Under the pieces are notes generated by a model. It was not told the origin of the DNA and did not search any database. It saw nothing but the letters and a program-made list of their open reading frames with translations. 64,000 nt of DNA, taken from NCBI RefSeq assembly GCF_000379445.1, contig NZ_KB902240.1:62001-126000 (forward strand). The letters run 5' to 3'. Within the stretch, counting starts at the first letter, position 1. Each line of letters starts with the position of its first letter. Of this stretch, positions 1 to 64,000 are shown one piece after another. Source of the DNA: Fangia hongkongensis FSC776 = DSM 21703 (lineage in GTDB: Bacteria > Pseudomonadota > Gammaproteobacteria > Francisellales > Francisellaceae). A program made the position numbers and the translations under genes.

Positions 1-248
1 GTTAATCGAGCTTGCATTGGCGTTTGACTTTCAGCTTCAAGCCGCTCGATAATACGCCCACTATCTGAGTAGATTTTTCCATTCTCACGCATAAAGGGAA
101 GCTTTTTAGTGGGCGAGTGTCTCGTATCAACACTGTAGTGATTTTTATACTCAATTTTTTGTGCACGCAAATAGCTTTCAAGCTTCATGCAAAATGGACT
201 GGCGTTAGGGAGATTATACATGGGAGGAAATTGATATAACTCGATCAT
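1..248 (-). CDS. Partial glutathione S-transferase-fold protein (3' end missing)
   Basis: The first 82 codons of a reverse-strand gene run off the left edge of the window. The protein begins MIELYQFPPMYNLPNASPFC, followed by a charged stretch and then KKLPFMRENGKIYSDSGRII. This is the thioredoxin-like N-terminal half of a GST, of the metaxin/FAXC-like type, with a P-F-C near residues 18-20 and the usual L-P-F-(x)n-D-S pattern. Its ATG shares one base with the TGA of the upstream DUF3301 gene (TGATG), so the two are probably translationally coupled. The C-terminal helical domain is not visible, so substrate and activity cannot be judged. Confidence 0.72.
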   Translation of the reverse strand, partial: MIELYQFPPMYNLPNASPFCMKLESYLRAQKIEYKNHYSVDTRHSPTKKLPFMRENGKIYSDSGRIIERLEAESQTPMQARL

Positions 249-697
249 CACTCATCCTTTTTTTCTTCTTTTGTTTTATGTCCATTAGCAGCCTTTCGAT
301 AGCTATTAAGATCAATGATATTTCCACCATCAAGATTATCCGCTTTTGGTGTTTTCTCAACTGGCGCATTTAATGCATCTGGGAGAATAGATTTATCATC
401 ACTAATCGTACGAATAAAACGAAGTCCGTTAAATTGCATAAAAGCACGATGGCGTAGAACGCCATCATAACTATATTCAAATGCATACTCGCGATAAAGA
501 CACATGCTGCCAACATCTTCTGAACGTGAAAATTTCATCTTAACCAGACACACCGTATCATCCAAAAGCTGCGCATCCCATTTTTTACACGTTTTAATTG
601 CCATAGCAACAGCCATTTCACGCGCACGCATCATCGAGCGCCAAATCAGCACAACCGTAATAATGGCAACAATAATTAAAATAACTGTAACACTCAT
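248..697 (-). CDS. DUF3301 family membrane-anchored protein
   Basis: A 149-aa protein with one N-terminal membrane helix (about residues 3-19), then a compact soluble domain. The pattern around WDAQLLDDTVCLVKMKFSR, and CLYREYAFEYSYDGVLRHRA after it, is typical of the DUF3301 family. The tail from about residue 115 is rich in Lys, Glu and Asn and looks disordered. DUF3301 proteins are small gammaproteobacterial inner-membrane proteins with no established function. The gene lies immediately upstream of the GST-fold gene and overlaps it by one base. It is divergent from ubiX, from which it is separated by about 107 bp. Confidence 0.75.
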   Translation of the reverse strand: MSVTVILIIVAIITVVLIWRSMMRAREMAVAMAIKTCKKWDAQLLDDTVCLVKMKFSRSEDVGSMCLYREYAFEYSYDGVLRHRAFMQFNGLRFIRTISDDKSILPDALNAPVEKTPKADNLDGGNIIDLNSYRKAANGHKTKEEKKDE

Positions 698-804
698 AAG
701 ACTCTTTGCTCAATCAACCTTTTTTCATTATACTCTGAACCCAAAGCATTATGGCAATAAATAATAGCAATTGCCTAGAGACAACTGACAAAAAGATTTA
801 TTTT

Positions 805-1377
805 ATGTTAAAACACAACCGAATCATCATCGCTATTACCGGCGCAACTGGCATTCAATATGCTGTCACCATGCTCAAGGTATTAAAGGCGCAAAACATT
901 GAAACACACTTAATTGTCTCCAAACCTGCAGAGCTCACCCGAAGCTATGAAACAGACTATAGCTCAAAGGACATCAAATCCCTTGCAACGCATGCCTATA
1001 ATAATGCTGATATTGGTGCAAACATCGCAAGTGGCTCCTATCCAACAGATGGGATGATTGTGATTCCAGCCTCCGTCAAAATCTTAGCGGAAATTGCCAA
1101 CGGCATTGGAGAGTCGCTTATCACAAGGGCAGCTGATGTTGTCTTAAAAGAAAGAAGAAAATTAATTCTTTGCTTGCGGGAGACACCATTTAACTTGATT
1201 CATATCGAGAATATGAAACAGCTCACCCTAGCAGGTGGAATTATTATGCCGCCTGTGCCTGCTTTTTATCACAAGCCCATAACTCTCGATGACATCATAG
1301 CAGATTTTGTGTATCGTACACTCGATGTTTTCGGGGTATCACTGCCTGAGTTAAAAAAATGGGATGGTAAAGCATAA
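805..1377 (+). CDS. ubiX: Flavin prenyltransferase UbiX
   Basis: Makes prenylated FMN, the cofactor that the UbiD decarboxylase needs in ubiquinone synthesis. I start it at ATG 805 (190 aa, normal family length). An in-frame ATG at 751 would add an 18-residue tail unlike other UbiX proteins. Family hallmarks are the N-terminal ITGATGIQYA phosphate loop, ASGS-like ASGSYPTDGM, RAADVVLKERRKL with the catalytic Lys-Glu-Arg, LRETPFNLIHIENM and PAFYHKP. Two usual family residues differ: the loop has Thr where most UbiX have Ser (GASG), and the PCS(M/T) motif reads PASVK. DUF475 follows two bases after the stop. Confidence 0.9.
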   Translation: MLKHNRIIIAITGATGIQYAVTMLKVLKAQNIETHLIVSKPAELTRSYETDYSSKDIKSLATHAYNNADIGANIASGSYPTDGMIVIPASVKILAEIANGIGESLITRAADVVLKERRKLILCLRETPFNLIHIENMKQLTLAGGIIMPPVPAFYHKPITLDDIIADFVYRTLDVFGVSLPELKKWDGKA

Positions 1378-1379
1378 GA

Positions 1380-2414
1380 ATGAGAAATTTAAAATACTTC
1401 TATAGTTCATTTATTGTAACAATAATCGGGATTATCGCTGCAGTTATGCTGGAGCCTGAGCATAAAATTTATGCGCTTTATTTAATTATCGTGCTTGCAC
1501 TTTTAGAGGTTTCTTTAAGTTTTGATAACGCTGTTGTTAATGCGAAGGTGCTTAATAAAATGCCTAAAAAATGGCAGAAAATCTTTATCTGGATTGGCTT
1601 ACCTATCGCAGTTTTTGGCATGCGCCTGATTTTCCCTATTTTACTTGTCAGTGTGACGACCTCTTTATCCTTTGTGGATGTCTTTAGACTTGCTGTCAAT
1701 AACCCAGATGCTTATCAAAGTGCACTTGAGCTTGGTTTTCCAACCATTTGTGCCTTTGGTGGTGGTTTTTTAATTATGGTATTTTTGAAGTTTTTCATCG
1801 CTGAGAAACATGAGATTTACTGGCTTCACGCGATTGAGAAAAACCGCTTTATCTCAGCCCTTCGTAACTACCCGGGTGGTTATATTATCATTGCCCTTAT
1901 TATTGGCTACACTGTTCTACACTATGCAAGCGATGCCCAAGCAGGCACCCTTGCTATGGCATTTTTAATGGGGCTTATGGTTCATGAAGCACTCGGCATT
2001 TTAAATTCCCTTTTCGGTGGGAACATGACCGGGAAAGTGATGCAAAATGGTCTTATGGGCTTTATTTATCTTGAAGTGTTAGATGCCTCATTCAGCTTCG
2101 ATGGTGTCATTGGCGCTTTTGCGATTTCAACGAATATCTTTATTATTATGATTGGTCTTGGTATTGGCGCGATGTTTGTGCGCTCTTTAACCATCTTTTT
2201 TGTTGAGCATCAAACCCTTTCCAAGTTCCGTTATCTTGAACATGGAGCACATTATGCCATTGGCTTTTTGGCGATTATTATGTTTATTAAAATTTATGCC
2301 CACGTGCCAGAGTGGCTGACAGGCACCATTGGTATTGGTCTTATTATCATTGCCTTTATCCACTCTATTCGCGCCAATAAAAAAGATGCATTAATACCCA
2401 CCGGCGAACAATAG
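1380..2414 (+). CDS. DUF475 (TerC-superfamily) integral membrane protein
   Basis: A 344-aa protein with about nine hydrophobic segments. Its ALLEVSLSFDNAVVNAKVL and LEVLDASFSFDGVIGAFAIS segments form the paired acidic SFDN/SFDG motifs of the TerC/YkoY/DUF475 superfamily. Members are implicated in metal (manganese or other divalent cation) handling or in metalating exported proteins; DUF475 itself is poorly characterised. It begins two bases after ubiX and is probably co-transcribed with it. Its last 24 bases overlap the convergent HAD phosphatase gene, an unusually deep tail-to-tail overlap. Confidence 0.85.
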   Translation: MRNLKYFYSSFIVTIIGIIAAVMLEPEHKIYALYLIIVLALLEVSLSFDNAVVNAKVLNKMPKKWQKIFIWIGLPIAVFGMRLIFPILLVSVTTSLSFVDVFRLAVNNPDAYQSALELGFPTICAFGGGFLIMVFLKFFIAEKHEIYWLHAIEKNRFISALRNYPGGYIIIALIIGYTVLHYASDAQAGTLAMAFLMGLMVHEALGILNSLFGGNMTGKVMQNGLMGFIYLEVLDASFSFDGVIGAFAISTNIFIIMIGLGIGAMFVRSLTIFFVEHQTLSKFRYLEHGAHYAIGFLAIIMFIKIYAHVPEWLTGTIGIGLIIIAFIHSIRANKKDALIPTGEQ

Positions 2415-3059
2415 ACTTTCTAATACCGAGACAGAGTCTGCAACTTTAGGCGCCACATCCAATACTTTTTGACGCTGTGCGTGCTCGGTATAAGCAATGA
2501 AGTCGTTTACAATACCAACATGGTATAATTCATAGTCAGTAAATCCATCACCAACAATAACACTTTTATCTGAAAACAGATGCTGAATTCTTTGCGCCCC
2601 AGCCAGCTTTGATTCAGCAAAACCATTTTGATTGTTCAAATGTTTGAATGCACCGCTATTTGTCCACTCAAGCTCAACCGCATAGACATTTTCTTTGGGA
2701 ATACGTAAATACTCAGCAAAGGGCAAAATAATTTCTTTAAACCCGCCACTAATAATATAAACCGCTATATTATTAGCCTGCAAGACTTTAACCAACGCTT
2801 CAATACCGCTAGTTAATGCACTTGGGCAATATTGTGTTAAAAACATCTCAAAGCTTGCTTTAGTTGGAGAGGCAATATTTAAACGCTCAAAAAGTGCATC
2901 TTGAAATGACATCTGACCATTCATTGCTCGCTCAGTAATAGATTGGATAGCGGCTTTTTTCTTGCTATCTACACCAATCATTGGCAAGAGGATCTCCTCA
3001 AGCGACTCAAAACGAATTAAGGTTGAATCAAAATCAAAAATCACTGTTTGGTATTGCAT
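2391..3059 (-). CDS. HAD-family phosphatase, SerB-like
   Basis: A 222-aa haloacid-dehalogenase-type phosphatase. Motif I is DFDSTL (nucleophile D9, acid/base D11), motif II is IISGG, and motif IV is VGDGFTDYEL. A helical cap lies between residues 15 and 80. The DxDST plus SGG combination is that of phosphoserine phosphatase-like proteins (SerB/MtnX/PSPase-like), but the ACT domain of classic SerB is missing and substrate cannot be told from sequence. It converges on the DUF475 gene with a 24-bp overlap. The 301 bp upstream contain the rplM promoter region on the other strand. Confidence 0.75.
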   Translation of the reverse strand: MQYQTVIFDFDSTLIRFESLEEILLPMIGVDSKKKAAIQSITERAMNGQMSFQDALFERLNIASPTKASFEMFLTQYCPSALTSGIEALVKVLQANNIAVYIISGGFKEIILPFAEYLRIPKENVYAVELEWTNSGAFKHLNNQNGFAESKLAGAQRIQHLFSDKSVIVGDGFTDYELYHVGIVNDFIAYTEHAQRQKVLDVAPKVADSVSVLESLLFAGGY

Positions 3060-3211
3060 GGTATTCTTTCTTATATAGCTAACGTGTTCTATAGTACTAT
3101 CCTAACCGATACCCCTATAAAATAAGACTTATTTTTTCACTCAATCTCAAACAAGCGTGCTAAAATTAGCTAATCAGCTTTCTCTGGCATATTAAAACAT
3201 AAAATTACTGC

Positions 3212-3240
3212 TTCTTTTTAAACGCACTTTATGTTAGTAT
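3212..3240 (+). promoter_or_regulatory. Possible promoter of rplM-rpsI
   Basis: TTCTTT, a 17-nt spacer and TAGTAT lie about 120 bp upstream of rplM. The -35 is weak. The A+T-rich leader (3250-3355) could hold the L13 autoregulatory target known in enterobacteria, but I see only a short TTATTT/AAATAA pairing in it. Confidence 0.3.
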
Positions 3241-3360
3241 TTTCGCGCTTAATTTTACAAATATCTTAATTTATTTGCGAGCTAAGAAGATAAATAAGGT
3301 CTATTTGGAAGAATTTGCAAAAACTGAGTAGTTAATAATAAACAATCTAAGGTAAAAAAG

Positions 3361-3789
3361 ATGAAAACGTTTAGTGCAAAAGAGGCCCAAGTCCAAAGAG
3401 AATGGCTTTTGGTCGATGCAAATGGCAAAACTCTAGGCCGTCTTGCTACTGAAATTGCAAGACGCTTACGCGGAAAACATAAACCTGAATACACACCAAG
3501 TGTTGACACAGGCGATTATGTTGTTGTTATCAATGCGGAGAAAGTTGTTGTCACTGGTAACAAGCAAAAAGATAAAGTGTACTACCACCACACAGGTTAT
3601 ATTGGCGGTATAAAATCAATTTCTTTTGACAAATTAATTGCCAGCCATCCAGAGCGTGCTATTGAAAAAGCAGTGAAAGGCATGTTGCCTAAAAACCCGC
3701 TTGGTCGCGCAATGTACAAAAAACTAAAAGTGTACGCAGGTGAGTCGCACCCTCACACAGCACAACAACCGCAAGTTTTAGAAATTTAA
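3361..3789 (+). CDS. rplM: 50S ribosomal protein L13
   Basis: 142 aa, the standard bacterial length. The protein starts [20 protein letters not shown]. It carries the family blocks [38 protein letters not shown], and [21 protein letters not shown]13 is an early assembly protein of the large subunit. It is followed after 14 bp by rpsI, the universal bacterial pair. An AAGG-containing ribosome-binding site precedes the ATG. Confidence 0.98.
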
Positions 3790-3803
3790 GATAGGATGGT
3801 AAA

Positions 3804-4196
3804 ATGACACAAACATATCATTACGGAACTGGTCGCCGCAAGAGCTCTGTTGCTCGTGTATTTATGAAAAAAGGCACAGGTCAAATTATTGTAAACAAAC
3901 TTCCATTAGATGAATATTTCGGTCGCGAAACAGCATGCATGGTTGTAAGACAGCCACTTGAGTTGACTGAAAACCTTGAGAACTTTGATTTTAAAATTAA
4001 TGTTCATGGCGGCGGAACAACTGGTCAATCTGGTGCAATTCGTCTTGGCATTACACGCGCACTTATTGAGTTTGACGAAACACTAAAACCAGCACTACGT
4101 AAAGCTGGCTTTGTTACACGTGATTCTCGTGAAGTTGAACGTAAGAAAGTTGGTCTTAGAAAAGCACGTAGAAGACGTCAGTTCTCTAAACGTTAA
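3804..4196 (+). CDS. rpsI: 30S ribosomal protein S9
   Basis: 130 aa. It starts [20 protein letters not shown] and ends with the invariant basic tail [18 protein letters not shown], which reaches the P-site tRNA in the 30S subunit. [16 protein letters not shown] is the central family block. It is the second gene of the rplM-rpsI operon. A Rho-independent terminator follows, and sspA-sspB lie next in the same order as in enterobacteria. Confidence 0.98.
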
Positions 4197-4220
4197 TTTT
4201 CAAGCCAAATACAAAATACA

Positions 4221-4255
4221 AAAGCTCATCTATCTTTGGAAGTTGGGCTTTTTTT
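4221..4255 (+). terminator. Rho-independent terminator after rpsI
   Basis: Arms AAAGCTC (4221-4227) and GGGCTTT (4245-4251), with one T-G pair, are followed by a run of seven T. It lies 25 bp after the rpsI stop and separates the ribosomal operon from sspAB. Confidence 0.75.
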
Positions 4256-4356
4256 ATTTGCAAACCTATCAAAATAGCAAACACTTTTATATAACACCGC
4301 ACCATAACGGCGATTTCAAACTGGAATTTATTCACAAAAATTGCCCGATGAAAAGG

Positions 4357-4386
4357 CTGTAAAATAGGTGTTGATGCGTATATAAT
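4357..4386 (+). promoter_or_regulatory. Sigma-70 promoter of sspA-sspB
   Basis: A perfect TATAAT (4381-4386) is preceded by CTGTAA at 18 nt. It lies 35 bp upstream of the sspA ATG and just after the rpsI terminator, so sspAB can be expressed apart from the ribosomal operon. Confidence 0.5.
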
Positions 4387-4420
4387 GTCTCAATCACTTA
4401 ACTAGGGTAACTTAAAACGA

Positions 4421-5026
4421 ATGTCAGCGCAAAACAAACGCTCAACAATGACTTTGTATGCAAGTGGAGCAGATCCATTTTGCCACCGCATTAAAATCAT
4501 TCTTGCAGAAAAGGATATTACCGCAGATATTATCGATATAGATGAGGAAGATAAGCTGGAAGAGCTCTATGAGCTAAATCCATATGGCAAAGTGCCGACA
4601 CTGATGACCAAAGATTTAATCGTCTATGAGCCGGATATTATCTTCGAATACCTTGAAGAACGCTTCCCTTACCCACCACTTCTTTCTGTATTTCCACTAG
4701 AGCGCGCCACTGCACGCATGTTGTCAAAGAAAATTGATGCCGAGTGGATTCCACTTCTTATCAGCGCCTTAAACACTGAAGATGAAGAACAAAAGCAACT
4801 GGATAAAATTGAGCTTTTAAAGGCGCTTTTCTCCTTGCTTCCAACGCTAAAACGCCAGCCTTATTTACTCGGCGAAGACTTTAGTATTGTGGATTGCTCA
4901 ATGGCAGTGATTTTATACAATCTACCAAAGCTTGATATCAAGTTACCAGAAAAAGCAATGCCACTGATTAAATATGCAACGCGTATATTTAACCGCCCTT
5001 CTTTTCGAAAAAGCATTAAAATGTAA
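4421..5026 (+). CDS. sspA: Stringent starvation protein A (RNA polymerase-associated, GST fold)
   Basis: SspA binds RNA polymerase and reprogrammes transcription in stress; in Francisella its relative MglA works with SspA and PigR at virulence promoters. The 201-aa protein opens with the canonical NKRSTMTLYASGADPF block. It has a thioredoxin-like N-terminal domain with NPYGKVPTL (residues 53-61) and VYEPDIIFEYLEERFPYPPL, then an all-helical C-terminal domain. It resembles enterobacterial SspA more closely than the divergent MglA. sspB follows after 12 bp. Expression probably starts from the TATAAT promoter just upstream. Confidence 0.93.
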   Translation: MSAQNKRSTMTLYASGADPFCHRIKIILAEKDITADIIDIDEEDKLEELYELNPYGKVPTLMTKDLIVYEPDIIFEYLEERFPYPPLLSVFPLERATARMLSKKIDAEWIPLLISALNTEDEEQKQLDKIELLKALFSLLPTLKRQPYLLGEDFSIVDCSMAVILYNLPKLDIKLPEKAMPLIKYATRIFNRPSFRKSIKM

Positions 5027-5038
5027 CAGGAGCACTTT

Positions 5039-5440
5039 ATGTCCATGCTGCGCGCCTATCTTGTTGAAGCCACTTATGATTGGCTAGTTGATCATAGCTT
5101 CACACCCTATTTGCTTGTTGATACTGAGTACGAAGATGTATTGGTACCAAAAGAGCATATTGATGATGATGGAAAAATTTTGTTAAATGTCTCCCCTGAA
5201 GCTGTGAATAACTTTCACTGCGACAATAGCAAGATATCCTTTGATGCAACTTTCAATGGAGAAATGATGTCAATCAATATTCCAATGGAGGCTGTGTTGG
5301 AGCTCTATTCAGGCGAAACTTCTCAGGGCCTTTATGCAAAAGAGTTTGGATATGGCCTTAGCATTAATGAAGGCGAGAGTGATGATGATATCAACCCGCC
5401 AAGTAATACAGATAAAGATAACGGTTTAAGACTCGTTTAA
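5039..5440 (+). CDS. sspB: ClpXP protease specificity-enhancing factor SspB
   Basis: SspB tethers ssrA-tagged and other substrates to ClpX. The 133-aa protein has the folded SspB domain at residues 1-100 (RAYLVEATYDWLVDHSFTPY, ILLNVSPEAVNNF, VLELYSGETSQG). An acidic, flexible tail follows and ends in NGLRLV, which resembles the short hydrophobic ClpX-binding tail known at the C-terminus of E. coli SspB. It forms an operon with sspA, 12 bp downstream of it. Confidence 0.92.
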   Translation: MSMLRAYLVEATYDWLVDHSFTPYLLVDTEYEDVLVPKEHIDDDGKILLNVSPEAVNNFHCDNSKISFDATFNGEMMSINIPMEAVLELYSGETSQGLYAKEFGYGLSINEGESDDDINPPSNTDKDNGLRLV

Positions 5441-5449
5441 AAAGTTCAT

Positions 5450-5478
5450 TTGCAATTTCATTATAACTTACGTATCAT
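5450..5478 (+). promoter_or_regulatory. Sigma-70 promoter of metK
   Basis: TTGCAA (5450-5455), a 17-nt spacer and TATCAT (5473-5478). Predicted transcription starts near 5485, leaving a leader of about 125 nt that contains two hairpins. Confidence 0.55.
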
Positions 5479-5495
5479 ACCAATCAGAATTTAAC

Positions 5496-5588
5496 TGTCG
5501 CTGATTTAAATACAACTTGCGAGCGACATAAAACAATACCGCTAAAGCGTTTCTAAGTCTCATTTTTTCATCTAGAAACCTTTTAGCG
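5496..5588 (+). promoter_or_regulatory. Structured metK leader with two hairpins
   Basis: Hairpin 1 has perfect 7-bp arms, TGTCGCT (5496-5502) and AGCGACA (5522-5528). Hairpin 2 pairs 5540-5555 with 5573-5588: 7 bp, a 2-nt mismatch, then 7 bp. It ends 10 nt before the AAGGA ribosome-binding site. No T-run follows, so it is not a terminator. A role in controlling SAM synthetase translation or mRNA stability is inference; it does not match a SAM riboswitch that I recognise. Confidence 0.5.
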
Positions 5589-5610
5589 TAACATGCAAAA
5601 GGAACACACT

Positions 5611-6765
5611 ATGACAAATGAATATCTATTCACCTCAGAGTCCGTCTCTGAAGGTCACCCAGATAAAATTGCAGATCAAATCTCTGATGCTATCTTAGAT
5701 GCTATTTTAACTCAGGATAAGCATGCACGAGTTGCTTGTGAAACACTGGTTAAAACAGGGATGGCATTGGTTGCTGGCGAAATTAGTACAAGTGCATGGG
5801 TCGATATTGAAGAGATTGTGCGAAATGTTGTTATTGGTATTGGCTATGATCGAGACGATCTTGGCTTTGATGGCAATTGTTGCGCGGTGATTAATGCCAT
5901 TGGAAAACAGTCCCCTGAAATTGCACAAGGCGTTGACAGATCAAAACCTCTCGATCAAGGCGCGGGAGATCAGGGAATTATGTTTGGCTTTGCTACCAAT
6001 GAAACGCCGAGTTTAATGCCTGCAGCCATCTATTATGCACATAAGCTGATGGAGCGCCAAGCACACCTAAGAAAGAACAAAACACTTTCTTGGCTCAGAC
6101 CCGATGCTAAAAGCCAAGTTACGCTTCGCTATCAAAATGGCAAACCTATCGGCGTTGATACGGTTGTTATTTCAACACAACATGCACCGGAGATTACACA
6201 AAAAGAGATTCAAGAAGCGGTTATTGAGGAGATTATCTTACCGACCCTGCCACAAAGCTGGATATCTGATAAAACAAAGTACTTTGTTAACCCCACAGGC
6301 AAATTTGTTATTGGCGGTCCGGTTGGGGATTGCGGACTGACTGGCAGAAAAATTATCGTTGACACCTATGGCGGTGCTGCGCATCATGGAGGCGGAGCAT
6401 TTTCTGGTAAAGATCCATCAAAGGTTGATCGCTCAGCTGCCTACATGGGGAGATACATCGCCAAAAACATTGTCGCCGCAGGGCTTGCTGATAAATGTGA
6501 GATTCAAGTCTCTTACGCCATTGGCATTGCTGAGCCCACTTCGGTTATGGTTAATAGCTTTGGCACAGGGAAAATAGCTGACAGCGAAATTGCAGCTCTT
6601 GTACGCCAAGAGTTTGATTTACGACCATACGCCATAACCAAATCGCTTGATTTACTACAACCCATTTACCAAAAAACGGCAAGTTATGGACACTTTGGGC
6701 GCGAAGAAGCTGAATTTAACTGGGAAAAAACAGATAAAGCAGAAAAATTAAAAACTGCACTTTAA
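5611..6765 (+). CDS. metK: S-adenosylmethionine synthetase
   Basis: Makes SAM from methionine and ATP. Started at ATG 5611, giving 384 aa as in E. coli, with AAGGA 8 nt upstream; an in-frame ATG at 5593 would overlap that ribosome-binding site. Signatures are [33 protein letters not shown] (the GAGDQG hexapeptide), [20 protein letters not shown], and [20 protein letters not shown]. The C-terminal block YGHFGRE is present. Expression probably comes from its own promoter through a two-hairpin leader. It ends three bases short of the convergent DUF2235 gene. Confidence 0.97.
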
Positions 6766-6768
6766 AGC

Positions 6769-8313
6769 CTAGCGGTACTCACTACCACTATACACTGTCT
6801 CTTTCATATCACCTTGACTGAGCACAACTAAATCAAGGCGTGTAAAGGTTAATAAATCCTCATAGGCAAGATCTTCCTTTGTGAGATATATTTGCTTTTT
6901 AATCATTTGCTTATATTTTCTATATTTTGGCACTCGATTTAAGGCACCCAAGAGCTTTTTCCCTGTTTTTGTATGCTCTCCACCCCCTCTTACCACCAAG
7001 GCAACCGCGGCGATTCGCCTTAAATAATTAATACTATAAATTGGACCATAGGCAACACAGCCTCCCCCTTCTAAATCATAAGCAATATCATGCTTAAGTC
7101 GCTCCAACCATTTTCCTTTGCGATCCGAACGAAAAGGGGCTGATGAATACCAATTTAACACCCCGGGTTTAATATAATCAATCAAGCTGACTAGATCACC
7201 ATACACAGCCATTTCATCAACCGCTGAAGAAACGCCATGCTTTTGTTGCAAACGTCTTACAATAATCACATCCTGTTGATAACTCGCACTAAGCTTGACA
7301 GAGCAAAAGCGCCCACCTTCTTGAGAACGCCATAAGTTTGCAATAACCCTTGGCTGATAGGTAAACATTTTACTGACAGAATCTGGTTCGTAATATTCTC
7401 CTTGCAATTGTAATTGCAAAGCATCCTCTTTAAAGCCATCATCCCTACTGTAAATAATCCCAAAGACTTCAATAGCTGCCTGACAGGTTCGACCCTCATG
7501 CTTTCTTCTTCGATACGCCACCTGCTTATGATCTCCATATAAAAAGTGTGCATACGCTTCCACCGCATCATCAATCAAAAGCGGTTTTTTCGCTTTTGGA
7601 TACTCACCTTGCATGTAAAAAACTGGCAATTGACAGTCAAACTCCGCTCGTCTTTCTGTACAAGCATAAAAAATATCACACAGCCGTACATTCGCAGTAA
7701 TATTGTAAGGGACTATAGCCTCAACCTGATACAGATCATCTACAAAGTTTTTTACTCTAGCAGCATCACCACCTGCAACAGGGTCAATAAGCGCCATATA
7801 GTAGACAGGAAAACCCTCTCTATTCATATGAGAGGCAAGAGAAATAGCAGTAATTGCTCCTCTTGAGTAGCCAAAAATATAAAAAACAAATTGCTTATCT
7901 TGATCATAAAGGAGTCTGCACAATGTCAATGCACAGCTCATATTATACAACCAACCACTGCCATCCATTTGATTAAGCGCATTGACCCGCCAAATTTTCT
8001 CGGAAAACTGACTGCGATCTCTTATCCCAGGTGTCTCATAAACTTGTCCTTGAAACTCACATTTTGGCGCACCAGGCCCTGGGAAATAGGCTTTTACTGC
8101 CTCACTATCTGCCAGCTGCTCCAACGCCAAGTCCCTGCCATTACCCTCAAGACCTGCCATTGTTTTATCCAACAAATCTAAAGAGAACGGCTTGACATCC
8201 ATCGCCCTACAATTGATAAATAATTCAGCAATAACATCGCGTCCAATCTCATCTTCTTGCTGCGAGTTAATATTACTTCCTGTTCCATCGAGAAATATAT
8301 AACATTTTTTCAT
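6769..8313 (-). CDS. DUF2235 / Tle1-type alpha-beta hydrolase, putative lipase
   Basis: A 514-aa protein whose N-terminus KKCYIFLDGTGSN and nucleophile elbow FGYSRGA (S150 in GxSxG) are those of DUF2235, the fold of the Tle1 phospholipase effectors. A following ALIDPVAGG segment (D177) could supply the acid. The second half shows no domain I recognise. In other bacteria DUF2235 proteins are often type VI secretion effectors, but no VgrG, Hcp, PAAR or immunity gene is in view, so an effector role is not supported here. The start is fixed by the DGTG motif. A possible 48-codon membrane protein lies 52 bp upstream on the same strand. Confidence 0.7.
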   Translation of the reverse strand: MKKCYIFLDGTGSNINSQQEDEIGRDVIAELFINCRAMDVKPFSLDLLDKTMAGLEGNGRDLALEQLADSEAVKAYFPGPGAPKCEFQGQVYETPGIRDRSQFSEKIWRVNALNQMDGSGWLYNMSCALTLCRLLYDQDKQFVFYIFGYSRGAITAISLASHMNREGFPVYYMALIDPVAGGDAARVKNFVDDLYQVEAIVPYNITANVRLCDIFYACTERRAEFDCQLPVFYMQGEYPKAKKPLLIDDAVEAYAHFLYGDHKQVAYRRRKHEGRTCQAAIEVFGIIYSRDDGFKEDALQLQLQGEYYEPDSVSKMFTYQPRVIANLWRSQEGGRFCSVKLSASYQQDVIIVRRLQQKHGVSSAVDEMAVYGDLVSLIDYIKPGVLNWYSSAPFRSDRKGKWLERLKHDIAYDLEGGGCVAYGPIYSINYLRRIAAVALVVRGGGEHTKTGKKLLGALNRVPKYRKYKQMIKKQIYLTKEDLAYEDLLTFTRLDLVVLSQGDMKETVYSGSEYR

Positions 8314-8365
8314 AATCCATAGCCCTATCCTGAATTAAACTTCCTTATTACATAGGCTTTTTATC

Positions 8366-8512
8366 CTAAATCCATATAGCTTTTCCATCACGCCATAGAC
8401 CTTTAGCGCCTACATTGTTCAAAGCAATAATAAAAGCAGGTGCCAAAGCCACAAAGAGGCTATAACCTAACGCGAATGAAGTCAAATGAAAATTAAGAAT
8501 TTTTATCTTCAA
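8366..8512 (-). CDS. Possible small membrane protein (48 aa)
   Basis: A reverse-strand reading frame from TTG 8512 to TAG 8366. It encodes a short basic start, a hydrophobic helix containing ALGYSLFVALAPAFIIAL, then a hydrophilic tail NNVGAKGLWRDGKAIWI. One clean transmembrane helix followed by a Trp-containing basic tail looks like protein rather than chance sequence. The weak points are the TTG start, the lack of a clear ribosome-binding site, and the short length. It could be co-transcribed with the DUF2235 gene 52 bp downstream. I do not recognise the family. Confidence 0.4.
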   Translation of the reverse strand: MKIKILNFHLTSFALGYSLFVALAPAFIIALNNVGAKGLWRDGKAIWI

Positions 8513-8632
8513 ACATTGTGGCTTTATCTTCACTGAATAAATGATTACAATAGCCTATCAATCTTATATATCAATCAGCTAATTGCTTATAGGTATATAT
8601 CAAAATAGTAATCTAGACAGTGGAGATTGTGC

Positions 8633-10096
8633 GTGAGTACAGATAAAAAAGCGGATATTGCAGTTGTCGGCCTTGCAGTCATGGGGCAAAATTTAATTTT
8701 AAATATGAATGATCACGGCTTTAAAGTGGTTGCCTATAATCGCACAACCAGCAAAGTAGATGAATTTTTAAATACAAGCGCGAAAGGCACAAACATTGTT
8801 GGCGCACACTCTATTCAAGAAATGGTTGATCAACTTGAGCGCCCAAGAAAAATCATGCTGATGGTAAAAGCCGGAAGTGTTGTTGATAAGTTTATTGACA
8901 GCATTATCCCATACCTTGACAAGGGCGATATTATTATAGATGGTGGCAACTCAAACTATACAGATACTGAGCGTCGCGTACATGCACTTGAAAAAAAAGG
9001 CATCTATTATATTGGTGCTGGCGTTTCAGGTGGAGAGGAAGGCGCACGCTTTGGACCTTCTTTAATGCCCGGTGGCGCCCACGCTGCTTGGCCTTATGTT
9101 AAAGATATTTTTCAAGCGATCGCTGCAAAGACACCCAATGGTGATGCATGTTGTGAATGGGTTGGAAATGGTGGTGCGGGCCACTTTGTCAAAATGGTTC
9201 ATAACGGCATTGAATATGGTGATATGCAAATTATCTCTGAAGCCTATCAATTTATGAAAGAGCATTTGGCTTTAAGTAATGATGATCTAAGCGCAACTTT
9301 TAAGGCTTGGAATAAGACTGAACTTAATAGCTATTTAATTGAAATTACTGCCAATATCTTTGCCTTTAAAGACAAAGATGGAAATTATGTAATAGACCAA
9401 ATACTTGACACCGCGGGACAAAAAGGAACGGGAAAATGGACTGGCATTAATGCACTTGAGCTTGGTGTGCCATTAACTTTAATTGCTGAGAGCGTATTTG
9501 CACGCTGTATATCGGCACAAAAATCGCTAAGAGTAGAGGCAAGCGAATCCTATCCACACAAGATTGCTAAAGCAAATACAAAAGATCACGATAATATTCT
9601 AAATGATCTGAATAAAGCACTTCTATTTGCAAAAATCACCTCCTATGCACAAGGTTATATGCTAATGCAAGAGGCATCAACCATCCATAATTGGTCGCTT
9701 AACTATGGTGATATTGCACTTATGTGGCGTGAAGGTTGCATCATTAGAAGTGTATTTCTAGAGCATATTAAAAAAGCATTTGATGCCAACCCTAAATTGA
9801 CTAATTTACTCTTGGATGGCTATTTTAAAGCGCTTATTATCGAAGCGCTGCCTTCAGCAAGAAGGATTGCCGCTAAAAGTATTGAGCTTGGTCTGCCGAT
9901 GCCTGCGCTTACCTCTGCCGTTAGCTTTTTTGATGGCTTTAGCACAAAACGATTACCTGCAAATCTGCTTCAGGCACAACGTGATTACTTTGGTGCACAT
10001 ACCTATGAAAGACTAGATAGGCCACGCGGCGAGTTTTTCCATACTGACTGGATTGGTTCAAATAGCAATGTTTCCTCTTCAAGCTATAATGTATAA
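8633..10096 (+). CDS. gnd: 6-phosphogluconate dehydrogenase, decarboxylating
   Basis: Oxidative pentose-phosphate pathway enzyme that converts 6-phosphogluconate to ribulose-5-phosphate and CO2 with NADPH formation. GTG at 8633 (487 aa) is preferred because GGAG sits 7 nt upstream; a TTG at 8627 is too close to that site. It has the dinucleotide-binding GLAVMGQNLILNMNDHGF, the NRTTSKV loop (NADP-type Arg), GGNSNYTDTERR, GAGVSGGEEGARFGPSLMPGG, and KMVHNGIEYGDMQII. The tail ends HTDWIGSNSNVSSSSYNV. The YiiX-like gene begins inside its last 8 bases. Confidence 0.96.
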   Translation: MSTDKKADIAVVGLAVMGQNLILNMNDHGFKVVAYNRTTSKVDEFLNTSAKGTNIVGAHSIQEMVDQLERPRKIMLMVKAGSVVDKFIDSIIPYLDKGDIIIDGGNSNYTDTERRVHALEKKGIYYIGAGVSGGEEGARFGPSLMPGGAHAAWPYVKDIFQAIAAKTPNGDACCEWVGNGGAGHFVKMVHNGIEYGDMQIISEAYQFMKEHLALSNDDLSATFKAWNKTELNSYLIEITANIFAFKDKDGNYVIDQILDTAGQKGTGKWTGINALELGVPLTLIAESVFARCISAQKSLRVEASESYPHKIAKANTKDHDNILNDLNKALLFAKITSYAQGYMLMQEASTIHNWSLNYGDIALMWREGCIIRSVFLEHIKKAFDANPKLTNLLLDGYFKALIIEALPSARRIAAKSIELGLPMPALTSAVSFFDGFSTKRLPANLLQAQRDYFGAHTYERLDRPRGEFFHTDWIGSNSNVSSSSYNV

Positions 10097-10802
10097 ACGC
10101 CTTTTATCACACCTACAAAGCACAATAAGCCGAGCTAAATCTCACTTTAGCCTTACTGCCATCATTGCGATTATCTTTTTAATACTTAGCAATCAAGCTT
10201 ATAGCTACGAGCCACAAAAAGGTGATTTATTATTTCAAGATCTTAACTGTGGCACCCTCTGTAATGCCATTACTACGGTGACTTATGGCTATCATAATAC
10301 CCAAATCTCTCATGTTGCAATGATTGTAAACACAGGGAAAAATCCACAAGTTATTGAAGCTATAGGTGATGAGGTTCATCTTACAGCTCTTAGCACATTT
10401 CTTCTTCGCTCGAGAGATCCAAGTGGCAATGCTCGTGTGCTTGTTGGCCGATTAAAACCACAATATCAGCACCTTATCCCAAAGGCAATTAAGATCGCAC
10501 TTAAGTGGCAAGGACTACCATACAATCGAACTTTTAATCCAGATAATCAATTTGAGGCATTCTACTGCTCTGAGCTGATCTATGATGCTTTTATGCTTGC
10601 GAATAACGGCAAGCCTATTTTCAAGCTCAATATAATGACATTTAAACAAAATGGAAAGTTTCTGCCTGAGTGGGTTCAGTACTTTAAAACACAGAAAGCC
10701 CACATCCCTGAAGGCAAATCAGGCACAAACCCAGGCATGATGTCACGATCCAAAGCAATTGATATTATCTATAGCTACAGCAACGAAATGAGAAAAGTTT
10801 AA
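10089..10802 (+). CDS. YiiX/YebB-like NlpC/P60-superfamily cysteine hydrolase
   Basis: A permuted-papain-fold hydrolase, about 237 aa from ATG 10089. That ATG overlaps the gnd stop by 8 bases, so it is probably translationally coupled. A hydrophobic signal or anchor helix (AIIAIIFLILSNQAYS) ends near residue 39, so it is probably exported. The core shows PQKGDLLFQDL, the candidate catalytic His in QISHVAMIV, and the catalytic Cys in FYCSELIYDAF. YiiX-like enzymes are predicted amidases or peptidases of the cell envelope, with substrate unknown. It converges on aroB with a 4-bp overlap. Confidence 0.78.
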   Translation: MYKRLLSHLQSTISRAKSHFSLTAIIAIIFLILSNQAYSYEPQKGDLLFQDLNCGTLCNAITTVTYGYHNTQISHVAMIVNTGKNPQVIEAIGDEVHLTALSTFLLRSRDPSGNARVLVGRLKPQYQHLIPKAIKIALKWQGLPYNRTFNPDNQFEAFYCSELIYDAFMLANNGKPIFKLNIMTFKQNGKFLPEWVQYFKTQKAHIPEGKSGTNPGMMSRSKAIDIIYSYSNEMRKV

Positions 10803-11890
10803 ACAAACACCTCTGTCTCTAAGAAGATTTTAAGCTTCTCCATTGAGATCGTTTTATCAACACGCGCTTGACCAATGCCACCGAGTAAGACAAATGTGAT
10901 ATTCTTCCCATCGACATTTTTCTTATCTCTTAGCATCGCTGCAACAAAGGCTTCTTGATCAATGCCCTCTGGCATCTCAACTGGGATTAAAAGCGCTTGC
11001 AGCAAATTGCTAATCCTTTTGACCACATCGGCATTCACTAACCCAAGCTGATAAGAGAATTTAGCAGCAATAACCATTCCAACACCAACGGCCTCGCCGT
11101 GCCTTAATCCTGTGTAATTCTGACAGCATTCAATACCGTGACCAAAGGTGTGCCCCAAATTTAAAAGCGCACGAACGCCAGTTTTTTCAAGCTCATCCGC
11201 TTTAACTACTTCAGCCTTAAGCGCACAACTTCTTGCAATGATATAACTCAACACACTAGGATCTTTAGCTCGTATTTCTGTAACATGCTTTTCCAAATAA
11301 TCAAAAAACACACCATCAATAATACAGCCATATTTCACAACTTCTGCAAGCCCTGCCCTATACTCTCTATCAGAAAGCGTATCAAGCACATTTGTTGCTG
11401 TGTAAACCAGCTGTGGCTGAAAAAAAGCGCCAATCATATTCTTCCCCAAGAGATGATTAATCGCCGTTTTGCCACCCACTGAAGAGTCTACCTGAGATAA
11501 TAAGGTGGTTGGGACTTGAATGACCGACACACCTCGCAGGTAGGTTGCCGCTGCAAAACCTGTAATATCACCAATAACACCACCACCAAGTGCAACTAAA
11601 ACACACTCACGAGTGTAGTTATTTTTAAGTAATATTTGATAAATTTGATTTAATGATTCATGGCTTTTATATTGCTCACCATCTTTAAGCTCACAGAGTA
11701 AAAAAGAACTTGCTTGAGAAGAAAGCTCAGCTTCCATCTTTGCATAAAAAAGCGTTTTCACCGTATCATTTGTTACCACTAAAACCTGCTTTTTAGCAAT
11801 AAAAGGAATAAGCGGCGAAAAATCCATTTGAGCGTCAATCAAGACCTCATAACTTGGCTTACCCTTTGGGCTTACCAAGACTTTTTTCAT
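10799..11890 (-). CDS. aroB: 3-dehydroquinate synthase
   Basis: Second step of the shikimate pathway: DAHP to 3-dehydroquinate, NAD and Zn dependent. 363 aa from ATG 11890; an in-frame TTG three bases upstream is ignored. Hallmarks are ALGGGVIGDITGFAAATYLRG, QVPTTLLSQVDSSVGGKTAIN, KNMIGAFFQP, and the zinc ligands in LNLGHTFGHGIE and LRHGEAVGVGM. The ATG shares a base with the aroK stop (TGATG), the usual aroK-aroB coupling. Confidence 0.97.
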   Translation of the reverse strand: MKKVLVSPKGKPSYEVLIDAQMDFSPLIPFIAKKQVLVVTNDTVKTLFYAKMEAELSSQASSFLLCELKDGEQYKSHESLNQIYQILLKNNYTRECVLVALGGGVIGDITGFAAATYLRGVSVIQVPTTLLSQVDSSVGGKTAINHLLGKNMIGAFFQPQLVYTATNVLDTLSDREYRAGLAEVVKYGCIIDGVFFDYLEKHVTEIRAKDPSVLSYIIARSCALKAEVVKADELEKTGVRALLNLGHTFGHGIECCQNYTGLRHGEAVGVGMVIAAKFSYQLGLVNADVVKRISNLLQALLIPVEMPEGIDQEAFVAAMLRDKKNVDGKNITFVLLGGIGQARVDKTISMEKLKIFLETEVFV

Positions 11891-12414
11891 CAAACTGCCT
11901 CTTCCATTAGCAAGTTTGTTATTTTTTGCACAACATTACGTACTGTTGTTTCGCTGGTTTCAATTGTAATATCTGCAATTTCACGATACAAAGGCTCACG
12001 CTCTGCCATCAATTTTTTCAACTGCGCTTCTTTATCATCAACCTGTAATAATGGACGCTTTTTATCTTTTGCCGTTCTTTCAAGCTGCTGCTCAACAGAA
12101 GCTTGCAAATACACAACCTTCCCACGCGATGATAATAAAGTACGGTTCTCTGGCAGCAAAATAGCCCCACCGCCTGTCGCTAAAACAATCCCTTGTCTTT
12201 TTGCTAAATCACTTAGCACTTCCTGCTCACGTCGTCTAAAACCTTCTTCTCCCTCGATATCAAAAATCCAGTCTATATCAACACCACAGCGTTGTTCAAT
12301 TTCTCTATCTGAATCAACAAAATCAAGTTTCAGCTCATTTGACAGCTGGCGCCCTATTGTACTTTTACCAGCACCTACAGGACCTATCAAAAAAACATTT
12401 TGTGTTATGATCAT
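11890..12414 (-). CDS. aroK: Shikimate kinase
   Basis: Phosphorylates shikimate at the 3-position. 174 aa. The Walker A loop is GPVGAGKS (11-18). The shikimate-binding DSDREIE, the FRRREQEVL block, the GGGA loop of [12 protein letters not shown], and the lid Arg in KKRPLLQ are all in place. It is first in the aroK-aroB pair, with a one-base overlap. Upstream lies a 374-bp divergent region containing the lptF promoter and leader. Confidence 0.96.
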
Positions 12415-12589
12415 ATTTCTCTACATTACTTTAATTTGGATTAAACACATTCAGACCCATATATCCATAGGCGATCAATGGACAGCCATTTTTCGCAACC
12501 CACATAAAATACACAAAAATGCTTTTATTCGCAAGTATTATCCGCTTTTAAACACATTATCCTCATCCAATCCATACATTAAAAAAGGA

Positions 12590-12619
12590 TTGCAAAAAAC
12601 GCTGTTTTTCCACGATAAT
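12590..12619 (+). promoter_or_regulatory. Sigma-70 promoter of the lptF-lptG transcript
   Basis: TTGCAA (12590-12595), an 18-nt spacer and GATAAT (12614-12619). Transcription should start near 12626, giving a leader of about 160 nt before the lptF TTG codon. Confidence 0.5.
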
Positions 12620-12657
12620 AATGTACAATATTGTGTTGAGCATTAATTTAACAGCGC

Positions 12658-12748
12658 CCAAGTTATTGTAACCAAAGATCGAGTGATTAGATAGCCCATC
12701 GATCAGCAAAAACTTGGCCTTTATACCAACGCCTCTTAGGTTAGAGGC
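12658..12748 (+). promoter_or_regulatory. Structured leader of lptF (three stems)
   Basis: An outer stem CCAAGTT (12658-12664)/AACTTGG (12711-12717) encloses an inner stem GATCGA (12677-12682)/TCGATC (12699-12704). A separate hairpin GCCTCT (12731-12736)/AGAGGC (12743-12748) follows. All arms pair perfectly. There is no T-run, so it is not a terminator. It could be a cis-regulatory RNA for the LPS transporter or a small RNA in its own right. The rest of the 12415-12788 gap shows no gene. Confidence 0.45.
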
Positions 12749-12788
12749 ACGTTAGTAAATTGCGCTAATAAACTTAGGGTAACCACGG

Positions 12789-13871
12789 TTGATTTTACAA
12801 CGCTATTTAAATCGCGAACTTGTCAATATGACAACCGCCATCATTTTCATATTGCTATTAATTGTCATTAGCAACATGTTTGTTCGTTATCTTTCCATTG
12901 TCTCTGGTGGAAATATCGAAGCCGATGCTATTTTTAAGATGATTGCTGTGATGCTGCCCAAGTATATTGCTTATCTGTTACCAATTAGCTTCTTTTTTGC
13001 CATCTTACTGGTATATGGCAAACTTTTTGCTAACAATGAGCTATTTGTCGCATTTGCTTGTGGTACCAGCTGGTTTCGATTATTAAAAATCATTATGATC
13101 CCGGCATTGTCGCTTTTTATTATTGAGCTTATTCTGACCCTATTTATTCTTCCCAAAATGGATCAAAGCTACTTCCTTGTGCAAAAAACGACAACCAAGA
13201 ACTCACTGATTAGCTTTATTCAACCCGGAAAAATCATCCCCTTTAATGATGGGAAGCAAGTGGTCTATACAAAATCGACTGATCGTGATGGTGATATGCA
13301 TGATATTTTCATTTATCAAAAGCGCCCAGATAATCGAAGTACTATTATTACTGCTCCTACAGGTTATGCTGAAACACAGACTGATGGCAATCAGTATCTT
13401 GTACTTGAAAATGGACATTATTATGATGTCACCCCCGGTAATATTGTTGTCCAAAAAGGTAAGTTTACAAAAGCCACCCAATTTCTCTCTGGCAAGGTAA
13501 CCCTAGGAAACAACAGCTCCATTGACTCTGTGCCAACCAGTCAGTTAATTGGCTCAAATGATTTACAATATAAAGCAGAGCTGCAATGGCGATTGAGCTT
13601 TCCGATTGCAATTTTAATCTCCACACTCATTGCCCTTGCCCTTTGCAGGATGCGCCCAAGACAAAATCGCTATAGTAAAATTATTCCTGCGATTTTAATT
13701 TTTATTATCTACTTCAACTTCATATCACTATCAAAAACATGGCTCGCAAATGGAACAGTTCCAACCTGGATCGGCATTTGGTGGGTGCATATACTCTTTG
13801 GTGGAGTGATGCTTGTTATTCTCAAGCGCTACAATGGAAAAAATAGATACAAAGAGGTTAAAGCACTATGA
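12789..13871 (+). CDS. lptF: LPS export ABC transporter permease LptF
   Basis: Half of the LptFG inner-membrane permease that loads lipopolysaccharide onto the Lpt bridge. 360 aa. The start is an unusual TTG at 12789, with AGGG 9 nt upstream, and the encoded MILQRYLNREL matches the family's first residues, so no other start fits. Three N-terminal helices, a periplasmic beta-jellyroll (about 140-260) and three C-terminal helices give the YjgP/YjgQ layout. It overlaps lptG by 4 bases (ATGA). A structured leader precedes it. Confidence 0.93.
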   Translation: MILQRYLNRELVNMTTAIIFILLLIVISNMFVRYLSIVSGGNIEADAIFKMIAVMLPKYIAYLLPISFFFAILLVYGKLFANNELFVAFACGTSWFRLLKIIMIPALSLFIIELILTLFILPKMDQSYFLVQKTTTKNSLISFIQPGKIIPFNDGKQVVYTKSTDRDGDMHDIFIYQKRPDNRSTIITAPTGYAETQTDGNQYLVLENGHYYDVTPGNIVVQKGKFTKATQFLSGKVTLGNNSSIDSVPTSQLIGSNDLQYKAELQWRLSFPIAILISTLIALALCRMRPRQNRYSKIIPAILIFIIYFNFISLSKTWLANGTVPTWIGIWWVHILFGGVMLVILKRYNGKNRYKEVKAL

Positions 13872-14938
13872 GAAAACTTACTCTCTATGTCGCCTCAACG
13901 GTTCTTTACACCTCATTTATTATGATTTTGGCGTTAACCGCGATTTTTTTTATTTTTACTTATATCAACCAAGCTGGTGATATTGGTCAGGGAAACTATA
14001 GCGCACTAGATGCTTTTTTATTTGTGCTATATGATGCACCAGCAAATATTTATCTGATCATGCCGGTCTGTGCTCTTTTAGGTGGAATGATGGGACTTGG
14101 ACTGCTAGCACATAATAGTGAGCTGATTGTCATGCGCGCCTCAGGCCAGTCTATTGCCCAAATTGCAAAAGGGGTGTTGCTTGCAGCCTCAATTTTAGCG
14201 CTTTTAACTTTTTTGATGGGCGCCTATATCGCACCGTATTTCCAGAAAAAAGCCGCTGTGAACAAAACACTTGCCACAGGCGGCAATCAAGCGCTTGTCC
14301 TCTATGACACACAATCTATCTGGGTACGTGAAGGAAACTCATTTATCCATGTTGGCAAAAATGAACCCAATGGACAATTACGCAATATCACACGTTTTGA
14401 GGTCAGTAATAATGAGCTTGATGCCGTGTCATTTGGAAAAAATGCTGAGTACAAAGGCAAACAATGGCATGTTCAAGATGTGAATATAACTAAAATCAAT
14501 CAACAAAGTGCATCTACCGAACATAAAGCTCAAGATATCTGGAATAACCTTTTACCGCCTTCACTTTTAAAAATTATCACCTCTAATACAGATTATCTTA
14601 ATTTAAATGAGCTCGTTGACTATATAAAAGCAAATAAAGAAGAATCGCAAAGCGCCAATCGAATCTGGCTTAAGTTTTGGCAAATGTTCTTTCAGCCTCT
14701 TTCACTTTTGATTCTCATGCTTATTTCCGTTCCATTCTCTCTTGGATCACAGCGCTCCAGCGCCATGGGTTATAAACTTGTTCTTGGCATGCTATTTGGC
14801 TTTTCATTCTATATTATCAACCAAACCTTTGGTCCCTTTAGCCTTGTATACAACCTCCCAGCGTTTTTAGGCGCTGCGATACCAAGTTTTATCTTCTTGA
14901 TATTGTTGGCTTTTTTATTTTGGAAAATGAAAGAATAG
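13868..14938 (+). CDS. lptG: LPS export ABC transporter permease LptG
   Basis: Partner of LptF. 356 aa with the same three-helix, periplasmic domain, three-helix layout. The first part includes the family's NSELIVMRASGQSIAQIAKG coupling-helix region, which contacts the LptB ATPase. The start codon lies inside the lptF stop (ATGA overlap), ensuring balanced translation. rsmD follows 8 bp after. LptB and the bridge proteins LptA and LptC are not in this window. Confidence 0.93.
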   Translation: MRKLTLYVASTVLYTSFIMILALTAIFFIFTYINQAGDIGQGNYSALDAFLFVLYDAPANIYLIMPVCALLGGMMGLGLLAHNSELIVMRASGQSIAQIAKGVLLAASILALLTFLMGAYIAPYFQKKAAVNKTLATGGNQALVLYDTQSIWVREGNSFIHVGKNEPNGQLRNITRFEVSNNELDAVSFGKNAEYKGKQWHVQDVNITKINQQSASTEHKAQDIWNNLLPPSLLKIITSNTDYLNLNELVDYIKANKEESQSANRIWLKFWQMFFQPLSLLILMLISVPFSLGSQRSSAMGYKLVLGMLFGFSFYIINQTFGPFSLVYNLPAFLGAAIPSFIFLILLAFLFWKMKE

Positions 14939-14946
14939 CGATTCAA

Positions 14947-15522
14947 ATGAAAAAGCAAGTTAAAAACCCTAATGGTTATCGCACTCTTCGCATTATTGCT
15001 GGCAAGTTTAAAGCAAGAAAATGCATTTTCCCTAATCAGATCGAAGGCTTAAGACCAACACAAGATCGTGTGCGAGAAACACTATTTAATTGGCTAATGG
15101 GCAGCGTTATTGATGCTAAATGTCTCGATGCGTTTGCTGGTAGCGGCGCACTTGGATTAGAAGCACTCTCGCGTGGCGCAAAATCCTGTCACTTTGTCGA
15201 GAAAAATAAACATGCCATCCATACACTTAAAGAAAACTGCCTCAGACTTAATATTAATAACGTAAAAATCACACAAACTGATGCACTAAGCATATTGGCT
15301 AGTGATGTTAACTATAATCTTATTTTCTTGGATCCGCCATTTGCTGGAAATATACTTGAGGCAGCATTAGATATTATTTTAAAGAATCAGAACGTTGACA
15401 GTAGCACACTTATTTATATTGAGTGCGCTAAAGAAAGCACCCCTCCAATCCTTGCGCAATTTACTGCCTATAAATCCGCTTCGACCAGTAATGTATTTTT
15501 TGCCTTAATTCATAAGAATTAA
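14947..15522 (+). CDS. rsmD: 16S rRNA (guanine966-N2)-methyltransferase
   Basis: Methylates G966 of 16S rRNA. 191 aa from ATG 14947; an in-frame TTG at 14920 lies inside lptG and is rejected. Motifs are RIIAGKFKARK, LRPTQDRVRETLFNWL, the SAM-binding CLDAFAGSGALGLEALSRGA, and the catalytic DPPF in NLIFLDPPFAG. It sits 8 bp after lptG and is probably in the same transcript. Confidence 0.93.
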   Translation: MKKQVKNPNGYRTLRIIAGKFKARKCIFPNQIEGLRPTQDRVRETLFNWLMGSVIDAKCLDAFAGSGALGLEALSRGAKSCHFVEKNKHAIHTLKENCLRLNINNVKITQTDALSILASDVNYNLIFLDPPFAGNILEAALDIILKNQNVDSSTLIYIECAKESTPPILAQFTAYKSASTSNVFFALIHKN

Positions 15523-15527
15523 AAGCT

Positions 15528-15555
15528 TTGCCTTATAAATAAAATCCGCTAATAT
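15528..15555 (+). promoter_or_regulatory. Promoter of the TRIC-type channel gene
   Basis: TTGCCT (15528-15533), a 16-nt spacer and TAATAT (15550-15555), 43 bp upstream of the start codon. Confidence 0.45.
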
Positions 15556-15597
15556 ACGCAAATTCTGAACACCATTTAATTACGAAGAAGCAACCCC

Positions 15598-16266
15598 ATG
15601 GATATTCTGGCCAATAAAGTTATGGTATTTACCATTCTCTATGTTATCGGCATCGCTGCTGAAAGCATTACCGGAACAATCTCTGCCGGCAGGAAAAATA
15701 TGGATGTGTTTGGTGTGATCACCATTGCAACTATTACAGCATTAGGTGGTGGGACGGTACGCGATGTGTTACTTGGCTATTACCCGCTGACTTGGGTTGC
15801 TCATCCGGAGTATATCATTGTCACTTTTATTGCTTCAGTCGTCGCAATGCTGATTGTTCAACATGTGGTTCGCCTTCATAAACTGTTTTTAATTGTAGAT
15901 GCATTAGGGCTTGTTACTTTTGCTTATATTGGTAGTGACATTGGCTATCAAATAGCAATTCACAGTGCTTACAGCCAGAATTTTCAACTGATTGGAACCA
16001 TTATTATTGCGATGATTATGGCCATTATTACCGGCATCTCAGGTGGCGTATTACGAGATATATTATGCAATGATGTCCCACTTGTGTTTCAAGCTGAACT
16101 CTATGCCATCGTTGCCGCTATTGTTGGCATTTTACATACTTTAACGATGTATTATCATATCGATAATCTTTTAACTGCCCTTATTATTGTGATTATCGGC
16201 TTTACGCTTCGTTTATTGGCTATTTTCAAAAATTGGCATTTGCCTAAAATTAAATATTTTACTTAA
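15598..16266 (+). CDS. Trimeric intracellular cation channel family protein (YicG/YadS-like)
   Basis: A 222-aa membrane protein made of two homologous three-helix repeats, each carrying the TRIC motif. The first repeat has AISAGRKNMDVFGV-like TISAGRKNMDVFGV and ALGGGTVRDVLLG. The second has ITGISGGVLRDILCNDVPLV. These GGG-x-RD glycine kinks line the pore in bacterial TRIC homologues, which form potassium-permeable trimers. Physiological role in bacteria is unclear, and some relatives affect glycine uptake. It has its own promoter and stands between rsmD and purB. Confidence 0.85.
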   Translation: MDILANKVMVFTILYVIGIAAESITGTISAGRKNMDVFGVITIATITALGGGTVRDVLLGYYPLTWVAHPEYIIVTFIASVVAMLIVQHVVRLHKLFLIVDALGLVTFAYIGSDIGYQIAIHSAYSQNFQLIGTIIIAMIMAIITGISGGVLRDILCNDVPLVFQAELYAIVAAIVGILHTLTMYYHIDNLLTALIIVIIGFTLRLLAIFKNWHLPKIKYFT

Positions 16267-16329
16267 CAGCCCTCCCATTTATTCACATTTTTGTTACAAT
16301 CAATGCCACTTTAATATTGGATAAACTAA

Positions 16330-17700
<1,371 letters not shown>

Positions 17701-17712
17701 GAAACAACTATA

Positions 17713-18552
17713 ATGGAAAGTACTCAAAATGATGTTATCAGCATCAGTGACTTGCTGATTGTTTTGATCAAACGCATAAAACTATGGCTCACTATTTTTA
17801 TTTTAGGCAGCCTCTTTAGCATTATTTATGGCGCCTTACATAAAGATAATTATGCCTACAGCGCTTTAATTAAAGGCCCTAGCTATTTAAGTAATGGTCA
17901 AATGCAATATATTATCAGTGATAGTAATTTCACAGCACTGATTCAACTTTATCTCCACCAATATAAATTAAAAAACCCAAAAGCAGCGCTGATTGATCAG
18001 TTGACTCTCGACTCTGACACCTTAAGTTTGAAAGTGACTGCTAAAGAAAAGCAAAAACAGGCAGTTGATGCCCTTATTGACAACTTTGTTCAATTTGTTG
18101 CTAACTCAGCTGATTATAATATGCAAATTAATAACTGGAGTAAGAATGTAAAGTACAATATTAGCCTTTTGGAAAAGCAAAATTTGTACTATCAAAGAAA
18201 TGAGAAAAACTTACAAGACTCTCTTAAGCGCTTAACTCAAAGCAATGATATTGGCAGCGTAAATGGACAAGCCTTGTTAAATAATCTTTCACAGACAGTG
18301 ATTGCCTATCAAGACCGCGTCTTTAATAATAATACGAATATCCAACGCTATAAATCTCAGCTGCAATCACTTAATACAGCACCTTATATTCTAGAAACAC
18401 CACTGAGATCTCTAAAACCACAGGGACTTACCTCAGCAGTTATCGCGATTTTAGGGGTAATCTTATCGTTAATTCTTGCAACAGCTATTATTTTTGTCAT
18501 CGAATTTATTAGTAATACAAAAACAGAAGTCAAATCAAAGCTGAGTAAATAA
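17713..18552 (+). CDS. Wzz-like polysaccharide chain-length determinant protein
   Basis: 279 aa. An N-terminal helix (about 24-45) and a C-terminal helix (about 240-265) flank a periplasmic domain with coiled-coil character around 140-225 (KQNLYYQRNEKNLQDSLKRL). An ISISDLLIVLIKRIKLWL start and a proline-containing SLKPQGL before the second helix fit the Wzz/PCP family, which sets O-antigen or capsule chain length. No polymerase or glycosyltransferases are nearby, so the polymer it governs is unknown. AGGA lies 12 nt upstream of the ATG. It follows purB by 12 bp. Confidence 0.72.
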   Translation: MESTQNDVISISDLLIVLIKRIKLWLTIFILGSLFSIIYGALHKDNYAYSALIKGPSYLSNGQMQYIISDSNFTALIQLYLHQYKLKNPKAALIDQLTLDSDTLSLKVTAKEKQKQAVDALIDNFVQFVANSADYNMQINNWSKNVKYNISLLEKQNLYYQRNEKNLQDSLKRLTQSNDIGSVNGQALLNNLSQTVIAYQDRVFNNNTNIQRYKSQLQSLNTAPYILETPLRSLKPQGLTSAVIAILGVILSLILATAIIFVIEFISNTKTEVKSKLSK

Positions 18553-18565
18553 TACTTAAATACGG

Positions 18566-20500
18566 CTAACTCTTATCTTTTTTAGAGACTTGTGTTATCA
18601 CACTAGAGAGTCTAAACTTTTTGTTGTTTAAAATTTCACTTTCATAAATAGTCATATAAGCAAAAACCAATTTGGCATAATTTCTTGTCTCACCAAATGG
18701 GATGGTTTCTATCCACTGATCACCATCCATTGGGTAATTTGTCAACCAATTTGCCACATTACCCTGCCCTGCATTGTATGAGGTAACGCCTAAAACTTTA
18801 TTATCACTAAAAAGTTTATCCATGAAATTTAAATTCGCCGCGCCAAGCATAATACTTGCATTTGGATTCAACCACTCATTCATATTGATATTCAGCTTAT
18901 ATTTATCTGATAGAAATTTAGCCGTTGTGGGCATTAATTGCATTAAACCACCTGCACCAACATAAGAGCGTGCTTTAATGCGATACATTGACTCTTTTCG
19001 CATAATCGCATAGATAAGTGATTCATCTAAATGAAAGCGTTTTGATGCTGCTTTTACCTCACTTTGAAAGGCAACCGGAAATCTCACTGTTAAATCATTT
19101 CCTGCCCCACCATTGGCATATGCATACACAGAAAGCTGATAGATTTTTTGATTTTCAGCAAGCTTGGCTGCTGCTAGTATATCGCTATTTGATTTACCCT
19201 TAAGTTCAAAGCGCCATAAATTATAGGAAAGTTGATAGTCCTTTAATTGATACAAATCAAAAGCAGCTTGAATGGCACTATTTTTCTCTAACTTAGCAAG
19301 TGCGCTACTACTCACCTCAATCATTTTATCATTAAACGTATATGGTTTTTTGAGAATATCTGCCGACAAAAAGCCATAGTAACTTCTCTCAGCAGCAAGC
19401 TTTTCAAACACTGGCTTTGCTGCATCCATTTTGCCAAGCTTTTGATTTGCTCTTGCTTGCCAATATTGCCATTCGGTTTTGTTTTTCAAAGTGACTGGCG
19501 CCTTTTGAGAATATGCTAAATAGTCAGCATAATTACTCCAATAAAGCGCTGTTCTAAAACGCCATTGCCAGAGCAGTGTTGAGGCATATTGATTATCAAT
19601 CTTAGCTAGCCATTTAATTGCAAGCTTATTGTGTGCACGCGCTAAATCAATGGCAATTTCAGCTTCAACAAGGTTAATGATGCGCTTTGACAGTAGCTTT
19701 TTTTGTTTAAAGCTTTGCCAAAACTCTATCGTGTAATAACTATCTGCGCGTGAGAGGTTATCCATGATAGATAAAAAGGCACTATTAAAACCAGAGAACT
19801 TGTGAAAACTTGCTGTAAAGTCATCAAGGTATTTCTTTGGATTTTTATTGGCATTTTGCCACAGTGTATAAAAGCGTATTCTTGTTTTATCATTTGTTTT
19901 TTTAATCCAATACAATGCCTCTGTCAACTTGCCTGCCCCCGCAAGTGAAAAAGCCTTCTGGCGAATTTCAGCCTCTGAAAGTGTCTTCTCATTTAACCAA
20001 ATTTTCTCAAAACGATCACAGGCACTTGGCAGTGAGACTCTAGATAACCAAAGCGTGGTGAATTCATTTAAAGCCCTCTGGCGTTGGTTTAAAACATATT
20101 TTGCTTGCAAATTATAACACTGGCCAGAAACACCTAAATTCCCTTCATAGTATTTCTCAAAGTTCTGCCAATTTTCTTTTTGTGCATAATAAAGCGCAAG
20201 CTTTTGTTTTAGCAAATAAGCCCAATAACTTCCTGTGTTGTCTTTTAAATATCGATCAATTGTTTTTGTATCAAACTGACTAATATCTTTTGTAATCTCT
20301 TGATATTGCAAGTAAGAATAAAGCGCTGTATCACTCAACTTTGCTTTCAGTTGATAGTACGCTTTCATATCATTTTTATTTAATAACACTTCTGCTTTTT
20401 GGAAATTATCAGCATCAGTTTGACTCATAGCCAGCGCATAATTGACTGGCAAAATAAAGATTGCACCCAAGCAAAGCTTTTTAATGTGAGAGAGTTTCAT
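18566..20500 (-). CDS. slt: Soluble lytic murein transglycosylase Slt70-like
   Basis: Cleaves peptidoglycan glycan strands to 1,6-anhydro products in the periplasm. 644 aa with a signal peptide ending near ALAM (residue 25), then a long alpha-superhelical U-domain (about 30-460). The C-terminal lysozyme-like domain has the catalytic Glu in YAIMRKESMYRIKARS, GAGGLMQLMPTTAK, NPNASIMLGAANLNFM and TSYNAGQGNVANWL. Its stop lies 13 bp from the convergent Wzz-like gene. A long inverted repeat sits in its upstream region. Confidence 0.93.
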   Translation of the reverse strand: MKLSHIKKLCLGAIFILPVNYALAMSQTDADNFQKAEVLLNKNDMKAYYQLKAKLSDTALYSYLQYQEITKDISQFDTKTIDRYLKDNTGSYWAYLLKQKLALYYAQKENWQNFEKYYEGNLGVSGQCYNLQAKYVLNQRQRALNEFTTLWLSRVSLPSACDRFEKIWLNEKTLSEAEIRQKAFSLAGAGKLTEALYWIKKTNDKTRIRFYTLWQNANKNPKKYLDDFTASFHKFSGFNSAFLSIMDNLSRADSYYTIEFWQSFKQKKLLSKRIINLVEAEIAIDLARAHNKLAIKWLAKIDNQYASTLLWQWRFRTALYWSNYADYLAYSQKAPVTLKNKTEWQYWQARANQKLGKMDAAKPVFEKLAAERSYYGFLSADILKKPYTFNDKMIEVSSSALAKLEKNSAIQAAFDLYQLKDYQLSYNLWRFELKGKSNSDILAAAKLAENQKIYQLSVYAYANGGAGNDLTVRFPVAFQSEVKAASKRFHLDESLIYAIMRKESMYRIKARSYVGAGGLMQLMPTTAKFLSDKYKLNINMNEWLNPNASIMLGAANLNFMDKLFSDNKVLGVTSYNAGQGNVANWLTNYPMDGDQWIETIPFGETRNYAKLVFAYMTIYESEILNNKKFRLSSVITQVSKKDKS

Positions 20501-20521
20501 TCTAATTACGCCACTTTTACA

Positions 20522-20560
20522 TTATTTCACAAATATTTAATGGGAAATATGGTGAAATAA
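20522..20560. repeat. Long inverted repeat between slt and the ATP-grasp gene
   Basis: TTATTTCAC (20522-20530) and GTGAAATAA (20552-20560) are perfect 9-base arms. Inside them ATATTT (20533-20538) pairs with AAATAT (20545-20550). It lies 22 bp upstream of the slt start and 34 bp past the ATP-grasp stop. There is no good T-run on either side, so an operator or transcript-end stabiliser is as likely as a terminator. Confidence 0.5.
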
Positions 20561-20593
20561 CAAGTGTGATTTTGAAATTATATCAACTGCCAG

Positions 20594-21535
20594 TTATTTT
20601 GAACGATTAAGCACAAATGCAACGCGCTCATTAACAGACAAGTTCTGATCTAATTTATCATGAATCTTTTCATATGCATCTTTAAGCCCCTCTTCATTAG
20701 CGATTTGAATGTTTAAACCTGGGCGTGCATTTAACTCTAATAACAATGGACCGTGATCTTTATCAAGCACAATATCCACGCCCAAATAACCAAGAGAGGT
20801 CATATCATAAGCGCCGCTTGCAATTTCAAGACATTCTTGCCAAAAGGGAATTTCAATTCCCTCAACAGGATTAAATGTATCAGGATGGTGGGTAACAATC
20901 TCATTATGCCAAACACCATGGCGTGTTATGCTTGTTTGTATATTAACTCCAGCCCCAATTGCCCCTTGATGCAAGTTTGCCTTGCCATTTGATTCTTGTG
21001 TTGGCAAACGTACCATTGCCATCACAGGAAAGCCTTTAACGACAATAATACGAATATCTGGCACGCCCTGATAAGCCACTTTTTCAAATATAGGATCAAA
21101 TTGAATAAGATATTCAATCATCACCTTATCAGGATGCCCTCCCAGAGAATAAGCACCACTTAACGCGGTAGAGACATGATATTTAAGCTCATTCAGTGTT
21201 AACAACTTGCCACTTGATGTTCTATAACGTTCATTGATAAAATGAGTTATTACTAAGATTCCCTCGCCTCCAGCTCCTTGAGATGGCTTGATCACAAAAG
21301 AGCTCATTCCCTTTAGCATCTTATCCAGCTTCCTGTTATCATGCTCTGTTTCTACTAGTGCATATAGCTTAGGTACCTTAATTTTATGCCCTTCTGCCAA
21401 TGATTTTGTTAACACCTTATCATCAACAAAGGGATAATATTTTCGATTATTCAAGCGCTGCACAAATTCCAAATTTCGTGCATTAATGCCTAGAATACCC
21501 GCTTTTTTAAGCCTCCACCATTTTGAAAAAAACAT
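20594..21535 (-). CDS. Alpha-L-glutamate ligase-like protein (RimK-type ATP-grasp)
   Basis: 313-aa ATP-grasp ligase. Nucleotide-binding parts are FVIKPSQGAGGEGILVI and MIEYLIQFDPIF. The metal-binding end is GYLGVDIVLDKDHGPLLLELNARPGLNIQIANEEGL, of the RimK/cyanophycin-synthetase clan. It forms the conserved trio with the upstream 7TM-transglutaminase and Zn-protease genes; its ATG follows the 7TM stop directly. The domain combination suggests formation of an amide bond to a peptide or glutamate-like substrate near the membrane, but the product is not known. Confidence 0.82.
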   Translation of the reverse strand: MFFSKWWRLKKAGILGINARNLEFVQRLNNRKYYPFVDDKVLTKSLAEGHKIKVPKLYALVETEHDNRKLDKMLKGMSSFVIKPSQGAGGEGILVITHFINERYRTSSGKLLTLNELKYHVSTALSGAYSLGGHPDKVMIEYLIQFDPIFEKVAYQGVPDIRIIVVKGFPVMAMVRLPTQESNGKANLHQGAIGAGVNIQTSITRHGVWHNEIVTHHPDTFNPVEGIEIPFWQECLEIASGAYDMTSLGYLGVDIVLDKDHGPLLLELNARPGLNIQIANEEGLKDAYEKIHDKLDQNLSVNERVAFVLNRSK

Positions 21536-23137
21536 TTAACTACTCTTTTTATTGTTTTTTTTCATTAAGGCATTAAATCGATAAAGCTCACTGAGTCGAT
21601 AGCCTCTATATCGCCCAATTAAAAGCATAATTGCCATAACAATAAGAAGCAGCCCCGGAAACGTGAAAAACCAATACTCAAGTATCTCATTAAAGATAAA
21701 CATATAACAAACTGTTGCTGCAAATAAGCTACCAATAGCAATTTTAATCGCTTCAGTACCACTTTTCTCATCCCATATAATTGACAATCTCTCAATAGAC
21801 ATCGTCAGAATCACCATTGGAAAGAGTGTAATTGAAAGCCCTTGTGACAACTCCATCTTGTGCATAATAATACTAATGAGTGCCATTAAGATAACGACAA
21901 TGGTTAATATCATACCAAGGCGCGGCACTACCAATAACTGAAGCTTTTCAAAATATGCCCGAAAACTAAGACCAACCAGTACCACAAAAGAAAAAAGAAT
22001 AATTCCCCAGACCAATGAGGTGTCCTTAAATGCCAATGCAATTAATACAGGCATGAATGTTCCAAGTGTCGGCACACCAATTAAAATGCGTAAAAATAAA
22101 ATAATTAAAACCCCAACTGGCACCATTAGGATAATCTTGTAAATTTCTTGAGTTTGCGCGGGTAAATTCAGTAAAGAAAATTCATATAAATTTTGCTTTA
22201 ATGCACTATTTTTCAACATCAAATAACGCTCTTGAGAGATCCCTTGTTTCGTTGCAGTAAAGGAACTTGAGCGCAAATCTCCTCCGTTGATCTTGATGAA
22301 ATTCTCATTACCAAGCCACCAAATAAAGGCCTTCTGATCTGGGTTTGTAATAAGTGCATCCGTTTTAGTGTCAAAGATATGCCATTTGCTTTGATAAAAT
22401 ACAGCAATCCAAGTTGGCAAAGTTCTTAAGCTAAGCTTCTCTGCTGAATCATACGGAACAACATGTAAAATAGTATTTGGCAAGTTCAATGTTGTTAAAA
22501 TATCACCTAAAACGCGCACTTTTTGCTGATTGCTTGGCGATTGTTGAATCAGTAACTGCCAAAAATTTTGTGATTTTCCACTGTTAACAAATCGAATGCT
22601 GTGCTTAATCATCGTTTGTTCATCTGATGATTTCTCAGCAATTTCTTTTGCCGCATTTAACAGTGTAATTCTCTCTTTTGCCTTATAATGATGGGTTATT
22701 TTCTCTTTTGCTTTTTTAAGATTTGGTACTGGTGGCTCTACAAATTTTGCCCCACTTGGCACTGTAATATCATATAAAATCGTTTGTCTTGATTTCACTT
22801 CACTTTTAGATAATACTGCAACTTTATTTTGCTTGTCCTCTGAGCGCATAATTATTTTACCAAACCCAGCAGCACTAATGCTTTCATGCAATGCATCTTC
22901 TGCCTCAAGATTTGGCACAAAAAGATTAACTCGCATGGTATTACCAATCACTGTAGGCGCAATATCAAGCTCCGCATTGAATTTCCACACTGCTTTTTGC
23001 GCATCTGGCTGCCAATCAAGCCCCAATTTATAATGCTGATACAGTGTAATGCCCACACCTGTTATCATTAAAATAACAAAAAGTGTATAAAACTGTCTAT
23101 TGATCTTATTCATGATCTGATGACTCATCCTTAACAT
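21536..23137 (-). CDS. Inactive transglutaminase-like protein fused to 7TM domain
   Basis: 533 aa. One N-terminal helix (about 17-33), a periplasmic domain (about 40-330) whose middle part resembles a transglutaminase fold, then seven hydrophobic helices (about 335-505) and a basic tail. The periplasmic part shows no convincing Cys-His-Asp triad, matching the family described as inactive transglutaminase fused to 7TM helices. The start is uncertain: ATG 23137, 23128 and 23113 are all in frame, and MNKINRQFYTLFVILM from 23113 looks the most natural. It overlaps the protease gene and abuts the ATP-grasp gene. Confidence 0.8.
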   Translation of the reverse strand: MLRMSHQIMNKINRQFYTLFVILMITGVGITLYQHYKLGLDWQPDAQKAVWKFNAELDIAPTVIGNTMRVNLFVPNLEAEDALHESISAAGFGKIIMRSEDKQNKVAVLSKSEVKSRQTILYDITVPSGAKFVEPPVPNLKKAKEKITHHYKAKERITLLNAAKEIAEKSSDEQTMIKHSIRFVNSGKSQNFWQLLIQQSPSNQQKVRVLGDILTTLNLPNTILHVVPYDSAEKLSLRTLPTWIAVFYQSKWHIFDTKTDALITNPDQKAFIWWLGNENFIKINGGDLRSSSFTATKQGISQERYLMLKNSALKQNLYEFSLLNLPAQTQEIYKIILMVPVGVLIILFLRILIGVPTLGTFMPVLIALAFKDTSLVWGIILFSFVVLVGLSFRAYFEKLQLLVVPRLGMILTIVVILMALISIIMHKMELSQGLSITLFPMVILTMSIERLSIIWDEKSGTEAIKIAIGSLFAATVCYMFIFNEILEYWFFTFPGLLLIVMAIMLLIGRYRGYRLSELYRFNALMKKNNKKSS

Positions 23138-23711
23138 TGCTTATAGAATCAGTTTCATTTTTTTCACCACTCTCTTTAGCTAACTTACACAAGCTTGGTT
23201 TAAAGGTCATCTTTTGCCCAGAGTCAATGACTGCACCAAATTGAATCAACGCCTTTCTACCAAGTAATAGTGGATAATAAAAATGGGTCCGATCAGTCAG
23301 ATTCACCTCAATATCATATACTTTGCCATCAAAACAAACCGGCATCATGACCGCTGGTCTTTGATCATATTTTTTATCTTGCGCTTCACCTGCTCTATTT
23401 TTTATCTTCATCACGCGCTTTAACGGTAAATCATAATGCAGTTTTTTAACATCATCTTTTTTATGCTCATTCTCATAAGAAACATCAAATGAAACATATT
23501 TCTTATCTTTATTATCAACTGTTTTGTCATAGATTTTAATGTTGACGGCAGAGAGAGAAGAGACCCCCGCCCCCGTATCAAGCTTTGCCTCCAAAAGTGT
23601 ACCACTTGGCATTAAATAGACCTTTTCAGCATAACCATACCCAGCTTTAATATTAGCGCTTGCCATGTTGGCCAGAATAAAAGTTAATATCGCTATAAGT
23701 GATTTTTTCAC
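23106..23711 (-). CDS. Retropepsin-like (ATP-dependent zinc protease / RimK-associated) protein
   Basis: About 201 aa from GTG 23711, where a signal peptide (VKKSLIAILTFILANMASA) begins. A longer reading from 23834 would bury that signal and run into the yigZ start, so I reject it. The active-site loop is EAKLDTGAGVSSLSA, an Asp-Thr-Gly as in retropepsins, and PLLLGRKALIQFGAVIDSG supplies the second hydrophobic-hydrophobic-Gly element. This family is encoded next to RimK-like ligases. A weak GGGAA precedes the GTG. It is first in the trio and divergent from yigZ. Confidence 0.78.
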   Translation of the reverse strand: MKKSLIAILTFILANMASANIKAGYGYAEKVYLMPSGTLLEAKLDTGAGVSSLSAVNIKIYDKTVDNKDKKYVSFDVSYENEHKKDDVKKLHYDLPLKRVMKIKNRAGEAQDKKYDQRPAVMMPVCFDGKVYDIEVNLTDRTHFYYPLLLGRKALIQFGAVIDSGQKMTFKPSLCKLAKESGEKNETDSISNVKDESSDHE

Positions 23712-23834
23712 AATGTTAATTTCCCAATTCCATCTCTTTTTATATAAACCATACGCAAAGTCATCTACGAGTGGCATAATATACGTTACACTGGCAATTA
23801 TAATAATCAACTGCCTGCAAAACATAAAGCACAA

Positions 23835-24440
23835 ATGTATAAAACACCGCTTACAAAAAACATTTATGAGATTTTACCAATAAAACGATCGCGCTTTATT
23901 GGCGAGATTTACCCTGTTACACAAGTACAAGAAGTTGATGCTATTCTCAGGCAGGCACGAAAAGCTTACCCGCATGCAAATCATATTTGCTGGGCATACC
24001 AACTGCTTGATAAAAATACCCTTCGCTCCAGCGATGATGGAGAGCCCCAAGGTTCAGCTGGCAAACCAATATTACAACAACTACAAGGAAAGCAGCTATC
24101 TAATACGCTTATTTTAGTCATTCGTTATTTTGGTGGCACTAAGCTAGGCGTTGGCGGACTGATACGCGCTTATGCACAAACAGCAAAAGCGCTCATTGCT
24201 CATAGTGAACTTGTTGATCTTAAGATTACCACAGAGCTTATTATTTCTTTTGATTACGCACAAACCTCAAAAGTTGACACAGCTCTCTATCAACTTAAGC
24301 TTATACCCACTTTACAGAACTATGACACCAAAGTGACACTGCACTTTAAAGTTGATCAAAATATATTAAGCGATATTATAAACGCACTTGATGGGCTAAT
24401 ACAAAATCAGATTATTTCTGTTAAAACTTTAGGAATATAA
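23835..24440 (+). CDS. yigZ: YigZ / IMPACT family protein
   Basis: 201 aa. The N-terminal UPF0029 domain carries the family signature SSDDGEPQGSAGKPILQQL followed by LVIRYFGGTKLGVGGLIRAYAQTA. A smaller C-terminal domain (about 135-201, DUF1949-like, ferredoxin-type fold) follows. Relatives of eukaryotic IMPACT bind nucleic acid or ribosome-associated factors; the role of bacterial YigZ is unsettled. It is divergent from the Zn-protease trio. Confidence 0.88.
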   Translation: MYKTPLTKNIYEILPIKRSRFIGEIYPVTQVQEVDAILRQARKAYPHANHICWAYQLLDKNTLRSSDDGEPQGSAGKPILQQLQGKQLSNTLILVIRYFGGTKLGVGGLIRAYAQTAKALIAHSELVDLKITTELIISFDYAQTSKVDTALYQLKLIPTLQNYDTKVTLHFKVDQNILSDIINALDGLIQNQIISVKTLGI

Positions 24441-24492
24441 CCGCGAAACTAGTCTAAAGCAGCACCACGACACACTTTCTTATACTTACCGT

Positions 24493-26307
24493 TTAATCAA
24501 CAATTTCCCCCGTTTGAATATCCCATAGCCGCTTATATTTCCCTTTAGCTTGTAATAATGCCTCATGAGTACCTGATTCAATAATCTGACCTTTATCCAA
24601 TACATAAATACAATTCGCATGCCTGACGGTAGAGAGTCTGTGGGCAATAATAATGGTTGTTCTATGATGGGATAGCTGATACAAAGCTCTTTGTATGGCC
24701 AGTTCTGTTTCATTATCTACCGCTGAGGTTGCTTCATCCAAAACTAAAATAGGGGCATTTTTCAAAATAGCTCTGGCAATGGAAATACGCTGTTTTTGTC
24801 CGCCAGAGAGCAATACCCCTCTTTGCCCCACATGCGTATTATACCCATCTGGCAAGCTCTCAATAAACGCATGAATGCCTGCAAACTTTGCAGCTTGAAT
24901 GACAGCGGCATCCTTTTGTTCAAAATTACCATATAAGATATTATCTTTAATCGAGCCATCAAATAAGAAGCTCTCTTGGGAAACAAGTGCAATTTTATCT
25001 CGCCATAAACTCAAAGGGTAAGAGGCAATATTATTTTTACCATATTGTATTTCACCGCCTTCAAGTTCATAAAAACGACACAATAGTTTAATTAAGCTTG
25101 TCTTACCTGAGCCTGACTCACCGACTAAGGCAATGGTGGTATTTTTTTCTATCGTCAGATTAAAGTTTTCAATTACAGAAGCTTTATTATCATAGGAAAA
25201 ACTCACATTATTAAAGTGAATAGGCTCAGCTCCTGTTGTCACTTCCAGTATATTTTCTTTTGCGCTATTTTTTATTTCACTCTGCCAAGTTAATAAATTA
25301 AATACTCGTGTAGTTGATGCCATAACTCGCTGATAATCAACCGTGACTTGAGCAAGATTATTAAATGGCCATAGTAATCTTTGAGAGAGAAAAATAAGCA
25401 TACTAAAGGTGCCCACATTCATTTGACCATGAATGGTTTGATAACCACCAATTAAAAGTGTGAATAAAAAGCCCGTTAACACAAACATCCGTATCACTGG
25501 TGTCACCATAGAACTAATTTGAATTGTTTTTCGATTCGCCTGTTGATAGGCTTTACTTGCACTGGTGACCCGTTTTGTTTCATAGCTTTCAGTGGTGTAG
25601 CTCTTTATCGTTAACACACCTAAAAGATTACGTTGCAGCACCCCGCCAATCTCAGCTGCTTTTTGTCTGACTTCTAAGAACCTAGGTGCTAGGCGATGCT
25701 GAAAATAAAATGCACCAACAATAATCAGCGGAATGGGTACAATTGAAAGCACGGTAATAAGCGGGGAGGCAAATAAAAAAACAATGCCAATGAATATCGT
25801 TGACACAATGATTTGTACAATTTGATTCACGCCATCTTCTAAGAAGCGCTCCATTTGATTGATATCATCATTAATGGTTGATATTAATTGCCCTATTGAG
25901 GTTTTTTCAATTTGCGCTACCTTGGCGTTTTGTATATGCGCATAAACATCCACGCGCAGCTTATGCTCAACATTTTGCGCAAGGTTTCGCCATTTCAAAC
26001 TGTATAAATACTGAAATGATGACTCAAATGCCCAAATCACAAACGTGGCCAACCCTAAAACAATCAACTGATAGATAAGAGAATCAATGCCGGTAAGTTG
26101 CGCAATCCACGAGCTTTTTTGTGTTACCACCATATTAACAGCAACCCCTAACAAAATCTCAGGGAAAATATCAAACAGTTTATTTAAAGTTGAGTATAAC
26201 AGTGCGAGCAAATAGTCTTTCCGGTATCCACGCATATAGCTCAACAAGCGAAAAAGTGGATATTTAGAGGTAGATAAATACTTTTCTTGTGACAAAATAA
26301 AAACCAT
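24493..26307 (-). CDS. ABC exporter, permease-ATPase fusion (MsbA/MDR type)
   Basis: A 604-aa half-transporter. Six membrane helices lie in residues 1-330, and the ATPase has Walker A GESGSGKTS, Q-loop VSQESF, signature LSGGQKQRISIARAI, Walker B ILVLDEATSAVD and the H-loop in IIAHRLS. The substrate cannot be read from sequence. The MVFIL start at 26307 has no ribosome-binding site, and its first codons form the 3' arm and T-run of the terminator for the small secreted-protein gene upstream. The true start could therefore lie slightly further in. Confidence 0.88.
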   Translation of the reverse strand: MVFILSQEKYLSTSKYPLFRLLSYMRGYRKDYLLALLYSTLNKLFDIFPEILLGVAVNMVVTQKSSWIAQLTGIDSLIYQLIVLGLATFVIWAFESSFQYLYSLKWRNLAQNVEHKLRVDVYAHIQNAKVAQIEKTSIGQLISTINDDINQMERFLEDGVNQIVQIIVSTIFIGIVFLFASPLITVLSIVPIPLIIVGAFYFQHRLAPRFLEVRQKAAEIGGVLQRNLLGVLTIKSYTTESYETKRVTSASKAYQQANRKTIQISSMVTPVIRMFVLTGFLFTLLIGGYQTIHGQMNVGTFSMLIFLSQRLLWPFNNLAQVTVDYQRVMASTTRVFNLLTWQSEIKNSAKENILEVTTGAEPIHFNNVSFSYDNKASVIENFNLTIEKNTTIALVGESGSGKTSLIKLLCRFYELEGGEIQYGKNNIASYPLSLWRDKIALVSQESFLFDGSIKDNILYGNFEQKDAAVIQAAKFAGIHAFIESLPDGYNTHVGQRGVLLSGGQKQRISIARAILKNAPILVLDEATSAVDNETELAIQRALYQLSHHRTTIIIAHRLSTVRHANCIYVLDKGQIIESGTHEALLQAKGKYKRLWDIQTGEIVD

Positions 26308-26335
26308 TATGCGGAAATAGTTTCAAGCATAATGG
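26298..26335 (-). terminator. Strong Rho-independent terminator of the 57-aa gene
   Basis: Reading the minus strand, CCATTATGC (26335-26327), a 14-nt loop and GCATAATGG (26312-26304) form a perfect 9-bp stem followed by TTTTTATTTT. It lies 28 bp after the small gene's stop and overlaps the first codons of the ABC exporter. Confidence 0.85.
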
Positions 26336-26362
26336 CTTTATAAACAGCGTGCAATATAAATT

Positions 26363-26536
26363 CTACATTTGAACGTATACCCGCGCCCCATTTGAAGCAA
26401 CTGCATTAGTGACAATAGAGCTTGTACTAGTTTTAACCACATGCTCTGGCATCCTTGCATTAAACTGATCATTCGCAGCAAAGCCAACGCTAACAAATAA
26501 AACTCCCGTTAGTAAAATACCCAGTAATTTTTTCAT
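26363..26536 (-). CDS. Small secreted protein of unknown function (57 aa)
   Basis: ATG 26536 to TAG 26363. A textbook signal peptide MKKLLGILLTGVLFVSVGFA is followed by a mature part of about 37 residues (start ANDQFNARMPEHVVKTSTSS, end GARVYVQM), polar and without cysteine. Support for it as a real gene: an AGGAGAG ribosome-binding site 5 nt upstream, a signal sequence, and a strong Rho-independent terminator 28 bp after the stop. It occupies most of the 340-bp space between the ABC exporter and nadM. I do not recognise the family. Confidence 0.78.
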   Translation of the reverse strand: MKKLLGILLTGVLFVSVGFAANDQFNARMPEHVVKTSTSSIVTNAVASNGARVYVQM

Positions 26537-26622
26537 AACCACTCTCCTATGTTACCTAACAAACCACCTTTGTTACTACTAAGCCTAGCTAGCGATATAG
26601 GGATTTAACATAGTTTGAATGC

Positions 26623-26653
26623 AAAAAACGAACTTAGCCCTTTGGCTCTAAGT
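26623..26653 (-). terminator. Rho-independent terminator after nadM
   Basis: On the minus strand ACTTAGAGCC (26653-26644) pairs with GGCTAAGT (26639-26632), with a two-base bulge, then TCG and TTTTTT. It overlaps the nadM stop codon and probably ends the gdh-tex-dolP-nadM transcript. Confidence 0.75.
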
Positions 26654-27694
26654 GATTAGCTGATGTTTTGATAGCATATTCTTAATGATTTGATAATGAT
26701 CATCCATAAGCTTGTCAGACATCTCTGATAGCACATGAGAAATTGAAAACCACTTAGCCTTTTGCGCATCATCTTGCCCCTTTACGCTAGGCAAGCGATT
26801 TGTTTGTAAAGAAAACAATCCAGCATGTGTAATGGTTCTTCCTCGCAAAGAGCGATCTGGATAGTCATACACTTCTATTGCCACAGGTGATTTATCAAGA
26901 AACGCGCTATCAATACCACTTTCTTCAACAAGCTCTCGCCTAATCCCATCAAAAATACGCTCATCTTCTTCTAAAAAGCCACCGGGTAACGCCCAAAGAT
27001 CTTTCCCTGGTGCATATTTTCGCTGAATTAAAAGTATATGCTCATTACAAATAACCAATGCATCTGTGGTGACAAAAATGGGCGCATAAGGGGCATCTTC
27101 CCATGCCTTTTTATACTCTTTAATCGCATGATACTCTTCATATAAACGATCATATTGTGCATTTGTTAAAAATGCATCTAAAATTTGCCAACTCCCTTGA
27201 TCGCGTGTTTTTGCAATCATGTATTCCTCTAAAATACATTTTTGCTCGAAATAGGCTTTACGAAACGCAGTTGCATTGTAACTTTTATAATTATCCACAT
27301 CGATGTGCCGCCATTTTGGAAAGCACTTTAGATAGTAACTACTGGCATCTTTTTGATGCCCTACAATCGCAGTTTTATGGCTTTTCGCGCTATATTTTTC
27401 AACGCGAGTTAACACTTCATTAATCCACCCCTTTTCATCATAAAACCAATCAGATAATGGCTCAATGACAATGCGTGTTACATCAACGTCTGCAAGGTTC
27501 AAATCTGCCATAATCATGTTTTTTCGATCTTGATAAGAAAATGGATTTTTAATACTGGGCGCTCGAAAGGAAGATCCAATAAGAAGGATAAGTTGATCCG
27601 CCACCTTGAGTGCTTTTTCTATATTATGTAAATGCCCTTTATGAAATGGCTGAAAACGCCCGATAAACACAGCTGTATCATATTTTTTCATCAT
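26648..27694 (-). CDS. nadM: Bifunctional NMN adenylyltransferase / Nudix hydrolase
   Basis: 348 aa. The N-terminal half (1-180) is a nucleotidyltransferase: GRFQPFHKGHLHNIEKAL carries the HxGH-type motif, and a SSFRAPSIKNPFS loop follows, making NAD from NMN and ATP. The C-terminal half (200-348) is a Nudix domain with box GGFLEEDERIFDGIRRELVEESG split over PGGFLEEDE and RRELVEESG, acting on ADP-ribose in characterised homologues. This fusion is typical of Francisella and some cyanobacteria. It follows dolP by 9 bp and ends in a terminator. A second ATG at 27691 is equally possible. Confidence 0.93.
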   Translation of the reverse strand: MMKKYDTAVFIGRFQPFHKGHLHNIEKALKVADQLILLIGSSFRAPSIKNPFSYQDRKNMIMADLNLADVDVTRIVIEPLSDWFYDEKGWINEVLTRVEKYSAKSHKTAIVGHQKDASSYYLKCFPKWRHIDVDNYKSYNATAFRKAYFEQKCILEEYMIAKTRDQGSWQILDAFLTNAQYDRLYEEYHAIKEYKKAWEDAPYAPIFVTTDALVICNEHILLIQRKYAPGKDLWALPGGFLEEDERIFDGIRRELVEESGIDSAFLDKSPVAIEVYDYPDRSLRGRTITHAGLFSLQTNRLPSVKGQDDAQKAKWFSISHVLSEMSDKLMDDHYQIIKNMLSKHQLIT

Positions 27695-27703
27695 TATTTC
27701 ACT

Positions 27704-28318
27704 CTACGATGATGTATTCTCTGATTTAAACGTATCTGGCACATCATTAAACACTGTCACCACTTTTTTTACACCCGAGACATTTGCTGCAACAGATGCT
27801 GCTTTTTGGCCTTCTTTTTTTGTCACAATCCCCATGATATAAACAACACTACTTTCTGTTACTACTTTAAACTTCAAGGTGTTGACGCCACTTGACACCA
27901 TTGCACTTATTACTTTTGAAGTTATCCAACTATCGGCAAGGTAATTACCAATATTAATCGCTTGACCCACTGTCAGTTGATTATAGACCATTTTCACGCC
28001 GGGAAGCTTTGCCATATCAGAGGCAAGCCTTTGAGATAAGTTTTCACTTGGCACTTGTCCCAATAAGAGCAAAATACCATTAAATACAACTGGCTCTACA
28101 TTTGATTTCCCTTTAAGTTCAGGATAGTCACTTAAAAGCCCAATTGCTTTGAATTGTATCGATTTATCTGAGGCATTGGTTTTGCCATCAACACTGCTAC
28201 CGGCAACATTTGTTCCCACAACAGCAGCGCCCGCGCCAGCAATGACAACAGGGGCGCAGCCTGTTAGAAGCAAAACACCACTTAATAATAAAATGCTAAG
28301 GCCTTTTTGTATTTTCAT
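27704..28318 (-). CDS. dolP: BON-domain outer-membrane lipoprotein, DolP/OsmY-like
   Basis: 204 aa. Lipoprotein signal with lipobox LLTGC (Cys 21) followed by an Ala/Gly-rich linker APVVIAGAGAAVVGT, as in DolP (YraP). Two BON domains follow: about 50-120 (VVFNGILLLLGQVPSENLSQ) and 125-195 (VVYIMGIVTKKEGQKAASVA). In enterobacteria DolP supports outer-membrane integrity and BAM function at division sites. It sits between tex and nadM, probably in one operon. Confidence 0.85.
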   Translation of the reverse strand: MKIQKGLSILLLSGVLLLTGCAPVVIAGAGAAVVGTNVAGSSVDGKTNASDKSIQFKAIGLLSDYPELKGKSNVEPVVFNGILLLLGQVPSENLSQRLASDMAKLPGVKMVYNQLTVGQAINIGNYLADSWITSKVISAMVSSGVNTLKFKVVTESSVVYIMGIVTKKEGQKAASVAANVSGVKKVVTVFNDVPDTFKSENTSS

Positions 28319-28351
28319 TTTCTAAGCTTCCACTATTGCTTTATATATTTA

Positions 28352-30454
28352 TTATTGTTTCAAACTGAGTGAGACACGCTGTTTTTTGATATCCACAGCA
28401 ATCACTTTTAGTCTACTCAAGCTCTGATTAATATGCACGATTTCACTTGGATGTGAAAGGCGCCTTTGAGAGAGCTCAGAAATATGAATCATTCCATCTT
28501 GCTTTAAACCAATATCAACAAACACACCAAAATCAGTAATATTTCTCACTACACCTGAGAGGTATTCACCCTCTTTTAGATTCTCTATATCCGTGCTTGT
28601 CACTGAAAAAGGGATCGCATCAAGCTGATCTCGCGGATCAAGCCCTGGTTTTTCAAGCTCTTGGATAATATCTTCTGCTGTTTTCACACCAATGTCATAT
28701 TCCTTAGCTAATATCACCACCCTATCCTTTGTGAGTGAATCACTTTTTAATAGCGCATTAGCAAAGCTATAATGATCTGGATGGACCCCGGTATTATCAA
28801 GCATATTCTTCCCAGAGATAATACGCATAAACCCTGCACATTGCTCAAAGCTTTTGCTTCCTAAGCCCTTCACCTTTTTTAGAGTAAAAATACTATCAAA
28901 TTCACCTTTTTGCTGGCGATAATGGACAATTTCCTCGGCAAGCTTCGGACCAATACCTGAAATATAGGATAAGAGCTTAGCCGATGCCGTATTTAAATTA
29001 ACTCCAACCTTGTTTACAACCGCCTCAGTGACATCATGAAGTTTTCTCTCAAGCATACTTTGATCGACATCATGTTGATACTGCCCAATACCTAAAGATT
29101 TAGGATCAATTTTAACATATTCGGCCATTGGATTTTGTAATCTAGAGGCGATAGAAATCGCCCCGCGGATAGTCACATCAAGATTTGGATACTCTTGTGC
29201 TGCAAGCTTCGAGGCAGAATAAACAGAAGCACCAGCCTCAGATACAACAGTAAACCTTACTTTCTCTTTGTTCGACTCATTCAATTTTGAGAAAAATGCC
29301 TGTAGCTCAGAAGAAGCCGTTCCATTGCCTATAGCAATGGTGTCAATGGGGTATTGGCTTAATAATCGATTAACTATTTTTTCAGCTTCATGAACTTTAT
29401 TATGTGGCGGTGCAGGATAAATCACTGCTGAGTCTATATAGTAGCCATGCTTATCAATTACCGCGAGCTTTGCTCCAGTTTTAAACCCAGGATCAACGCC
29501 TAAAACTGCATTTGTTTTTACAGGCCTTGTCATCAAGAGCTCTTTTAGGTTGCGAGCAAATACATCACTTGCACTCTCTTGGCACTTGGATTTTAACTCA
29601 GATAGTATTTCACGCTCAATCGATGGAAATAATAAACGTTTAAATCCATCTAAATAGGCCTCCATTAATAGCGCTTTAGCCTCTTGGCTGCCTTTTTTAA
29701 ACCTAAAGTAAGTATTATCAATATGGCTTTGATAATAGACATCATTAATCTCTAGAGAAATGCGAAGTGCTTTACTCTTCTCCCCTCTAAAAATTGCCAT
29801 TAAGCGATGAAGCGGGATCGTTTTAATCAAAGCATTCAGCCCATCAAACTGAAAGAAAGGGCCTTCCTGATCACAGCTTTTTTTTGCCTTGACTGTCATT
29901 CTGCCATATTCAGCTAATTGATGGCGGATATATGCTCGCTCTTTTGCATTCTCACTAAAGCGTTCAGCAATAATATCACCAGCGCCTTTAAGTGCCTCTT
30001 CAGCTGTTGAAAAATGCTCACTTAAAAAGGCTGTTGCTTCCTTTGTCAGCCTATCGACAGGATAACCCATTGATTGCATCTTATCAGCAAGTGATGCCAA
30101 GCCCGCATCAAGCGCCGTTTGCGCTCGTGTGCTTTTTTTCCCCTTATAGGGCAAATAGATATCTTCAAGAGAGGCAAGTGTATGAGCTTCTTTTATTTCG
30201 CTCTCAAGTGCATCAGTTAAAAGCTCTCTCTCAGATAATCGTTTGATAATTTCTGATTGTCGTTTTAACACTTTTAAATGCATCTGGTAGGCTTTGTCAA
30301 AGGCACGAAGCGCCTCATCTGTTGCACCCCCGGTCATATCTTTTCGATATCTTGCAATAAAGGGTATGCTGGCCCCTTCATCCATTAATGCAATAATGTT
30401 ATTAATGGCACCAGCCTTTAAGCCTGTAGTGTGAGAAAGGTAAGATATATTCAT
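28352..30454 (-). CDS. tex: Transcription accessory protein Tex
   Basis: 700 aa, somewhat shorter than the usual 720-780. Order: an N-terminal helical region with DEGASIPFIARYRKDMTGGA, a YqgF/RNase-H-like domain (AVLGVDPGFKTGAKLAVID), helix-hairpin-helix motifs (LLSYISGIGPKLAEEIVHYR), and a C-terminal S1 RNA-binding domain (GEYLSGVVRNITDFGVFVDI). Tex is a conserved RNA-binding factor that affects transcription and toxin expression in several pathogens. It starts 26 bp after the gdh stop. Confidence 0.93.
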   Translation of the reverse strand: MNISYLSHTTGLKAGAINNIIALMDEGASIPFIARYRKDMTGGATDEALRAFDKAYQMHLKVLKRQSEIIKRLSERELLTDALESEIKEAHTLASLEDIYLPYKGKKSTRAQTALDAGLASLADKMQSMGYPVDRLTKEATAFLSEHFSTAEEALKGAGDIIAERFSENAKERAYIRHQLAEYGRMTVKAKKSCDQEGPFFQFDGLNALIKTIPLHRLMAIFRGEKSKALRISLEINDVYYQSHIDNTYFRFKKGSQEAKALLMEAYLDGFKRLLFPSIEREILSELKSKCQESASDVFARNLKELLMTRPVKTNAVLGVDPGFKTGAKLAVIDKHGYYIDSAVIYPAPPHNKVHEAEKIVNRLLSQYPIDTIAIGNGTASSELQAFFSKLNESNKEKVRFTVVSEAGASVYSASKLAAQEYPNLDVTIRGAISIASRLQNPMAEYVKIDPKSLGIGQYQHDVDQSMLERKLHDVTEAVVNKVGVNLNTASAKLLSYISGIGPKLAEEIVHYRQQKGEFDSIFTLKKVKGLGSKSFEQCAGFMRIISGKNMLDNTGVHPDHYSFANALLKSDSLTKDRVVILAKEYDIGVKTAEDIIQELEKPGLDPRDQLDAIPFSVTSTDIENLKEGEYLSGVVRNITDFGVFVDIGLKQDGMIHISELSQRRLSHPSEIVHINQSLSRLKVIAVDIKKQRVSLSLKQ

Positions 30455-30480
30455 TACAAAAGCCTCAGCTTAGAATAGAA

Positions 30481-33400
30481 TTAATTTTTTGATAGATCGG
30501 CAAGACTTCTAAATGCAATATTGATTGACTCAAAGTTTGGCTCATCCGTTTTCATATCGTCAATCAAACCAGACCAACGCGCAATATAGCTTTTATTTGC
30601 ATTAATCCAATGCTCTACTTTTGTATCCGCGCCTTTGTGTTTAGTGCAAAGCGCAACAACGCTGTTCACAAGCTCATATTGCAATTTATCTAAATCATCT
30701 CTCAATGCAGAAGTTGATAGCGTTCCCCAGTAGGACTGCTTCACACCCAATCCATTAATACATCCTCTAAACCATGAAAGCCATAGCTTTTGATTTAATG
30801 AAATGGCAATCTCTTCAAATAAGTGCTTATCTTTATGTCCTGCAATTGCCTGAGATAGATCCATAACAGAGGTTGACATTTTAAGTCCCAACACGGCATC
30901 AATAATCTCTTTTGGTACTTTTGCTTCTGAAAGCATTTCATAGCGCTCTTGCATTCTTTGTTTTTCAGAGGCAATAAGTAACTTAGGGAATATCTTCAGC
31001 GCACTTTGTACAGGCTTTTTATATTTATCAACAATTGCCTTAATCGCAAAGTCCTTGGTTTCATTTCTAAGCAACCAGCGACAATTTCTACGCACAAATC
31101 TAAAAAGAATTTGCTGCATGCTTTGGCGTATTTGAATCGTTGTTTCGGCACCTAAGGCATCTATTTTTGCCCATAAAATATCGATATCAAATATCTCAAC
31201 AACAGCACAAAATGCTTTCACAATATCAGCAACTGAAGCACCAGTTTCATCATATAAACGCTGAATGAACGTCATGCCCATATGAAGTGTTAAGGTATTT
31301 GTCATTTGTGTGGCAATGATTTCACGCTTGAGTTTATGCTCGTTCATTAAATCTGCATATTTCTCTTCAAGCTCTTTTGGAAATTCCATATGCAAGAAGA
31401 AATCAAAGTACGAATTATCCGGCAAGTTTGATCTTAGAATTTGCTGTTTGATCATTGTTTTAGTATAAGCCATCACAACAGCAAACTCAGGGGATGTTAG
31501 ACTTTTACCTACAAGAGATCTGGCATGCAACTCCTTATCACTTGGCAAAAACTCAACTTCACGATCAAGCTGCATTCTACGTTCAAGCTCACGCATCAAA
31601 CGCGCATAAGACTCAATGAAATAGCGCTCTTGATGGCGAAGCTCATTGGAAATACTCTTGTTCTGATCAACATTATTTTTCAAAACCAAAGCAGCCACTT
31701 CATCTGACATTTTAGCCAACTGTTTGTTACGACTTTGTACTGAAATATCTCCTCGTTCAACTGCTGCATTTAATAAAACTTTGATGTTAACTTCATGATC
31801 CGAACAATCAACACCTGCTGAGTTATCAATTGCATCAGTGTTAATTTTACCACCTCTTAGGGCATATTCAATACGACCAAGCTGTGTCACACCAAGGTTT
31901 CCACCTTCACCCACAACCTTGCATTTCAAATCATTACCATTCACTCTCACCGCATTATTCGCGCGATCACCCACTTCTTCATCGCTTTCTTGCTGCGATT
32001 TGACATACGTCCCAATACCACCATTCCAAAGAAGCTCAACTTCCGATTTTAATAATAGTTGTATCAGTTTATTTGGCTCCAAGCTCTCCTCTTTTGTTTC
32101 AAGAAGTGCTTGCATCTCAGGGCTAAGCTTAATCTCTTTAGCTCTTCTGTCATATATTCCACCGCCCTTTGAGATAAGCTTTTGATTATAATCTTCCCAA
32201 CTAGATCGCGGCAAATCAAACAAGCGCTTTCTCTCTTGATATGCGCTTTTTGCATCCGGGTTTGGATCGATAAAAATATGCATGTGGTTAAAGGCTCCCA
32301 CTAAGCGAATATGCTCACTTAATAGCATTCCATTACCAAAGACATCACCACTCATGTCCCCAATGCCAACGACAGTAAAATCTTCTGCTTGAATATCCTT
32401 ACCTAGATCTAAAAAGTGATGCTTCACTGATTCCCAAGCACCGCGTGCGGTAATCCCCATTTTCTTATGATCATAGCCATTTGAACCACCAGAGGCAAAG
32501 GCATCACCAAGCCAAAAGTCATACTTTTGAGACACCTCATTGGCAATGTCAGAGAACGTAGCGGTTCCTTTATCTGCTGCAACCACCATATATGGATCGT
32601 CATCATCATAACAAATGACATTATTTGGTTTGATAATCTGATCATTTTTAACATTATCAGTCACATCCAACAGTGAGCTAATAAAAAGTTTATAGCATGA
32701 AATAGCCTCATCAATAACCGCATCTCTACCTGCTTCCATTGGCAGCTTCTTAGGTAAAAACCCACCTTTTGCGCCCAATGGAACGATAACAGCATTTTTA
32801 ACCTGCTGTGCTTTTACTAAACCTAAAACTTCTGTTCTATAATCTTCTTTTCGGTCAGACCAGCGAAGTCCACCGCGAGCAATTTTTGCATTTCTTAAAT
32901 GCACCCCTTCAACGCGTGGTGAGTACATGAAGATTTCATAAAGTGGCACCGGTTTTGGCATGTCAGAGATGAGTGCTGGCTTTAGCTTCAGTGAAATATA
33001 TTCCTTTGCAACACCATTTTCATCTAATTGATAATAGTTTGTGCGAAGTGTTGCTTGCACTGCTTCTAAAATACGCTTTAAAATTTTATCCTGATCAAGC
33101 GATGCAACATTTCTTAAGCCACGTTTAATCTCATGCTCAATTTTTTTACATCGCGCTTCACGCCCATCTTCTTTTTTCTCTGGATTGAACTTTTCATGAA
33201 ACAGCTCAACAATATTGTGAATAATCTCAGGGTATTCAATAAACGTATCTTCAATATACTGCTGTGAGAAGCGCACGCCAACTTGCAATAAGTATTTTGC
33301 ATACGAACGAATAAGCGCAACTTCACGCCAGCTTAACTCCGCATACAATGTCAAAGAGTTAAAGCGATCATTCTCAGCAACGCCATCCCATATTTTGATA

Positions 33401-35313
33401 AAAGCATCTTTTAGTAATGGTCTTATTCTATCAAGCTTAAACTCTCTATTTGCACTTAAGCCAAAATCAGATAGCCAAATATACTTCCCTGATTTCGGTG
33501 AAATTTTATAGGGTTTCTCCTCAATCACACGAAGCGCAAAGTTCTCCAAAATTGGCATTACCTGACTTAACTGAACCATTTCATCGTATAGATAAAGCTT
33601 AAACCTTAATCGATCATTGCTTTCCTCTAACTGCTGATAAAGTGCAATAGAGACATGGTTTTTCTTCGCCTCTTCAAAGTGCTTCACATCTGATAAAGCA
33701 TTTCTTGCAATGTATTCATCTTTATATGCATGTGAAAAGCTTGTACGGTATTCATCATAATAAGCTCGACCCTTATTTTCACCATACTCATCAATTAGCT
33801 CATCAAATAAATCATCTTCCCATTGACGCTCAACACGCTCAAGTTTGTATTCTAAAAGCTCAAGATCAATATTCTCAGCCGGCTTATTCTCATCCATATA
33901 AATGGTAAAATCGATCCGACACAATACACTTTCTAGGAAATTTGTTTTAAAGACAATACGCGCACCGTTGAAGGTTTCTAAAAGAATTTTTTCAACGCGT
34001 TCACGTAAAGTAGAATTATAGCGATCCCTTGGCAAAAAGAGCATGCAGAAATAATAGCTCAACTCCTGATCTTGACGCACAAACAGCTTCATCACCTGAC
34101 GTTCACGAATATGATAAATGCCCATTGCTGTTTCAAATAGCTCATCATCCGAGCTTAAAAATAACTCATCACGAGGATAGGTATCAATAATATTACTCAA
34201 TGCTTTGTACGCATGGCCACTTTTTCTAAACCCAGAGCGATCAAGCACCATTTGTTTTCTTAAACGCAAAAACGGAATATGTTGCGGTGATGAGTGATAC
34301 GCTGTTGATGTATAAAGTCCAAGCAGCCTTTTCTCGCCAACAAGCTCACCTTTATTGTTATATACATTAACGGAGATAATATCCATGTAGGCTGAACGGT
34401 GAATAGGAGAGATGATATTTGATTTTGCAACTAATAATAATGCATCTGTATTTGGGTTAATATGTAGGTTCCCTGAGTACATATGCATATCACTTAGATA
34501 CTCATCCCCAAGTGAAAACAAGCCTAAGGTGCTGTCTTTTTTCAACACCAAATTCTCTTTTTCACCTTTTTTACTCTTAAGCTCCAGCTCGCAAAACCCA
34601 AAGAAAATAAAATGGTCTTTCTGCAAAAACTCCAAAAAATCTACAGCTTCTTGGTATTGATAGTCACTTTGTTTCGCAGCAGGTTTTCTCACCGTGTTAA
34701 TCATCTTTTCTACCTGTGCTTTCATAGGCAGAAAATCATCCACTACCTTTCTAAGCTTTCTATAGGTATCTTGAATCGCATTTTCTATTGTTTCAAAGCG
34801 TTCATGATTATCCTCTTGACGGTCTACTTCTACAACAATCAAACACTCTCGGGTATCGGTGTTTTTAATCTCAGCATGCACATCATCTAATAGACGCGTA
34901 ATCTCACCTTGTTTGTTACGCTTAACATTCATCCCGCCTATATTCATCATAAAATGAATACCAAGACCTAAAGATGACATCAACATCATCAATGTATCAA
35001 CGACAAATGGTGAGTCTTTACATGCAATTTCAATGACCGTATGGCGTGAGACCCAGCCATGTTGTTCAAACACTGGGTTGTAAGCACGCACCAATAATTC
35101 ATCAGGCATTCTTTTGTAAACAAACTTTCCAAATGACACAATCGATCCATATAAATCAATAATATCTCGATTGACGAACTCATCTTCTGAAATCACGCGC
35201 GCATATGTCTGTGACAGCACAACCAGATTCTCTGCTTCTTTTTTAGGTAATTTTTCGTGGAATAACTCACTAAGGCGTTCTAATACTGCTTTTGTTCGAT
35301 CGTTGTAATACAT
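30481..35313 (-). CDS. NAD-specific glutamate dehydrogenase, large (GDH180-type)
   Basis: 1,610 aa, the full length of the large tetrameric NAD-GDH family that deaminates glutamate to 2-oxoglutarate. An N-terminal regulatory region with ACT-like segments occupies about 1-700. The catalytic core shows ARGGLRWSDRKEDYRTEVLGL, VPLGAKGGFLPKK (catalytic Lys), VVAADKGTATFSDIAN, the NAD-binding VVGIGDMSGDVFGNGML, and WNGGIGTYVKS. A C-terminal helical domain ends the protein. It suggests that amino acids are a main carbon source. A promoter with a palindromic spacer lies 48 bp upstream. Confidence 0.95.
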   Translation of the reverse strand: MYYNDRTKAVLERLSELFHEKLPKKEAENLVVLSQTYARVISEDEFVNRDIIDLYGSIVSFGKFVYKRMPDELLVRAYNPVFEQHGWVSRHTVIEIACKDSPFVVDTLMMLMSSLGLGIHFMMNIGGMNVKRNKQGEITRLLDDVHAEIKNTDTRECLIVVEVDRQEDNHERFETIENAIQDTYRKLRKVVDDFLPMKAQVEKMINTVRKPAAKQSDYQYQEAVDFLEFLQKDHFIFFGFCELELKSKKGEKENLVLKKDSTLGLFSLGDEYLSDMHMYSGNLHINPNTDALLLVAKSNIISPIHRSAYMDIISVNVYNNKGELVGEKRLLGLYTSTAYHSSPQHIPFLRLRKQMVLDRSGFRKSGHAYKALSNIIDTYPRDELFLSSDDELFETAMGIYHIRERQVMKLFVRQDQELSYYFCMLFLPRDRYNSTLRERVEKILLETFNGARIVFKTNFLESVLCRIDFTIYMDENKPAENIDLELLEYKLERVERQWEDDLFDELIDEYGENKGRAYYDEYRTSFSHAYKDEYIARNALSDVKHFEEAKKNHVSIALYQQLEESNDRLRFKLYLYDEMVQLSQVMPILENFALRVIEEKPYKISPKSGKYIWLSDFGLSANREFKLDRIRPLLKDAFIKIWDGVAENDRFNSLTLYAELSWREVALIRSYAKYLLQVGVRFSQQYIEDTFIEYPEIIHNIVELFHEKFNPEKKEDGREARCKKIEHEIKRGLRNVASLDQDKILKRILEAVQATLRTNYYQLDENGVAKEYISLKLKPALISDMPKPVPLYEIFMYSPRVEGVHLRNAKIARGGLRWSDRKEDYRTEVLGLVKAQQVKNAVIVPLGAKGGFLPKKLPMEAGRDAVIDEAISCYKLFISSLLDVTDNVKNDQIIKPNNVICYDDDDPYMVVAADKGTATFSDIANEVSQKYDFWLGDAFASGGSNGYDHKKMGITARGAWESVKHHFLDLGKDIQAEDFTVVGIGDMSGDVFGNGMLLSEHIRLVGAFNHMHIFIDPNPDAKSAYQERKRLFDLPRSSWEDYNQKLISKGGGIYDRRAKEIKLSPEMQALLETKEESLEPNKLIQLLLKSEVELLWNGGIGTYVKSQQESDEEVGDRANNAVRVNGNDLKCKVVGEGGNLGVTQLGRIEYALRGGKINTDAIDNSAGVDCSDHEVNIKVLLNAAVERGDISVQSRNKQLAKMSDEVAALVLKNNVDQNKSISNELRHQERYFIESYARLMRELERRMQLDREVEFLPSDKELHARSLVGKSLTSPEFAVVMAYTKTMIKQQILRSNLPDNSYFDFFLHMEFPKELEEKYADLMNEHKLKREIIATQMTNTLTLHMGMTFIQRLYDETGASVADIVKAFCAVVEIFDIDILWAKIDALGAETTIQIRQSMQQILFRFVRRNCRWLLRNETKDFAIKAIVDKYKKPVQSALKIFPKLLIASEKQRMQERYEMLSEAKVPKEIIDAVLGLKMSTSVMDLSQAIAGHKDKHLFEEIAISLNQKLWLSWFRGCINGLGVKQSYWGTLSTSALRDDLDKLQYELVNSVVALCTKHKGADTKVEHWINANKSYIARWSGLIDDMKTDEPNFESINIAFRSLADLSKN

Positions 35314-35360
35314 TGACCAGCCTGCTCTGTTTTATTTATTTTATTGTTTTACACGCAAGC

Positions 35361-35389
35361 ATAATATGACAGTTTTTACTGTGTCTCAA
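35361..35389 (-). promoter_or_regulatory. gdh promoter with palindrome in the spacer
   Basis: On the minus strand TTGAGA (35389-35384), a 17-nt spacer and TATTAT (35366-35361). A palindrome with arms ACAGT and ACTGT around a 4-nt A/T centre (35369-35382) fills the spacer. That position is typical of an operator for a repressor or a MerR-type activator. It probably drives gdh-tex-dolP-nadM. Confidence 0.6.
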
Positions 35390-35420
35390 GCCTAATTAGC
35401 AATGAGTTTTATGAAGAAGA

Positions 35421-35984
35421 TCAAACCCCAACTAATGAACGAATGAATATTTGAATACAAATAAGGACAATAACGACAATGATCGGTGAAAAATCAAAAC
35501 CACTTTTTGTTACTGGTAATATTGCACGAGCCTTTGATAGTAGAGGCTCTGTTAATTGATGCAATGCAATAATTGCGGGGTTATATCCCCCTTGTGTAAA
35601 CCAGCTTGAAATCGCACGAATAATAATAAGCCAGATATATAAATTGATGACTGTTAAAATCAATTTAATCACTGCAATCAGCCAAATACTATGCCAAGGA
35701 ATTTCATAAAAGCCCGTACTTAAAATGCTGATGATAATTAAAAGTATAACACTTACAATATATGCAAGTACGACTGAGGCCAAATCCAAGCCCCAAAATC
35801 CGGGAATAATTTTGCGAAGTGGTTTTAATAATGGATTTGTAACGCGAATAATCAACTGACACAACGGATTGTAAAAATCAGCCTTCACCCACTGTAGAAA
35901 AAAACGCAGCAGCACAGCATAAAGAAAAATGCTTAAAATAATATCAACTAAAAAAATTCCAACGTTATTAAAGGCTGTTCCCAT
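35421..35984 (-). CDS. yggT: YggT family membrane protein
   Basis: 187 aa with two YGGT repeats. The first has LYAVLLRFFLQWVKADFYNPLCQLIIRVTNPLLKPLRKIIP split around residues 22-62. The second has IIIRAISSWFTQGGYNPAIIALHQLTEPLL and LPVTKSGFDFSPIIVV. There are about four to five membrane helices. YggT proteins are linked to potassium/osmotic tolerance and to cell division or chloroplast organisation in other lineages. It follows proC by 22 bp, a very common pairing. Confidence 0.9.
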   Translation of the reverse strand: MGTAFNNVGIFLVDIILSIFLYAVLLRFFLQWVKADFYNPLCQLIIRVTNPLLKPLRKIIPGFWGLDLASVVLAYIVSVILLIIISILSTGFYEIPWHSIWLIAVIKLILTVINLYIWLIIIRAISSWFTQGGYNPAIIALHQLTEPLLSKARAILPVTKSGFDFSPIIVVIVLICIQIFIRSLVGV

Positions 35985-36006
35985 AATGATAACTCTCTTA
36001 ATTCAA

Positions 36007-36849
36007 TTAATTTTGATGTGTCAGGGCTTTATCAAACAACTTTGCCAGCTCTTTTGAACGCGCAATATTTGCCTGAACTGCTTTGGCTATACTCTCAGCA
36101 AAATCATGGCTTTCAAGTGTAGCAATTGCCGCATCAGTTGCGCCTTTTTTTGAGGTAACATTTTGGCGAAGTGTATGAATATCATGGCTTTCAAGTGCCA
36201 TTTTTGATGCGCCAAATGCTGTTTGTGTTACTAAAAGTGTCGCTTGTTTATCTGTTAATCCGGCCTCCTTAGCCGATGCAATCAGCGCTTCAATCATGTA
36301 AAAAAAGTAAGCTGGACCCGAGCCTGAAATCGCAGTAACGACATCCATCATTTGTTCATTTTGAACCCAAGTAACCACCCCTACTTTTCGCATAATTTGC
36401 TCAGAGATTTCTCTTTGCTGGCGAGAAACTTGCTCACTTGCATATAGTGCTGTTGCACCACAGCCAATAATTGATGGTGTATTTGGCATCGCTCTTACTA
36501 TTGGCACTTGCTGACCTAACTGGGTCATAATCGCATCAATCGGAACCCCTGCTGCAATCGAGATCAAAAAAGGTGTTTTTTGACCTTCTAACACATGTTT
36601 TAAATGGATCAGCAGCTCACCCATAACCTGTGGTTTAACACACAGTAAAATAATATCAGCTGATCGAACGCCTTTTTCTAAAGACTCCGTCACATTCACA
36701 TGATAATGCTGATTAAGAAAATTTAATTTTGCTTCATTTGGATCAACCACTGTAATACTAGAGGCATCGATATTATCTGATATAAGGCCTGAAATAATAC
36801 TATTGGCCATATTGCCGCCGCCAATAAAACACATTTGTGCATTAATCAT
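36007..36849 (-). CDS. proC: Pyrroline-5-carboxylate reductase
   Basis: Final step of proline synthesis. 280 aa. Rossmann start CFIGGGNMANSIISGLI, LLCVKPQVM, ISIAAGVPIDAI, VRAMPNTPSIIGCGATALY, and the C-terminal signature ISGSGPAYFFYMIEALIASA with TLRQNVTSKKGATDAAIATL. It is first in the proC-yggT pair. Confidence 0.96.
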   Translation of the reverse strand: MINAQMCFIGGGNMANSIISGLISDNIDASSITVVDPNEAKLNFLNQHYHVNVTESLEKGVRSADIILLCVKPQVMGELLIHLKHVLEGQKTPFLISIAAGVPIDAIMTQLGQQVPIVRAMPNTPSIIGCGATALYASEQVSRQQREISEQIMRKVGVVTWVQNEQMMDVVTAISGSGPAYFFYMIEALIASAKEAGLTDKQATLLVTQTAFGASKMALESHDIHTLRQNVTSKKGATDAAIATLESHDFAESIAKAVQANIARSKELAKLFDKALTHQN

Positions 36850-36941
36850 GTATTTACTACTCCTTTGCGCCTCTGTACGCTGACTTGTTAATCTCTATTA
36901 TAATCAACCACATTGTTTCAAATCCCTTTTTCAAACACAAG

Positions 36942-37811
36942 CTATTTCTTTACGCCAAATTTACTTAAAATGACAGCACCCAATACAGCGATAATACCGC
37001 CCATTACGGTCAACATTTCTGCATGTTCGCCAAGAAAAAGCCAAGCCAGAAAAAGTGAAGATATAGGCATAACATATAAGGTACTTGATGCAATCGATGC
37101 TTTAATATGTTTAAAGGCATAGGCCCAAAGTGCATAAGCAATCGCACCTGGGAACACCCCCATATAAATGATAACCATATAATCTAACGAGGTTGCATGC
37201 GAGAGATTTTTCCACGTTACAGGCAAAAAGATCAAGAGCATTAATGTTCCTGCCCAGATGCAATATGAAATCACTTCAATGGGATGAAACTTAACAAGTA
37301 GCTTTTTTTGCATAGTAGAGTAAATTGCCGCAGAGAGTGTTGCAACATAGATAAAAACAACCCCTACAAAGCTTCCTCCTTGATGCTCTGATAGTAAAAT
37401 CAAAAGCGTCCCTAATATGCTAATAATAATGCCAAAGGCGCCATAGCGATTAATTCTTTCACGGTAGAAAATGCTTGCAAAGATAATGACAAATAACGGC
37501 AATTGAGAAACAATGAAATTAGCAATGCCCGCACTCACCGTAATCTCCCCTTCATTTAAGAGCACATTATAAATAAAGAAGCCTAGACAACCCATAATCA
37601 AGAACTGTAGCGCTTCTTTTACACTTGGCATTTTTTTGTTTCTAATAAATACAAAAGGAATCGCCATAGCAATGGAAGCCACAAAATAGCGAGACAATGC
37701 AAGCCCCCCTGATGAGAAATTCTCCATGATAAAGCGAATACCTACAAATGCAGATGACCAAAAGATAATCGTAAGCATAAGCGCCAATAAAGCTTTTGTT
37801 CCATTTGACAT
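36942..37811 (-). CDS. EamA/DMT-superfamily transporter
   Basis: 289 aa, ten hydrophobic helices in two EamA repeats. Repeat 1 is about 7-135 (FWSSAFVGIRFIMENFSSGG, LNEGEITVSAGIANFIVSQLP), and repeat 2 about 148-285 (YMGVFPGAIAYALWAYAFKH, PISSLFLAWLFLGE). Such proteins export or import small metabolites such as amino acids. It is transcribed towards proC but has its own 130-bp upstream region, divergent from rdgB. Confidence 0.85.
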   Translation of the reverse strand: MSNGTKALLALMLTIIFWSSAFVGIRFIMENFSSGGLALSRYFVASIAMAIPFVFIRNKKMPSVKEALQFLIMGCLGFFIYNVLLNEGEITVSAGIANFIVSQLPLFVIIFASIFYRERINRYGAFGIIISILGTLLILLSEHQGGSFVGVVFIYVATLSAAIYSTMQKKLLVKFHPIEVISYCIWAGTLMLLIFLPVTWKNLSHATSLDYMVIIYMGVFPGAIAYALWAYAFKHIKASIASSTLYVMPISSLFLAWLFLGEHAEMLTVMGGIIAVLGAVILSKFGVKK

Positions 37812-37920
37812 AATAATGCGAAAAAAGATTTTTATGCCATCATACCTAAAGTTATCTTCATCTCATAGCATGCTGTGCTAAACTAGCTTCAATTTTATGA
37901 ATACGAATCTTATTTTACCT

Positions 37921-38532
37921 ATGAAGACAATTGTATTTGCCTCCTCCAACGCTGGAAAAATCAAAGAGGTGTCTGAAATACTTTCACCACTTGGGTTTGA
38001 CATTATCCCACAAAGTGAATTTAACGTACCGGATATTGAAGAAACAGGGGCAACCTTTATTGAAAATGCCATCTTGAAGGCAAGAAACTGCGCAAAATAT
38101 ACCAACCTCCCTGCCCTTTCTGACGATTCAGGCTTATGTGTTGATGCTTTAGCTGGCGCGCCCGGCATTTACTCCGCTCGCTATGCAAAAGATGAAAGTA
38201 TATCAAACATTGATAAACTGCTTCGTGAATTACAACCATATGAAAACAAAGGTGCGCACTTTGTTTCCATTCTTTGTCTTATGCGCTCACAAGATGACCC
38301 CGAGCCTGTTATTGCCAAGGGGATACTTAAGGGCAAAATCACCCTTGAGAGACAAGGAGATAAAGGATTTGGCTATGATCCTGTGTTTTATTTAACGCAG
38401 TATCAAAAAACACTTGCTGAAATATCTGCTAACGAAAAAAACAAAATCTCACACCGTGCTTTAGCGCTTAATGCCTTAAAAGAAGAGCTTGAACATTTTA
38501 GCTTTAACAATGGCAAGTGCATAAATAGCTGA
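37921..38532 (+). CDS. rdgB: Non-canonical purine NTP pyrophosphatase (ITPase/XTPase)
   Basis: Removes dITP, dXTP and dHAPTP from the nucleotide pool. About 203 aa from ATG 37921, with the family start TIVFASSNAGKIKEVSEIL; an ATG at 37897 would add eight residues. It has the catalytic ALSDDSGLCVDAL, PGIYSARYA, and GDKGFGYDPVF near the end. The stop codon overlaps the stem of a short terminator. Confidence 0.94.
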   Translation: MKTIVFASSNAGKIKEVSEILSPLGFDIIPQSEFNVPDIEETGATFIENAILKARNCAKYTNLPALSDDSGLCVDALAGAPGIYSARYAKDESISNIDKLLRELQPYENKGAHFVSILCLMRSQDDPEPVIAKGILKGKITLERQGDKGFGYDPVFYLTQYQKTLAEISANEKNKISHRALALNALKEELEHFSFNNGKCINS

Positions 38533-38551
38533 GCATAATCGTGCTTTTTTT
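38531..38551 (+). terminator. Short Rho-independent terminator after rdgB
   Basis: GAGCA (38531-38535) pairs with TGCTT (38542-38546), followed by a run of T to 38551. The stem is only 5 bp and overlaps the stop codon, so it is a weak candidate. Confidence 0.4.
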
Positions 38552-38606
38552 GTTACACTATTGGCAGAAATTTCTGACAGAATAACCCCTCTTTGGAGAA
38601 AATGTA

Positions 38607-39560
38607 ATGTATATTGTCACAGGTGGCGCAGGGTTTATTGGCGCAAATATTATCAAAGCACTCAATGCACAAGGAATCGACGATATTCTTGTGGTTGATG
38701 ATTTAACTGATGGGCATAAATTCACGAACCTTGTTAATTATGATATCGCTGATTACATGGATAAGGATGCCTTTATTCAATTAGTTGACAATGGTGAGCT
38801 ATCCCCTTTAGACATCGATGCTATCATTCACCAAGGCGCCTGCTCTGCCACAACTGAATGGAATGGCAAATATATGATGGAAAACAACTACCATTACAGC
38901 CAAAAACTGCTACATTTTGCTCTAGATGGCAGAATTCCATTTATCTACGCATCAAGTGCAGCTACTTATGGTAGCAATACCATTTTTATTGAAGAGCGTG
39001 AACATGAAAAACCAATTAATGTTTATGGCTATTCCAAATTTCAATTTGATCAATATGTAAGAAAAATATTGCCTCATGCTAAAAGCCAAGTGGTTGGCTT
39101 GAAATATTTTAATGTCTATGGCCCACATGAAGCACACAAAGGGTCAATGGCAAGTGTTGCTTATCATCACTACCAACAATTTAAAGAGACAAAAGAGCTT
39201 AAACTGTTTGGCCCCTATGATGGCTATAAAGCAGGAGAGCAACTGCGTGATTTTGTTTATGTTGAAGATGCTGCAAAAGTAAATTTATGGTTTTTGGATC
39301 ATCCTAACATTTCAGGCATCTTCAATTGTGGAACAGGAAAAGCTGAGCCTTTTAATCATATTGCGCAGGCAATTATTGATCATTATGCAGAAGGTCAAAT
39401 TAACTATATTGATTTTCCAGATCATTTAAAGGGACATTATCAAAGCTACACCGAGGCGAATTTAGATAAACTTAGAGAAACAGGATGTGACATTCAATTT
39501 AAAAGCGTTGCTGAGGGCGTAAAAGACTATATTTTATGGCTTGAAAGGAACAATGGCTAA
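38607..39560 (+). CDS. hldD: ADP-L-glycero-D-manno-heptose-6-epimerase
   Basis: Last step in making the heptose precursor of the LPS inner core. 317 aa. It starts [19 protein letters not shown] (NAD(P) site). [13 protein letters not shown] and [20 protein letters not shown] follow. The extended-SDR catalytic [12 protein letters not shown] (Y-x3-K) and [15 protein letters not shown] are in place. It is 5 bp upstream of waaA, so core heptose and Kdo functions are together. Heptose synthesis means the LPS core is of the heptose-containing kind. Confidence 0.95.
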
Positions 39561-39565
39561 GTATA

Positions 39566-40870
39566 ATGCTCTATAACATTCTTCGCACTATTTATAGTAT
39601 TGGCTTTTTTCTTTTATTGCCTTTTATTTTTATTCAAAAATTAATTCGCTCGCGCAAGAACAAAGGTTATCGCACTCGTTGGAGTGAGCGTTTAGGTTTT
39701 ACACCTTTTAAACTTAATGAGTCAATATGGGTTCATTCGGTATCTGTAGGGGAAAGCATTGCCATCTCACCTTTGGTGAAAAAACTTGCCACAAACTATC
39801 CTGACAAAAACTTTGTTATCACAACCATGACACCCACAGGTAGCGAGCAAGTATTAAAACTTTATCGCAATATGGATAACATTTATCACACGTTTATCCC
39901 GTTTGATATCCCACTTTTTTTGCATATTTTTTTAAAGCGCATTTCAGCAAGAGTGTGCATCATTATGGAAACGGAAATATGGCCGAATCTCATTCACATC
40001 TGCCATAAAAAATCGATTCCTGTTATTTTAACCAATGCAAGACTCTCTGAGAAATCAGCTCGTGGCTATCAAAAAATTCGCTTTATTAGCCAACAGATGC
40101 TCAAAGAAATAACACATATTAATGCACAAACTATAGAAGATAAAAGGCGTTTTCTACCGCTATTAGACACAGAAAGCAAAATCACAGTTACTGGTAATTT
40201 AAAGTATGACTTCACCATTTCTCAAGCACAACTTGATGAGGCCAAAGCGCTGAAAGAGAAGTTTACAAAGCGCCCTATCTGGGTTGCTGCAAGCACACAC
40301 CCAGGTGAAGATGAAATTATTTTAAAGGTACATAAAGCCCTTAAAAAATCGCACCCAGATGCCCTTTTAATTCTTGTTCCAAGGCACCCAGAGCGCTTTA
40401 ATGATGTTTACAACCTTGCGCTACAGCATGATTTTATAACTGTAAGAAGATCAACAACAGCAGATGAATCCAAGATGCAAAAGGCTGATATTTATCTGGG
40501 CGATACTATGGGTGAGATGATGATTTTCTACGCCTTATGTGATATTGCTTTTGTTGGTGGAAGCTTTAGCCAAACAGGGGGACATAACATGCTTGAGCCT
40601 GCTTCTGTCTCTAAGGCTATTTTATCAGGCCCATCTGTATTTAACTTTAAAGATGTGAGCAACAAGCTCATTGAAAATAATGCCCTGTTAATTGTCCATA
40701 ATGAAATTGAGCTTCAGAACCAACTTTCTGATTTGTTTTCAAATGCCAAAGCTTCTCAAAAGATGGGAGAGCACGCCTATCAGTGCTTTATACAAAACCA
40801 AGGTGCATTAGAGAAGCAGTTTAATATTATTAAGAAATATATCGATGACCCCAAAACAACTTCAATATAA
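39566..40870 (+). CDS. waaA: 3-deoxy-D-manno-octulosonic acid (Kdo) transferase
   Basis: Adds Kdo to lipid A precursor at the inner-membrane face. 434 aa. An N-terminal hydrophobic anchor (1-25) is followed by SERLGFTPFKLNESIWVHSVSVGES, METEIWPNLIHICHKK, LTNARLSEKSARGY, VAASTHPGEDEIIL, PRHPERF and GGSFSQTGGHNMLEPASVSK. These are the GT30 signatures. Its last 26 bases overlap ispA. Confidence 0.95.
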   Translation: MLYNILRTIYSIGFFLLLPFIFIQKLIRSRKNKGYRTRWSERLGFTPFKLNESIWVHSVSVGESIAISPLVKKLATNYPDKNFVITTMTPTGSEQVLKLYRNMDNIYHTFIPFDIPLFLHIFLKRISARVCIIMETEIWPNLIHICHKKSIPVILTNARLSEKSARGYQKIRFISQQMLKEITHINAQTIEDKRRFLPLLDTESKITVTGNLKYDFTISQAQLDEAKALKEKFTKRPIWVAASTHPGEDEIILKVHKALKKSHPDALLILVPRHPERFNDVYNLALQHDFITVRRSTTADESKMQKADIYLGDTMGEMMIFYALCDIAFVGGSFSQTGGHNMLEPASVSKAILSGPSVFNFKDVSNKLIENNALLIVHNEIELQNQLSDLFSNAKASQKMGEHAYQCFIQNQGALEKQFNIIKKYIDDPKTTSI

Positions 40871-41732
40871 AGTACATTTTGAACACTTTGCTACAAATAG
40901 GTTAAACGATGAGCCAATTGATGCTGAGACACTCAAAAAAGCCATTCACTACAGCTTTTTAAATGGAGGCAAACGTATTCGTGCAATATTGTGCTTTAGT
41001 GCAGGGAAAATGTTTCAAACCACTGATAATAACATCAACCTTGCAGCCTTTGCCCTTGAGTCTATCCATGCCTACTCACTGATTCATGATGATTTGCCTG
41101 CAATGGATGATGACAGTCTAAGACGCGGCAAGCCTACCTGTCATATTCAGTTTAATGAAGCTACGGCTATTTTGGCAGGTGATGCCCTGCAAAGCCTTGC
41201 GTTTAATGCTTTAGCTGACTGTGACGGTATCAGCTTGGCGCAACTGAAAAAAGTCATCTCCACACTTGCGCTTTTATCTGGCTCAAATGGAATGGTATCC
41301 GGTCAACAGCTTGATTTAGAGGCTGAAAACAAAGCCATTGACCTTGAAACACTTGAGAGAATTCACCTCCTAAAAACAGGTGCGCTTATTGATGCATCGA
41401 TTTTGCTGCCATTTTATTTAAGTTCATTCTATCCAAATGACGCTCTTGAGAAGGCACTTTGCACATTCTCCAGAAATATTGGTCTTGCCTTTCAGGTAAA
41501 AGATGATTTATTGGATATCACTTCAAGTACTGAAACGCTCGGAAAGAATGCTCAAAGTGATCTCAAGCAACATAAGGCAACCTATCCCGCTCTTATTGGT
41601 ATTAAGCAGACTCAACTACTACTAAATACATTAATCAGCGATGCCTATCAAGCCTTAGATACAATTAAACACAAGTTTGACATAACATTATTGCGAGAAA
41701 TTACCACTTACATCACACAAAGGAAATACTAA
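40845..41732 (+). CDS. ispA: Farnesyl diphosphate synthase
   Basis: Condenses IPP with DMAPP and GPP to farnesyl diphosphate for quinone, undecaprenyl and other isoprenoid synthesis. 295 aa. It has FLNGGKRIRAILCF, the first Asp-rich motif LIHDDLPAMDDDSLRRGKPT, and the second DDLLDITSS, with GKNAQSDLKQHKATYP near the end. The start at 40845 lies inside waaA (26-bp overlap) and is supported by homology of the opening residues QLQYKVHFEHFATN. Confidence 0.93.
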   Translation: MTPKQLQYKVHFEHFATNRLNDEPIDAETLKKAIHYSFLNGGKRIRAILCFSAGKMFQTTDNNINLAAFALESIHAYSLIHDDLPAMDDDSLRRGKPTCHIQFNEATAILAGDALQSLAFNALADCDGISLAQLKKVISTLALLSGSNGMVSGQQLDLEAENKAIDLETLERIHLLKTGALIDASILLPFYLSSFYPNDALEKALCTFSRNIGLAFQVKDDLLDITSSTETLGKNAQSDLKQHKATYPALIGIKQTQLLLNTLISDAYQALDTIKHKFDITLLREITTYITQRKY

Positions 41733-41805
41733 GCTTTCTATGTGATATTGTTTTATGCTACCCTAAGCCACATTGATAAGAAAAATTTTAAACTACATAT
41801 AAAAA

Positions 41806-42576
41806 ATGCCTACTTTTGTCCAACGAATCTATGCATGGCTTGTGCATATTTTTACTGCCAGCGGCGCTGTATTTTCTGTTTTAGCGCTGGTCTCTACTGC
41901 CAATGCTTATGCCGCCAAACTCAATCATCAGCACCATGACTATATTTTCTATCTAAAGCTATCCTTTATCTATATCGTCATTGCTGTTCTTATCGATGCA
42001 GTGGATGGAACCTTAGCACGACGTGTTGACATCAAAAAACTCGCACCGCTTGATGGCAGCTTAATGGACAATATCATTGATTTTGTTAACTATGCAGTTG
42101 TGCCTTCTGTATGGGTATATATTACGGATATTGTGCCAGATAGTTTGAAAATCATTAGCGTTATTATCATCATTCTTGCTTCTTGCTATCAGTTTTGCCA
42201 GCTTGATGCAAAAACAGAGGATCACTTTTTTAAAGGCTTTCCAAGCTACTGGAATCTTGCGATTTATTATTTAATTTATTTTCAGTTCTCTCTTGTAGCA
42301 AACTTTATTATTATCCTTATCTTAGCAATTTTGACCTTTGTTCCTATCAAATATATCTATCCATCCAGAATGAGTTATCTTAGCCAAAGAAAAACCATTT
42401 TAACCATTATGTTTATCTACACCCTAGCATGGGGCGCTGCAACAATTCTCTCGGCAATCATCCTGCCAAAATCAAATATTATTCTTACTTGGGTCATCGT
42501 CAGCTATATTGCTGTTTATTTCCTCTTTAGCTTATACCGCACACTGAACCCTATTAGCACGCCTTGTAAAGAGTAA
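41806..42576 (+). CDS. pcs: Phosphatidylcholine synthase
   Basis: Makes phosphatidylcholine directly from CDP-diacylglycerol and choline in the inner membrane. 256 aa with about eight helices. The CDP-alcohol phosphatidyltransferase motif runs from D67: D-G-x2-A-R, an 11-residue gap, then G84-x3-D88-x3-D92. That gap is longer than in ordinary members and typical of Pcs. LDAKTEDHFFKGFPSYWN is a second family block. The need for choline suggests uptake from a eukaryotic host or its surroundings. It starts 73 bp after ispA, and no biosynthetic choline genes are in view. Confidence 0.9.
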   Translation: MPTFVQRIYAWLVHIFTASGAVFSVLALVSTANAYAAKLNHQHHDYIFYLKLSFIYIVIAVLIDAVDGTLARRVDIKKLAPLDGSLMDNIIDFVNYAVVPSVWVYITDIVPDSLKIISVIIIILASCYQFCQLDAKTEDHFFKGFPSYWNLAIYYLIYFQFSLVANFIIILILAILTFVPIKYIYPSRMSYLSQRKTILTIMFIYTLAWGAATILSAIILPKSNIILTWVIVSYIAVYFLFSLYRTLNPISTPCKE

Positions 42577-42607
42577 GCTGTATAAAACTGCTAGCTTTAT
42601 TTAGAGC

Positions 42608-42635
42608 TTAATCAATAAATAGATTACACTATAAA
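42608..42635 (+). promoter_or_regulatory. Promoter of ppk2
   Basis: TTAATC (42608-42613), a 16-nt spacer and TATAAA (42630-42635), 25 bp upstream of the ppk2 start. Confidence 0.4.
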
Positions 42636-42660
42636 TATGTATCCATAACCTAGAGTCAGT

Positions 42661-43479
42661 ATGAGTAAACATAGATTAGACTTACTTTCACGGCGAAAAC
42701 TCTTTACTGAGAACATTTATCCATATCGTGAAAAAATGCCAAGGAAGATCTATGAACAACAAAAGCACCAACTACAAATTGAACTGTTAAAAATGCAGCA
42801 ATGGGTGCGTCATACTGGGCAGCGTATTTTGGTTATTTTTGAAGGGCGTGATGCTGCGGGGAAAGGTGGCACGATTAAAAGAATGATGGATCATTTAAAC
42901 CCAAGGGGTGCACGAGTTGTCGCCCTTGCAAAACCCTCTGAACGAGAGCAAGGTCAGTGGTATTTTCAGCGCTATATAAGACATTTGCCTACTGCAGGTG
43001 AAATTGTTATGTTTGATCGCTCATGGTATAACCGTGCAGGCGTTGAAAAAGTGATGGGGTTTTGTACTCCAGATCAACATTTAGAATTTTTGTCACAAGC
43101 ACCTGAACTTGAAAAAATGCTGATACAAAGCGGCATTAGATTATTCAAACTTTGGTTTTCAGTGAGTCAGAGTGAACAAAAAAGACGCTTTATCTCCCGT
43201 GCCAACCACCCACTTAAACAATGGAAACTAAGTGCTATTGATAAAGCCTCGCAGGATAAATGGGATGATTACACCAAGGCAAAAGAAGAAATGTTCACCT
43301 ACACCGATACGGTGTTTGCACCTTGGACAGTGATTAAATCTGATGATAAAAAGCGCGCAAGGTTAAATGCGATGCGATTTATTTTATCTGAACTTGATTA
43401 TGATAATAAAGATGAACGTGTTGCCATTTCTCCAGATCCACTATTAGTTGGTCTTGCCGGAGAAATTTACCCAGAATAA
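42661..43479 (+). CDS. ppk2: Polyphosphate kinase 2
   Basis: Transfers phosphate between polyphosphate and nucleotides. 272 aa, one PPK2 domain. Walker A is EGRDAAGKGG (61-70). LAKPSEREQGQWYFQRYI and Walker B MFDRSWYNRAGVE follow, then the lid region VSQSEQKRRFISR and PLKQWKLSAIDKASQDKWDDYTKAKE. This arrangement is that of single-domain PPK2, which mostly makes GTP or ATP from polyphosphate; the class cannot be fixed by eye. Confidence 0.94.
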   Translation: MSKHRLDLLSRRKLFTENIYPYREKMPRKIYEQQKHQLQIELLKMQQWVRHTGQRILVIFEGRDAAGKGGTIKRMMDHLNPRGARVVALAKPSEREQGQWYFQRYIRHLPTAGEIVMFDRSWYNRAGVEKVMGFCTPDQHLEFLSQAPELEKMLIQSGIRLFKLWFSVSQSEQKRRFISRANHPLKQWKLSAIDKASQDKWDDYTKAKEEMFTYTDTVFAPWTVIKSDDKKRARLNAMRFILSELDYDNKDERVAISPDPLLVGLAGEIYPE

Positions 43480-43491
43480 CCCAAACAGATA

Positions 43492-43519
43492 TTGCAAAAA
43501 ATTCACGTTCCGTTACAAT
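43492..43519 (+). promoter_or_regulatory. Promoter of the CAU tRNA gene
   Basis: TTGCAA (43492-43497), a 16-nt spacer and TACAAT (43514-43519), 15 bp before the mature tRNA 5' end. Confidence 0.6.
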
Positions 43520-43533
43520 ACATCAAGTCTTTC

Positions 43534-43610
<77 letters not shown>

Positions 43611-43671
43611 TAAAGATTAATCTTTTCTTTCTTAGGCATCGTGCTTGGTAATTAATACTAATCATAGACCT

Positions 43672-44250
43672 TTAACAGTTTTGCAGTGGATCAAGCATTT
43701 CATAACGCACCCGACCTAAGCGATTAAGTATCAGCCTTTTATTTGCTTTATATACCCCTGAATCATCGAAATAAGCGCAATAGAACATACTGCCATTTGT
43801 TGATACAAATCCATTAGCATGGAAACGAAGATCATTGCCAAGGGAGGCAGACCAGAGGACATAATCATCCCCTTCAGGTGCTTCAACCACACTTAAAATA
43901 TCATCAACATCACTTAGTGATCCATCACTGCTAGTGAATACCAAAATACGATTATCTCCCCAATTACCATTACTAATACTGGTATTACAGGTTGACCCAT
44001 CGGCAGTCGGACATAAGAACGTGTCAATATTTTGCGTCATCGCCGTTACCCTCGCAAGATTAATGGCACTTTTAACTTGGTTGAGATAACTCTCCGTACG
44101 CGAGCTACTGGTCACACCCATGGTCATAGGAAGCGCAATTGCAGCAACAATAGCCACGATCGCAACCACAATCATCAGCTCAATAACACTGAAACCTCGA
44201 TTCTTTGTGTTTTTTAATTTTTTTGTTTTCAGCGCCTTGCAATTACTCAT
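43672..44250 (-). CDS. FimT/GspH-type minor pseudopilin
   Basis: 192 aa from ATG 44250, chosen because GGGGA lies 5 nt upstream; ATG 44274 would start beside the tRNA-Lys gene. The type III signal NRGFSVIELMIVVAIVAIVAAIALP has the prepilin peptidase cut after G19, Phe+1 and Glu+5. A GspH/FimT beta domain follows, with AINLARVTAMTQN and two likely disulfide Cys pairs. It would be a minor pilin priming type IV pilus assembly. No assembly genes are nearby, and it sits between two tRNA genes. Confidence 0.85.
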   Translation of the reverse strand: MSNCKALKTKKLKNTKNRGFSVIELMIVVAIVAIVAAIALPMTMGVTSSSRTESYLNQVKSAINLARVTAMTQNIDTFLCPTADGSTCNTSISNGNWGDNRILVFTSSDGSLSDVDDILSVVEAPEGDDYVLWSASLGNDLRFHANGFVSTNGSMFYCAYFDDSGVYKANKRLILNRLGRVRYEMLDPLQNC

Positions 44251-44264
44251 ACTTCCCCTATAAT
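44237..44264 (+). promoter_or_regulatory. Promoter of tRNA-Lys, inside the fimT-like start
   Basis: TTGCAA (44237-44242), a 16-nt spacer and TATAAT (44259-44264), ending 13 bp before the mature tRNA. Its -35 and most of its spacer lie within the first codons and ribosome-binding site of the divergent pseudopilin gene. Confidence 0.7.
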
Positions 44265-44277
44265 ATGCCCTCATGTT

Positions 44278-44353
44278 GGGTCGTTAGCTCAGTTGGTAGA
44301 GCAGCTGGCTTTTAACCAGTTGGTCGCAGGTTCGAATCCTGCACGACCCACCA
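44278..44353 (+). tRNA. tRNA-Lys (UUU)
   Basis: A 76-nt cloverleaf with encoded CCA. Acceptor arms GGGTCGT and ACGACCC pair perfectly, the anticodon stem-loop is CTGGCTTTTAACCAG (anticodon TTT), and the T-arm is CGCAGGTTCGAATCCTGC. It has its own promoter just upstream. Confidence 0.97.
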
Positions 44354-44379
44354 TATGATGAAACTTATAGAATATATTA

Positions 44380-46092
44380 CTATAAGCCCTTAAATAGATT
44401 TTGAATTTTTCTTTCAATTACCATTTCTTTAATTTTACCTGTAGTAAACTTCCATGCGGTAGTGAGATCAATTTCAGGTGGCATAATTAACTCATCAGGA
44501 TTCACAAATACCTCAACCAATACGGGTTGATTCATGGTTAGTGCTTCTTTAAGCGCACTTTTTAGCTCATTTGGCTTTTTCACAACCATCCCTACACAAC
44601 CACATGCTTTAGCCACTTCTGCAAACTCAGGATTCACCAGATCTGTTGCAAATCTTGGATAACCTGCCGCTTCCATCTCAAGCTCCACAAATCCAAACTT
44701 TTCATTACGAAATACAATCGCAACAAGATTCAACTGATATCTTGCCACTGTGACTAAATCTGCAAGTAACATGCCAAATGCCCCATCACCACAAAGTGCA
44801 ATAACCTGTTTTTGTGGATATTTTGCTTTTGCCCCAATTGCAGCAGGCAAGCCAACACCTAAAGATCCATGATTGTATGAACCAATAAGTCTTTGATTAC
44901 CTCTCATCTTAAGATATCGAGCCACCCATACGGTCACTTCACCCACTTCGCCTACAAAAATAGCATCATCTTCAGCCAGCTCACTAACGGTTAACACAAC
45001 CGATTGTGGGTGAATAATTTTATCGCCATCAAGCGCGTATTTCTCATGTGTCTTTGCTAACCACTTATCTCGCTTATCTTGTAATTTCTTTAAATGCTTA
45101 CTATCTTCTTTCTTATTTAGCTTAGGAATAAGCATTTGCAGTGTCTTTTTGACATCGCCTATCACACCTTGTTTAATGCGAACTCGATGTCCGAGTTTTT
45201 GAGGGTTAATATCAATTTGAATGATATTGCCATCTGTTGGTAAAAATGCACTATATGGAAAATCTGTCCCGAGCATAATTAATAAATCACACTCATCTAC
45301 AACTGCCATACCATGCGGTGTTCCCACATGACCAATCCCACCAATTGAATAAGGATCATGGTACTCTAAGACTTCCGTACCTTTTAATGAATGGGCAACT
45401 GGCGCCTGCAAAAGCTCAGCCAATTGATGCACTTCATCTCTTGCACCACGGGCACCACAACCAATTAAAAGTGAGGGGGACTTTGCTTGATCTATAAGTA
45501 CTTTGAGCGTTTCAAGCTCATCCTCAGATGGAGTGACAAGCTTATTCTCCTGTCTGAAAATCTGCACAGGTTTATTGGTTTTTTCAATTTCAACAATGGC
45601 AAGATCTGTCGGAATGGCAATATGTGCAACCCCTCGAAGCGAAACAGCCGCCTCGATTGCTTGTTGAATTAACCTTGGAATTTGCTCTTCACTTTGCACC
45701 ACTGCACTAAAAACACACGGATCATCAAATGCTTTGATCTGATCCACTTCCTGAAAGTAAGCAGATTGTGCCTCTGGTCTTGGAACCTGACCTGTAATCG
45801 CGAGCACTGGAGAGCGATCCCTAGTTGCATTATAAATACCATTAATAAGATGGATAGCACCAGGGCCAATAGTACCAACACAAACCGCAAGCTCTTGAGA
45901 CAGCTCAGCCTGTGCGGCAACTGCAAATCCTGCGGCCTCCTCATGACGGACAGTATGCCACTTTATTCTGCCATCTTTTCTTAAGGCATCGGTAAATGCA
46001 TTCATTGCATCACCTGTGATACCGAAAACCTGCTTCACGCCATATTCTGCTAATTGATATACAAACTCCGCTGCGACAGTATGCTTTGCCAT
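44380..46092 (-). CDS. poxB: Pyruvate dehydrogenase (quinone), PoxB-like ThDP enzyme
   Basis: 570 aa, close to E. coli PoxB (572). Oxidatively decarboxylates pyruvate to acetate with electrons to ubiquinone. Parts in order: the Pyr domain with the ThDP Glu in HTVRHEEAAGFAVAAQAEL, PGAIHLINGIYNATRDRSPV, the central FAD-type domain, and the PP domain with GDGAFGMLLADLVTVARYQLNLVAIVFRNEKFG (GDG-N motif). A C-terminal amphipathic stretch MVIERKIQNLFKGL could bind membrane as in PoxB. A near-perfect AAGGAGG ribosome-binding site precedes the ATG, predicting high expression. Confidence 0.88.
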   Translation of the reverse strand: MAKHTVAAEFVYQLAEYGVKQVFGITGDAMNAFTDALRKDGRIKWHTVRHEEAAGFAVAAQAELSQELAVCVGTIGPGAIHLINGIYNATRDRSPVLAITGQVPRPEAQSAYFQEVDQIKAFDDPCVFSAVVQSEEQIPRLIQQAIEAAVSLRGVAHIAIPTDLAIVEIEKTNKPVQIFRQENKLVTPSEDELETLKVLIDQAKSPSLLIGCGARGARDEVHQLAELLQAPVAHSLKGTEVLEYHDPYSIGGIGHVGTPHGMAVVDECDLLIMLGTDFPYSAFLPTDGNIIQIDINPQKLGHRVRIKQGVIGDVKKTLQMLIPKLNKKEDSKHLKKLQDKRDKWLAKTHEKYALDGDKIIHPQSVVLTVSELAEDDAIFVGEVGEVTVWVARYLKMRGNQRLIGSYNHGSLGVGLPAAIGAKAKYPQKQVIALCGDGAFGMLLADLVTVARYQLNLVAIVFRNEKFGFVELEMEAAGYPRFATDLVNPEFAEVAKACGCVGMVVKKPNELKSALKEALTMNQPVLVEVFVNPDELIMPPEIDLTTAWKFTTGKIKEMVIERKIQNLFKGL

Positions 46093-46349
46093 TTAATCCT
46101 CCTTAAATGTCCTTAGATAAATGATGAATAACAGCTCAAATCAAGTGTAGACAGAAAGCACAGCTTTTAGCAAATGCCTGCAACAATATATTTAAGATAT
46201 TTTCAATTGACTTACAATCACATTAGTTACTTGATATTAAAGGCTTAACTTTAATCCTTTGGTGTATTGAAGCTTTACAGAAATCAGATACATTTTTACA
46301 CCAATTTTGACTATTTTTCAATTAATTGGCAAAAATGCATTAAAAGCAC

Positions 46350-46377
46350 TTCCATTTTGAAAATTTCACGGTATAGT
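46350..46377 (+). promoter_or_regulatory. Promoter of the candidate small RNA
   Basis: TTCCAT (46350-46355), a 16-nt spacer and TATAGT (46372-46377). Predicted start is near 46384, directly before the hairpin RNA. Confidence 0.45.
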
Positions 46378-46383
46378 AGTGCT

Positions 46384-46458
46384 CACTTGATGGGCTGGCG
46401 CTGTTCAACTTCCTTCCCTCCTCCCTCCTTGAATGGAAAGCATCAGCCCGTCATTTTA
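46384..46458 (+). ncRNA. Candidate small RNA with an all-pyrimidine loop
   Basis: A 9-bp closing stem GATGGGCTG (46389-46397)/CAGCCCGTC (46444-46452, one T-G pair) and an inner TTCAA (46404-46408)/TTGAA (46429-46433) stem present a 20-nt loop (46409-46428) made only of C and T, with two CCTCC anti-Shine-Dalgarno cores. A short ATTTT follows the stem, a weak terminator. It has its own promoter. The flanking sequence of the 46093-46587 gap shows no protein gene. C-rich loops of this kind mediate ribosome-binding-site blocking in known sRNAs; here that role is inference. Confidence 0.5.
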
Positions 46459-46541
46459 AATTTTTCATGTTTTTAGCACTCAACTTGTAATTCCAGCAAT
46501 ATTGACTACATTCATAAGAAAGAAGTATCAATTCTATTTTT

Positions 46542-46570
46542 TTGTTTTAATGTAACTTTTATTGGATAAC
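46542..46570 (+). promoter_or_regulatory. Promoter of the type IV pilin gene
   Basis: TTGTTT (46542-46547), a 17-nt spacer and GATAAC (46565-46570), 17 bp before the ATG. No sigma-54 GG-GC element is seen, unlike pilA of pseudomonads. The transcript leader would be very short. Confidence 0.4.
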
Positions 46571-46587
46571 TTATACAGGAGAGAGAA

Positions 46588-47028
46588 ATGAAAAAATCGC
46601 TTAAGACAATGAAAAAAGAGCAAGGGTTCTCACTTATTGAGCTACTTATTGTTATTGCGATTATCGCTATTTTAACCGCTATTGCAATTCCGATGTACTC
46701 TAACTATACCGAACGCGCGCGCTTATCTGAAGCCTATTCATTTCTTGGCTCAGATAAGGTGGAAGTTGCAGAGCAAATTAATACCAATGGCGGAACTGCC
46801 CCAACCACTTTCACAACAAATTCAACAAGTAAAACAGGGGAATATGGTTCAGTTGCCGTTAACTCCGGCACAGGAGCAATTACTTATACTTTTGACGCCG
46901 ATGTTGGGGCAAATTTAAATAGTACAACCATTACACTAACACCAGTTGTAGCAAGTAACGGTGTAACTTGGACATGCTCTACAACAATTTCAAGTTCAGC
47001 CGTGTCAGATGTCTGCGCTGAATTCTAA
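46588..47028 (+). CDS. Type IV pilin, PilA-like major or minor pilin
   Basis: 146 aa. A short leader MKKSLKTMKKEQG is cut before F14 by PilD. GFSLIELLIVIAIIAILTAIAIP gives the conserved Glu+5 and polymerising helix. The globular domain is small and Thr/Ser/Gly-rich, with two Cys flanking a short C-terminal D-region (CSTTISSSAVSDVC) as in pilin disulfide loops. It has a GGAGAGAG ribosome-binding site and a strong terminator. It is a stand-alone gene here, 2.3 kb from the FimT-like gene. Confidence 0.9.
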   Translation: MKKSLKTMKKEQGFSLIELLIVIAIIAILTAIAIPMYSNYTERARLSEAYSFLGSDKVEVAEQINTNGGTAPTTFTTNSTSKTGEYGSVAVNSGTGAITYTFDADVGANLNSTTITLTPVVASNGVTWTCSTTISSSAVSDVCAEF

Positions 47029-47043
47029 AGAATAATACCCCCA

Positions 47044-47073
47044 CAAAAAAAGCGGCATATGCCGATTTTTTTG
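47044..47073. terminator. Bidirectional terminator between pilin and guaB
   Basis: The 12-base palindrome CGGCATATGCCG (47053-47064) has a run of A before it and seven T after it, so it works on both strands. It ends the pilin transcript rightwards and the guaB transcript leftwards. Confidence 0.9.
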
Positions 47074-47084
47074 TTTCCTTTACA

Positions 47085-48560
<1,476 letters not shown>

Positions 48561-48668
48561 TTAAGTTTATTTTCAAAATGTGAAGCTTTGCCATCAATAT
48601 AAACCAACTGAAGGCATCTTAATTACAGCGAGATTGTAGCAATATTTATCCCTGATTAGCAAATTATT

Positions 48669-49280
48669 TTAAGCTTTTTCTTTACCAGCAGCAATCTTAT
48701 CTGCCGTTGTAATCTCACAAAAGCGAGACAATGCTTCAATTGACGCATCATGCCCCTCTTTTGTTGCTGCATTACAGGCATCTTCAACGATAGTGACCTG
48801 ATAATCTCTATCATGAAGCTCTCTTGCTGTTGCTTCAACAACATAGGTTGTCGATACCCCACAAATAACAACACGCTCAATCTTTTTAGCGCCCAAAAGC
48901 GGCTCTAAATTGGTTGCATACAGTGCGCTCACTCTATGCTTAATCACGACATAGTCTTCCTTTCGCACATCCATATCTTTATGAAACTCACAGCCCCAAC
49001 TGCTAAGTTTCAACACACCATAGTTGGGCGCTTGACCAAACATTGGCGAAGTTTTGGGACATTCTTGATAATTATCAGAGAAACCCACTTTAACATGTGC
49101 TATTTCAATACCACTTTCTCTTGCCCACTTAATAACATGATTGGCCTTCTCAATTGTTCTATCCTCTTGAATGCGCTCAGCATTATGTGCACCAAACGCC
49201 CCTTTTGGATCAACAATTTCATTAATAAAATCGGCTACTAATACTAAAGTATTTTGATTATTGTTAAGTTGGTTTTGCAT
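48669..49280 (-). CDS. Isochorismatase-family cysteine hydrolase
   Basis: 203 aa from ATG 49280, where AGGAG lies 5 nt upstream. The catalytic triad is visible: Asp in LVLVADFINEIVDP, Lys in VVIKHRVSALYATNLEPLL, and Cys in VVICGVSTTYVVEATARELHDRDYQV. The fold is shared by isochorismatases, nicotinamidases and N-carbamoylsarcosine amidases. The CGVSTTYVVEATAR block does not fix the substrate. It is divergent from a LysR-type regulator 110 bp away, which is its likely controller. Confidence 0.85.
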   Translation of the reverse strand: MQNQLNNNQNTLVLVADFINEIVDPKGAFGAHNAERIQEDRTIEKANHVIKWARESGIEIAHVKVGFSDNYQECPKTSPMFGQAPNYGVLKLSSWGCEFHKDMDVRKEDYVVIKHRVSALYATNLEPLLGAKKIERVVICGVSTTYVVEATARELHDRDYQVTIVEDACNAATKEGHDASIEALSRFCEITTADKIAAGKEKA

Positions 49281-49297
49281 TATCACTCCTAAATTTA

Positions 49298-49309
49298 TGA
49301 TGATTATCA
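49298..49309. promoter_or_regulatory. Possible LysR-regulator operator
   Basis: TGATGATTATCA is a short imperfect dyad of the T-N11-A kind, 17 bp before the hydrolase ATG in the divergent region. Position fits autoregulation plus hydrolase control, but a 12-bp match is weak evidence. Confidence 0.25.
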
Positions 49310-49390
49310 CTTCCGTTATACAAGGATACTTTACAATAAAGCGCTTGATATCTACAATCATATTTATTCAATAGCTATTTAGATTTTCTA

Positions 49391-50257
49391 ATGATGAGTA
49401 ATCTACCACCTTTAAAAGCACTCACGTTCTTTAATCAAGTTGCACAGACAAAACACTTTGCTCGTGCTGCAAATATATTAAATGTAACTCCTGGCGCGGT
49501 TAGTCAGCAAATTAAACAACTAGAGCGCTTTTTAGGTTGTCAGTTACTCGTTAGAAATACTAAAAATGTTGAACTGACCAATCAAGGCGAAAATTATTTT
49601 AAGGATATTCATCGGGCACTTAGCATTATTGAATCTGCAACTGATCGCATTCACCCACAGGCAAATCAATCCATTCAAATACAGCTCATGGCAACTTTAG
49701 CCCTTCAATGGCTGATACCTAATTTAAATGACTTTTACACGCAACACCCTGATATTAATATCAACCTTATGACATCTGCTGATGCCGATAGCAGCATTGA
49801 TCTTAACCGAGTTGATTTTAGTATTCAACTTGCCGACCACCGTCCTAATGCTGAGGCGCAAAAGCTGTGGGAGGATGAGCTTGTACTTGTTTACTCACCG
49901 TTATATTTCACCGGCAACAACATTCACACAGCCACCTCAATTTATGTCAATCATCGCTTTCGAAAATATGACTGGCAATACTACTGTGAACAAGCGTCAT
50001 TTTCAGCCAATGACAAAATGCTTTATTTAACCAGCACAGCACAAGCGATTAAAGCTGCAATCAATGGCGTTGGCGCACTGGTCACGCACCTGCCACTTGT
50101 CTACCCATTAATCCAAGAAGAAAAGCTGACTATTTATCAAAGTCCGATTAAAAACAATAACGCTTATTATTTAGTAGAGGGCAATACGCTATGGCAAAAT
50201 CCCTCAAAACGCGCAGTTAAAGATTGGCTACTCGCTCAGGCTGAAAAATACTTTTAA
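49391..50257 (+). CDS. LysR-family transcriptional regulator (GcvA-like)
   Basis: 288 aa. The N-terminal winged helix-turn-helix opens with LPPLKALTFFNQVAQTKHFARAANILNVTPGAVSQQIKQLE, shown here only for its order of HTH helices. The effector-binding domain is residues 90-285, with the central GcvA-type region IQIQLMATLALQWLIPNL. It is divergent from the isochorismatase-fold hydrolase, so it probably responds to that enzyme's substrate or product. It ends 15 bp from the convergent nadE. Confidence 0.9.
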   Translation: MMSNLPPLKALTFFNQVAQTKHFARAANILNVTPGAVSQQIKQLERFLGCQLLVRNTKNVELTNQGENYFKDIHRALSIIESATDRIHPQANQSIQIQLMATLALQWLIPNLNDFYTQHPDININLMTSADADSSIDLNRVDFSIQLADHRPNAEAQKLWEDELVLVYSPLYFTGNNIHTATSIYVNHRFRKYDWQYYCEQASFSANDKMLYLTSTAQAIKAAINGVGALVTHLPLVYPLIQEEKLTIYQSPIKNNNAYYLVEGNTLWQNPSKRAVKDWLLAQAEKYF

Positions 50258-50272
50258 GTGCCTGACAAGCCT

Positions 50273-51916
50273 TTATTTTTGAAAAGCACCTGTTACTGGC
50301 ATACGCCTGCCAATACCAAATGGTCGCCGTTGTATAATAAGAATTTGTGGTGCTTGCTTGCGTTTAAATTCATTTAGCTCAACCATTCGATAAATTCGCC
50401 TTTGCTCTTTGCTATCCACCTCGCTCACAATACGCTCTAGATTTTCCACCTCTTCTGGCATTAATAGATCTCTCTCTAGATAGAGCTTTAGCATCGCATC
50501 TAAATGCCTGTAATCAGGCAATGAATCTGAGTCTTTTTGTCCCTCTGACAATTCGGCAGAAGGCGCTTTATCAATAATCTCCCTTGGGATTAACTCACCG
50601 TAAATTTGATTAATATACTCAGATAGCGCATAAACATCATGCTTATATAAATCGCCAATACAGTTAAGTGCGCCACACATATCACCATATAATGTTGCAT
50701 AACCAACAGCAAGCTCACTTTTATTGCCTGTTGTCAGCATCAACAGCCCACTATCATTGGAATACTCCATGACAATGCGCCCACGAATTCTGGCTTGCAT
50801 ATTCTCTTTGGTTAATTTTTTAGGTTCTTTACCAAAGGCTTTTTCAAACGCTAAAATAGTCGCTTCAAATTCCTCTTTAATCGGACGATGATATAAGTGA
50901 ATGCCCAAGTTATGACAAAGCCTTTCAGAATCACTCACACTTCCCTCAGATGAGTATACCGATGGCATGGTAATGGCTTTAACATTTTCCTTCCCAAGTG
51001 CAAGTGCAGCAATAGCAAGCGTCAAAGCACTGTCAATACCACCTGATGAACCAATGACCACCCCCGTAAATCGACATTTTCTTAGATAATCTTGAAGCCC
51101 TAAGATAAGCTGGTCTAAAATAAGCGCATAATCGCTACTATAGGGATTTGAGTGCACTTTTTGAGGTAAGTTATCTATATCTACAGAGACGACATCCTCT
51201 TTAAAGGAGTTAGCCAATGCAACTATATTGCCATGATTATCACTGACAAAACTTGCACCATCATAGATAATCTCATCATATCCCCCTACTTGCGAGGCAT
51301 AGATCACAGGAGCATTTACTTCTTGCGCTATCTTTTTAACAATACTTTCTCTTTGTGCAAACTTCCCCAGCATGGAAGGCGATGCATTTAGCGTAATCAC
51401 ACAATCTACCTTGTTATGATCAAGCTCTAAGACAGGGTTCTTTAGATAGCCTTGATGATTATCAAACCAAATATCTTCACAAATAAATAATGCTATTCTT
51501 TTACCCTGAAGCTCAAAAAATGGCGTCCCTTCTCCTGCAATAAAATGGCGCTTTTCATCGAAAATACTATAACTTGGAATCAGTTTCTTATGGTAAGTAA
51601 AAACAACCTCACCTTTATCAATCACAAGTGCGCTATTATGAAACTTTTTAATGCCATCAACTGCACTTGCCACACCAATAATCACAGCAATAGCATACTG
51701 CTCACTTAACTGTTTAATCTTTTCAATGATTTCATTTTGCGCCTTGATAACCTCATCATAAACCAAAAGATCATACGGATAATAACCAATGACACAAAGC
51801 TCAGAAAACACAATTAAATCTGAGTCTTGATTATTGGTAATAACCTCTTTTATTTTATGATAGTTATAAGCAAAATCAGCAACAACAAAACTACATTGCC
51901 CAATAGTAATTTTCAT
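50273..51916 (-). CDS. nadE: Glutamine-dependent NAD(+) synthetase
   Basis: 547 aa from ATG 51916, with AAGGA 8 nt upstream. The N-terminal amidase (nitrilase) domain has Glu in FSELCVIGYYPYDLL, Lys in YHKKLIPSYSIFDEKRHF and Cys in ALFICEDIWF. The C-terminal synthetase has the PP-loop GSSGGIDSALTLAIA and ends KRRPFGIGRRMP-like QRRPFGIGRRMPVTGAF. In Francisella the relative NadE* prefers nicotinate mononucleotide and makes NMN for NadM; presence of the NadM fusion in this window makes the same route worth testing. It is third in the yadG-yadH-nadE operon, 12 bp after yadH. Confidence 0.94.
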   Translation of the reverse strand: MKITIGQCSFVVADFAYNYHKIKEVITNNQDSDLIVFSELCVIGYYPYDLLVYDEVIKAQNEIIEKIKQLSEQYAIAVIIGVASAVDGIKKFHNSALVIDKGEVVFTYHKKLIPSYSIFDEKRHFIAGEGTPFFELQGKRIALFICEDIWFDNHQGYLKNPVLELDHNKVDCVITLNASPSMLGKFAQRESIVKKIAQEVNAPVIYASQVGGYDEIIYDGASFVSDNHGNIVALANSFKEDVVSVDIDNLPQKVHSNPYSSDYALILDQLILGLQDYLRKCRFTGVVIGSSGGIDSALTLAIAALALGKENVKAITMPSVYSSEGSVSDSERLCHNLGIHLYHRPIKEEFEATILAFEKAFGKEPKKLTKENMQARIRGRIVMEYSNDSGLLMLTTGNKSELAVGYATLYGDMCGALNCIGDLYKHDVYALSEYINQIYGELIPREIIDKAPSAELSEGQKDSDSLPDYRHLDAMLKLYLERDLLMPEEVENLERIVSEVDSKEQRRIYRMVELNEFKRKQAPQILIIQRRPFGIGRRMPVTGAFQK

Positions 51917-51928
51917 CAAATATATCCT

Positions 51929-52705
51929 TTATGCCTTTAAACGAATGCCTTTTGAGAGTAAATACCAAGCTAAATAGTACAAAATCAAAGTAAATAAGAT
52001 GATCATACTCAGCGCATACCACGGATTAATAAAAGTCTCTCCTAAAAAAGAAAAACGCACAAAGTCAATAATATAAAAAAGCGGATTCACTAATGCAACA
52101 TTTTGCCAAAAATCAGGAAGTAATTCCAGACTGTAAAACACACCACCCAAATAAATAAGCGGAGTTAAAATAAAGGTTGGGAAAATAGTGGTATCATCAA
52201 ATTTTTGTGAAAAGATGCCATTTAAAAGCCCCCCTAGAGCAAATAGCGCACCACATAATAAGGCACCCAAAATAACAAGTGGGACGCTATATATGTATGA
52301 TAAACCACCAAACAAAAAGGCAACTATACTGACTAGAACCCCAACAAATAGTCCTCTGGCCACACCGCCTGAAATATAGCCTAAAATCACAATATGACTT
52401 GTCATAGGCGAGACTAAAATCTCCTCAATAGAGTGGTTGAACCTTGAGCCAAAAAAAGAGCCCACAACATTCGCATACGCATTATTAATCACAGCCATAA
52501 TAATAAGCCCAGGGGTAATGAACTCCATATAACTAAAGCCATGCATCGTACCAATACGACTGCCGACAATTTTACCAAAAATCAAAAAATACAACGACAT
52601 GGTAATCACTGGAGGCAAAAGGGTTTGCGCCCAGATTCTAAGCACTCTGACAGCTTCTTTTCTAAAAAGTGTGTAATATATAATCCAATACTCTTTCGCC
52701 GACAT
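51929..52705 (-). CDS. yadH: ABC-2 type transporter permease (YadH-like)
   Basis: 258 aa, six hydrophobic helices, with the ABC-2 motif region PLIYLGGVFYSLELLP and VNPLFYIIDFVRFSFLG. YadG-YadH form an inner-membrane exporter whose substrate has not been settled. It is directly downstream of the ATPase gene (3-bp gap). Confidence 0.88.
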   Translation of the reverse strand: MSAKEYWIIYYTLFRKEAVRVLRIWAQTLLPPVITMSLYFLIFGKIVGSRIGTMHGFSYMEFITPGLIIMAVINNAYANVVGSFFGSRFNHSIEEILVSPMTSHIVILGYISGGVARGLFVGVLVSIVAFLFGGLSYIYSVPLVILGALLCGALFALGGLLNGIFSQKFDDTTIFPTFILTPLIYLGGVFYSLELLPDFWQNVALVNPLFYIIDFVRFSFLGETFINPWYALSMIILFTLILYYLAWYLLSKGIRLKA

Positions 52706-52708
52706 GGG

Positions 52709-53656
52709 CTACCCCCTTGCAATATCAATAAATAATTTTTCTAACTTATTTGTTTTGGTTCTAACGCTAATAACATCAATACCTTCTGCATTAAGCATTT
52801 CAAAGATTTGATTGAGTGTAATAGATTTATTCACCTCAATTTCAAGTGTGATGTCATCAACAATACTCACCTTGCCAAAGTCACAATGAAGCGCATGCTC
52901 TTTAAGCGGATTTTTCAAATCAAAAACAAAGGTTTCTTTATCCACAGTACGCAAAAAAGATTTCATATCTGTACTGGTATGCACTTCTCCTTTATGAATC
53001 ATCGCAATTCGATTACACATTGATTCGGCCTCTTCCAAATAATGGGTTGTTAGAATAATGGTCAGTCCCTTTTTATTTAGCTTTTGCATAATTGCCCAAA
53101 GCGACTGGCGAAGCTCAACATCAACGCCCGCTGTAGGCTCATCTAAAATGAGCACTTTGGGTTTATGCACAAGTGCCCTTGCGACCATTACACGGCGTTT
53201 CATTCCGCCTGAGAGAAAGCGCACCTGCGTGTTTTCTTTATCAGATAGCGCCATGTCAGCTAATAACTCTTTTGCATAAGGCAGCGCTTTTGTGCGTGAA
53301 ATACCAAAAAACCCGGCTTGATTGACTAATATCTGAAGCGGTGTTTCAAAGATATTTAAATTAATCTCTTGCGGCATCACACCAAGTGACTTTCTTGCTT
53401 TAGAGGGCTCTTTGTTAATATCAAAACCGCAAATTTTAATCACTCCTGAGGTTTTGTTCACTAACGAAGATATCATTCCAAGTGTTGTTGATTTTCCAGC
53501 ACCATTAGGACCCAATAATGCAAAGAAATCCCCCTTATACACACTAAAGCTGATATCTTTAACTGCATGAAGCCCACCTTTATAGACCTTGTTAACATCA
53601 CTCAGCTCTAGAGCTATTTCATTATTTAACGCTTTTGTTTGTTTTTCTAATGACAT
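52709..53656 (-). CDS. yadG: ABC transporter ATP-binding protein (YadG-like)
   Basis: 315 aa. Walker A is LLGPNGAGKSTTL, Q-loop MPQEINL, signature LSGGMKRRVMVARAL, Walker B VLILDEPTAGVD and the H-loop TTHYLEEAESM. It pairs with the YadH-like permease 3 bp downstream, and the pair shares a transcript with nadE. Why an exporter should be co-transcribed with NAD synthetase is unclear. Confidence 0.92.
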   Translation of the reverse strand: MSLEKQTKALNNEIALELSDVNKVYKGGLHAVKDISFSVYKGDFFALLGPNGAGKSTTLGMISSLVNKTSGVIKICGFDINKEPSKARKSLGVMPQEINLNIFETPLQILVNQAGFFGISRTKALPYAKELLADMALSDKENTQVRFLSGGMKRRVMVARALVHKPKVLILDEPTAGVDVELRQSLWAIMQKLNKKGLTIILTTHYLEEAESMCNRIAMIHKGEVHTSTDMKSFLRTVDKETFVFDLKNPLKEHALHCDFGKVSIVDDITLEIEVNKSITLNQIFEMLNAEGIDVISVRTKTNKLEKLFIDIARG

Positions 53657-53930
53657 TTATTAATTCTCATTTTTAAATAGCTATCGCACTTAGCATGCAA
53701 ATTTACTTAATTTACCTCGAAATAAAAGCCTTTGTTTTTATCACCTTTACGCTTTAATAATATAAAAACCTCTATTGACTCATCACACGCAACAGCATGA
53801 AAATAAGTGAGCATCATATCAGAATTATCACATGAATGTTAGCGCACATGCACTCAAAAATATATCGCTATAAATCATGCTAATAAATTCAAATTCAGTC
53901 GCTTATTTACCATCTAACAAGTAATAGTAA

Positions 53931-53959
53931 TTGACTTTTATTTCATCTAAATTTACCCT
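53931..53959 (+). promoter_or_regulatory. Possible promoter of the 2OG oxygenase gene
   Basis: TTGACT (53931-53936), a 17-nt spacer and TACCCT (53954-53959). The -10 is poor. The rest of the 53657-53999 gap shows no gene. A tiny frame (ATG 53985, four codons, TAA) ends against the true start codon. Confidence 0.35.
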
Positions 53960-53999
53960 TTTAGCTCCACAAAGGATCGTATTTATGAGAGGCGAATAA

Positions 54000-54845
54000 A
54001 TGAATATACTTAGCGTTGATTATTTTAACCCTAATGCACCCAAGCGCTTTACTGATTCGTTAAAGCAAACAGGATTTGGCGTTTTAGAAACACATCCTAT
54101 TAATTGGGATCTTATTGAAGCTGTTTATGCTGAATGGCGTGAGTTTATCACTTCCGATGCAGCCCAAAACTATCACTACAACAAAGACACCCAAGATGGC
54201 TATTTCCCTATGGATACTTCTGAAATTGCCAAAGGTGAAACCGTTAAAGATATTAAGCATTACTACCATTTGTATTTCCCTTGGGGAAGATACCCAAAAG
54301 AAATCTCTGATAATGCACGCCTTTTGTACAATGAGCTTTACACTTTAGGAAAAATTTTGCTTCAGTGGATTGATGATCATATGAATCCAACGGTTGCAAA
54401 AAAGCTAGCCATGCCACTTGTTGATGCACTTTCACCTGAAAAGACATTATTTCGTATTTTACATTATCCAGCTATTCAAGGTGATGAAGAGGCAGGTGCC
54501 ATCCGAGCTGCTGCACACGAAGATATCAACCTTATCACCCTTTTACCTGTCGCCTCATCCCCTGGCTTGGAGGTGTACTCTCATCAGGAAAATAAATGGT
54601 ATGAAGTGCCATGCAAAGAAAGATCAATCATTATCAATATCGGTGATATGCTGCAAGAGATGACCGAATATGAATATATTGCAACCAAGCATCGCGTTGT
54701 CAAACCTGAAGGTGAAGCTAAAGGAGTTGATCGGATGTCTACACCTTGTTTTATGCATCCAAAACCAGAAGTATATCTCTCTAAAAAATACCCAACTGCA
54801 CAGGGTTTCTTAGATGAGCGCTTATTTGAGCTTGGGGTTAAATAA
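54000..54845 (+). CDS. 2-oxoglutarate/Fe(II)-dependent oxygenase, isopenicillin N synthase family
   Basis: 281 aa. Jelly-roll metal site: His and Asp in AAAHEDINLITLLP (H-x-D) and the distal His in YIATKHRVVKP; the 2OG-binding Arg is in VDRMSTPCFMHP (R-x-S). The N-terminal TDSLKQTGFGVLETHPI resembles the SGF(F/L) opening of plant-type 2OG oxygenases. Substrate unknown; no peptide synthetase genes lie nearby. AGAGG 8 nt upstream supports the ATG. It ends two bases short of the convergent rmuC. Confidence 0.85.
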   Translation: MNILSVDYFNPNAPKRFTDSLKQTGFGVLETHPINWDLIEAVYAEWREFITSDAAQNYHYNKDTQDGYFPMDTSEIAKGETVKDIKHYYHLYFPWGRYPKEISDNARLLYNELYTLGKILLQWIDDHMNPTVAKKLAMPLVDALSPEKTLFRILHYPAIQGDEEAGAIRAAAHEDINLITLLPVASSPGLEVYSHQENKWYEVPCKERSIIINIGDMLQEMTEYEYIATKHRVVKPEGEAKGVDRMSTPCFMHPKPEVYLSKKYPTAQGFLDERLFELGVK

Positions 54846-54847
54846 GG

Positions 54848-56647
54848 CTACTTATCATCCACCTTTGTCAACTCGACATTTTCAGCAGCCTCATTAATCG
54901 GCTCAATAATCAGCGACAAACGATCAGCCTCAAAATCGATATGGCTTGGTTCCAATTGCGGCAATTTTTTAGTTACCTTTGCTGACAATTGGCTAAAGCG
55001 ATCTACTTTCCCATATAAGCCTCTTTTTCCAGCAAGCGCAGTCACTGCATTATTATAATGATTACTGACAGTCCCAAGTGTACCACCTAGCTTATTTAAA
55101 TAATCTGCCACCACGCAAACTTGATTATAAATATCCCCTGCTTTTTCACTGATTTCGCGCGCTTCTGTGTTACTTCGCTCAATCATCCACAGGTTTGAAA
55201 CCGTACGCAAAATAGGAATGAGTGTCGTATGAGACACAAGGACAACACCTTTTTTATAACCATATTCAAACACATTTTTACTGTGCTTTAACGCTTCAAT
55301 ATAAGCAGGCTCAATTGGCATAAACATCAGCACAAAGCTTGGACTTTTCATCCCAATAACATTGGTATAATCTTTAGATGCTAAATCATCGATATGCTTT
55401 TTCACCGCCAAAATATGCTCATTCATCGCAATCTTATAACTACTCTCTGATTCAGCGCCCACCATTCGATCATACGCATTTAGCGAGACTTTACTATCAA
55501 TAATCATATGTTTTCCATCTGGAAGCTTAATCAAATAATCCGTTTGTTTTTGCTTTCCGTCTAGATCTTTAAATGCACTTTGCACCTCATAGTGGGCATC
55601 TTCAATAAGACCGCTCATCTCTAAGGTTCTTCGAAGCTGTGCCTCTCCCCAAACGCCACGTTTTTGAGAATCTCCTTTGAGTGCAGAGGTAAGATTATTT
55701 GCCTCTTTACTCATTTTAAGTCCAATATCAAGCACTTTTTGAATCTCAGCATTCAGTGATGCATTCTCCTTAATTGCATCGCTATGCACATCATTTACGC
55801 GCTTTTGGAACCCTTCAATCTGCTCGCGAAAAGGCTTCAACATATTATCAATGCTCACCTGAGTACTCTGTGTGAAAGTTTTGCCTTTCTCTTCAAATAT
55901 TTTATTCGCTAAGTTCTCAAACTCTTTTGTTAAAGCTGCTTTGGTCTCATTAAACTGCTGAGTTTGCTCTTTAAAGTGTAAATCTTTATCTTTTATTGTT
56001 GTTTTAAGTTCAGCACGCTCATTATCAAGCGCCCGACAACGAGCATTCAAATCACTATTTATATGTGTGCTTTTTTCAAGCTCTATTTTTAGCTCTTGCA
56101 CTCTTGCGGAAACCTCTTTAAAGGCAGCCTCTTGAGCTTTATACTTTTTACCCTCTTCTGCAAGCGCTTCTTTCAAGCTATTGATGGTTTCACGCTCTTT
56201 CTCTAAAAGATCATTGCTATTGGCTAAGCGTTTTTCTAAATCGCTACTTTGCTCCTGTAAATTTTGCAACTTTTCAAGTGCAATCTGATGAGCGCCATTT
56301 GCATCATGATATGCTTTGGACATATTCTCTAATTGCACTTTTTGAGAAGCGTGAGCTTCATTAAGTAGATTTAACTCATCCTCTAAACGCTTACTGCTTT
56401 TTTCCATATAGCTTACTTTTTCTTGCTGCTTATTCAATACTATTTCCTGCTGATGAAACCGCGTTTTTTCATCCTCCATTTTAGCAACCAAATTGGCATT
56501 TTCTTGCTGCACTCTTTCATAGTCATTGCGACTATTTTCCGATGCTAGATTTAACTCAGCTAACTTTTTCCCTTTTATAAATAAAATGAGTAACGCCCCT
56601 GCAACAAAACAAATAACGGCAACAATAATCAATTCTATAATTTGCAT
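54848..56647 (-). CDS. rmuC: DNA recombination protein RmuC
   Basis: 599 aa. An N-terminal membrane helix (about 4-24), a long coiled coil (about 30-240, Glu/Lys/Gln-rich heptads), then the nuclease-like RmuC domain with GVWGEAQLRRTLEMSGLIE, DYLIKLPDGKHMIIDSKVSLNAY and SPSFVLMFMPIEPAY. RmuC limits inversions at short inverted repeats and has a restriction-like core; it also figures in phage defence. Upstream is the IS remnant. Confidence 0.9.
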   Translation of the reverse strand: MQIIELIIVAVICFVAGALLILFIKGKKLAELNLASENSRNDYERVQQENANLVAKMEDEKTRFHQQEIVLNKQQEKVSYMEKSSKRLEDELNLLNEAHASQKVQLENMSKAYHDANGAHQIALEKLQNLQEQSSDLEKRLANSNDLLEKERETINSLKEALAEEGKKYKAQEAAFKEVSARVQELKIELEKSTHINSDLNARCRALDNERAELKTTIKDKDLHFKEQTQQFNETKAALTKEFENLANKIFEEKGKTFTQSTQVSIDNMLKPFREQIEGFQKRVNDVHSDAIKENASLNAEIQKVLDIGLKMSKEANNLTSALKGDSQKRGVWGEAQLRRTLEMSGLIEDAHYEVQSAFKDLDGKQKQTDYLIKLPDGKHMIIDSKVSLNAYDRMVGAESESSYKIAMNEHILAVKKHIDDLASKDYTNVIGMKSPSFVLMFMPIEPAYIEALKHSKNVFEYGYKKGVVLVSHTTLIPILRTVSNLWMIERSNTEAREISEKAGDIYNQVCVVADYLNKLGGTLGTVSNHYNNAVTALAGKRGLYGKVDRFSQLSAKVTKKLPQLEPSHIDFEADRLSLIIEPINEAAENVELTKVDDK

Positions 56648-56699
56648 TTTTTATCCTTTTATTAACCAAACTCTTATTTAAATCATTATCACTAGAGAG

Positions 56700-57005
56700 A
56701 AACGAGATGCTCTTTTAAACATCTACAAAAGATGCAGGCTCTCAGTAATCATCTCTGCTTGTTTTAATTGTTTTTCAAGCTGCTAAACTTTGAGCTTATC
56801 TGTTGTCATCGCTTTTTGGGTATCAGGAACACTGCCTGATAACTCTTGTTTATACTGGCGTCAACGTACAACAGCAGAGGCGCTTTCCTTTGAAATATCC
56901 ATAATTTTTTTGCTTATTAAAATATCCTTCATCAACCATCAATCTTGCATATTCAAATTTTTTGGCATCGCTAATATTAACTCTATTTTTTTCATAATTA
57001 CTCAC
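56700..57005 (-). pseudogene. Decayed IS3-family OrfA transposase
   Basis: On the minus strand, starting GTG 57005, the frame reads FEYARLMVDEGYFNKQ. After a frameshift in a run of A near 56912 it continues as IMDISKESASAVVR, a TGA in place of Trp, RQYKQELSGSVPDTQKAMTT, a TAG, and QLEKQLKQAEMITE, with FKRAS after a further lesion. The helix-turn-helix followed by leucine-zipper order is that of IS3-type OrfA. No OrfB is present. A TGGGTCCGTTTTATGG at 57073-57088 may be the outer end of the element. It occupies most of the 56648-57101 gap. Confidence 0.8.
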
Positions 57006-57091
57006 CTTAAGTATCTTTGAATATTTTAGGCTAAAAAGTTCTACAAGTATATTAGACCATTACATCTTAACATGGGTCCGTTTTATGGTGC
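56700..57091. mobile_element. Truncated insertion sequence remnant (IS3 type)
   Basis: Spans the dead OrfA plus the possible terminal sequence at 57073-57091. No matching opposite end or target duplication was found, and orfB is missing, so it is an old, inactive relic at the border of the accessory gene cluster. Confidence 0.6.
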
Positions 57092-57101
57092 TTACAATCA
57101 T

Positions 57102-57839
57102 TTAAACACTCAAACCTCCATCAATACAGATAACCTGCCCTGTTATGTACTTAGAGTGCTTGCTAGCAAGATGAACTGCCATCTCTGCAATGCACTCTGC
57201 ATTACCAAAGCTCCCCATTGGTATTTCTTTGAGAGCAGACGCTTTCATCGACTCTGTCATTTCATTTGTCATATCAGTTTCAATATACCCTGGGGCTATA
57301 CAATTAACCGATATATTATAAGGTGCCACTTCCCTGGCTAATGCTTTTGTAAAGCCAACAACACCAAATTTAGATGCGCAATAATTGACTTGCCCAGTAA
57401 CTCCCTTGATGCCTGCAACCGATGAAATGTTAATTATACACCCTTCACGTTCTCGTATCATTCTATAAATACAGGATCGAGAAACATTGTAAACTCCGTT
57501 TAAATTTACATTTATCACCTGCTGCCATTCTTCATCCTTCATGAAAATAAATCGTGCATCTTTTGTTATACCAGCATTATTAATTAAAACATCTATTTTT
57601 CCCCACTTATCATATGCCACTTCAATGACAGAGGATGCCTCTTCTTTAATTGATATATCAGCTTGGACAATAATCCCAGTTTGGCCAAGAGACTTTATCT
57701 CAGCATTCAATTTCTCTGCCAAATCTAAATTTTTGTTACAGTGTATGAGAATATCATAGCCACTTTGAGCAAACCTTAAAGCCAATGCCCGACCTATCCC
57801 ACGACTTGAACCTGTAATAACAGCAACTTTCTTACTCAT
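57102..57839 (-). CDS. SDR-family reductase, FabG-like
   Basis: 245 aa, NAD(P)-dependent. It has the TGSSRGIG cofactor loop (9-16), NNAGITKDARF, catalytic Ser in NISSVAGIKG, and the Y-x3-K in VNYCASKFGVVGF. NCIAPGYIETDMT and GQVICIDGGLSV follow. The sequence is of the 3-oxoacyl-ACP or acetoacetyl-CoA reductase type. In this cluster it may reduce a pathway intermediate rather than serve fatty-acid synthesis; the fabH/fabD/acpP set is not next to it. It is last in the operon, 12 bp after the methyltransferase. Confidence 0.86.
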   Translation of the reverse strand: MSKKVAVITGSSRGIGRALALRFAQSGYDILIHCNKNLDLAEKLNAEIKSLGQTGIIVQADISIKEEASSVIEVAYDKWGKIDVLINNAGITKDARFIFMKDEEWQQVINVNLNGVYNVSRSCIYRMIREREGCIINISSVAGIKGVTGQVNYCASKFGVVGFTKALAREVAPYNISVNCIAPGYIETDMTNEMTESMKASALKEIPMGSFGNAECIAEMAVHLASKHSKYITGQVICIDGGLSV

Positions 57840-57851
57840 TTGACTATATAC

Positions 57852-58643
57852 CTATGGTTTTTTAATATAAATATGTGCCCAATATTTTGCAATATTTTTA
57901 CTCCACTCTGAGCTCTCCCTAGACACAAGATTTCTTAGCGGTAGACCATCCTTAACTAAATCAAGCAGTTTTCTACTAGATGATGTAAATCCACCAAACC
58001 CACCAAATAAAATTTGGCTCTGCTCAAAAAAGCACTCAGAAACTATAGCTTCCAGCTTTTTAGCACTAAGTGCAGAGTCAAGCGCTGCCTTGATGAAATG
58101 TTCACCATTTTTACCAGGGGCGGTGCGAATAAGAAAACTCCTATCAGGCTCATCAACAGAAATTACATCAGTAAAGTAAACATAGCCACCAGAACGTAAA
58201 ACACGAAATGCTTCAAGCAAGGCTTTCTTTGGATTAGGAACATTTCTTAGCATAAACTGACTAACAACTAAGTCATATGTATTGTCTTCAAATGGCAAAT
58301 CTACCGCATCACCGATCGTACATATAGCAGAGGTTCCTGTTAATTGTTGGATATTTTTTTCAGCCAAGTAAAGCATGGGTTCTGAATGATCCAATAAGGT
58401 AAATTTAGATTGTGAACTCAGCTTTGATAAAATGGATGTTAAATAGCCTGGTCCACACCCGACTTCTAATACATTACCACTTGATTTAACAATACCAGAT
58501 AAATATGCAGCTATATAGGCCTGAAAATAATATGAATCGCTAAACGCCGTTTTTGAGAAATCCATATATAATGATGCCACATCATTCGAGTAGGACTTAG
58601 AAGACCAGAGGGGTTCTTTTTTAACAATTTCAAAATCATTCAT
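57852..58643 (-). CDS. Class I SAM-dependent methyltransferase
   Basis: 263 aa from ATG 58643; GAGG 7 nt upstream supports it over an in-frame TTG at 58658. The SAM-binding motif is VLEVGCGPG (58-66), with a DHSEPM acidic loop, DAVDLPFEDNTYDLVVSQFMLRN split over motif II/III, and VLRSGGYVYFTDV. The UbiE/small-molecule methyltransferase layout implies a low-molecular-weight acceptor. The start overlaps the preceding gene's stop by 8 bases. It has no closer family I can name. Confidence 0.84.
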   Translation of the reverse strand: MNDFEIVKKEPLWSSKSYSNDVASLYMDFSKTAFSDSYYFQAYIAAYLSGIVKSSGNVLEVGCGPGYLTSILSKLSSQSKFTLLDHSEPMLYLAEKNIQQLTGTSAICTIGDAVDLPFEDNTYDLVVSQFMLRNVPNPKKALLEAFRVLRSGGYVYFTDVISVDEPDRSFLIRTAPGKNGEHFIKAALDSALSAKKLEAIVSECFFEQSQILFGGFGGFTSSSRKLLDLVKDGLPLRNLVSRESSEWSKNIAKYWAHIYIKKP

Positions 58644-59043
58644 AATAAACCTCAACAAAAAAATTCCTAGAGCTATTTGCTAATTGTGCTTTCCAATATA
58701 AACGAGCTCCTTTTAGATTTGATATAACTTTATTTTCGGTCATCTTAATACAGCAATGGTCATCATTAACTAAAATTATGCCATTTGTGTCTATTGCACC
58801 TGTGGCATTTCTTTCAATAGAGATTTTTTCACCCGTACTAAGTGAAATAACCTCATGGACATGTATATTAACTCTATCCGAGTAAATTATTGCATAGTCT
58901 ATCCCACGACATGTCCCTTTTAATTCACTAGAAAAAACATCACCTAGATAATGAAAGTTGACACGCTTTCCACCATCATCCAAAGTACAGATTTCATCTA
59001 CTTTTACAAATCGACCATCCATTCGATATAAACAATTACTCAT
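58636..59043 (-). CDS. Unknown beta-rich protein (possibly DUF3237-like)
   Basis: 135 aa, alternating hydrophobic pattern predicting many beta strands, and no signal or membrane segment. RGIDYAIIYSDRVNIHVHEV and GAIDTNGIILVNDD faintly recall the small beta-barrel DUF3237 family, which occurs beside polyketide genes, but the match is weak. It overlaps the diiron-cupin gene and the methyltransferase gene by 8 bases each, so it belongs functionally to the cluster. A cyclase-like or binding role is only a guess. Confidence 0.55.
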   Translation of the reverse strand: MSNCLYRMDGRFVKVDEICTLDDGGKRVNFHYLGDVFSSELKGTCRGIDYAIIYSDRVNIHVHEVISLSTGEKISIERNATGAIDTNGIILVNDDHCCIKMTENKVISNLKGARLYWKAQLANSSRNFFVEVYYE

Positions 59044-60208
59044 CTGTCATCTCACTACCTTCTAATTTAACTAACTCCAAATTTTTTTGTCTATATGAAG
59101 TTTCGCTATTCTTAGGAAAGTATTTTGTAAGGTTATAATCTGTCATTGCCAATATTTTAAGATTATCATTTCCAATATTGATTGTTTGATGGCTAACCCA
59201 TCTTGGAATATATACATAACTACCACCTCGAATATCCTGAACCTCGTCTCCAATGCGAACCTGACCCATACCAGATATAACGTAAAAGAACGCTTCATGA
59301 GCATGTTTATGATATTCATTTTTACACTTTGCAGGAATTATTAGCAATCGTGGATCTAAAACTCTACCCTGTATTGCAAATCGCTTAACAGAGAAATTCA
59401 CAGACTGTTCACAAGATTTGTTTTCGTATAATAAACTATCAGTTAATTGATCTTCAAAACTAACAATACTGTCATATTTTAGCGCTGCTTGATCATTACC
59501 ATTAGCTAGTAAACCCTTCAATATAGGTGAAAAGCGTTTTCCATATATCTCTTTATAAATTTCCGTAAAAAACTCATCACGCAAATTTAACGCTATATTT
59601 ATAGCTTTTATACAAGATTGTTGACAAGTTTCATCTAAACTCTGCCACTGCAACGCATCCTCTAAGGCTTTAGCATGCCCATGATCACAATGTATATGCT
59701 CAACAAAAAATGTCAAATGTTGTTCAGAAACTCCACAACTGCTTAACCCCTGGATAAATATGTTATACAACTCAGCAACGATCCCCTCAGTTGCATACGC
59801 TAATATAGCAAGTACTTCCTTAAAACTTGAATTTGTACATAGTGATAAATAACTATTTACAAAATATTTAGTTATAGGAAGGTATTGTATTGGTGATTCT
59901 TGAACGCCAATCCCACGAAGAAAATTGACAAATAATCTAGAATGTGAGCTCATTAAATTTTTTTCACCAACTTCCTCCCACAAATTAGAGACAATAATAC
60001 TACGTGCCGTTTCATCAGAGCACTTGGCCAAAGCAGTTGCAAGTATACGAGTAAAGTTTGATGAGTAAAAAGAGTACTGAGAAAAGAACAGCGCACAATC
60101 TGGCAGTTCAATTGTATTCTCGGTAAACATTTTTAATAATGGATTAGACCACAACTTATGACACTTTATTAGTTCATTTATATCATTTTTTTGGTAAACC
60201 GCGCCCAT
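59036..60208 (-). CDS. Haem-oxygenase-like diiron oxygenase fused to a cupin
   Basis: 390 aa from ATG 60208, with AGGAG 10 nt upstream. Residues 1-225 form a TenA/PqqC/haem-oxygenase-like helical bundle with the candidate metal ligands E78/E79 in NLWEEVGE, H89, E141/E146 and the H171-x3-D175-x2-H178 block in EHIHCDHGHAK. This matches iron-containing redox enzymes such as UndA, BesC and SznF. Residues 280-365 are a cupin with YHKHAHEAF (H300, H302, E305) and H340 in WVSHQTIN. Such a fusion is unusual. It would be an oxidative tailoring enzyme; the reaction is unknown. Confidence 0.7.
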   Translation of the reverse strand: MGAVYQKNDINELIKCHKLWSNPLLKMFTENTIELPDCALFFSQYSFYSSNFTRILATALAKCSDETARSIIVSNLWEEVGEKNLMSSHSRLFVNFLRGIGVQESPIQYLPITKYFVNSYLSLCTNSSFKEVLAILAYATEGIVAELYNIFIQGLSSCGVSEQHLTFFVEHIHCDHGHAKALEDALQWQSLDETCQQSCIKAINIALNLRDEFFTEIYKEIYGKRFSPILKGLLANGNDQAALKYDSIVSFEDQLTDSLLYENKSCEQSVNFSVKRFAIQGRVLDPRLLIIPAKCKNEYHKHAHEAFFYVISGMGQVRIGDEVQDIRGGSYVYIPRWVSHQTINIGNDNLKILAMTDYNLTKYFPKNSETSYRQKNLELVKLEGSEMTDE

Positions 60209-60340
60209 AGCTATCATTCTCCTATCAATATTTAATCGCAAAGGTTATTGCACTTTTGTTATTTTATTTACTAAATATAGAAATTAAACACCATAGCCAG
60301 TCAGACGAGCTACCAGAAGTGGTGCTTTCATATCAGTAGT

Positions 60341-61222
60341 TTATTTAAGTTTCATCATTTTTTTTGAAATCACATTATATAAATTTGGGTTCTTTAAAAT
60401 GTCATAATGACCACAATCAAAAATATTTAGAGAAGCTCTTATATCCACACTTCGGCAAGTTTCTAACAAATATTCAGACTGATCTATAGGAAGCATCTTG
60501 TCAAATTTTCCATGCATAATACACAAGTCAACCTCACCTGAGTGTTTCATTAAGCTGATATTCTCGACAGGAGAACAAGCACTCCATAATTCGTCCCTAT
60601 TCATGCGATTTTTGAATCGATCTACTATTAAATCAGAAAGTAGCGAATAAACGTCTTCTTCAGCATTTAAAACATTCAAAAAACCTTTGATTATTGGAGG
60701 AAATGTGGCATTAGGTGCTATCAGACCAAGCTGTTTAATCTGAACTGATTTATTACGCATTTCATAAGTAAGAGCTCCAGCACCAAAGCTATGAGTAATA
60801 GCCAAATCAAAACCACCTCCATTGACTAAGCTAATTTGACTTATACACTCCATAAACTCACCAATATCAGTATTACTACCTTCAGAAAGTCCATGAGCTG
60901 GAGCATCAAAGCCTATAACATGAAAATCAGCATTGCATAACAAATTGATAATTCCAGAAAAATCTAAACACCTTCCACCAAAACCATGAACTAATAATAC
61001 TTTTTTATTACTTGTTTGATTCCAATGGTATGTTGTAACTTCCTTATTATTTACTGAAAAATTCATGCTTTTGTCTGTTTTATTTATTAAATCTCGCTCG
61101 GTGCGGTAATACTTATTCCTTTTTTTTGGATAAAACATGATTTGATATGCTGCTTTTGCGGCTTCTAATGGATCATAACCTTTACAAGTTTTGTCAAAAA
61201 GATTGAATTCTTTATTTACCAT
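60341..61222 (-). CDS. Alpha/beta hydrolase
   Basis: 293 aa from ATG 61222 (GGAG 6 nt upstream; another ATG at 61225). It has the oxyanion loop VLLVHGFGGR and the nucleophile elbow in ITHSFGAGALTYE (S in H-S-x-G). KFDKMLP holds the likely acid and CGHYDIL the catalytic His. FDAPAHGLSEGS is typical of esterases and C-C bond hydrolases. The first 75 residues are an extra basic, Tyr-rich extension. In the cluster it could act as a thioesterase or as a self-protection hydrolase. Confidence 0.82.
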   Translation of the reverse strand: MVNKEFNLFDKTCKGYDPLEAAKAAYQIMFYPKKRNKYYRTERDLINKTDKSMNFSVNNKEVTTYHWNQTSNKKVLLVHGFGGRCLDFSGIINLLCNADFHVIGFDAPAHGLSEGSNTDIGEFMECISQISLVNGGGFDLAITHSFGAGALTYEMRNKSVQIKQLGLIAPNATFPPIIKGFLNVLNAEEDVYSLLSDLIVDRFKNRMNRDELWSACSPVENISLMKHSGEVDLCIMHGKFDKMLPIDQSEYLLETCRSVDIRASLNIFDCGHYDILKNPNLYNVISKKMMKLK

Positions 61223-61280
61223 CATACTCTCCTTATATAAGAATTATTTGTTAAATTTATATGCAACCAATGCAACTCCA

Positions 61281-62708
61281 TCAACTACTTTGATAAATAG
61301 ATTCACCATCATTTTGTCTACTCAAAATTAAGTCATCATCTTGATACTTATTTAGCACAGCACTTTTTTTCATTTTTTTGTTATATAGCAACAATATAGC
61401 GATGGCCCCCAGCACCATACCAATTGCACGTGCACTATATATTCCCTCAATACCCAATCCTGCTATAAAGCCTAAAACATAAGCAAGCGGTAATGTTATA
61501 CCTGTCATACAAATTGAATTAGCTATTGCAGGCCAAAAAGAATATTTATAGCCACGAAGAACCCCAGTGGTTATATTACGTATATTATCCGCTATCACAC
61601 CAATGCTATTAATTAGAAACAGGGTTGATGTCGCAATAATTAATGTTTTATTAGTCGTAAATACCTCAGCAAGAAGTTCACTAAAAATATTAAACAGCAA
61701 AGCAACCAATACACCTATACCTAAACTCAGCATAATCGATACTTTACCAACCATCTTTGCATTAGCTATATTATTTGCTCCAAACTCCCTACCAACCAAT
61801 ACTCCAACAGTTTGAGATATTGCAAAAGATATCACAACAACAATTGCTAAATATTGATCTGTAATCTGGTTTTCAGCTAGCATACCCAAAACACCCGCAA
61901 ACATTGTAACTGTAATCACTGTAGCAAGCTCTGATGATATCTGCACTCCGATAGGCATCCCAATCTTAAAAAGAGACTTCAACTCACTCATAAGTTCAAT
62001 AATTTTATTTTTTTCATATAAACCAAAAATTGTAAAATTTTGCTCATATTTCAAATACAAAATAAGTAAAACCAAGTTTATCCAATTTGCAATAACAAAT
62101 GCATAACCCATTCCAGCAATACCAAGCCCTTCCATAGATGCAACTCCATTGACTAATGGATATCCAACACCAACAAAAAGAGCTGTGTTGATGACTGTTG
62201 ATAAAAGCACAGCTTTAGCCTTTGCCATTCCTATCAAAACTTGTTGCATTGCATTGACCATAAGACAAGGTATTATACCCATACAAATGATTGTGAAGTA
62301 TTTTTGAGATAGCCTAGCCAAATGAGGGTCTTGTTCTGCTCCGATATAAATTTTGCTTGCCAATAAGCAAATCACGATAACAGGGAGAGACAAAATTAAT
62401 GACTGAATTAAGCTAGCTTGGAATATTTTACCTACTTGCTTAAAATTACCACTTCCGAAATTAATACCTACTTTAATAGCTACTGAATACATTACACCAA
62501 TTGCAATAGAAAGCAAAAAAAGTTGTCCCGAGGTAATCAGAGGTGTTACCGACAAGTAATCATGGTTGTATCTAACAAGTATCAATGTCATTAAAAAAGC
62601 ATTACCTATAAAAAATAATCTCGATAAAGCAAATGGCCAACCTTGCTGAAGAATTTTTTTTAAAACAATCGCTGCGGATAACTCTATTAGGTTTGATTTA
62701 TACTGCAT
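61281..62708 (-). CDS. MATE-family efflux transporter
   Basis: 475 aa, twelve hydrophobic helices in two six-helix halves. Recognisable MATE parts are LFFIGNAFLMTLILVRYNHD (start), QVLIGMAKAKAVLLSTVINT, IGMPIGVQISSELA opening the second half, and QTVGVLVGREFGANNIANAK. It is probably an Na- or H-coupled exporter, and in this operon the likely exit route for the product. AGGA lies 8 nt upstream of ATG 62708. It overlaps the preceding gene by 22 bases. Confidence 0.9.
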   Translation of the reverse strand: MQYKSNLIELSAAIVLKKILQQGWPFALSRLFFIGNAFLMTLILVRYNHDYLSVTPLITSGQLFLLSIAIGVMYSVAIKVGINFGSGNFKQVGKIFQASLIQSLILSLPVIVICLLASKIYIGAEQDPHLARLSQKYFTIICMGIIPCLMVNAMQQVLIGMAKAKAVLLSTVINTALFVGVGYPLVNGVASMEGLGIAGMGYAFVIANWINLVLLILYLKYEQNFTIFGLYEKNKIIELMSELKSLFKIGMPIGVQISSELATVITVTMFAGVLGMLAENQITDQYLAIVVVISFAISQTVGVLVGREFGANNIANAKMVGKVSIMLSLGIGVLVALLFNIFSELLAEVFTTNKTLIIATSTLFLINSIGVIADNIRNITTGVLRGYKYSFWPAIANSICMTGITLPLAYVLGFIAGLGIEGIYSARAIGMVLGAIAILLLYNKKMKKSAVLNKYQDDDLILSRQNDGESIYQSS

Positions 62709-63226
62709 TTATAAGATCCTTTTTTTGTTTTATTCAAATCAAGTTCAACATAAAAAGTACACGCTGATGCAGACTGCATACAGCACTGAGTGATTTTATG
62801 CTTTTTTATATTTATATTCATTTCGGAAAACCATGCACTTCTTATTTCAAAACAAGGACATTCATAGTTTTCTAAGCTGTTTGCAAGCCTTAACATATAC
62901 AGGGCAAAATTTCTCGTAACATCAACTTCAAAAACACGCTCGCTTTCCACTCTATAGCGAATTTCAACCATTTCATCAGGCCACATTCTTTGTGAACAGC
63001 GTTGAATTATCTCAATAACATCTTCCATACTTGCAATTTTATTTGAAATCAAATACTTTTTGACTTCCTGGCGAGCAACACGCTCAGCTAAAAATATCAA
63101 TATTTTCTTATTTAGTCGATTTGCTACTGCAAAACCAAATTCTGTAGCAACTTCCTGATACCAACGCGCATCATGCAACCACCACAATTGAAAAATTTTT
63201 TTTTCTGACAATTTATGTTCGCTCAT
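62687..63226 (-). CDS. DUF6125-like protein of unknown function
   Basis: 179 aa from ATG 63226, whose AGG is part of the previous gene's stop; a GTG at 63235 would overlap that stop. The N-terminal LWWLHDARWYQEVATEFGFAVANRLNKKI has the Trp/His/Asp and ANRLN pattern of the DUF6125 / L-2-amino-thiazoline-4-carboxylate hydrolase-like group. The second half has a Cys-rich stretch YECPCFEIRS and QCCMQSASAC that could bind metal. Its role is unknown. It is coupled to both neighbours by short overlap or gap. Confidence 0.6.
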   Translation of the reverse strand: MSEHKLSEKKIFQLWWLHDARWYQEVATEFGFAVANRLNKKILIFLAERVARQEVKKYLISNKIASMEDVIEIIQRCSQRMWPDEMVEIRYRVESERVFEVDVTRNFALYMLRLANSLENYECPCFEIRSAWFSEMNINIKKHKITQCCMQSASACTFYVELDLNKTKKGSYKCSINQT

Positions 63227-63231
63227 TAATA

Positions 63232-64000
63232 TCACCTGTATATAATTTGATCTGCCGCCATCTTACCAGAAACTGCCGCTGTCAATAGCCCTCCTGGATA
63301 GAGTGTCCAATGGCCCGCAAAATAGAGGTTTTCAAATGGAGTAGTAACCCCTTGCTCGTTTAATTTAAATAGGGTTCTTTTAGGATTCCAGGTCCAACCA
63401 GCCGTTGCACCATTGTAATTGCCAGTGTATCTAGTATGTGTCATCGGTGCACCATGCATTTTAAAATTAATACTCTCACTAAACCCAGGAATGTATTTCT
63501 CAACATTTTCAATTAATTGCTGACCAACCATAGCCTTGAGCTTCAGGTAGTCTTTAGTTCGTTTTCCTAGGCGATTTATCTTCCAATGATTCATCCAAGC
63601 AATACTAGAAAAACACTGCAATACCACCTGTGATCCGCCCGAATGGGTCATATTCGGATTTTGTAATACTGGTGCTGAAATCTCTACAGGTAAATTTTTA
63701 TGAAAATTTATATCAAAAGGATCTGCAAAGTCACTATCAGGAAAATACCAAGTATGATGACTATTATTAAGTGCTTGTTTTAGTTCATCCACTGGAATTG
63801 ATGTACCAATATATGAAGAAAAAAAGGCTTCACTCGTAGGTGTTTTTTTTGCTTTATTCATTAAACCATGAATAAGAGGATGACCTTTTAATAAAGTTTC
63901 AAGGGCAAATACTAAGTCTGTATTACAGATCACATAATCAGCATGTACAACACTTTTATCACCCAGGCGTACACCTGTTACTTTTTCCCCTTCAGTTATA
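63232..64000 (-). CDS. CrtI/CrtO-like FAD-dependent oxidoreductase (5' part missing)
   Basis: The frame stays open to the right edge, so the gene starts outside the window; 255 residues are visible. The cut begins EGEKVTGVRLGDKSVVHADYVICNTD, the ADxVI(S/C)N strand of phytoene-desaturase-like proteins, split here by a substrate domain. The end carries NLYFAGHWTLYPGGLLTAAVSGKMAADQI, the C-terminal FAD motif. The family desaturates or oxidises polyenes and other hydrophobic substrates. It shares a 5-bp gap with the DUF6125-like gene and is the first visible gene of the cluster. Confidence 0.85.
   Translation of the reverse strand, partial: ITEGEKVTGVRLGDKSVVHADYVICNTDLVFALETLLKGHPLIHGLMNKAKKTPTSEAFFSSYIGTSIPVDELKQALNNSHHTWYFPDSDFADPFDINFHKNLPVEISAPVLQNPNMTHSGGSQVVLQCFSSIAWMNHWKINRLGKRTKDYLKLKAMVGQQLIENVEKYIPGFSESINFKMHGAPMTHTRYTGNYNGATAGWTWNPKRTLFKLNEQGVTTPFENLYFAGHWTLYPGGLLTAAVSGKMAADQIIYR

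Follow-up and report, generated by a model that had tools for sequence, protein, structure and literature searches.

SznF/StzF, the characterized streptozotocin N-nitrosourea synthase, has a diiron heme-oxygenase-like domain (HDO) with a C-terminal cupin and, according to a 2026 review, differs in having this cupin from the other characterized HDOs (PMC13108848). In SznF, the compound that the HDO forms by N-hydroxylation is then rearranged by the cupin (PMC13108848, PMC11705231, PMC10849742). SznF carries an N-terminal dimerization domain, and residues E215, H225, E281, H311, D315 and H318 of the HDO and H407, H409 and H448 of the cupin are essential (PMC11705231). The HDO superfamily is recognized by an E-H-E-H-(D/E)-H motif (PMC11363339), and the metal set of SznF is 3H/4C (PMC13108848). 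The SznF homologues GrbD and ChmM also have an HDO and then a cupin in one chain. The characterized HDOs with a 3H/3C set (BesC, HrmI, UndA and MboA) are without a cupin, as is CADD.

The same two-domain order was found in P0001, a protein of 390 amino acids encoded in the window analyzed here (64,000 nucleotides of Fangia hongkongensis FSC776 = DSM 21703; contig NZ_KB902240.1, positions 62,001 to 126,000). The limits that the original prediction gave for the gene, which is on the minus strand, were correct. The open reading frame starts with an ATG at 60208, with AGGAG ∼10 nt upstream, and an alternative in-frame ATG lies three codons earlier. The Pfam families Haem_oxygenas_2 (PF14518; residues 41 to 210; E value, 9.7e-27) and Cupin_2 (PF07883; residues 291 to 354; E value, 8.1e-14) matched with scores that exceeded their gathering cutoffs. 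Structure prediction, proposed as a check on the two domains, gave both folds: in the AlphaFold2 model, which was computed from a 54-row alignment (mean pLDDT, 88.4), a helical bundle (residues 8 to 236) is followed by a loose, low-confidence linker (∼239 to 249) and a beta-barrel (259 to 361). The presence of an HDO and a cupin in one chain was thus borne out by both Pfam and the model. The pTM of 0.74 leaves the mutual arrangement of the two domains unsure. When modeled alone, the cupin folded well (pLDDT, 86.9). A chance match was rejected as an explanation of P0001, and no phage match for the protein was found. As judged from its sequence, P0001 is a real, well-conserved protein with two putative sites.

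Coordinates in the window of the HDO-cupin gene, its domains and predicted ligand codons, and the neighboring genes
Feature	Position	Strand	Basis
SDR ketoreductase, FabG-like	57102..57839	-	TIGR01830 above cutoff
SAM-dependent methyltransferase	57852..58658	-	Pfam, NCBIfam
135-aa protein, no Pfam match; start overlaps HDO-cupin stop	58636..59043	-	Pfam
CDS, fused HDO-cupin protein P0001, 390 aa	59036..60208	-	Pfam
Cupin domain, residues 259-361	59126..59434	-	Pfam, alignment, model
Linker, residues 237-258, model confidence partly low	59435..59500	-	Model
HDO domain, residues 8-236	59501..60187	-	Pfam, model, ligand alignment, structure superposition (VIA)
H178, putative HDO ligand	59675-59677	-	Aligned
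D175, putative HDO ligand	59684-59686	-	Aligned
H171, putative HDO ligand	59696-59698	-	Aligned
E141, putative HDO ligand	59786-59788	-	Aligned
H89, putative HDO ligand	59942-59944	-	Aligned
E79, putative HDO ligand	59972-59974	-	Aligned
Alpha/beta hydrolase	60341..61225	-	Pfam
MATE exporter	61281..62708	-	Pfam, NCBIfam
182-aa protein, no Pfam match	62687..63235	-	Pfam
Phytoene desaturase/carotenoid isomerase-like (CrtI-like) FAD enzyme, 530 aa, C-terminal part	63232..64000	-	

The E-H-E-H-D-H ligand set proposed for the HDO named the right residues. E79, H89, E141, H171, D175 and H178 were unchanged in all 11 fused HDO-cupin proteins that were aligned, and they coincide with the ligand positions of CADD, NePabS and BesC, the last of which has Glu at D175. 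By its Pfam match, the model and the superposition on CADD, the P0001 HDO is a seven-helix heme-oxygenase-like bundle, and these alignments give it a putative 3H/3C dimetal site.

The cupin had been expected to have a His-rich site of its own, and the Cupin_2 match together with the conserved residues agreed with this. The predicted site (H300, H302 and H340) was invariant in the 11 fused proteins, and H304 and E305 also never changed. All fused proteins have A, S or T (A306 in P0001) in place of the canonical cupin Glu at position 306, so that the site reads as a three-His site. Gentisate and 5-aminosalicylate 1,2-dioxygenases are likewise three-His oxygenases; those known are bicupins, whereas P0001 has a single cupin fused to an HDO. 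They were the best curated matches for the cupin half, whose sequences in 4 of the 11 members gave weak, partial matches to gentisate and 5-aminosalicylate dioxygenase profiles, so that an oxygenase step by the cupin is as plausible as a rearrangement. A structure search with the cupin only gave a flat ranking, which cannot indicate the reaction because enzymes and nonenzymes (CENP-C, vicilins) rank together.

The original prediction described this combination of domains as one not known from a characterized enzyme. That statement is refuted by SznF/StzF, in which a diiron HDO is joined to an iron cupin (PMC13108848, PMC11705231, PMC10849742). SznF was also the best Foldseek match in the PDB across both domains of P0001 (E value, 2e-10; 372 columns), with an rmsd of 14.8 Å; either the two domains are positioned differently to each other than in SznF or their mutual position is uncertain. 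Superposition of the HDO on SznF gave a Z score of 17.6 (VIA). SznF was absent from the phmmer list for P0001 (E limit of 1) and was reached only by the 54-row profile (E value, 1.5e-5 over 115 residues). In residue correspondences taken from the published numbers and the alignment offsets, SznF 141..380 aligned with P0001 5..237, and the offset of 136 also held at E79/E215 and H89/H225. The spacing of the HDO ligands matched (E+10 H, H+4 D and H+7 H), and H300, H302 and H340 have the same three-His HxH...H arrangement as the cupin residues of SznF.

P0001 differs from SznF in several respects. Its predicted metal set is 3H/3C rather than 3H/4C: at the position to which the constant offset assigns the seventh SznF ligand (E189), P0001 has T53, and all fused proteins have S or T. 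The N-terminal dimerization domain is missing, with the HDO beginning at approximately residue 8. No equivalent of SznF Tyr459 was seen; residue 351, its counterpart 11 positions after the third cupin His when mapped by spacing only, is a Lys that is not conserved. Lacking the N-terminal domain and the seventh ligand, and with an HDO far closer in sequence to CADD and BesC, the P0001 family does not look like an orthologue of SznF. The architecture is the same and the lineage different, and the two kinds of fusion likely arose independently; the domain trees described below cover relatives other than SznF. What is known already is the HDO-cupin layout, from SznF; what differs is the lineage and the ligand set.

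The nearest HDOs in both sequence and structure were CADD and NePabS (TIGR04305), which have the six ligand positions in common with P0001. The HDO superposed on CADD with a Z score of 26.0 (1.8 Å over 209 amino acids; VIA), followed by HrmI (25.4), FlcD (23.1), BesC (22.4) and UndA (21.9), all closer than SznF. In the profile search, CADD (1e-33) and BesC (5e-31) were likewise far closer than SznF. BesC, HrmI, UndA and MboA share the fold and the 3H/3C metal set with P0001.

Searches for other proteins with both domains, also proposed as a check, brought the number of fused proteins to 11, P0001 included, from Gammaproteobacteria, other Pseudomonadota, Cyanobacteria and Myxococcota. The others were 32 to 40% identical to P0001. 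A single-sequence scan of genome contigs with P0001 gave no match, and a three-row profile scan gave 31 loci. Among named genomes, the profile scan placed fused relatives in Pseudoalteromonas and in Burkholderiales, Neisseriaceae, cyanobacterial and Myxococcales MAGs. Three further fused relatives came from cyanobacterial genomes, and full-length relatives were present in two further gammaproteobacterial genomes (42 and 43% identity within the matched stretch). Full-length fused proteins were rare, occurring in 3 of 369 genomes of the gammaproteobacterial class, 4 of 291 of the cyanobacterial class, and 1 of 349 of the order to which the Burkholderiales MAG belongs; none was reported from other genomes of the same taxonomic family as F. 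hongkongensis. Among the papers searched on HDOs with ThiF or with an adjacent cupin gene, none described the fused family.

The same two domains also occur as separate genes. At approximately 10 other loci an unfused HDO gene is followed by an adjacent cupin gene on the same strand; these are in Pseudomonas (several), Legionella norrlandica, Methylomonas, Paraburkholderia, two further genomes covered by the Burkholderiales search, Brasilonema, and one myxobacterium. The paired cupins also keep the three His residues, except for a Gln at the H300 position in one (L029). In the HDO tree most of the pairs formed a separate clade, and the fused clade (support, 99/99) also contained the unfused HDO of Brasilonema (L024) and a cyanobacterial HDO (L085), beside which no cupin was found. 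In the cupin tree the Brasilonema cupin grouped with the pairs, and the myxobacterial cupin (L080) grouped with the fused proteins (100/100 split). These conflicts between the domain trees for Brasilonema and the myxobacterium show that partners were swapped, and it can be argued that the two domains work together, because partners were exchanged while the combination was kept. The coupling of HDO and cupin is thus probably functional. No cupin was found adjacent to the HDO in many other HDO relatives (Microbulbifer and others). One HDO-cupin pair (7491-9128 in L087 of genome G412; region 926-14020) lies, as read from the sequences, beside homocitrate-synthase-like, FixABCX-like electron-transfer and iron-sulfur assembly genes, apparently in a nitrogen-fixation region.

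The P0001 gene, which overlaps the next gene, belongs to a run of 13 genes on the same strand. In order, these encode a ketosynthase (KS), a KS-like protein, a FabZ-like dehydratase, a FAD enzyme (geranylgeranyl-reductase-like), an SDR, the CrtI-like FAD enzyme, the 182-amino-acid protein, the MATE exporter, the alpha/beta hydrolase, the HDO-cupin protein, the 135-amino-acid protein, the methyltransferase and an SDR; the first five lie beyond the window. The KS-like protein, as read from its translation, is without both catalytic His residues. No ACP was recognized by motif search, either within the operon or in its surroundings, which leaves the nature of the product uncertain. No gene for arginine or amine supply was recognized in the operon with Pfam or NCBIfam. 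Its G+C content is 35%, compared to 38% around it. In a sample of the class, none of 273 other genomes had a close relative of the CrtI-like protein (E value of 1e-60), as would suit an acquired cluster; among the best 10 records of a plasmid search, the protein gave only matches of 22 to 26%. In the stretches 57102-64000 of the window and 9233-15643 of L002, two KS-type genes accompany FabZ/FabG-like genes and one for a CrtI-like enzyme, again with no ACP found.

The neighborhoods of the relatives are of other kinds. At L020 (4270-8945) the HDO-cupin gene is accompanied by genes for a ThiF-like enzyme, an MFS exporter and an AlkA-like DNA glycosylase. The same ThiF-MFS-AlkA order, at 38 to 51% identity, recurs in an unrelated genome at L017 (7981-13714), interrupted by the insertion of two genes and with an inverted HDO-cupin gene; L017 also encodes a protein with an O6-methylguanine-transferase DNA-binding domain. 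It is possible that the clustered AlkA provides self-protection against a DNA-alkylating product at these two loci. MATE, ThiF and MFS genes are near the fused gene at L016, and the fused gene of Pseudoalteromonas sp. OOF1S-7 (L019, 3985-11140) abuts a CofD-like gene among F420 cofactor biosynthesis genes. ThiF, MFS, FeeM-like and class III aminotransferase genes are near the Pseudomonas pairs. AMP-ligase and DeoC-type aldolase genes occur at L024 and L044, with a 3-dehydroquinate synthase II gene also at L024. PEP-mutase-like neighbors (L017, L021 and Pseudomonas) were not counted as a conserved partner because they are only 26 to 35% alike between groups. No conserved biosynthetic neighborhood was seen for the cyanobacterial fused members. 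For several members, these contexts suggest that the substrates are activated amino or aryl acids, but they do not indicate one substrate common to all. HDO genes with or without a cupin lie by genes for an aldolase, a 3-dehydroquinate-synthase-II-like protein and an AMP-ligase at L088 (1774-8478) and L024 (9983-13259), an arrangement that may be compared with 3-amino-4-hydroxybenzoate-type pathways.

Two successive oxidations, or handling of the HDO product by the cupin, were suggested in the original prediction, and by analogy with SznF, the domains of which catalyze consecutive steps, this remains the best functional reading. We put the probability that P0001 carries out two-site tailoring, an HDO oxidation and then a cupin step as in SznF, at about 0.5. 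P0001 would be a tailoring oxygenase with two active sites in a small specialized-metabolite operon. Its HDO would bind two irons (or Fe/Mn) through the 3-His/3-carboxylate set, activate O2 and oxidize the substrate first; the three-His cupin, probably with iron, would then take over the product for a dioxygenase-type oxidation or a rearrangement, and handover within one chain would keep a reactive intermediate on the protein. We infer the identity of the metals, the order of the two steps and catalysis at both sites. The substrate here is probably the product of the adjacent ketosynthase/dehydratase/reductase line, and several relatives probably act on an amino or aryl acid, judging from the aminotransferase, ThiF and AMP-ligase neighbors; the family does not fix the substrate class, because its members have different contexts (ThiF, F420 genes or none). 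The two-step reading is supported by the invariant ligands, the SznF match, the gene pairs, the swapped partners, the cupin profiles and the operon context. It is weakened by the relatives without a cupin, the lack of a conserved cyanobacterial neighborhood, the lack of an ACP, and a model that does not superpose on SznF.

It is also conceivable, if unlikely, that only the HDO is catalytic and that the cupin serves in binding, oligomerization or gating, presenting the substrate or recognizing the product. The HDO relatives with no adjacent cupin and the flat structural ranking would fit such a role, which is difficult to reconcile with three His residues that are invariant in the fused proteins and, apart from the one Gln, kept in the pairs. 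Rather improbable is N-N bond formation as in SznF, in which the HDO would hydroxylate a guanidine or an amine for rearrangement by the cupin to an N-nitroso group. The domain order, ligand spacing, HxH...H cupin and top Foldseek match are all as this would predict, and the AlkA-like, MFS and ThiF genes of L017 and L020 would suit a DNA-alkylating product; however, P0001 has neither the N-terminal domain nor the seventh ligand nor, by spacing, a Tyr459 counterpart, its sequence similarity to SznF is remote, and its operon has no recognized arginine or amine supply gene.

Instead, the adjoining alpha/beta hydrolase might release a polyketide or fatty acid that, as the free compound, then undergoes UndA/BesC-like C-C cleavage or desaturation, with the cupin acting afterwards; at this locus, this would be a more specific sub-case of the two-site reading. 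The KS/FabZ/FabG-type operon and the proximity of the HDO to BesC in the profile search and to UndA in superposition favor such chemistry, but other family members are in quite different contexts, and we consider it a poor prospect. The possibility that P0001 is a self-sacrificing p-aminobenzoate synthase of the CADD family has next to no likelihood and was rejected. TIGR04305 was the top NCBIfam match of the HDO half, but its 60.5 bits are far under the cutoff of 200, and at position 151, where CADD, NePabS and the CADD-like rows have the conserved active-site K, all fused members have F, L or W; it is this missing Lys that contradicts the assignment.

If the two-site reading holds, the recurrence of a 3H/3C HDO with a three-His cupin across phyla suggests that handover of a product from HDO to cupin is a general strategy. 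More tentatively, the fused proteins may represent a second, independently assembled HDO-cupin lineage with a two-step oxidation that SznF does not show, and some of its members (L017 and L020) would make an AlkA-guarded DNA-alkylating product; as part of the same tentative proposal, this lineage may have been built repeatedly from the same two parts, as a fusion, as an operon pair and with swapped partners. The fused family provides enzymes and gene clusters on which the handover could be examined, and comparison with it could reveal what the cupin contributes in SznF.

HDOs in other layouts were also encountered. In the genome of one relative (G166) there is an additional HDO, which has an N-terminal domain and the FlcD/HrmI layout (L015, 1426-2523), and SznF was absent from the phmmer list for this FlcD-like protein (E limit of 10). 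On a Pantoea agglomerans plasmid (NZ_CP143422.1; L091, 7905-9905), a gene annotated only as ectB joins an HDO of the same group as that of P0001 to an EctB-like class III aminotransferase and has a GNAT gene upstream of it; this is a second kind of HDO fusion.
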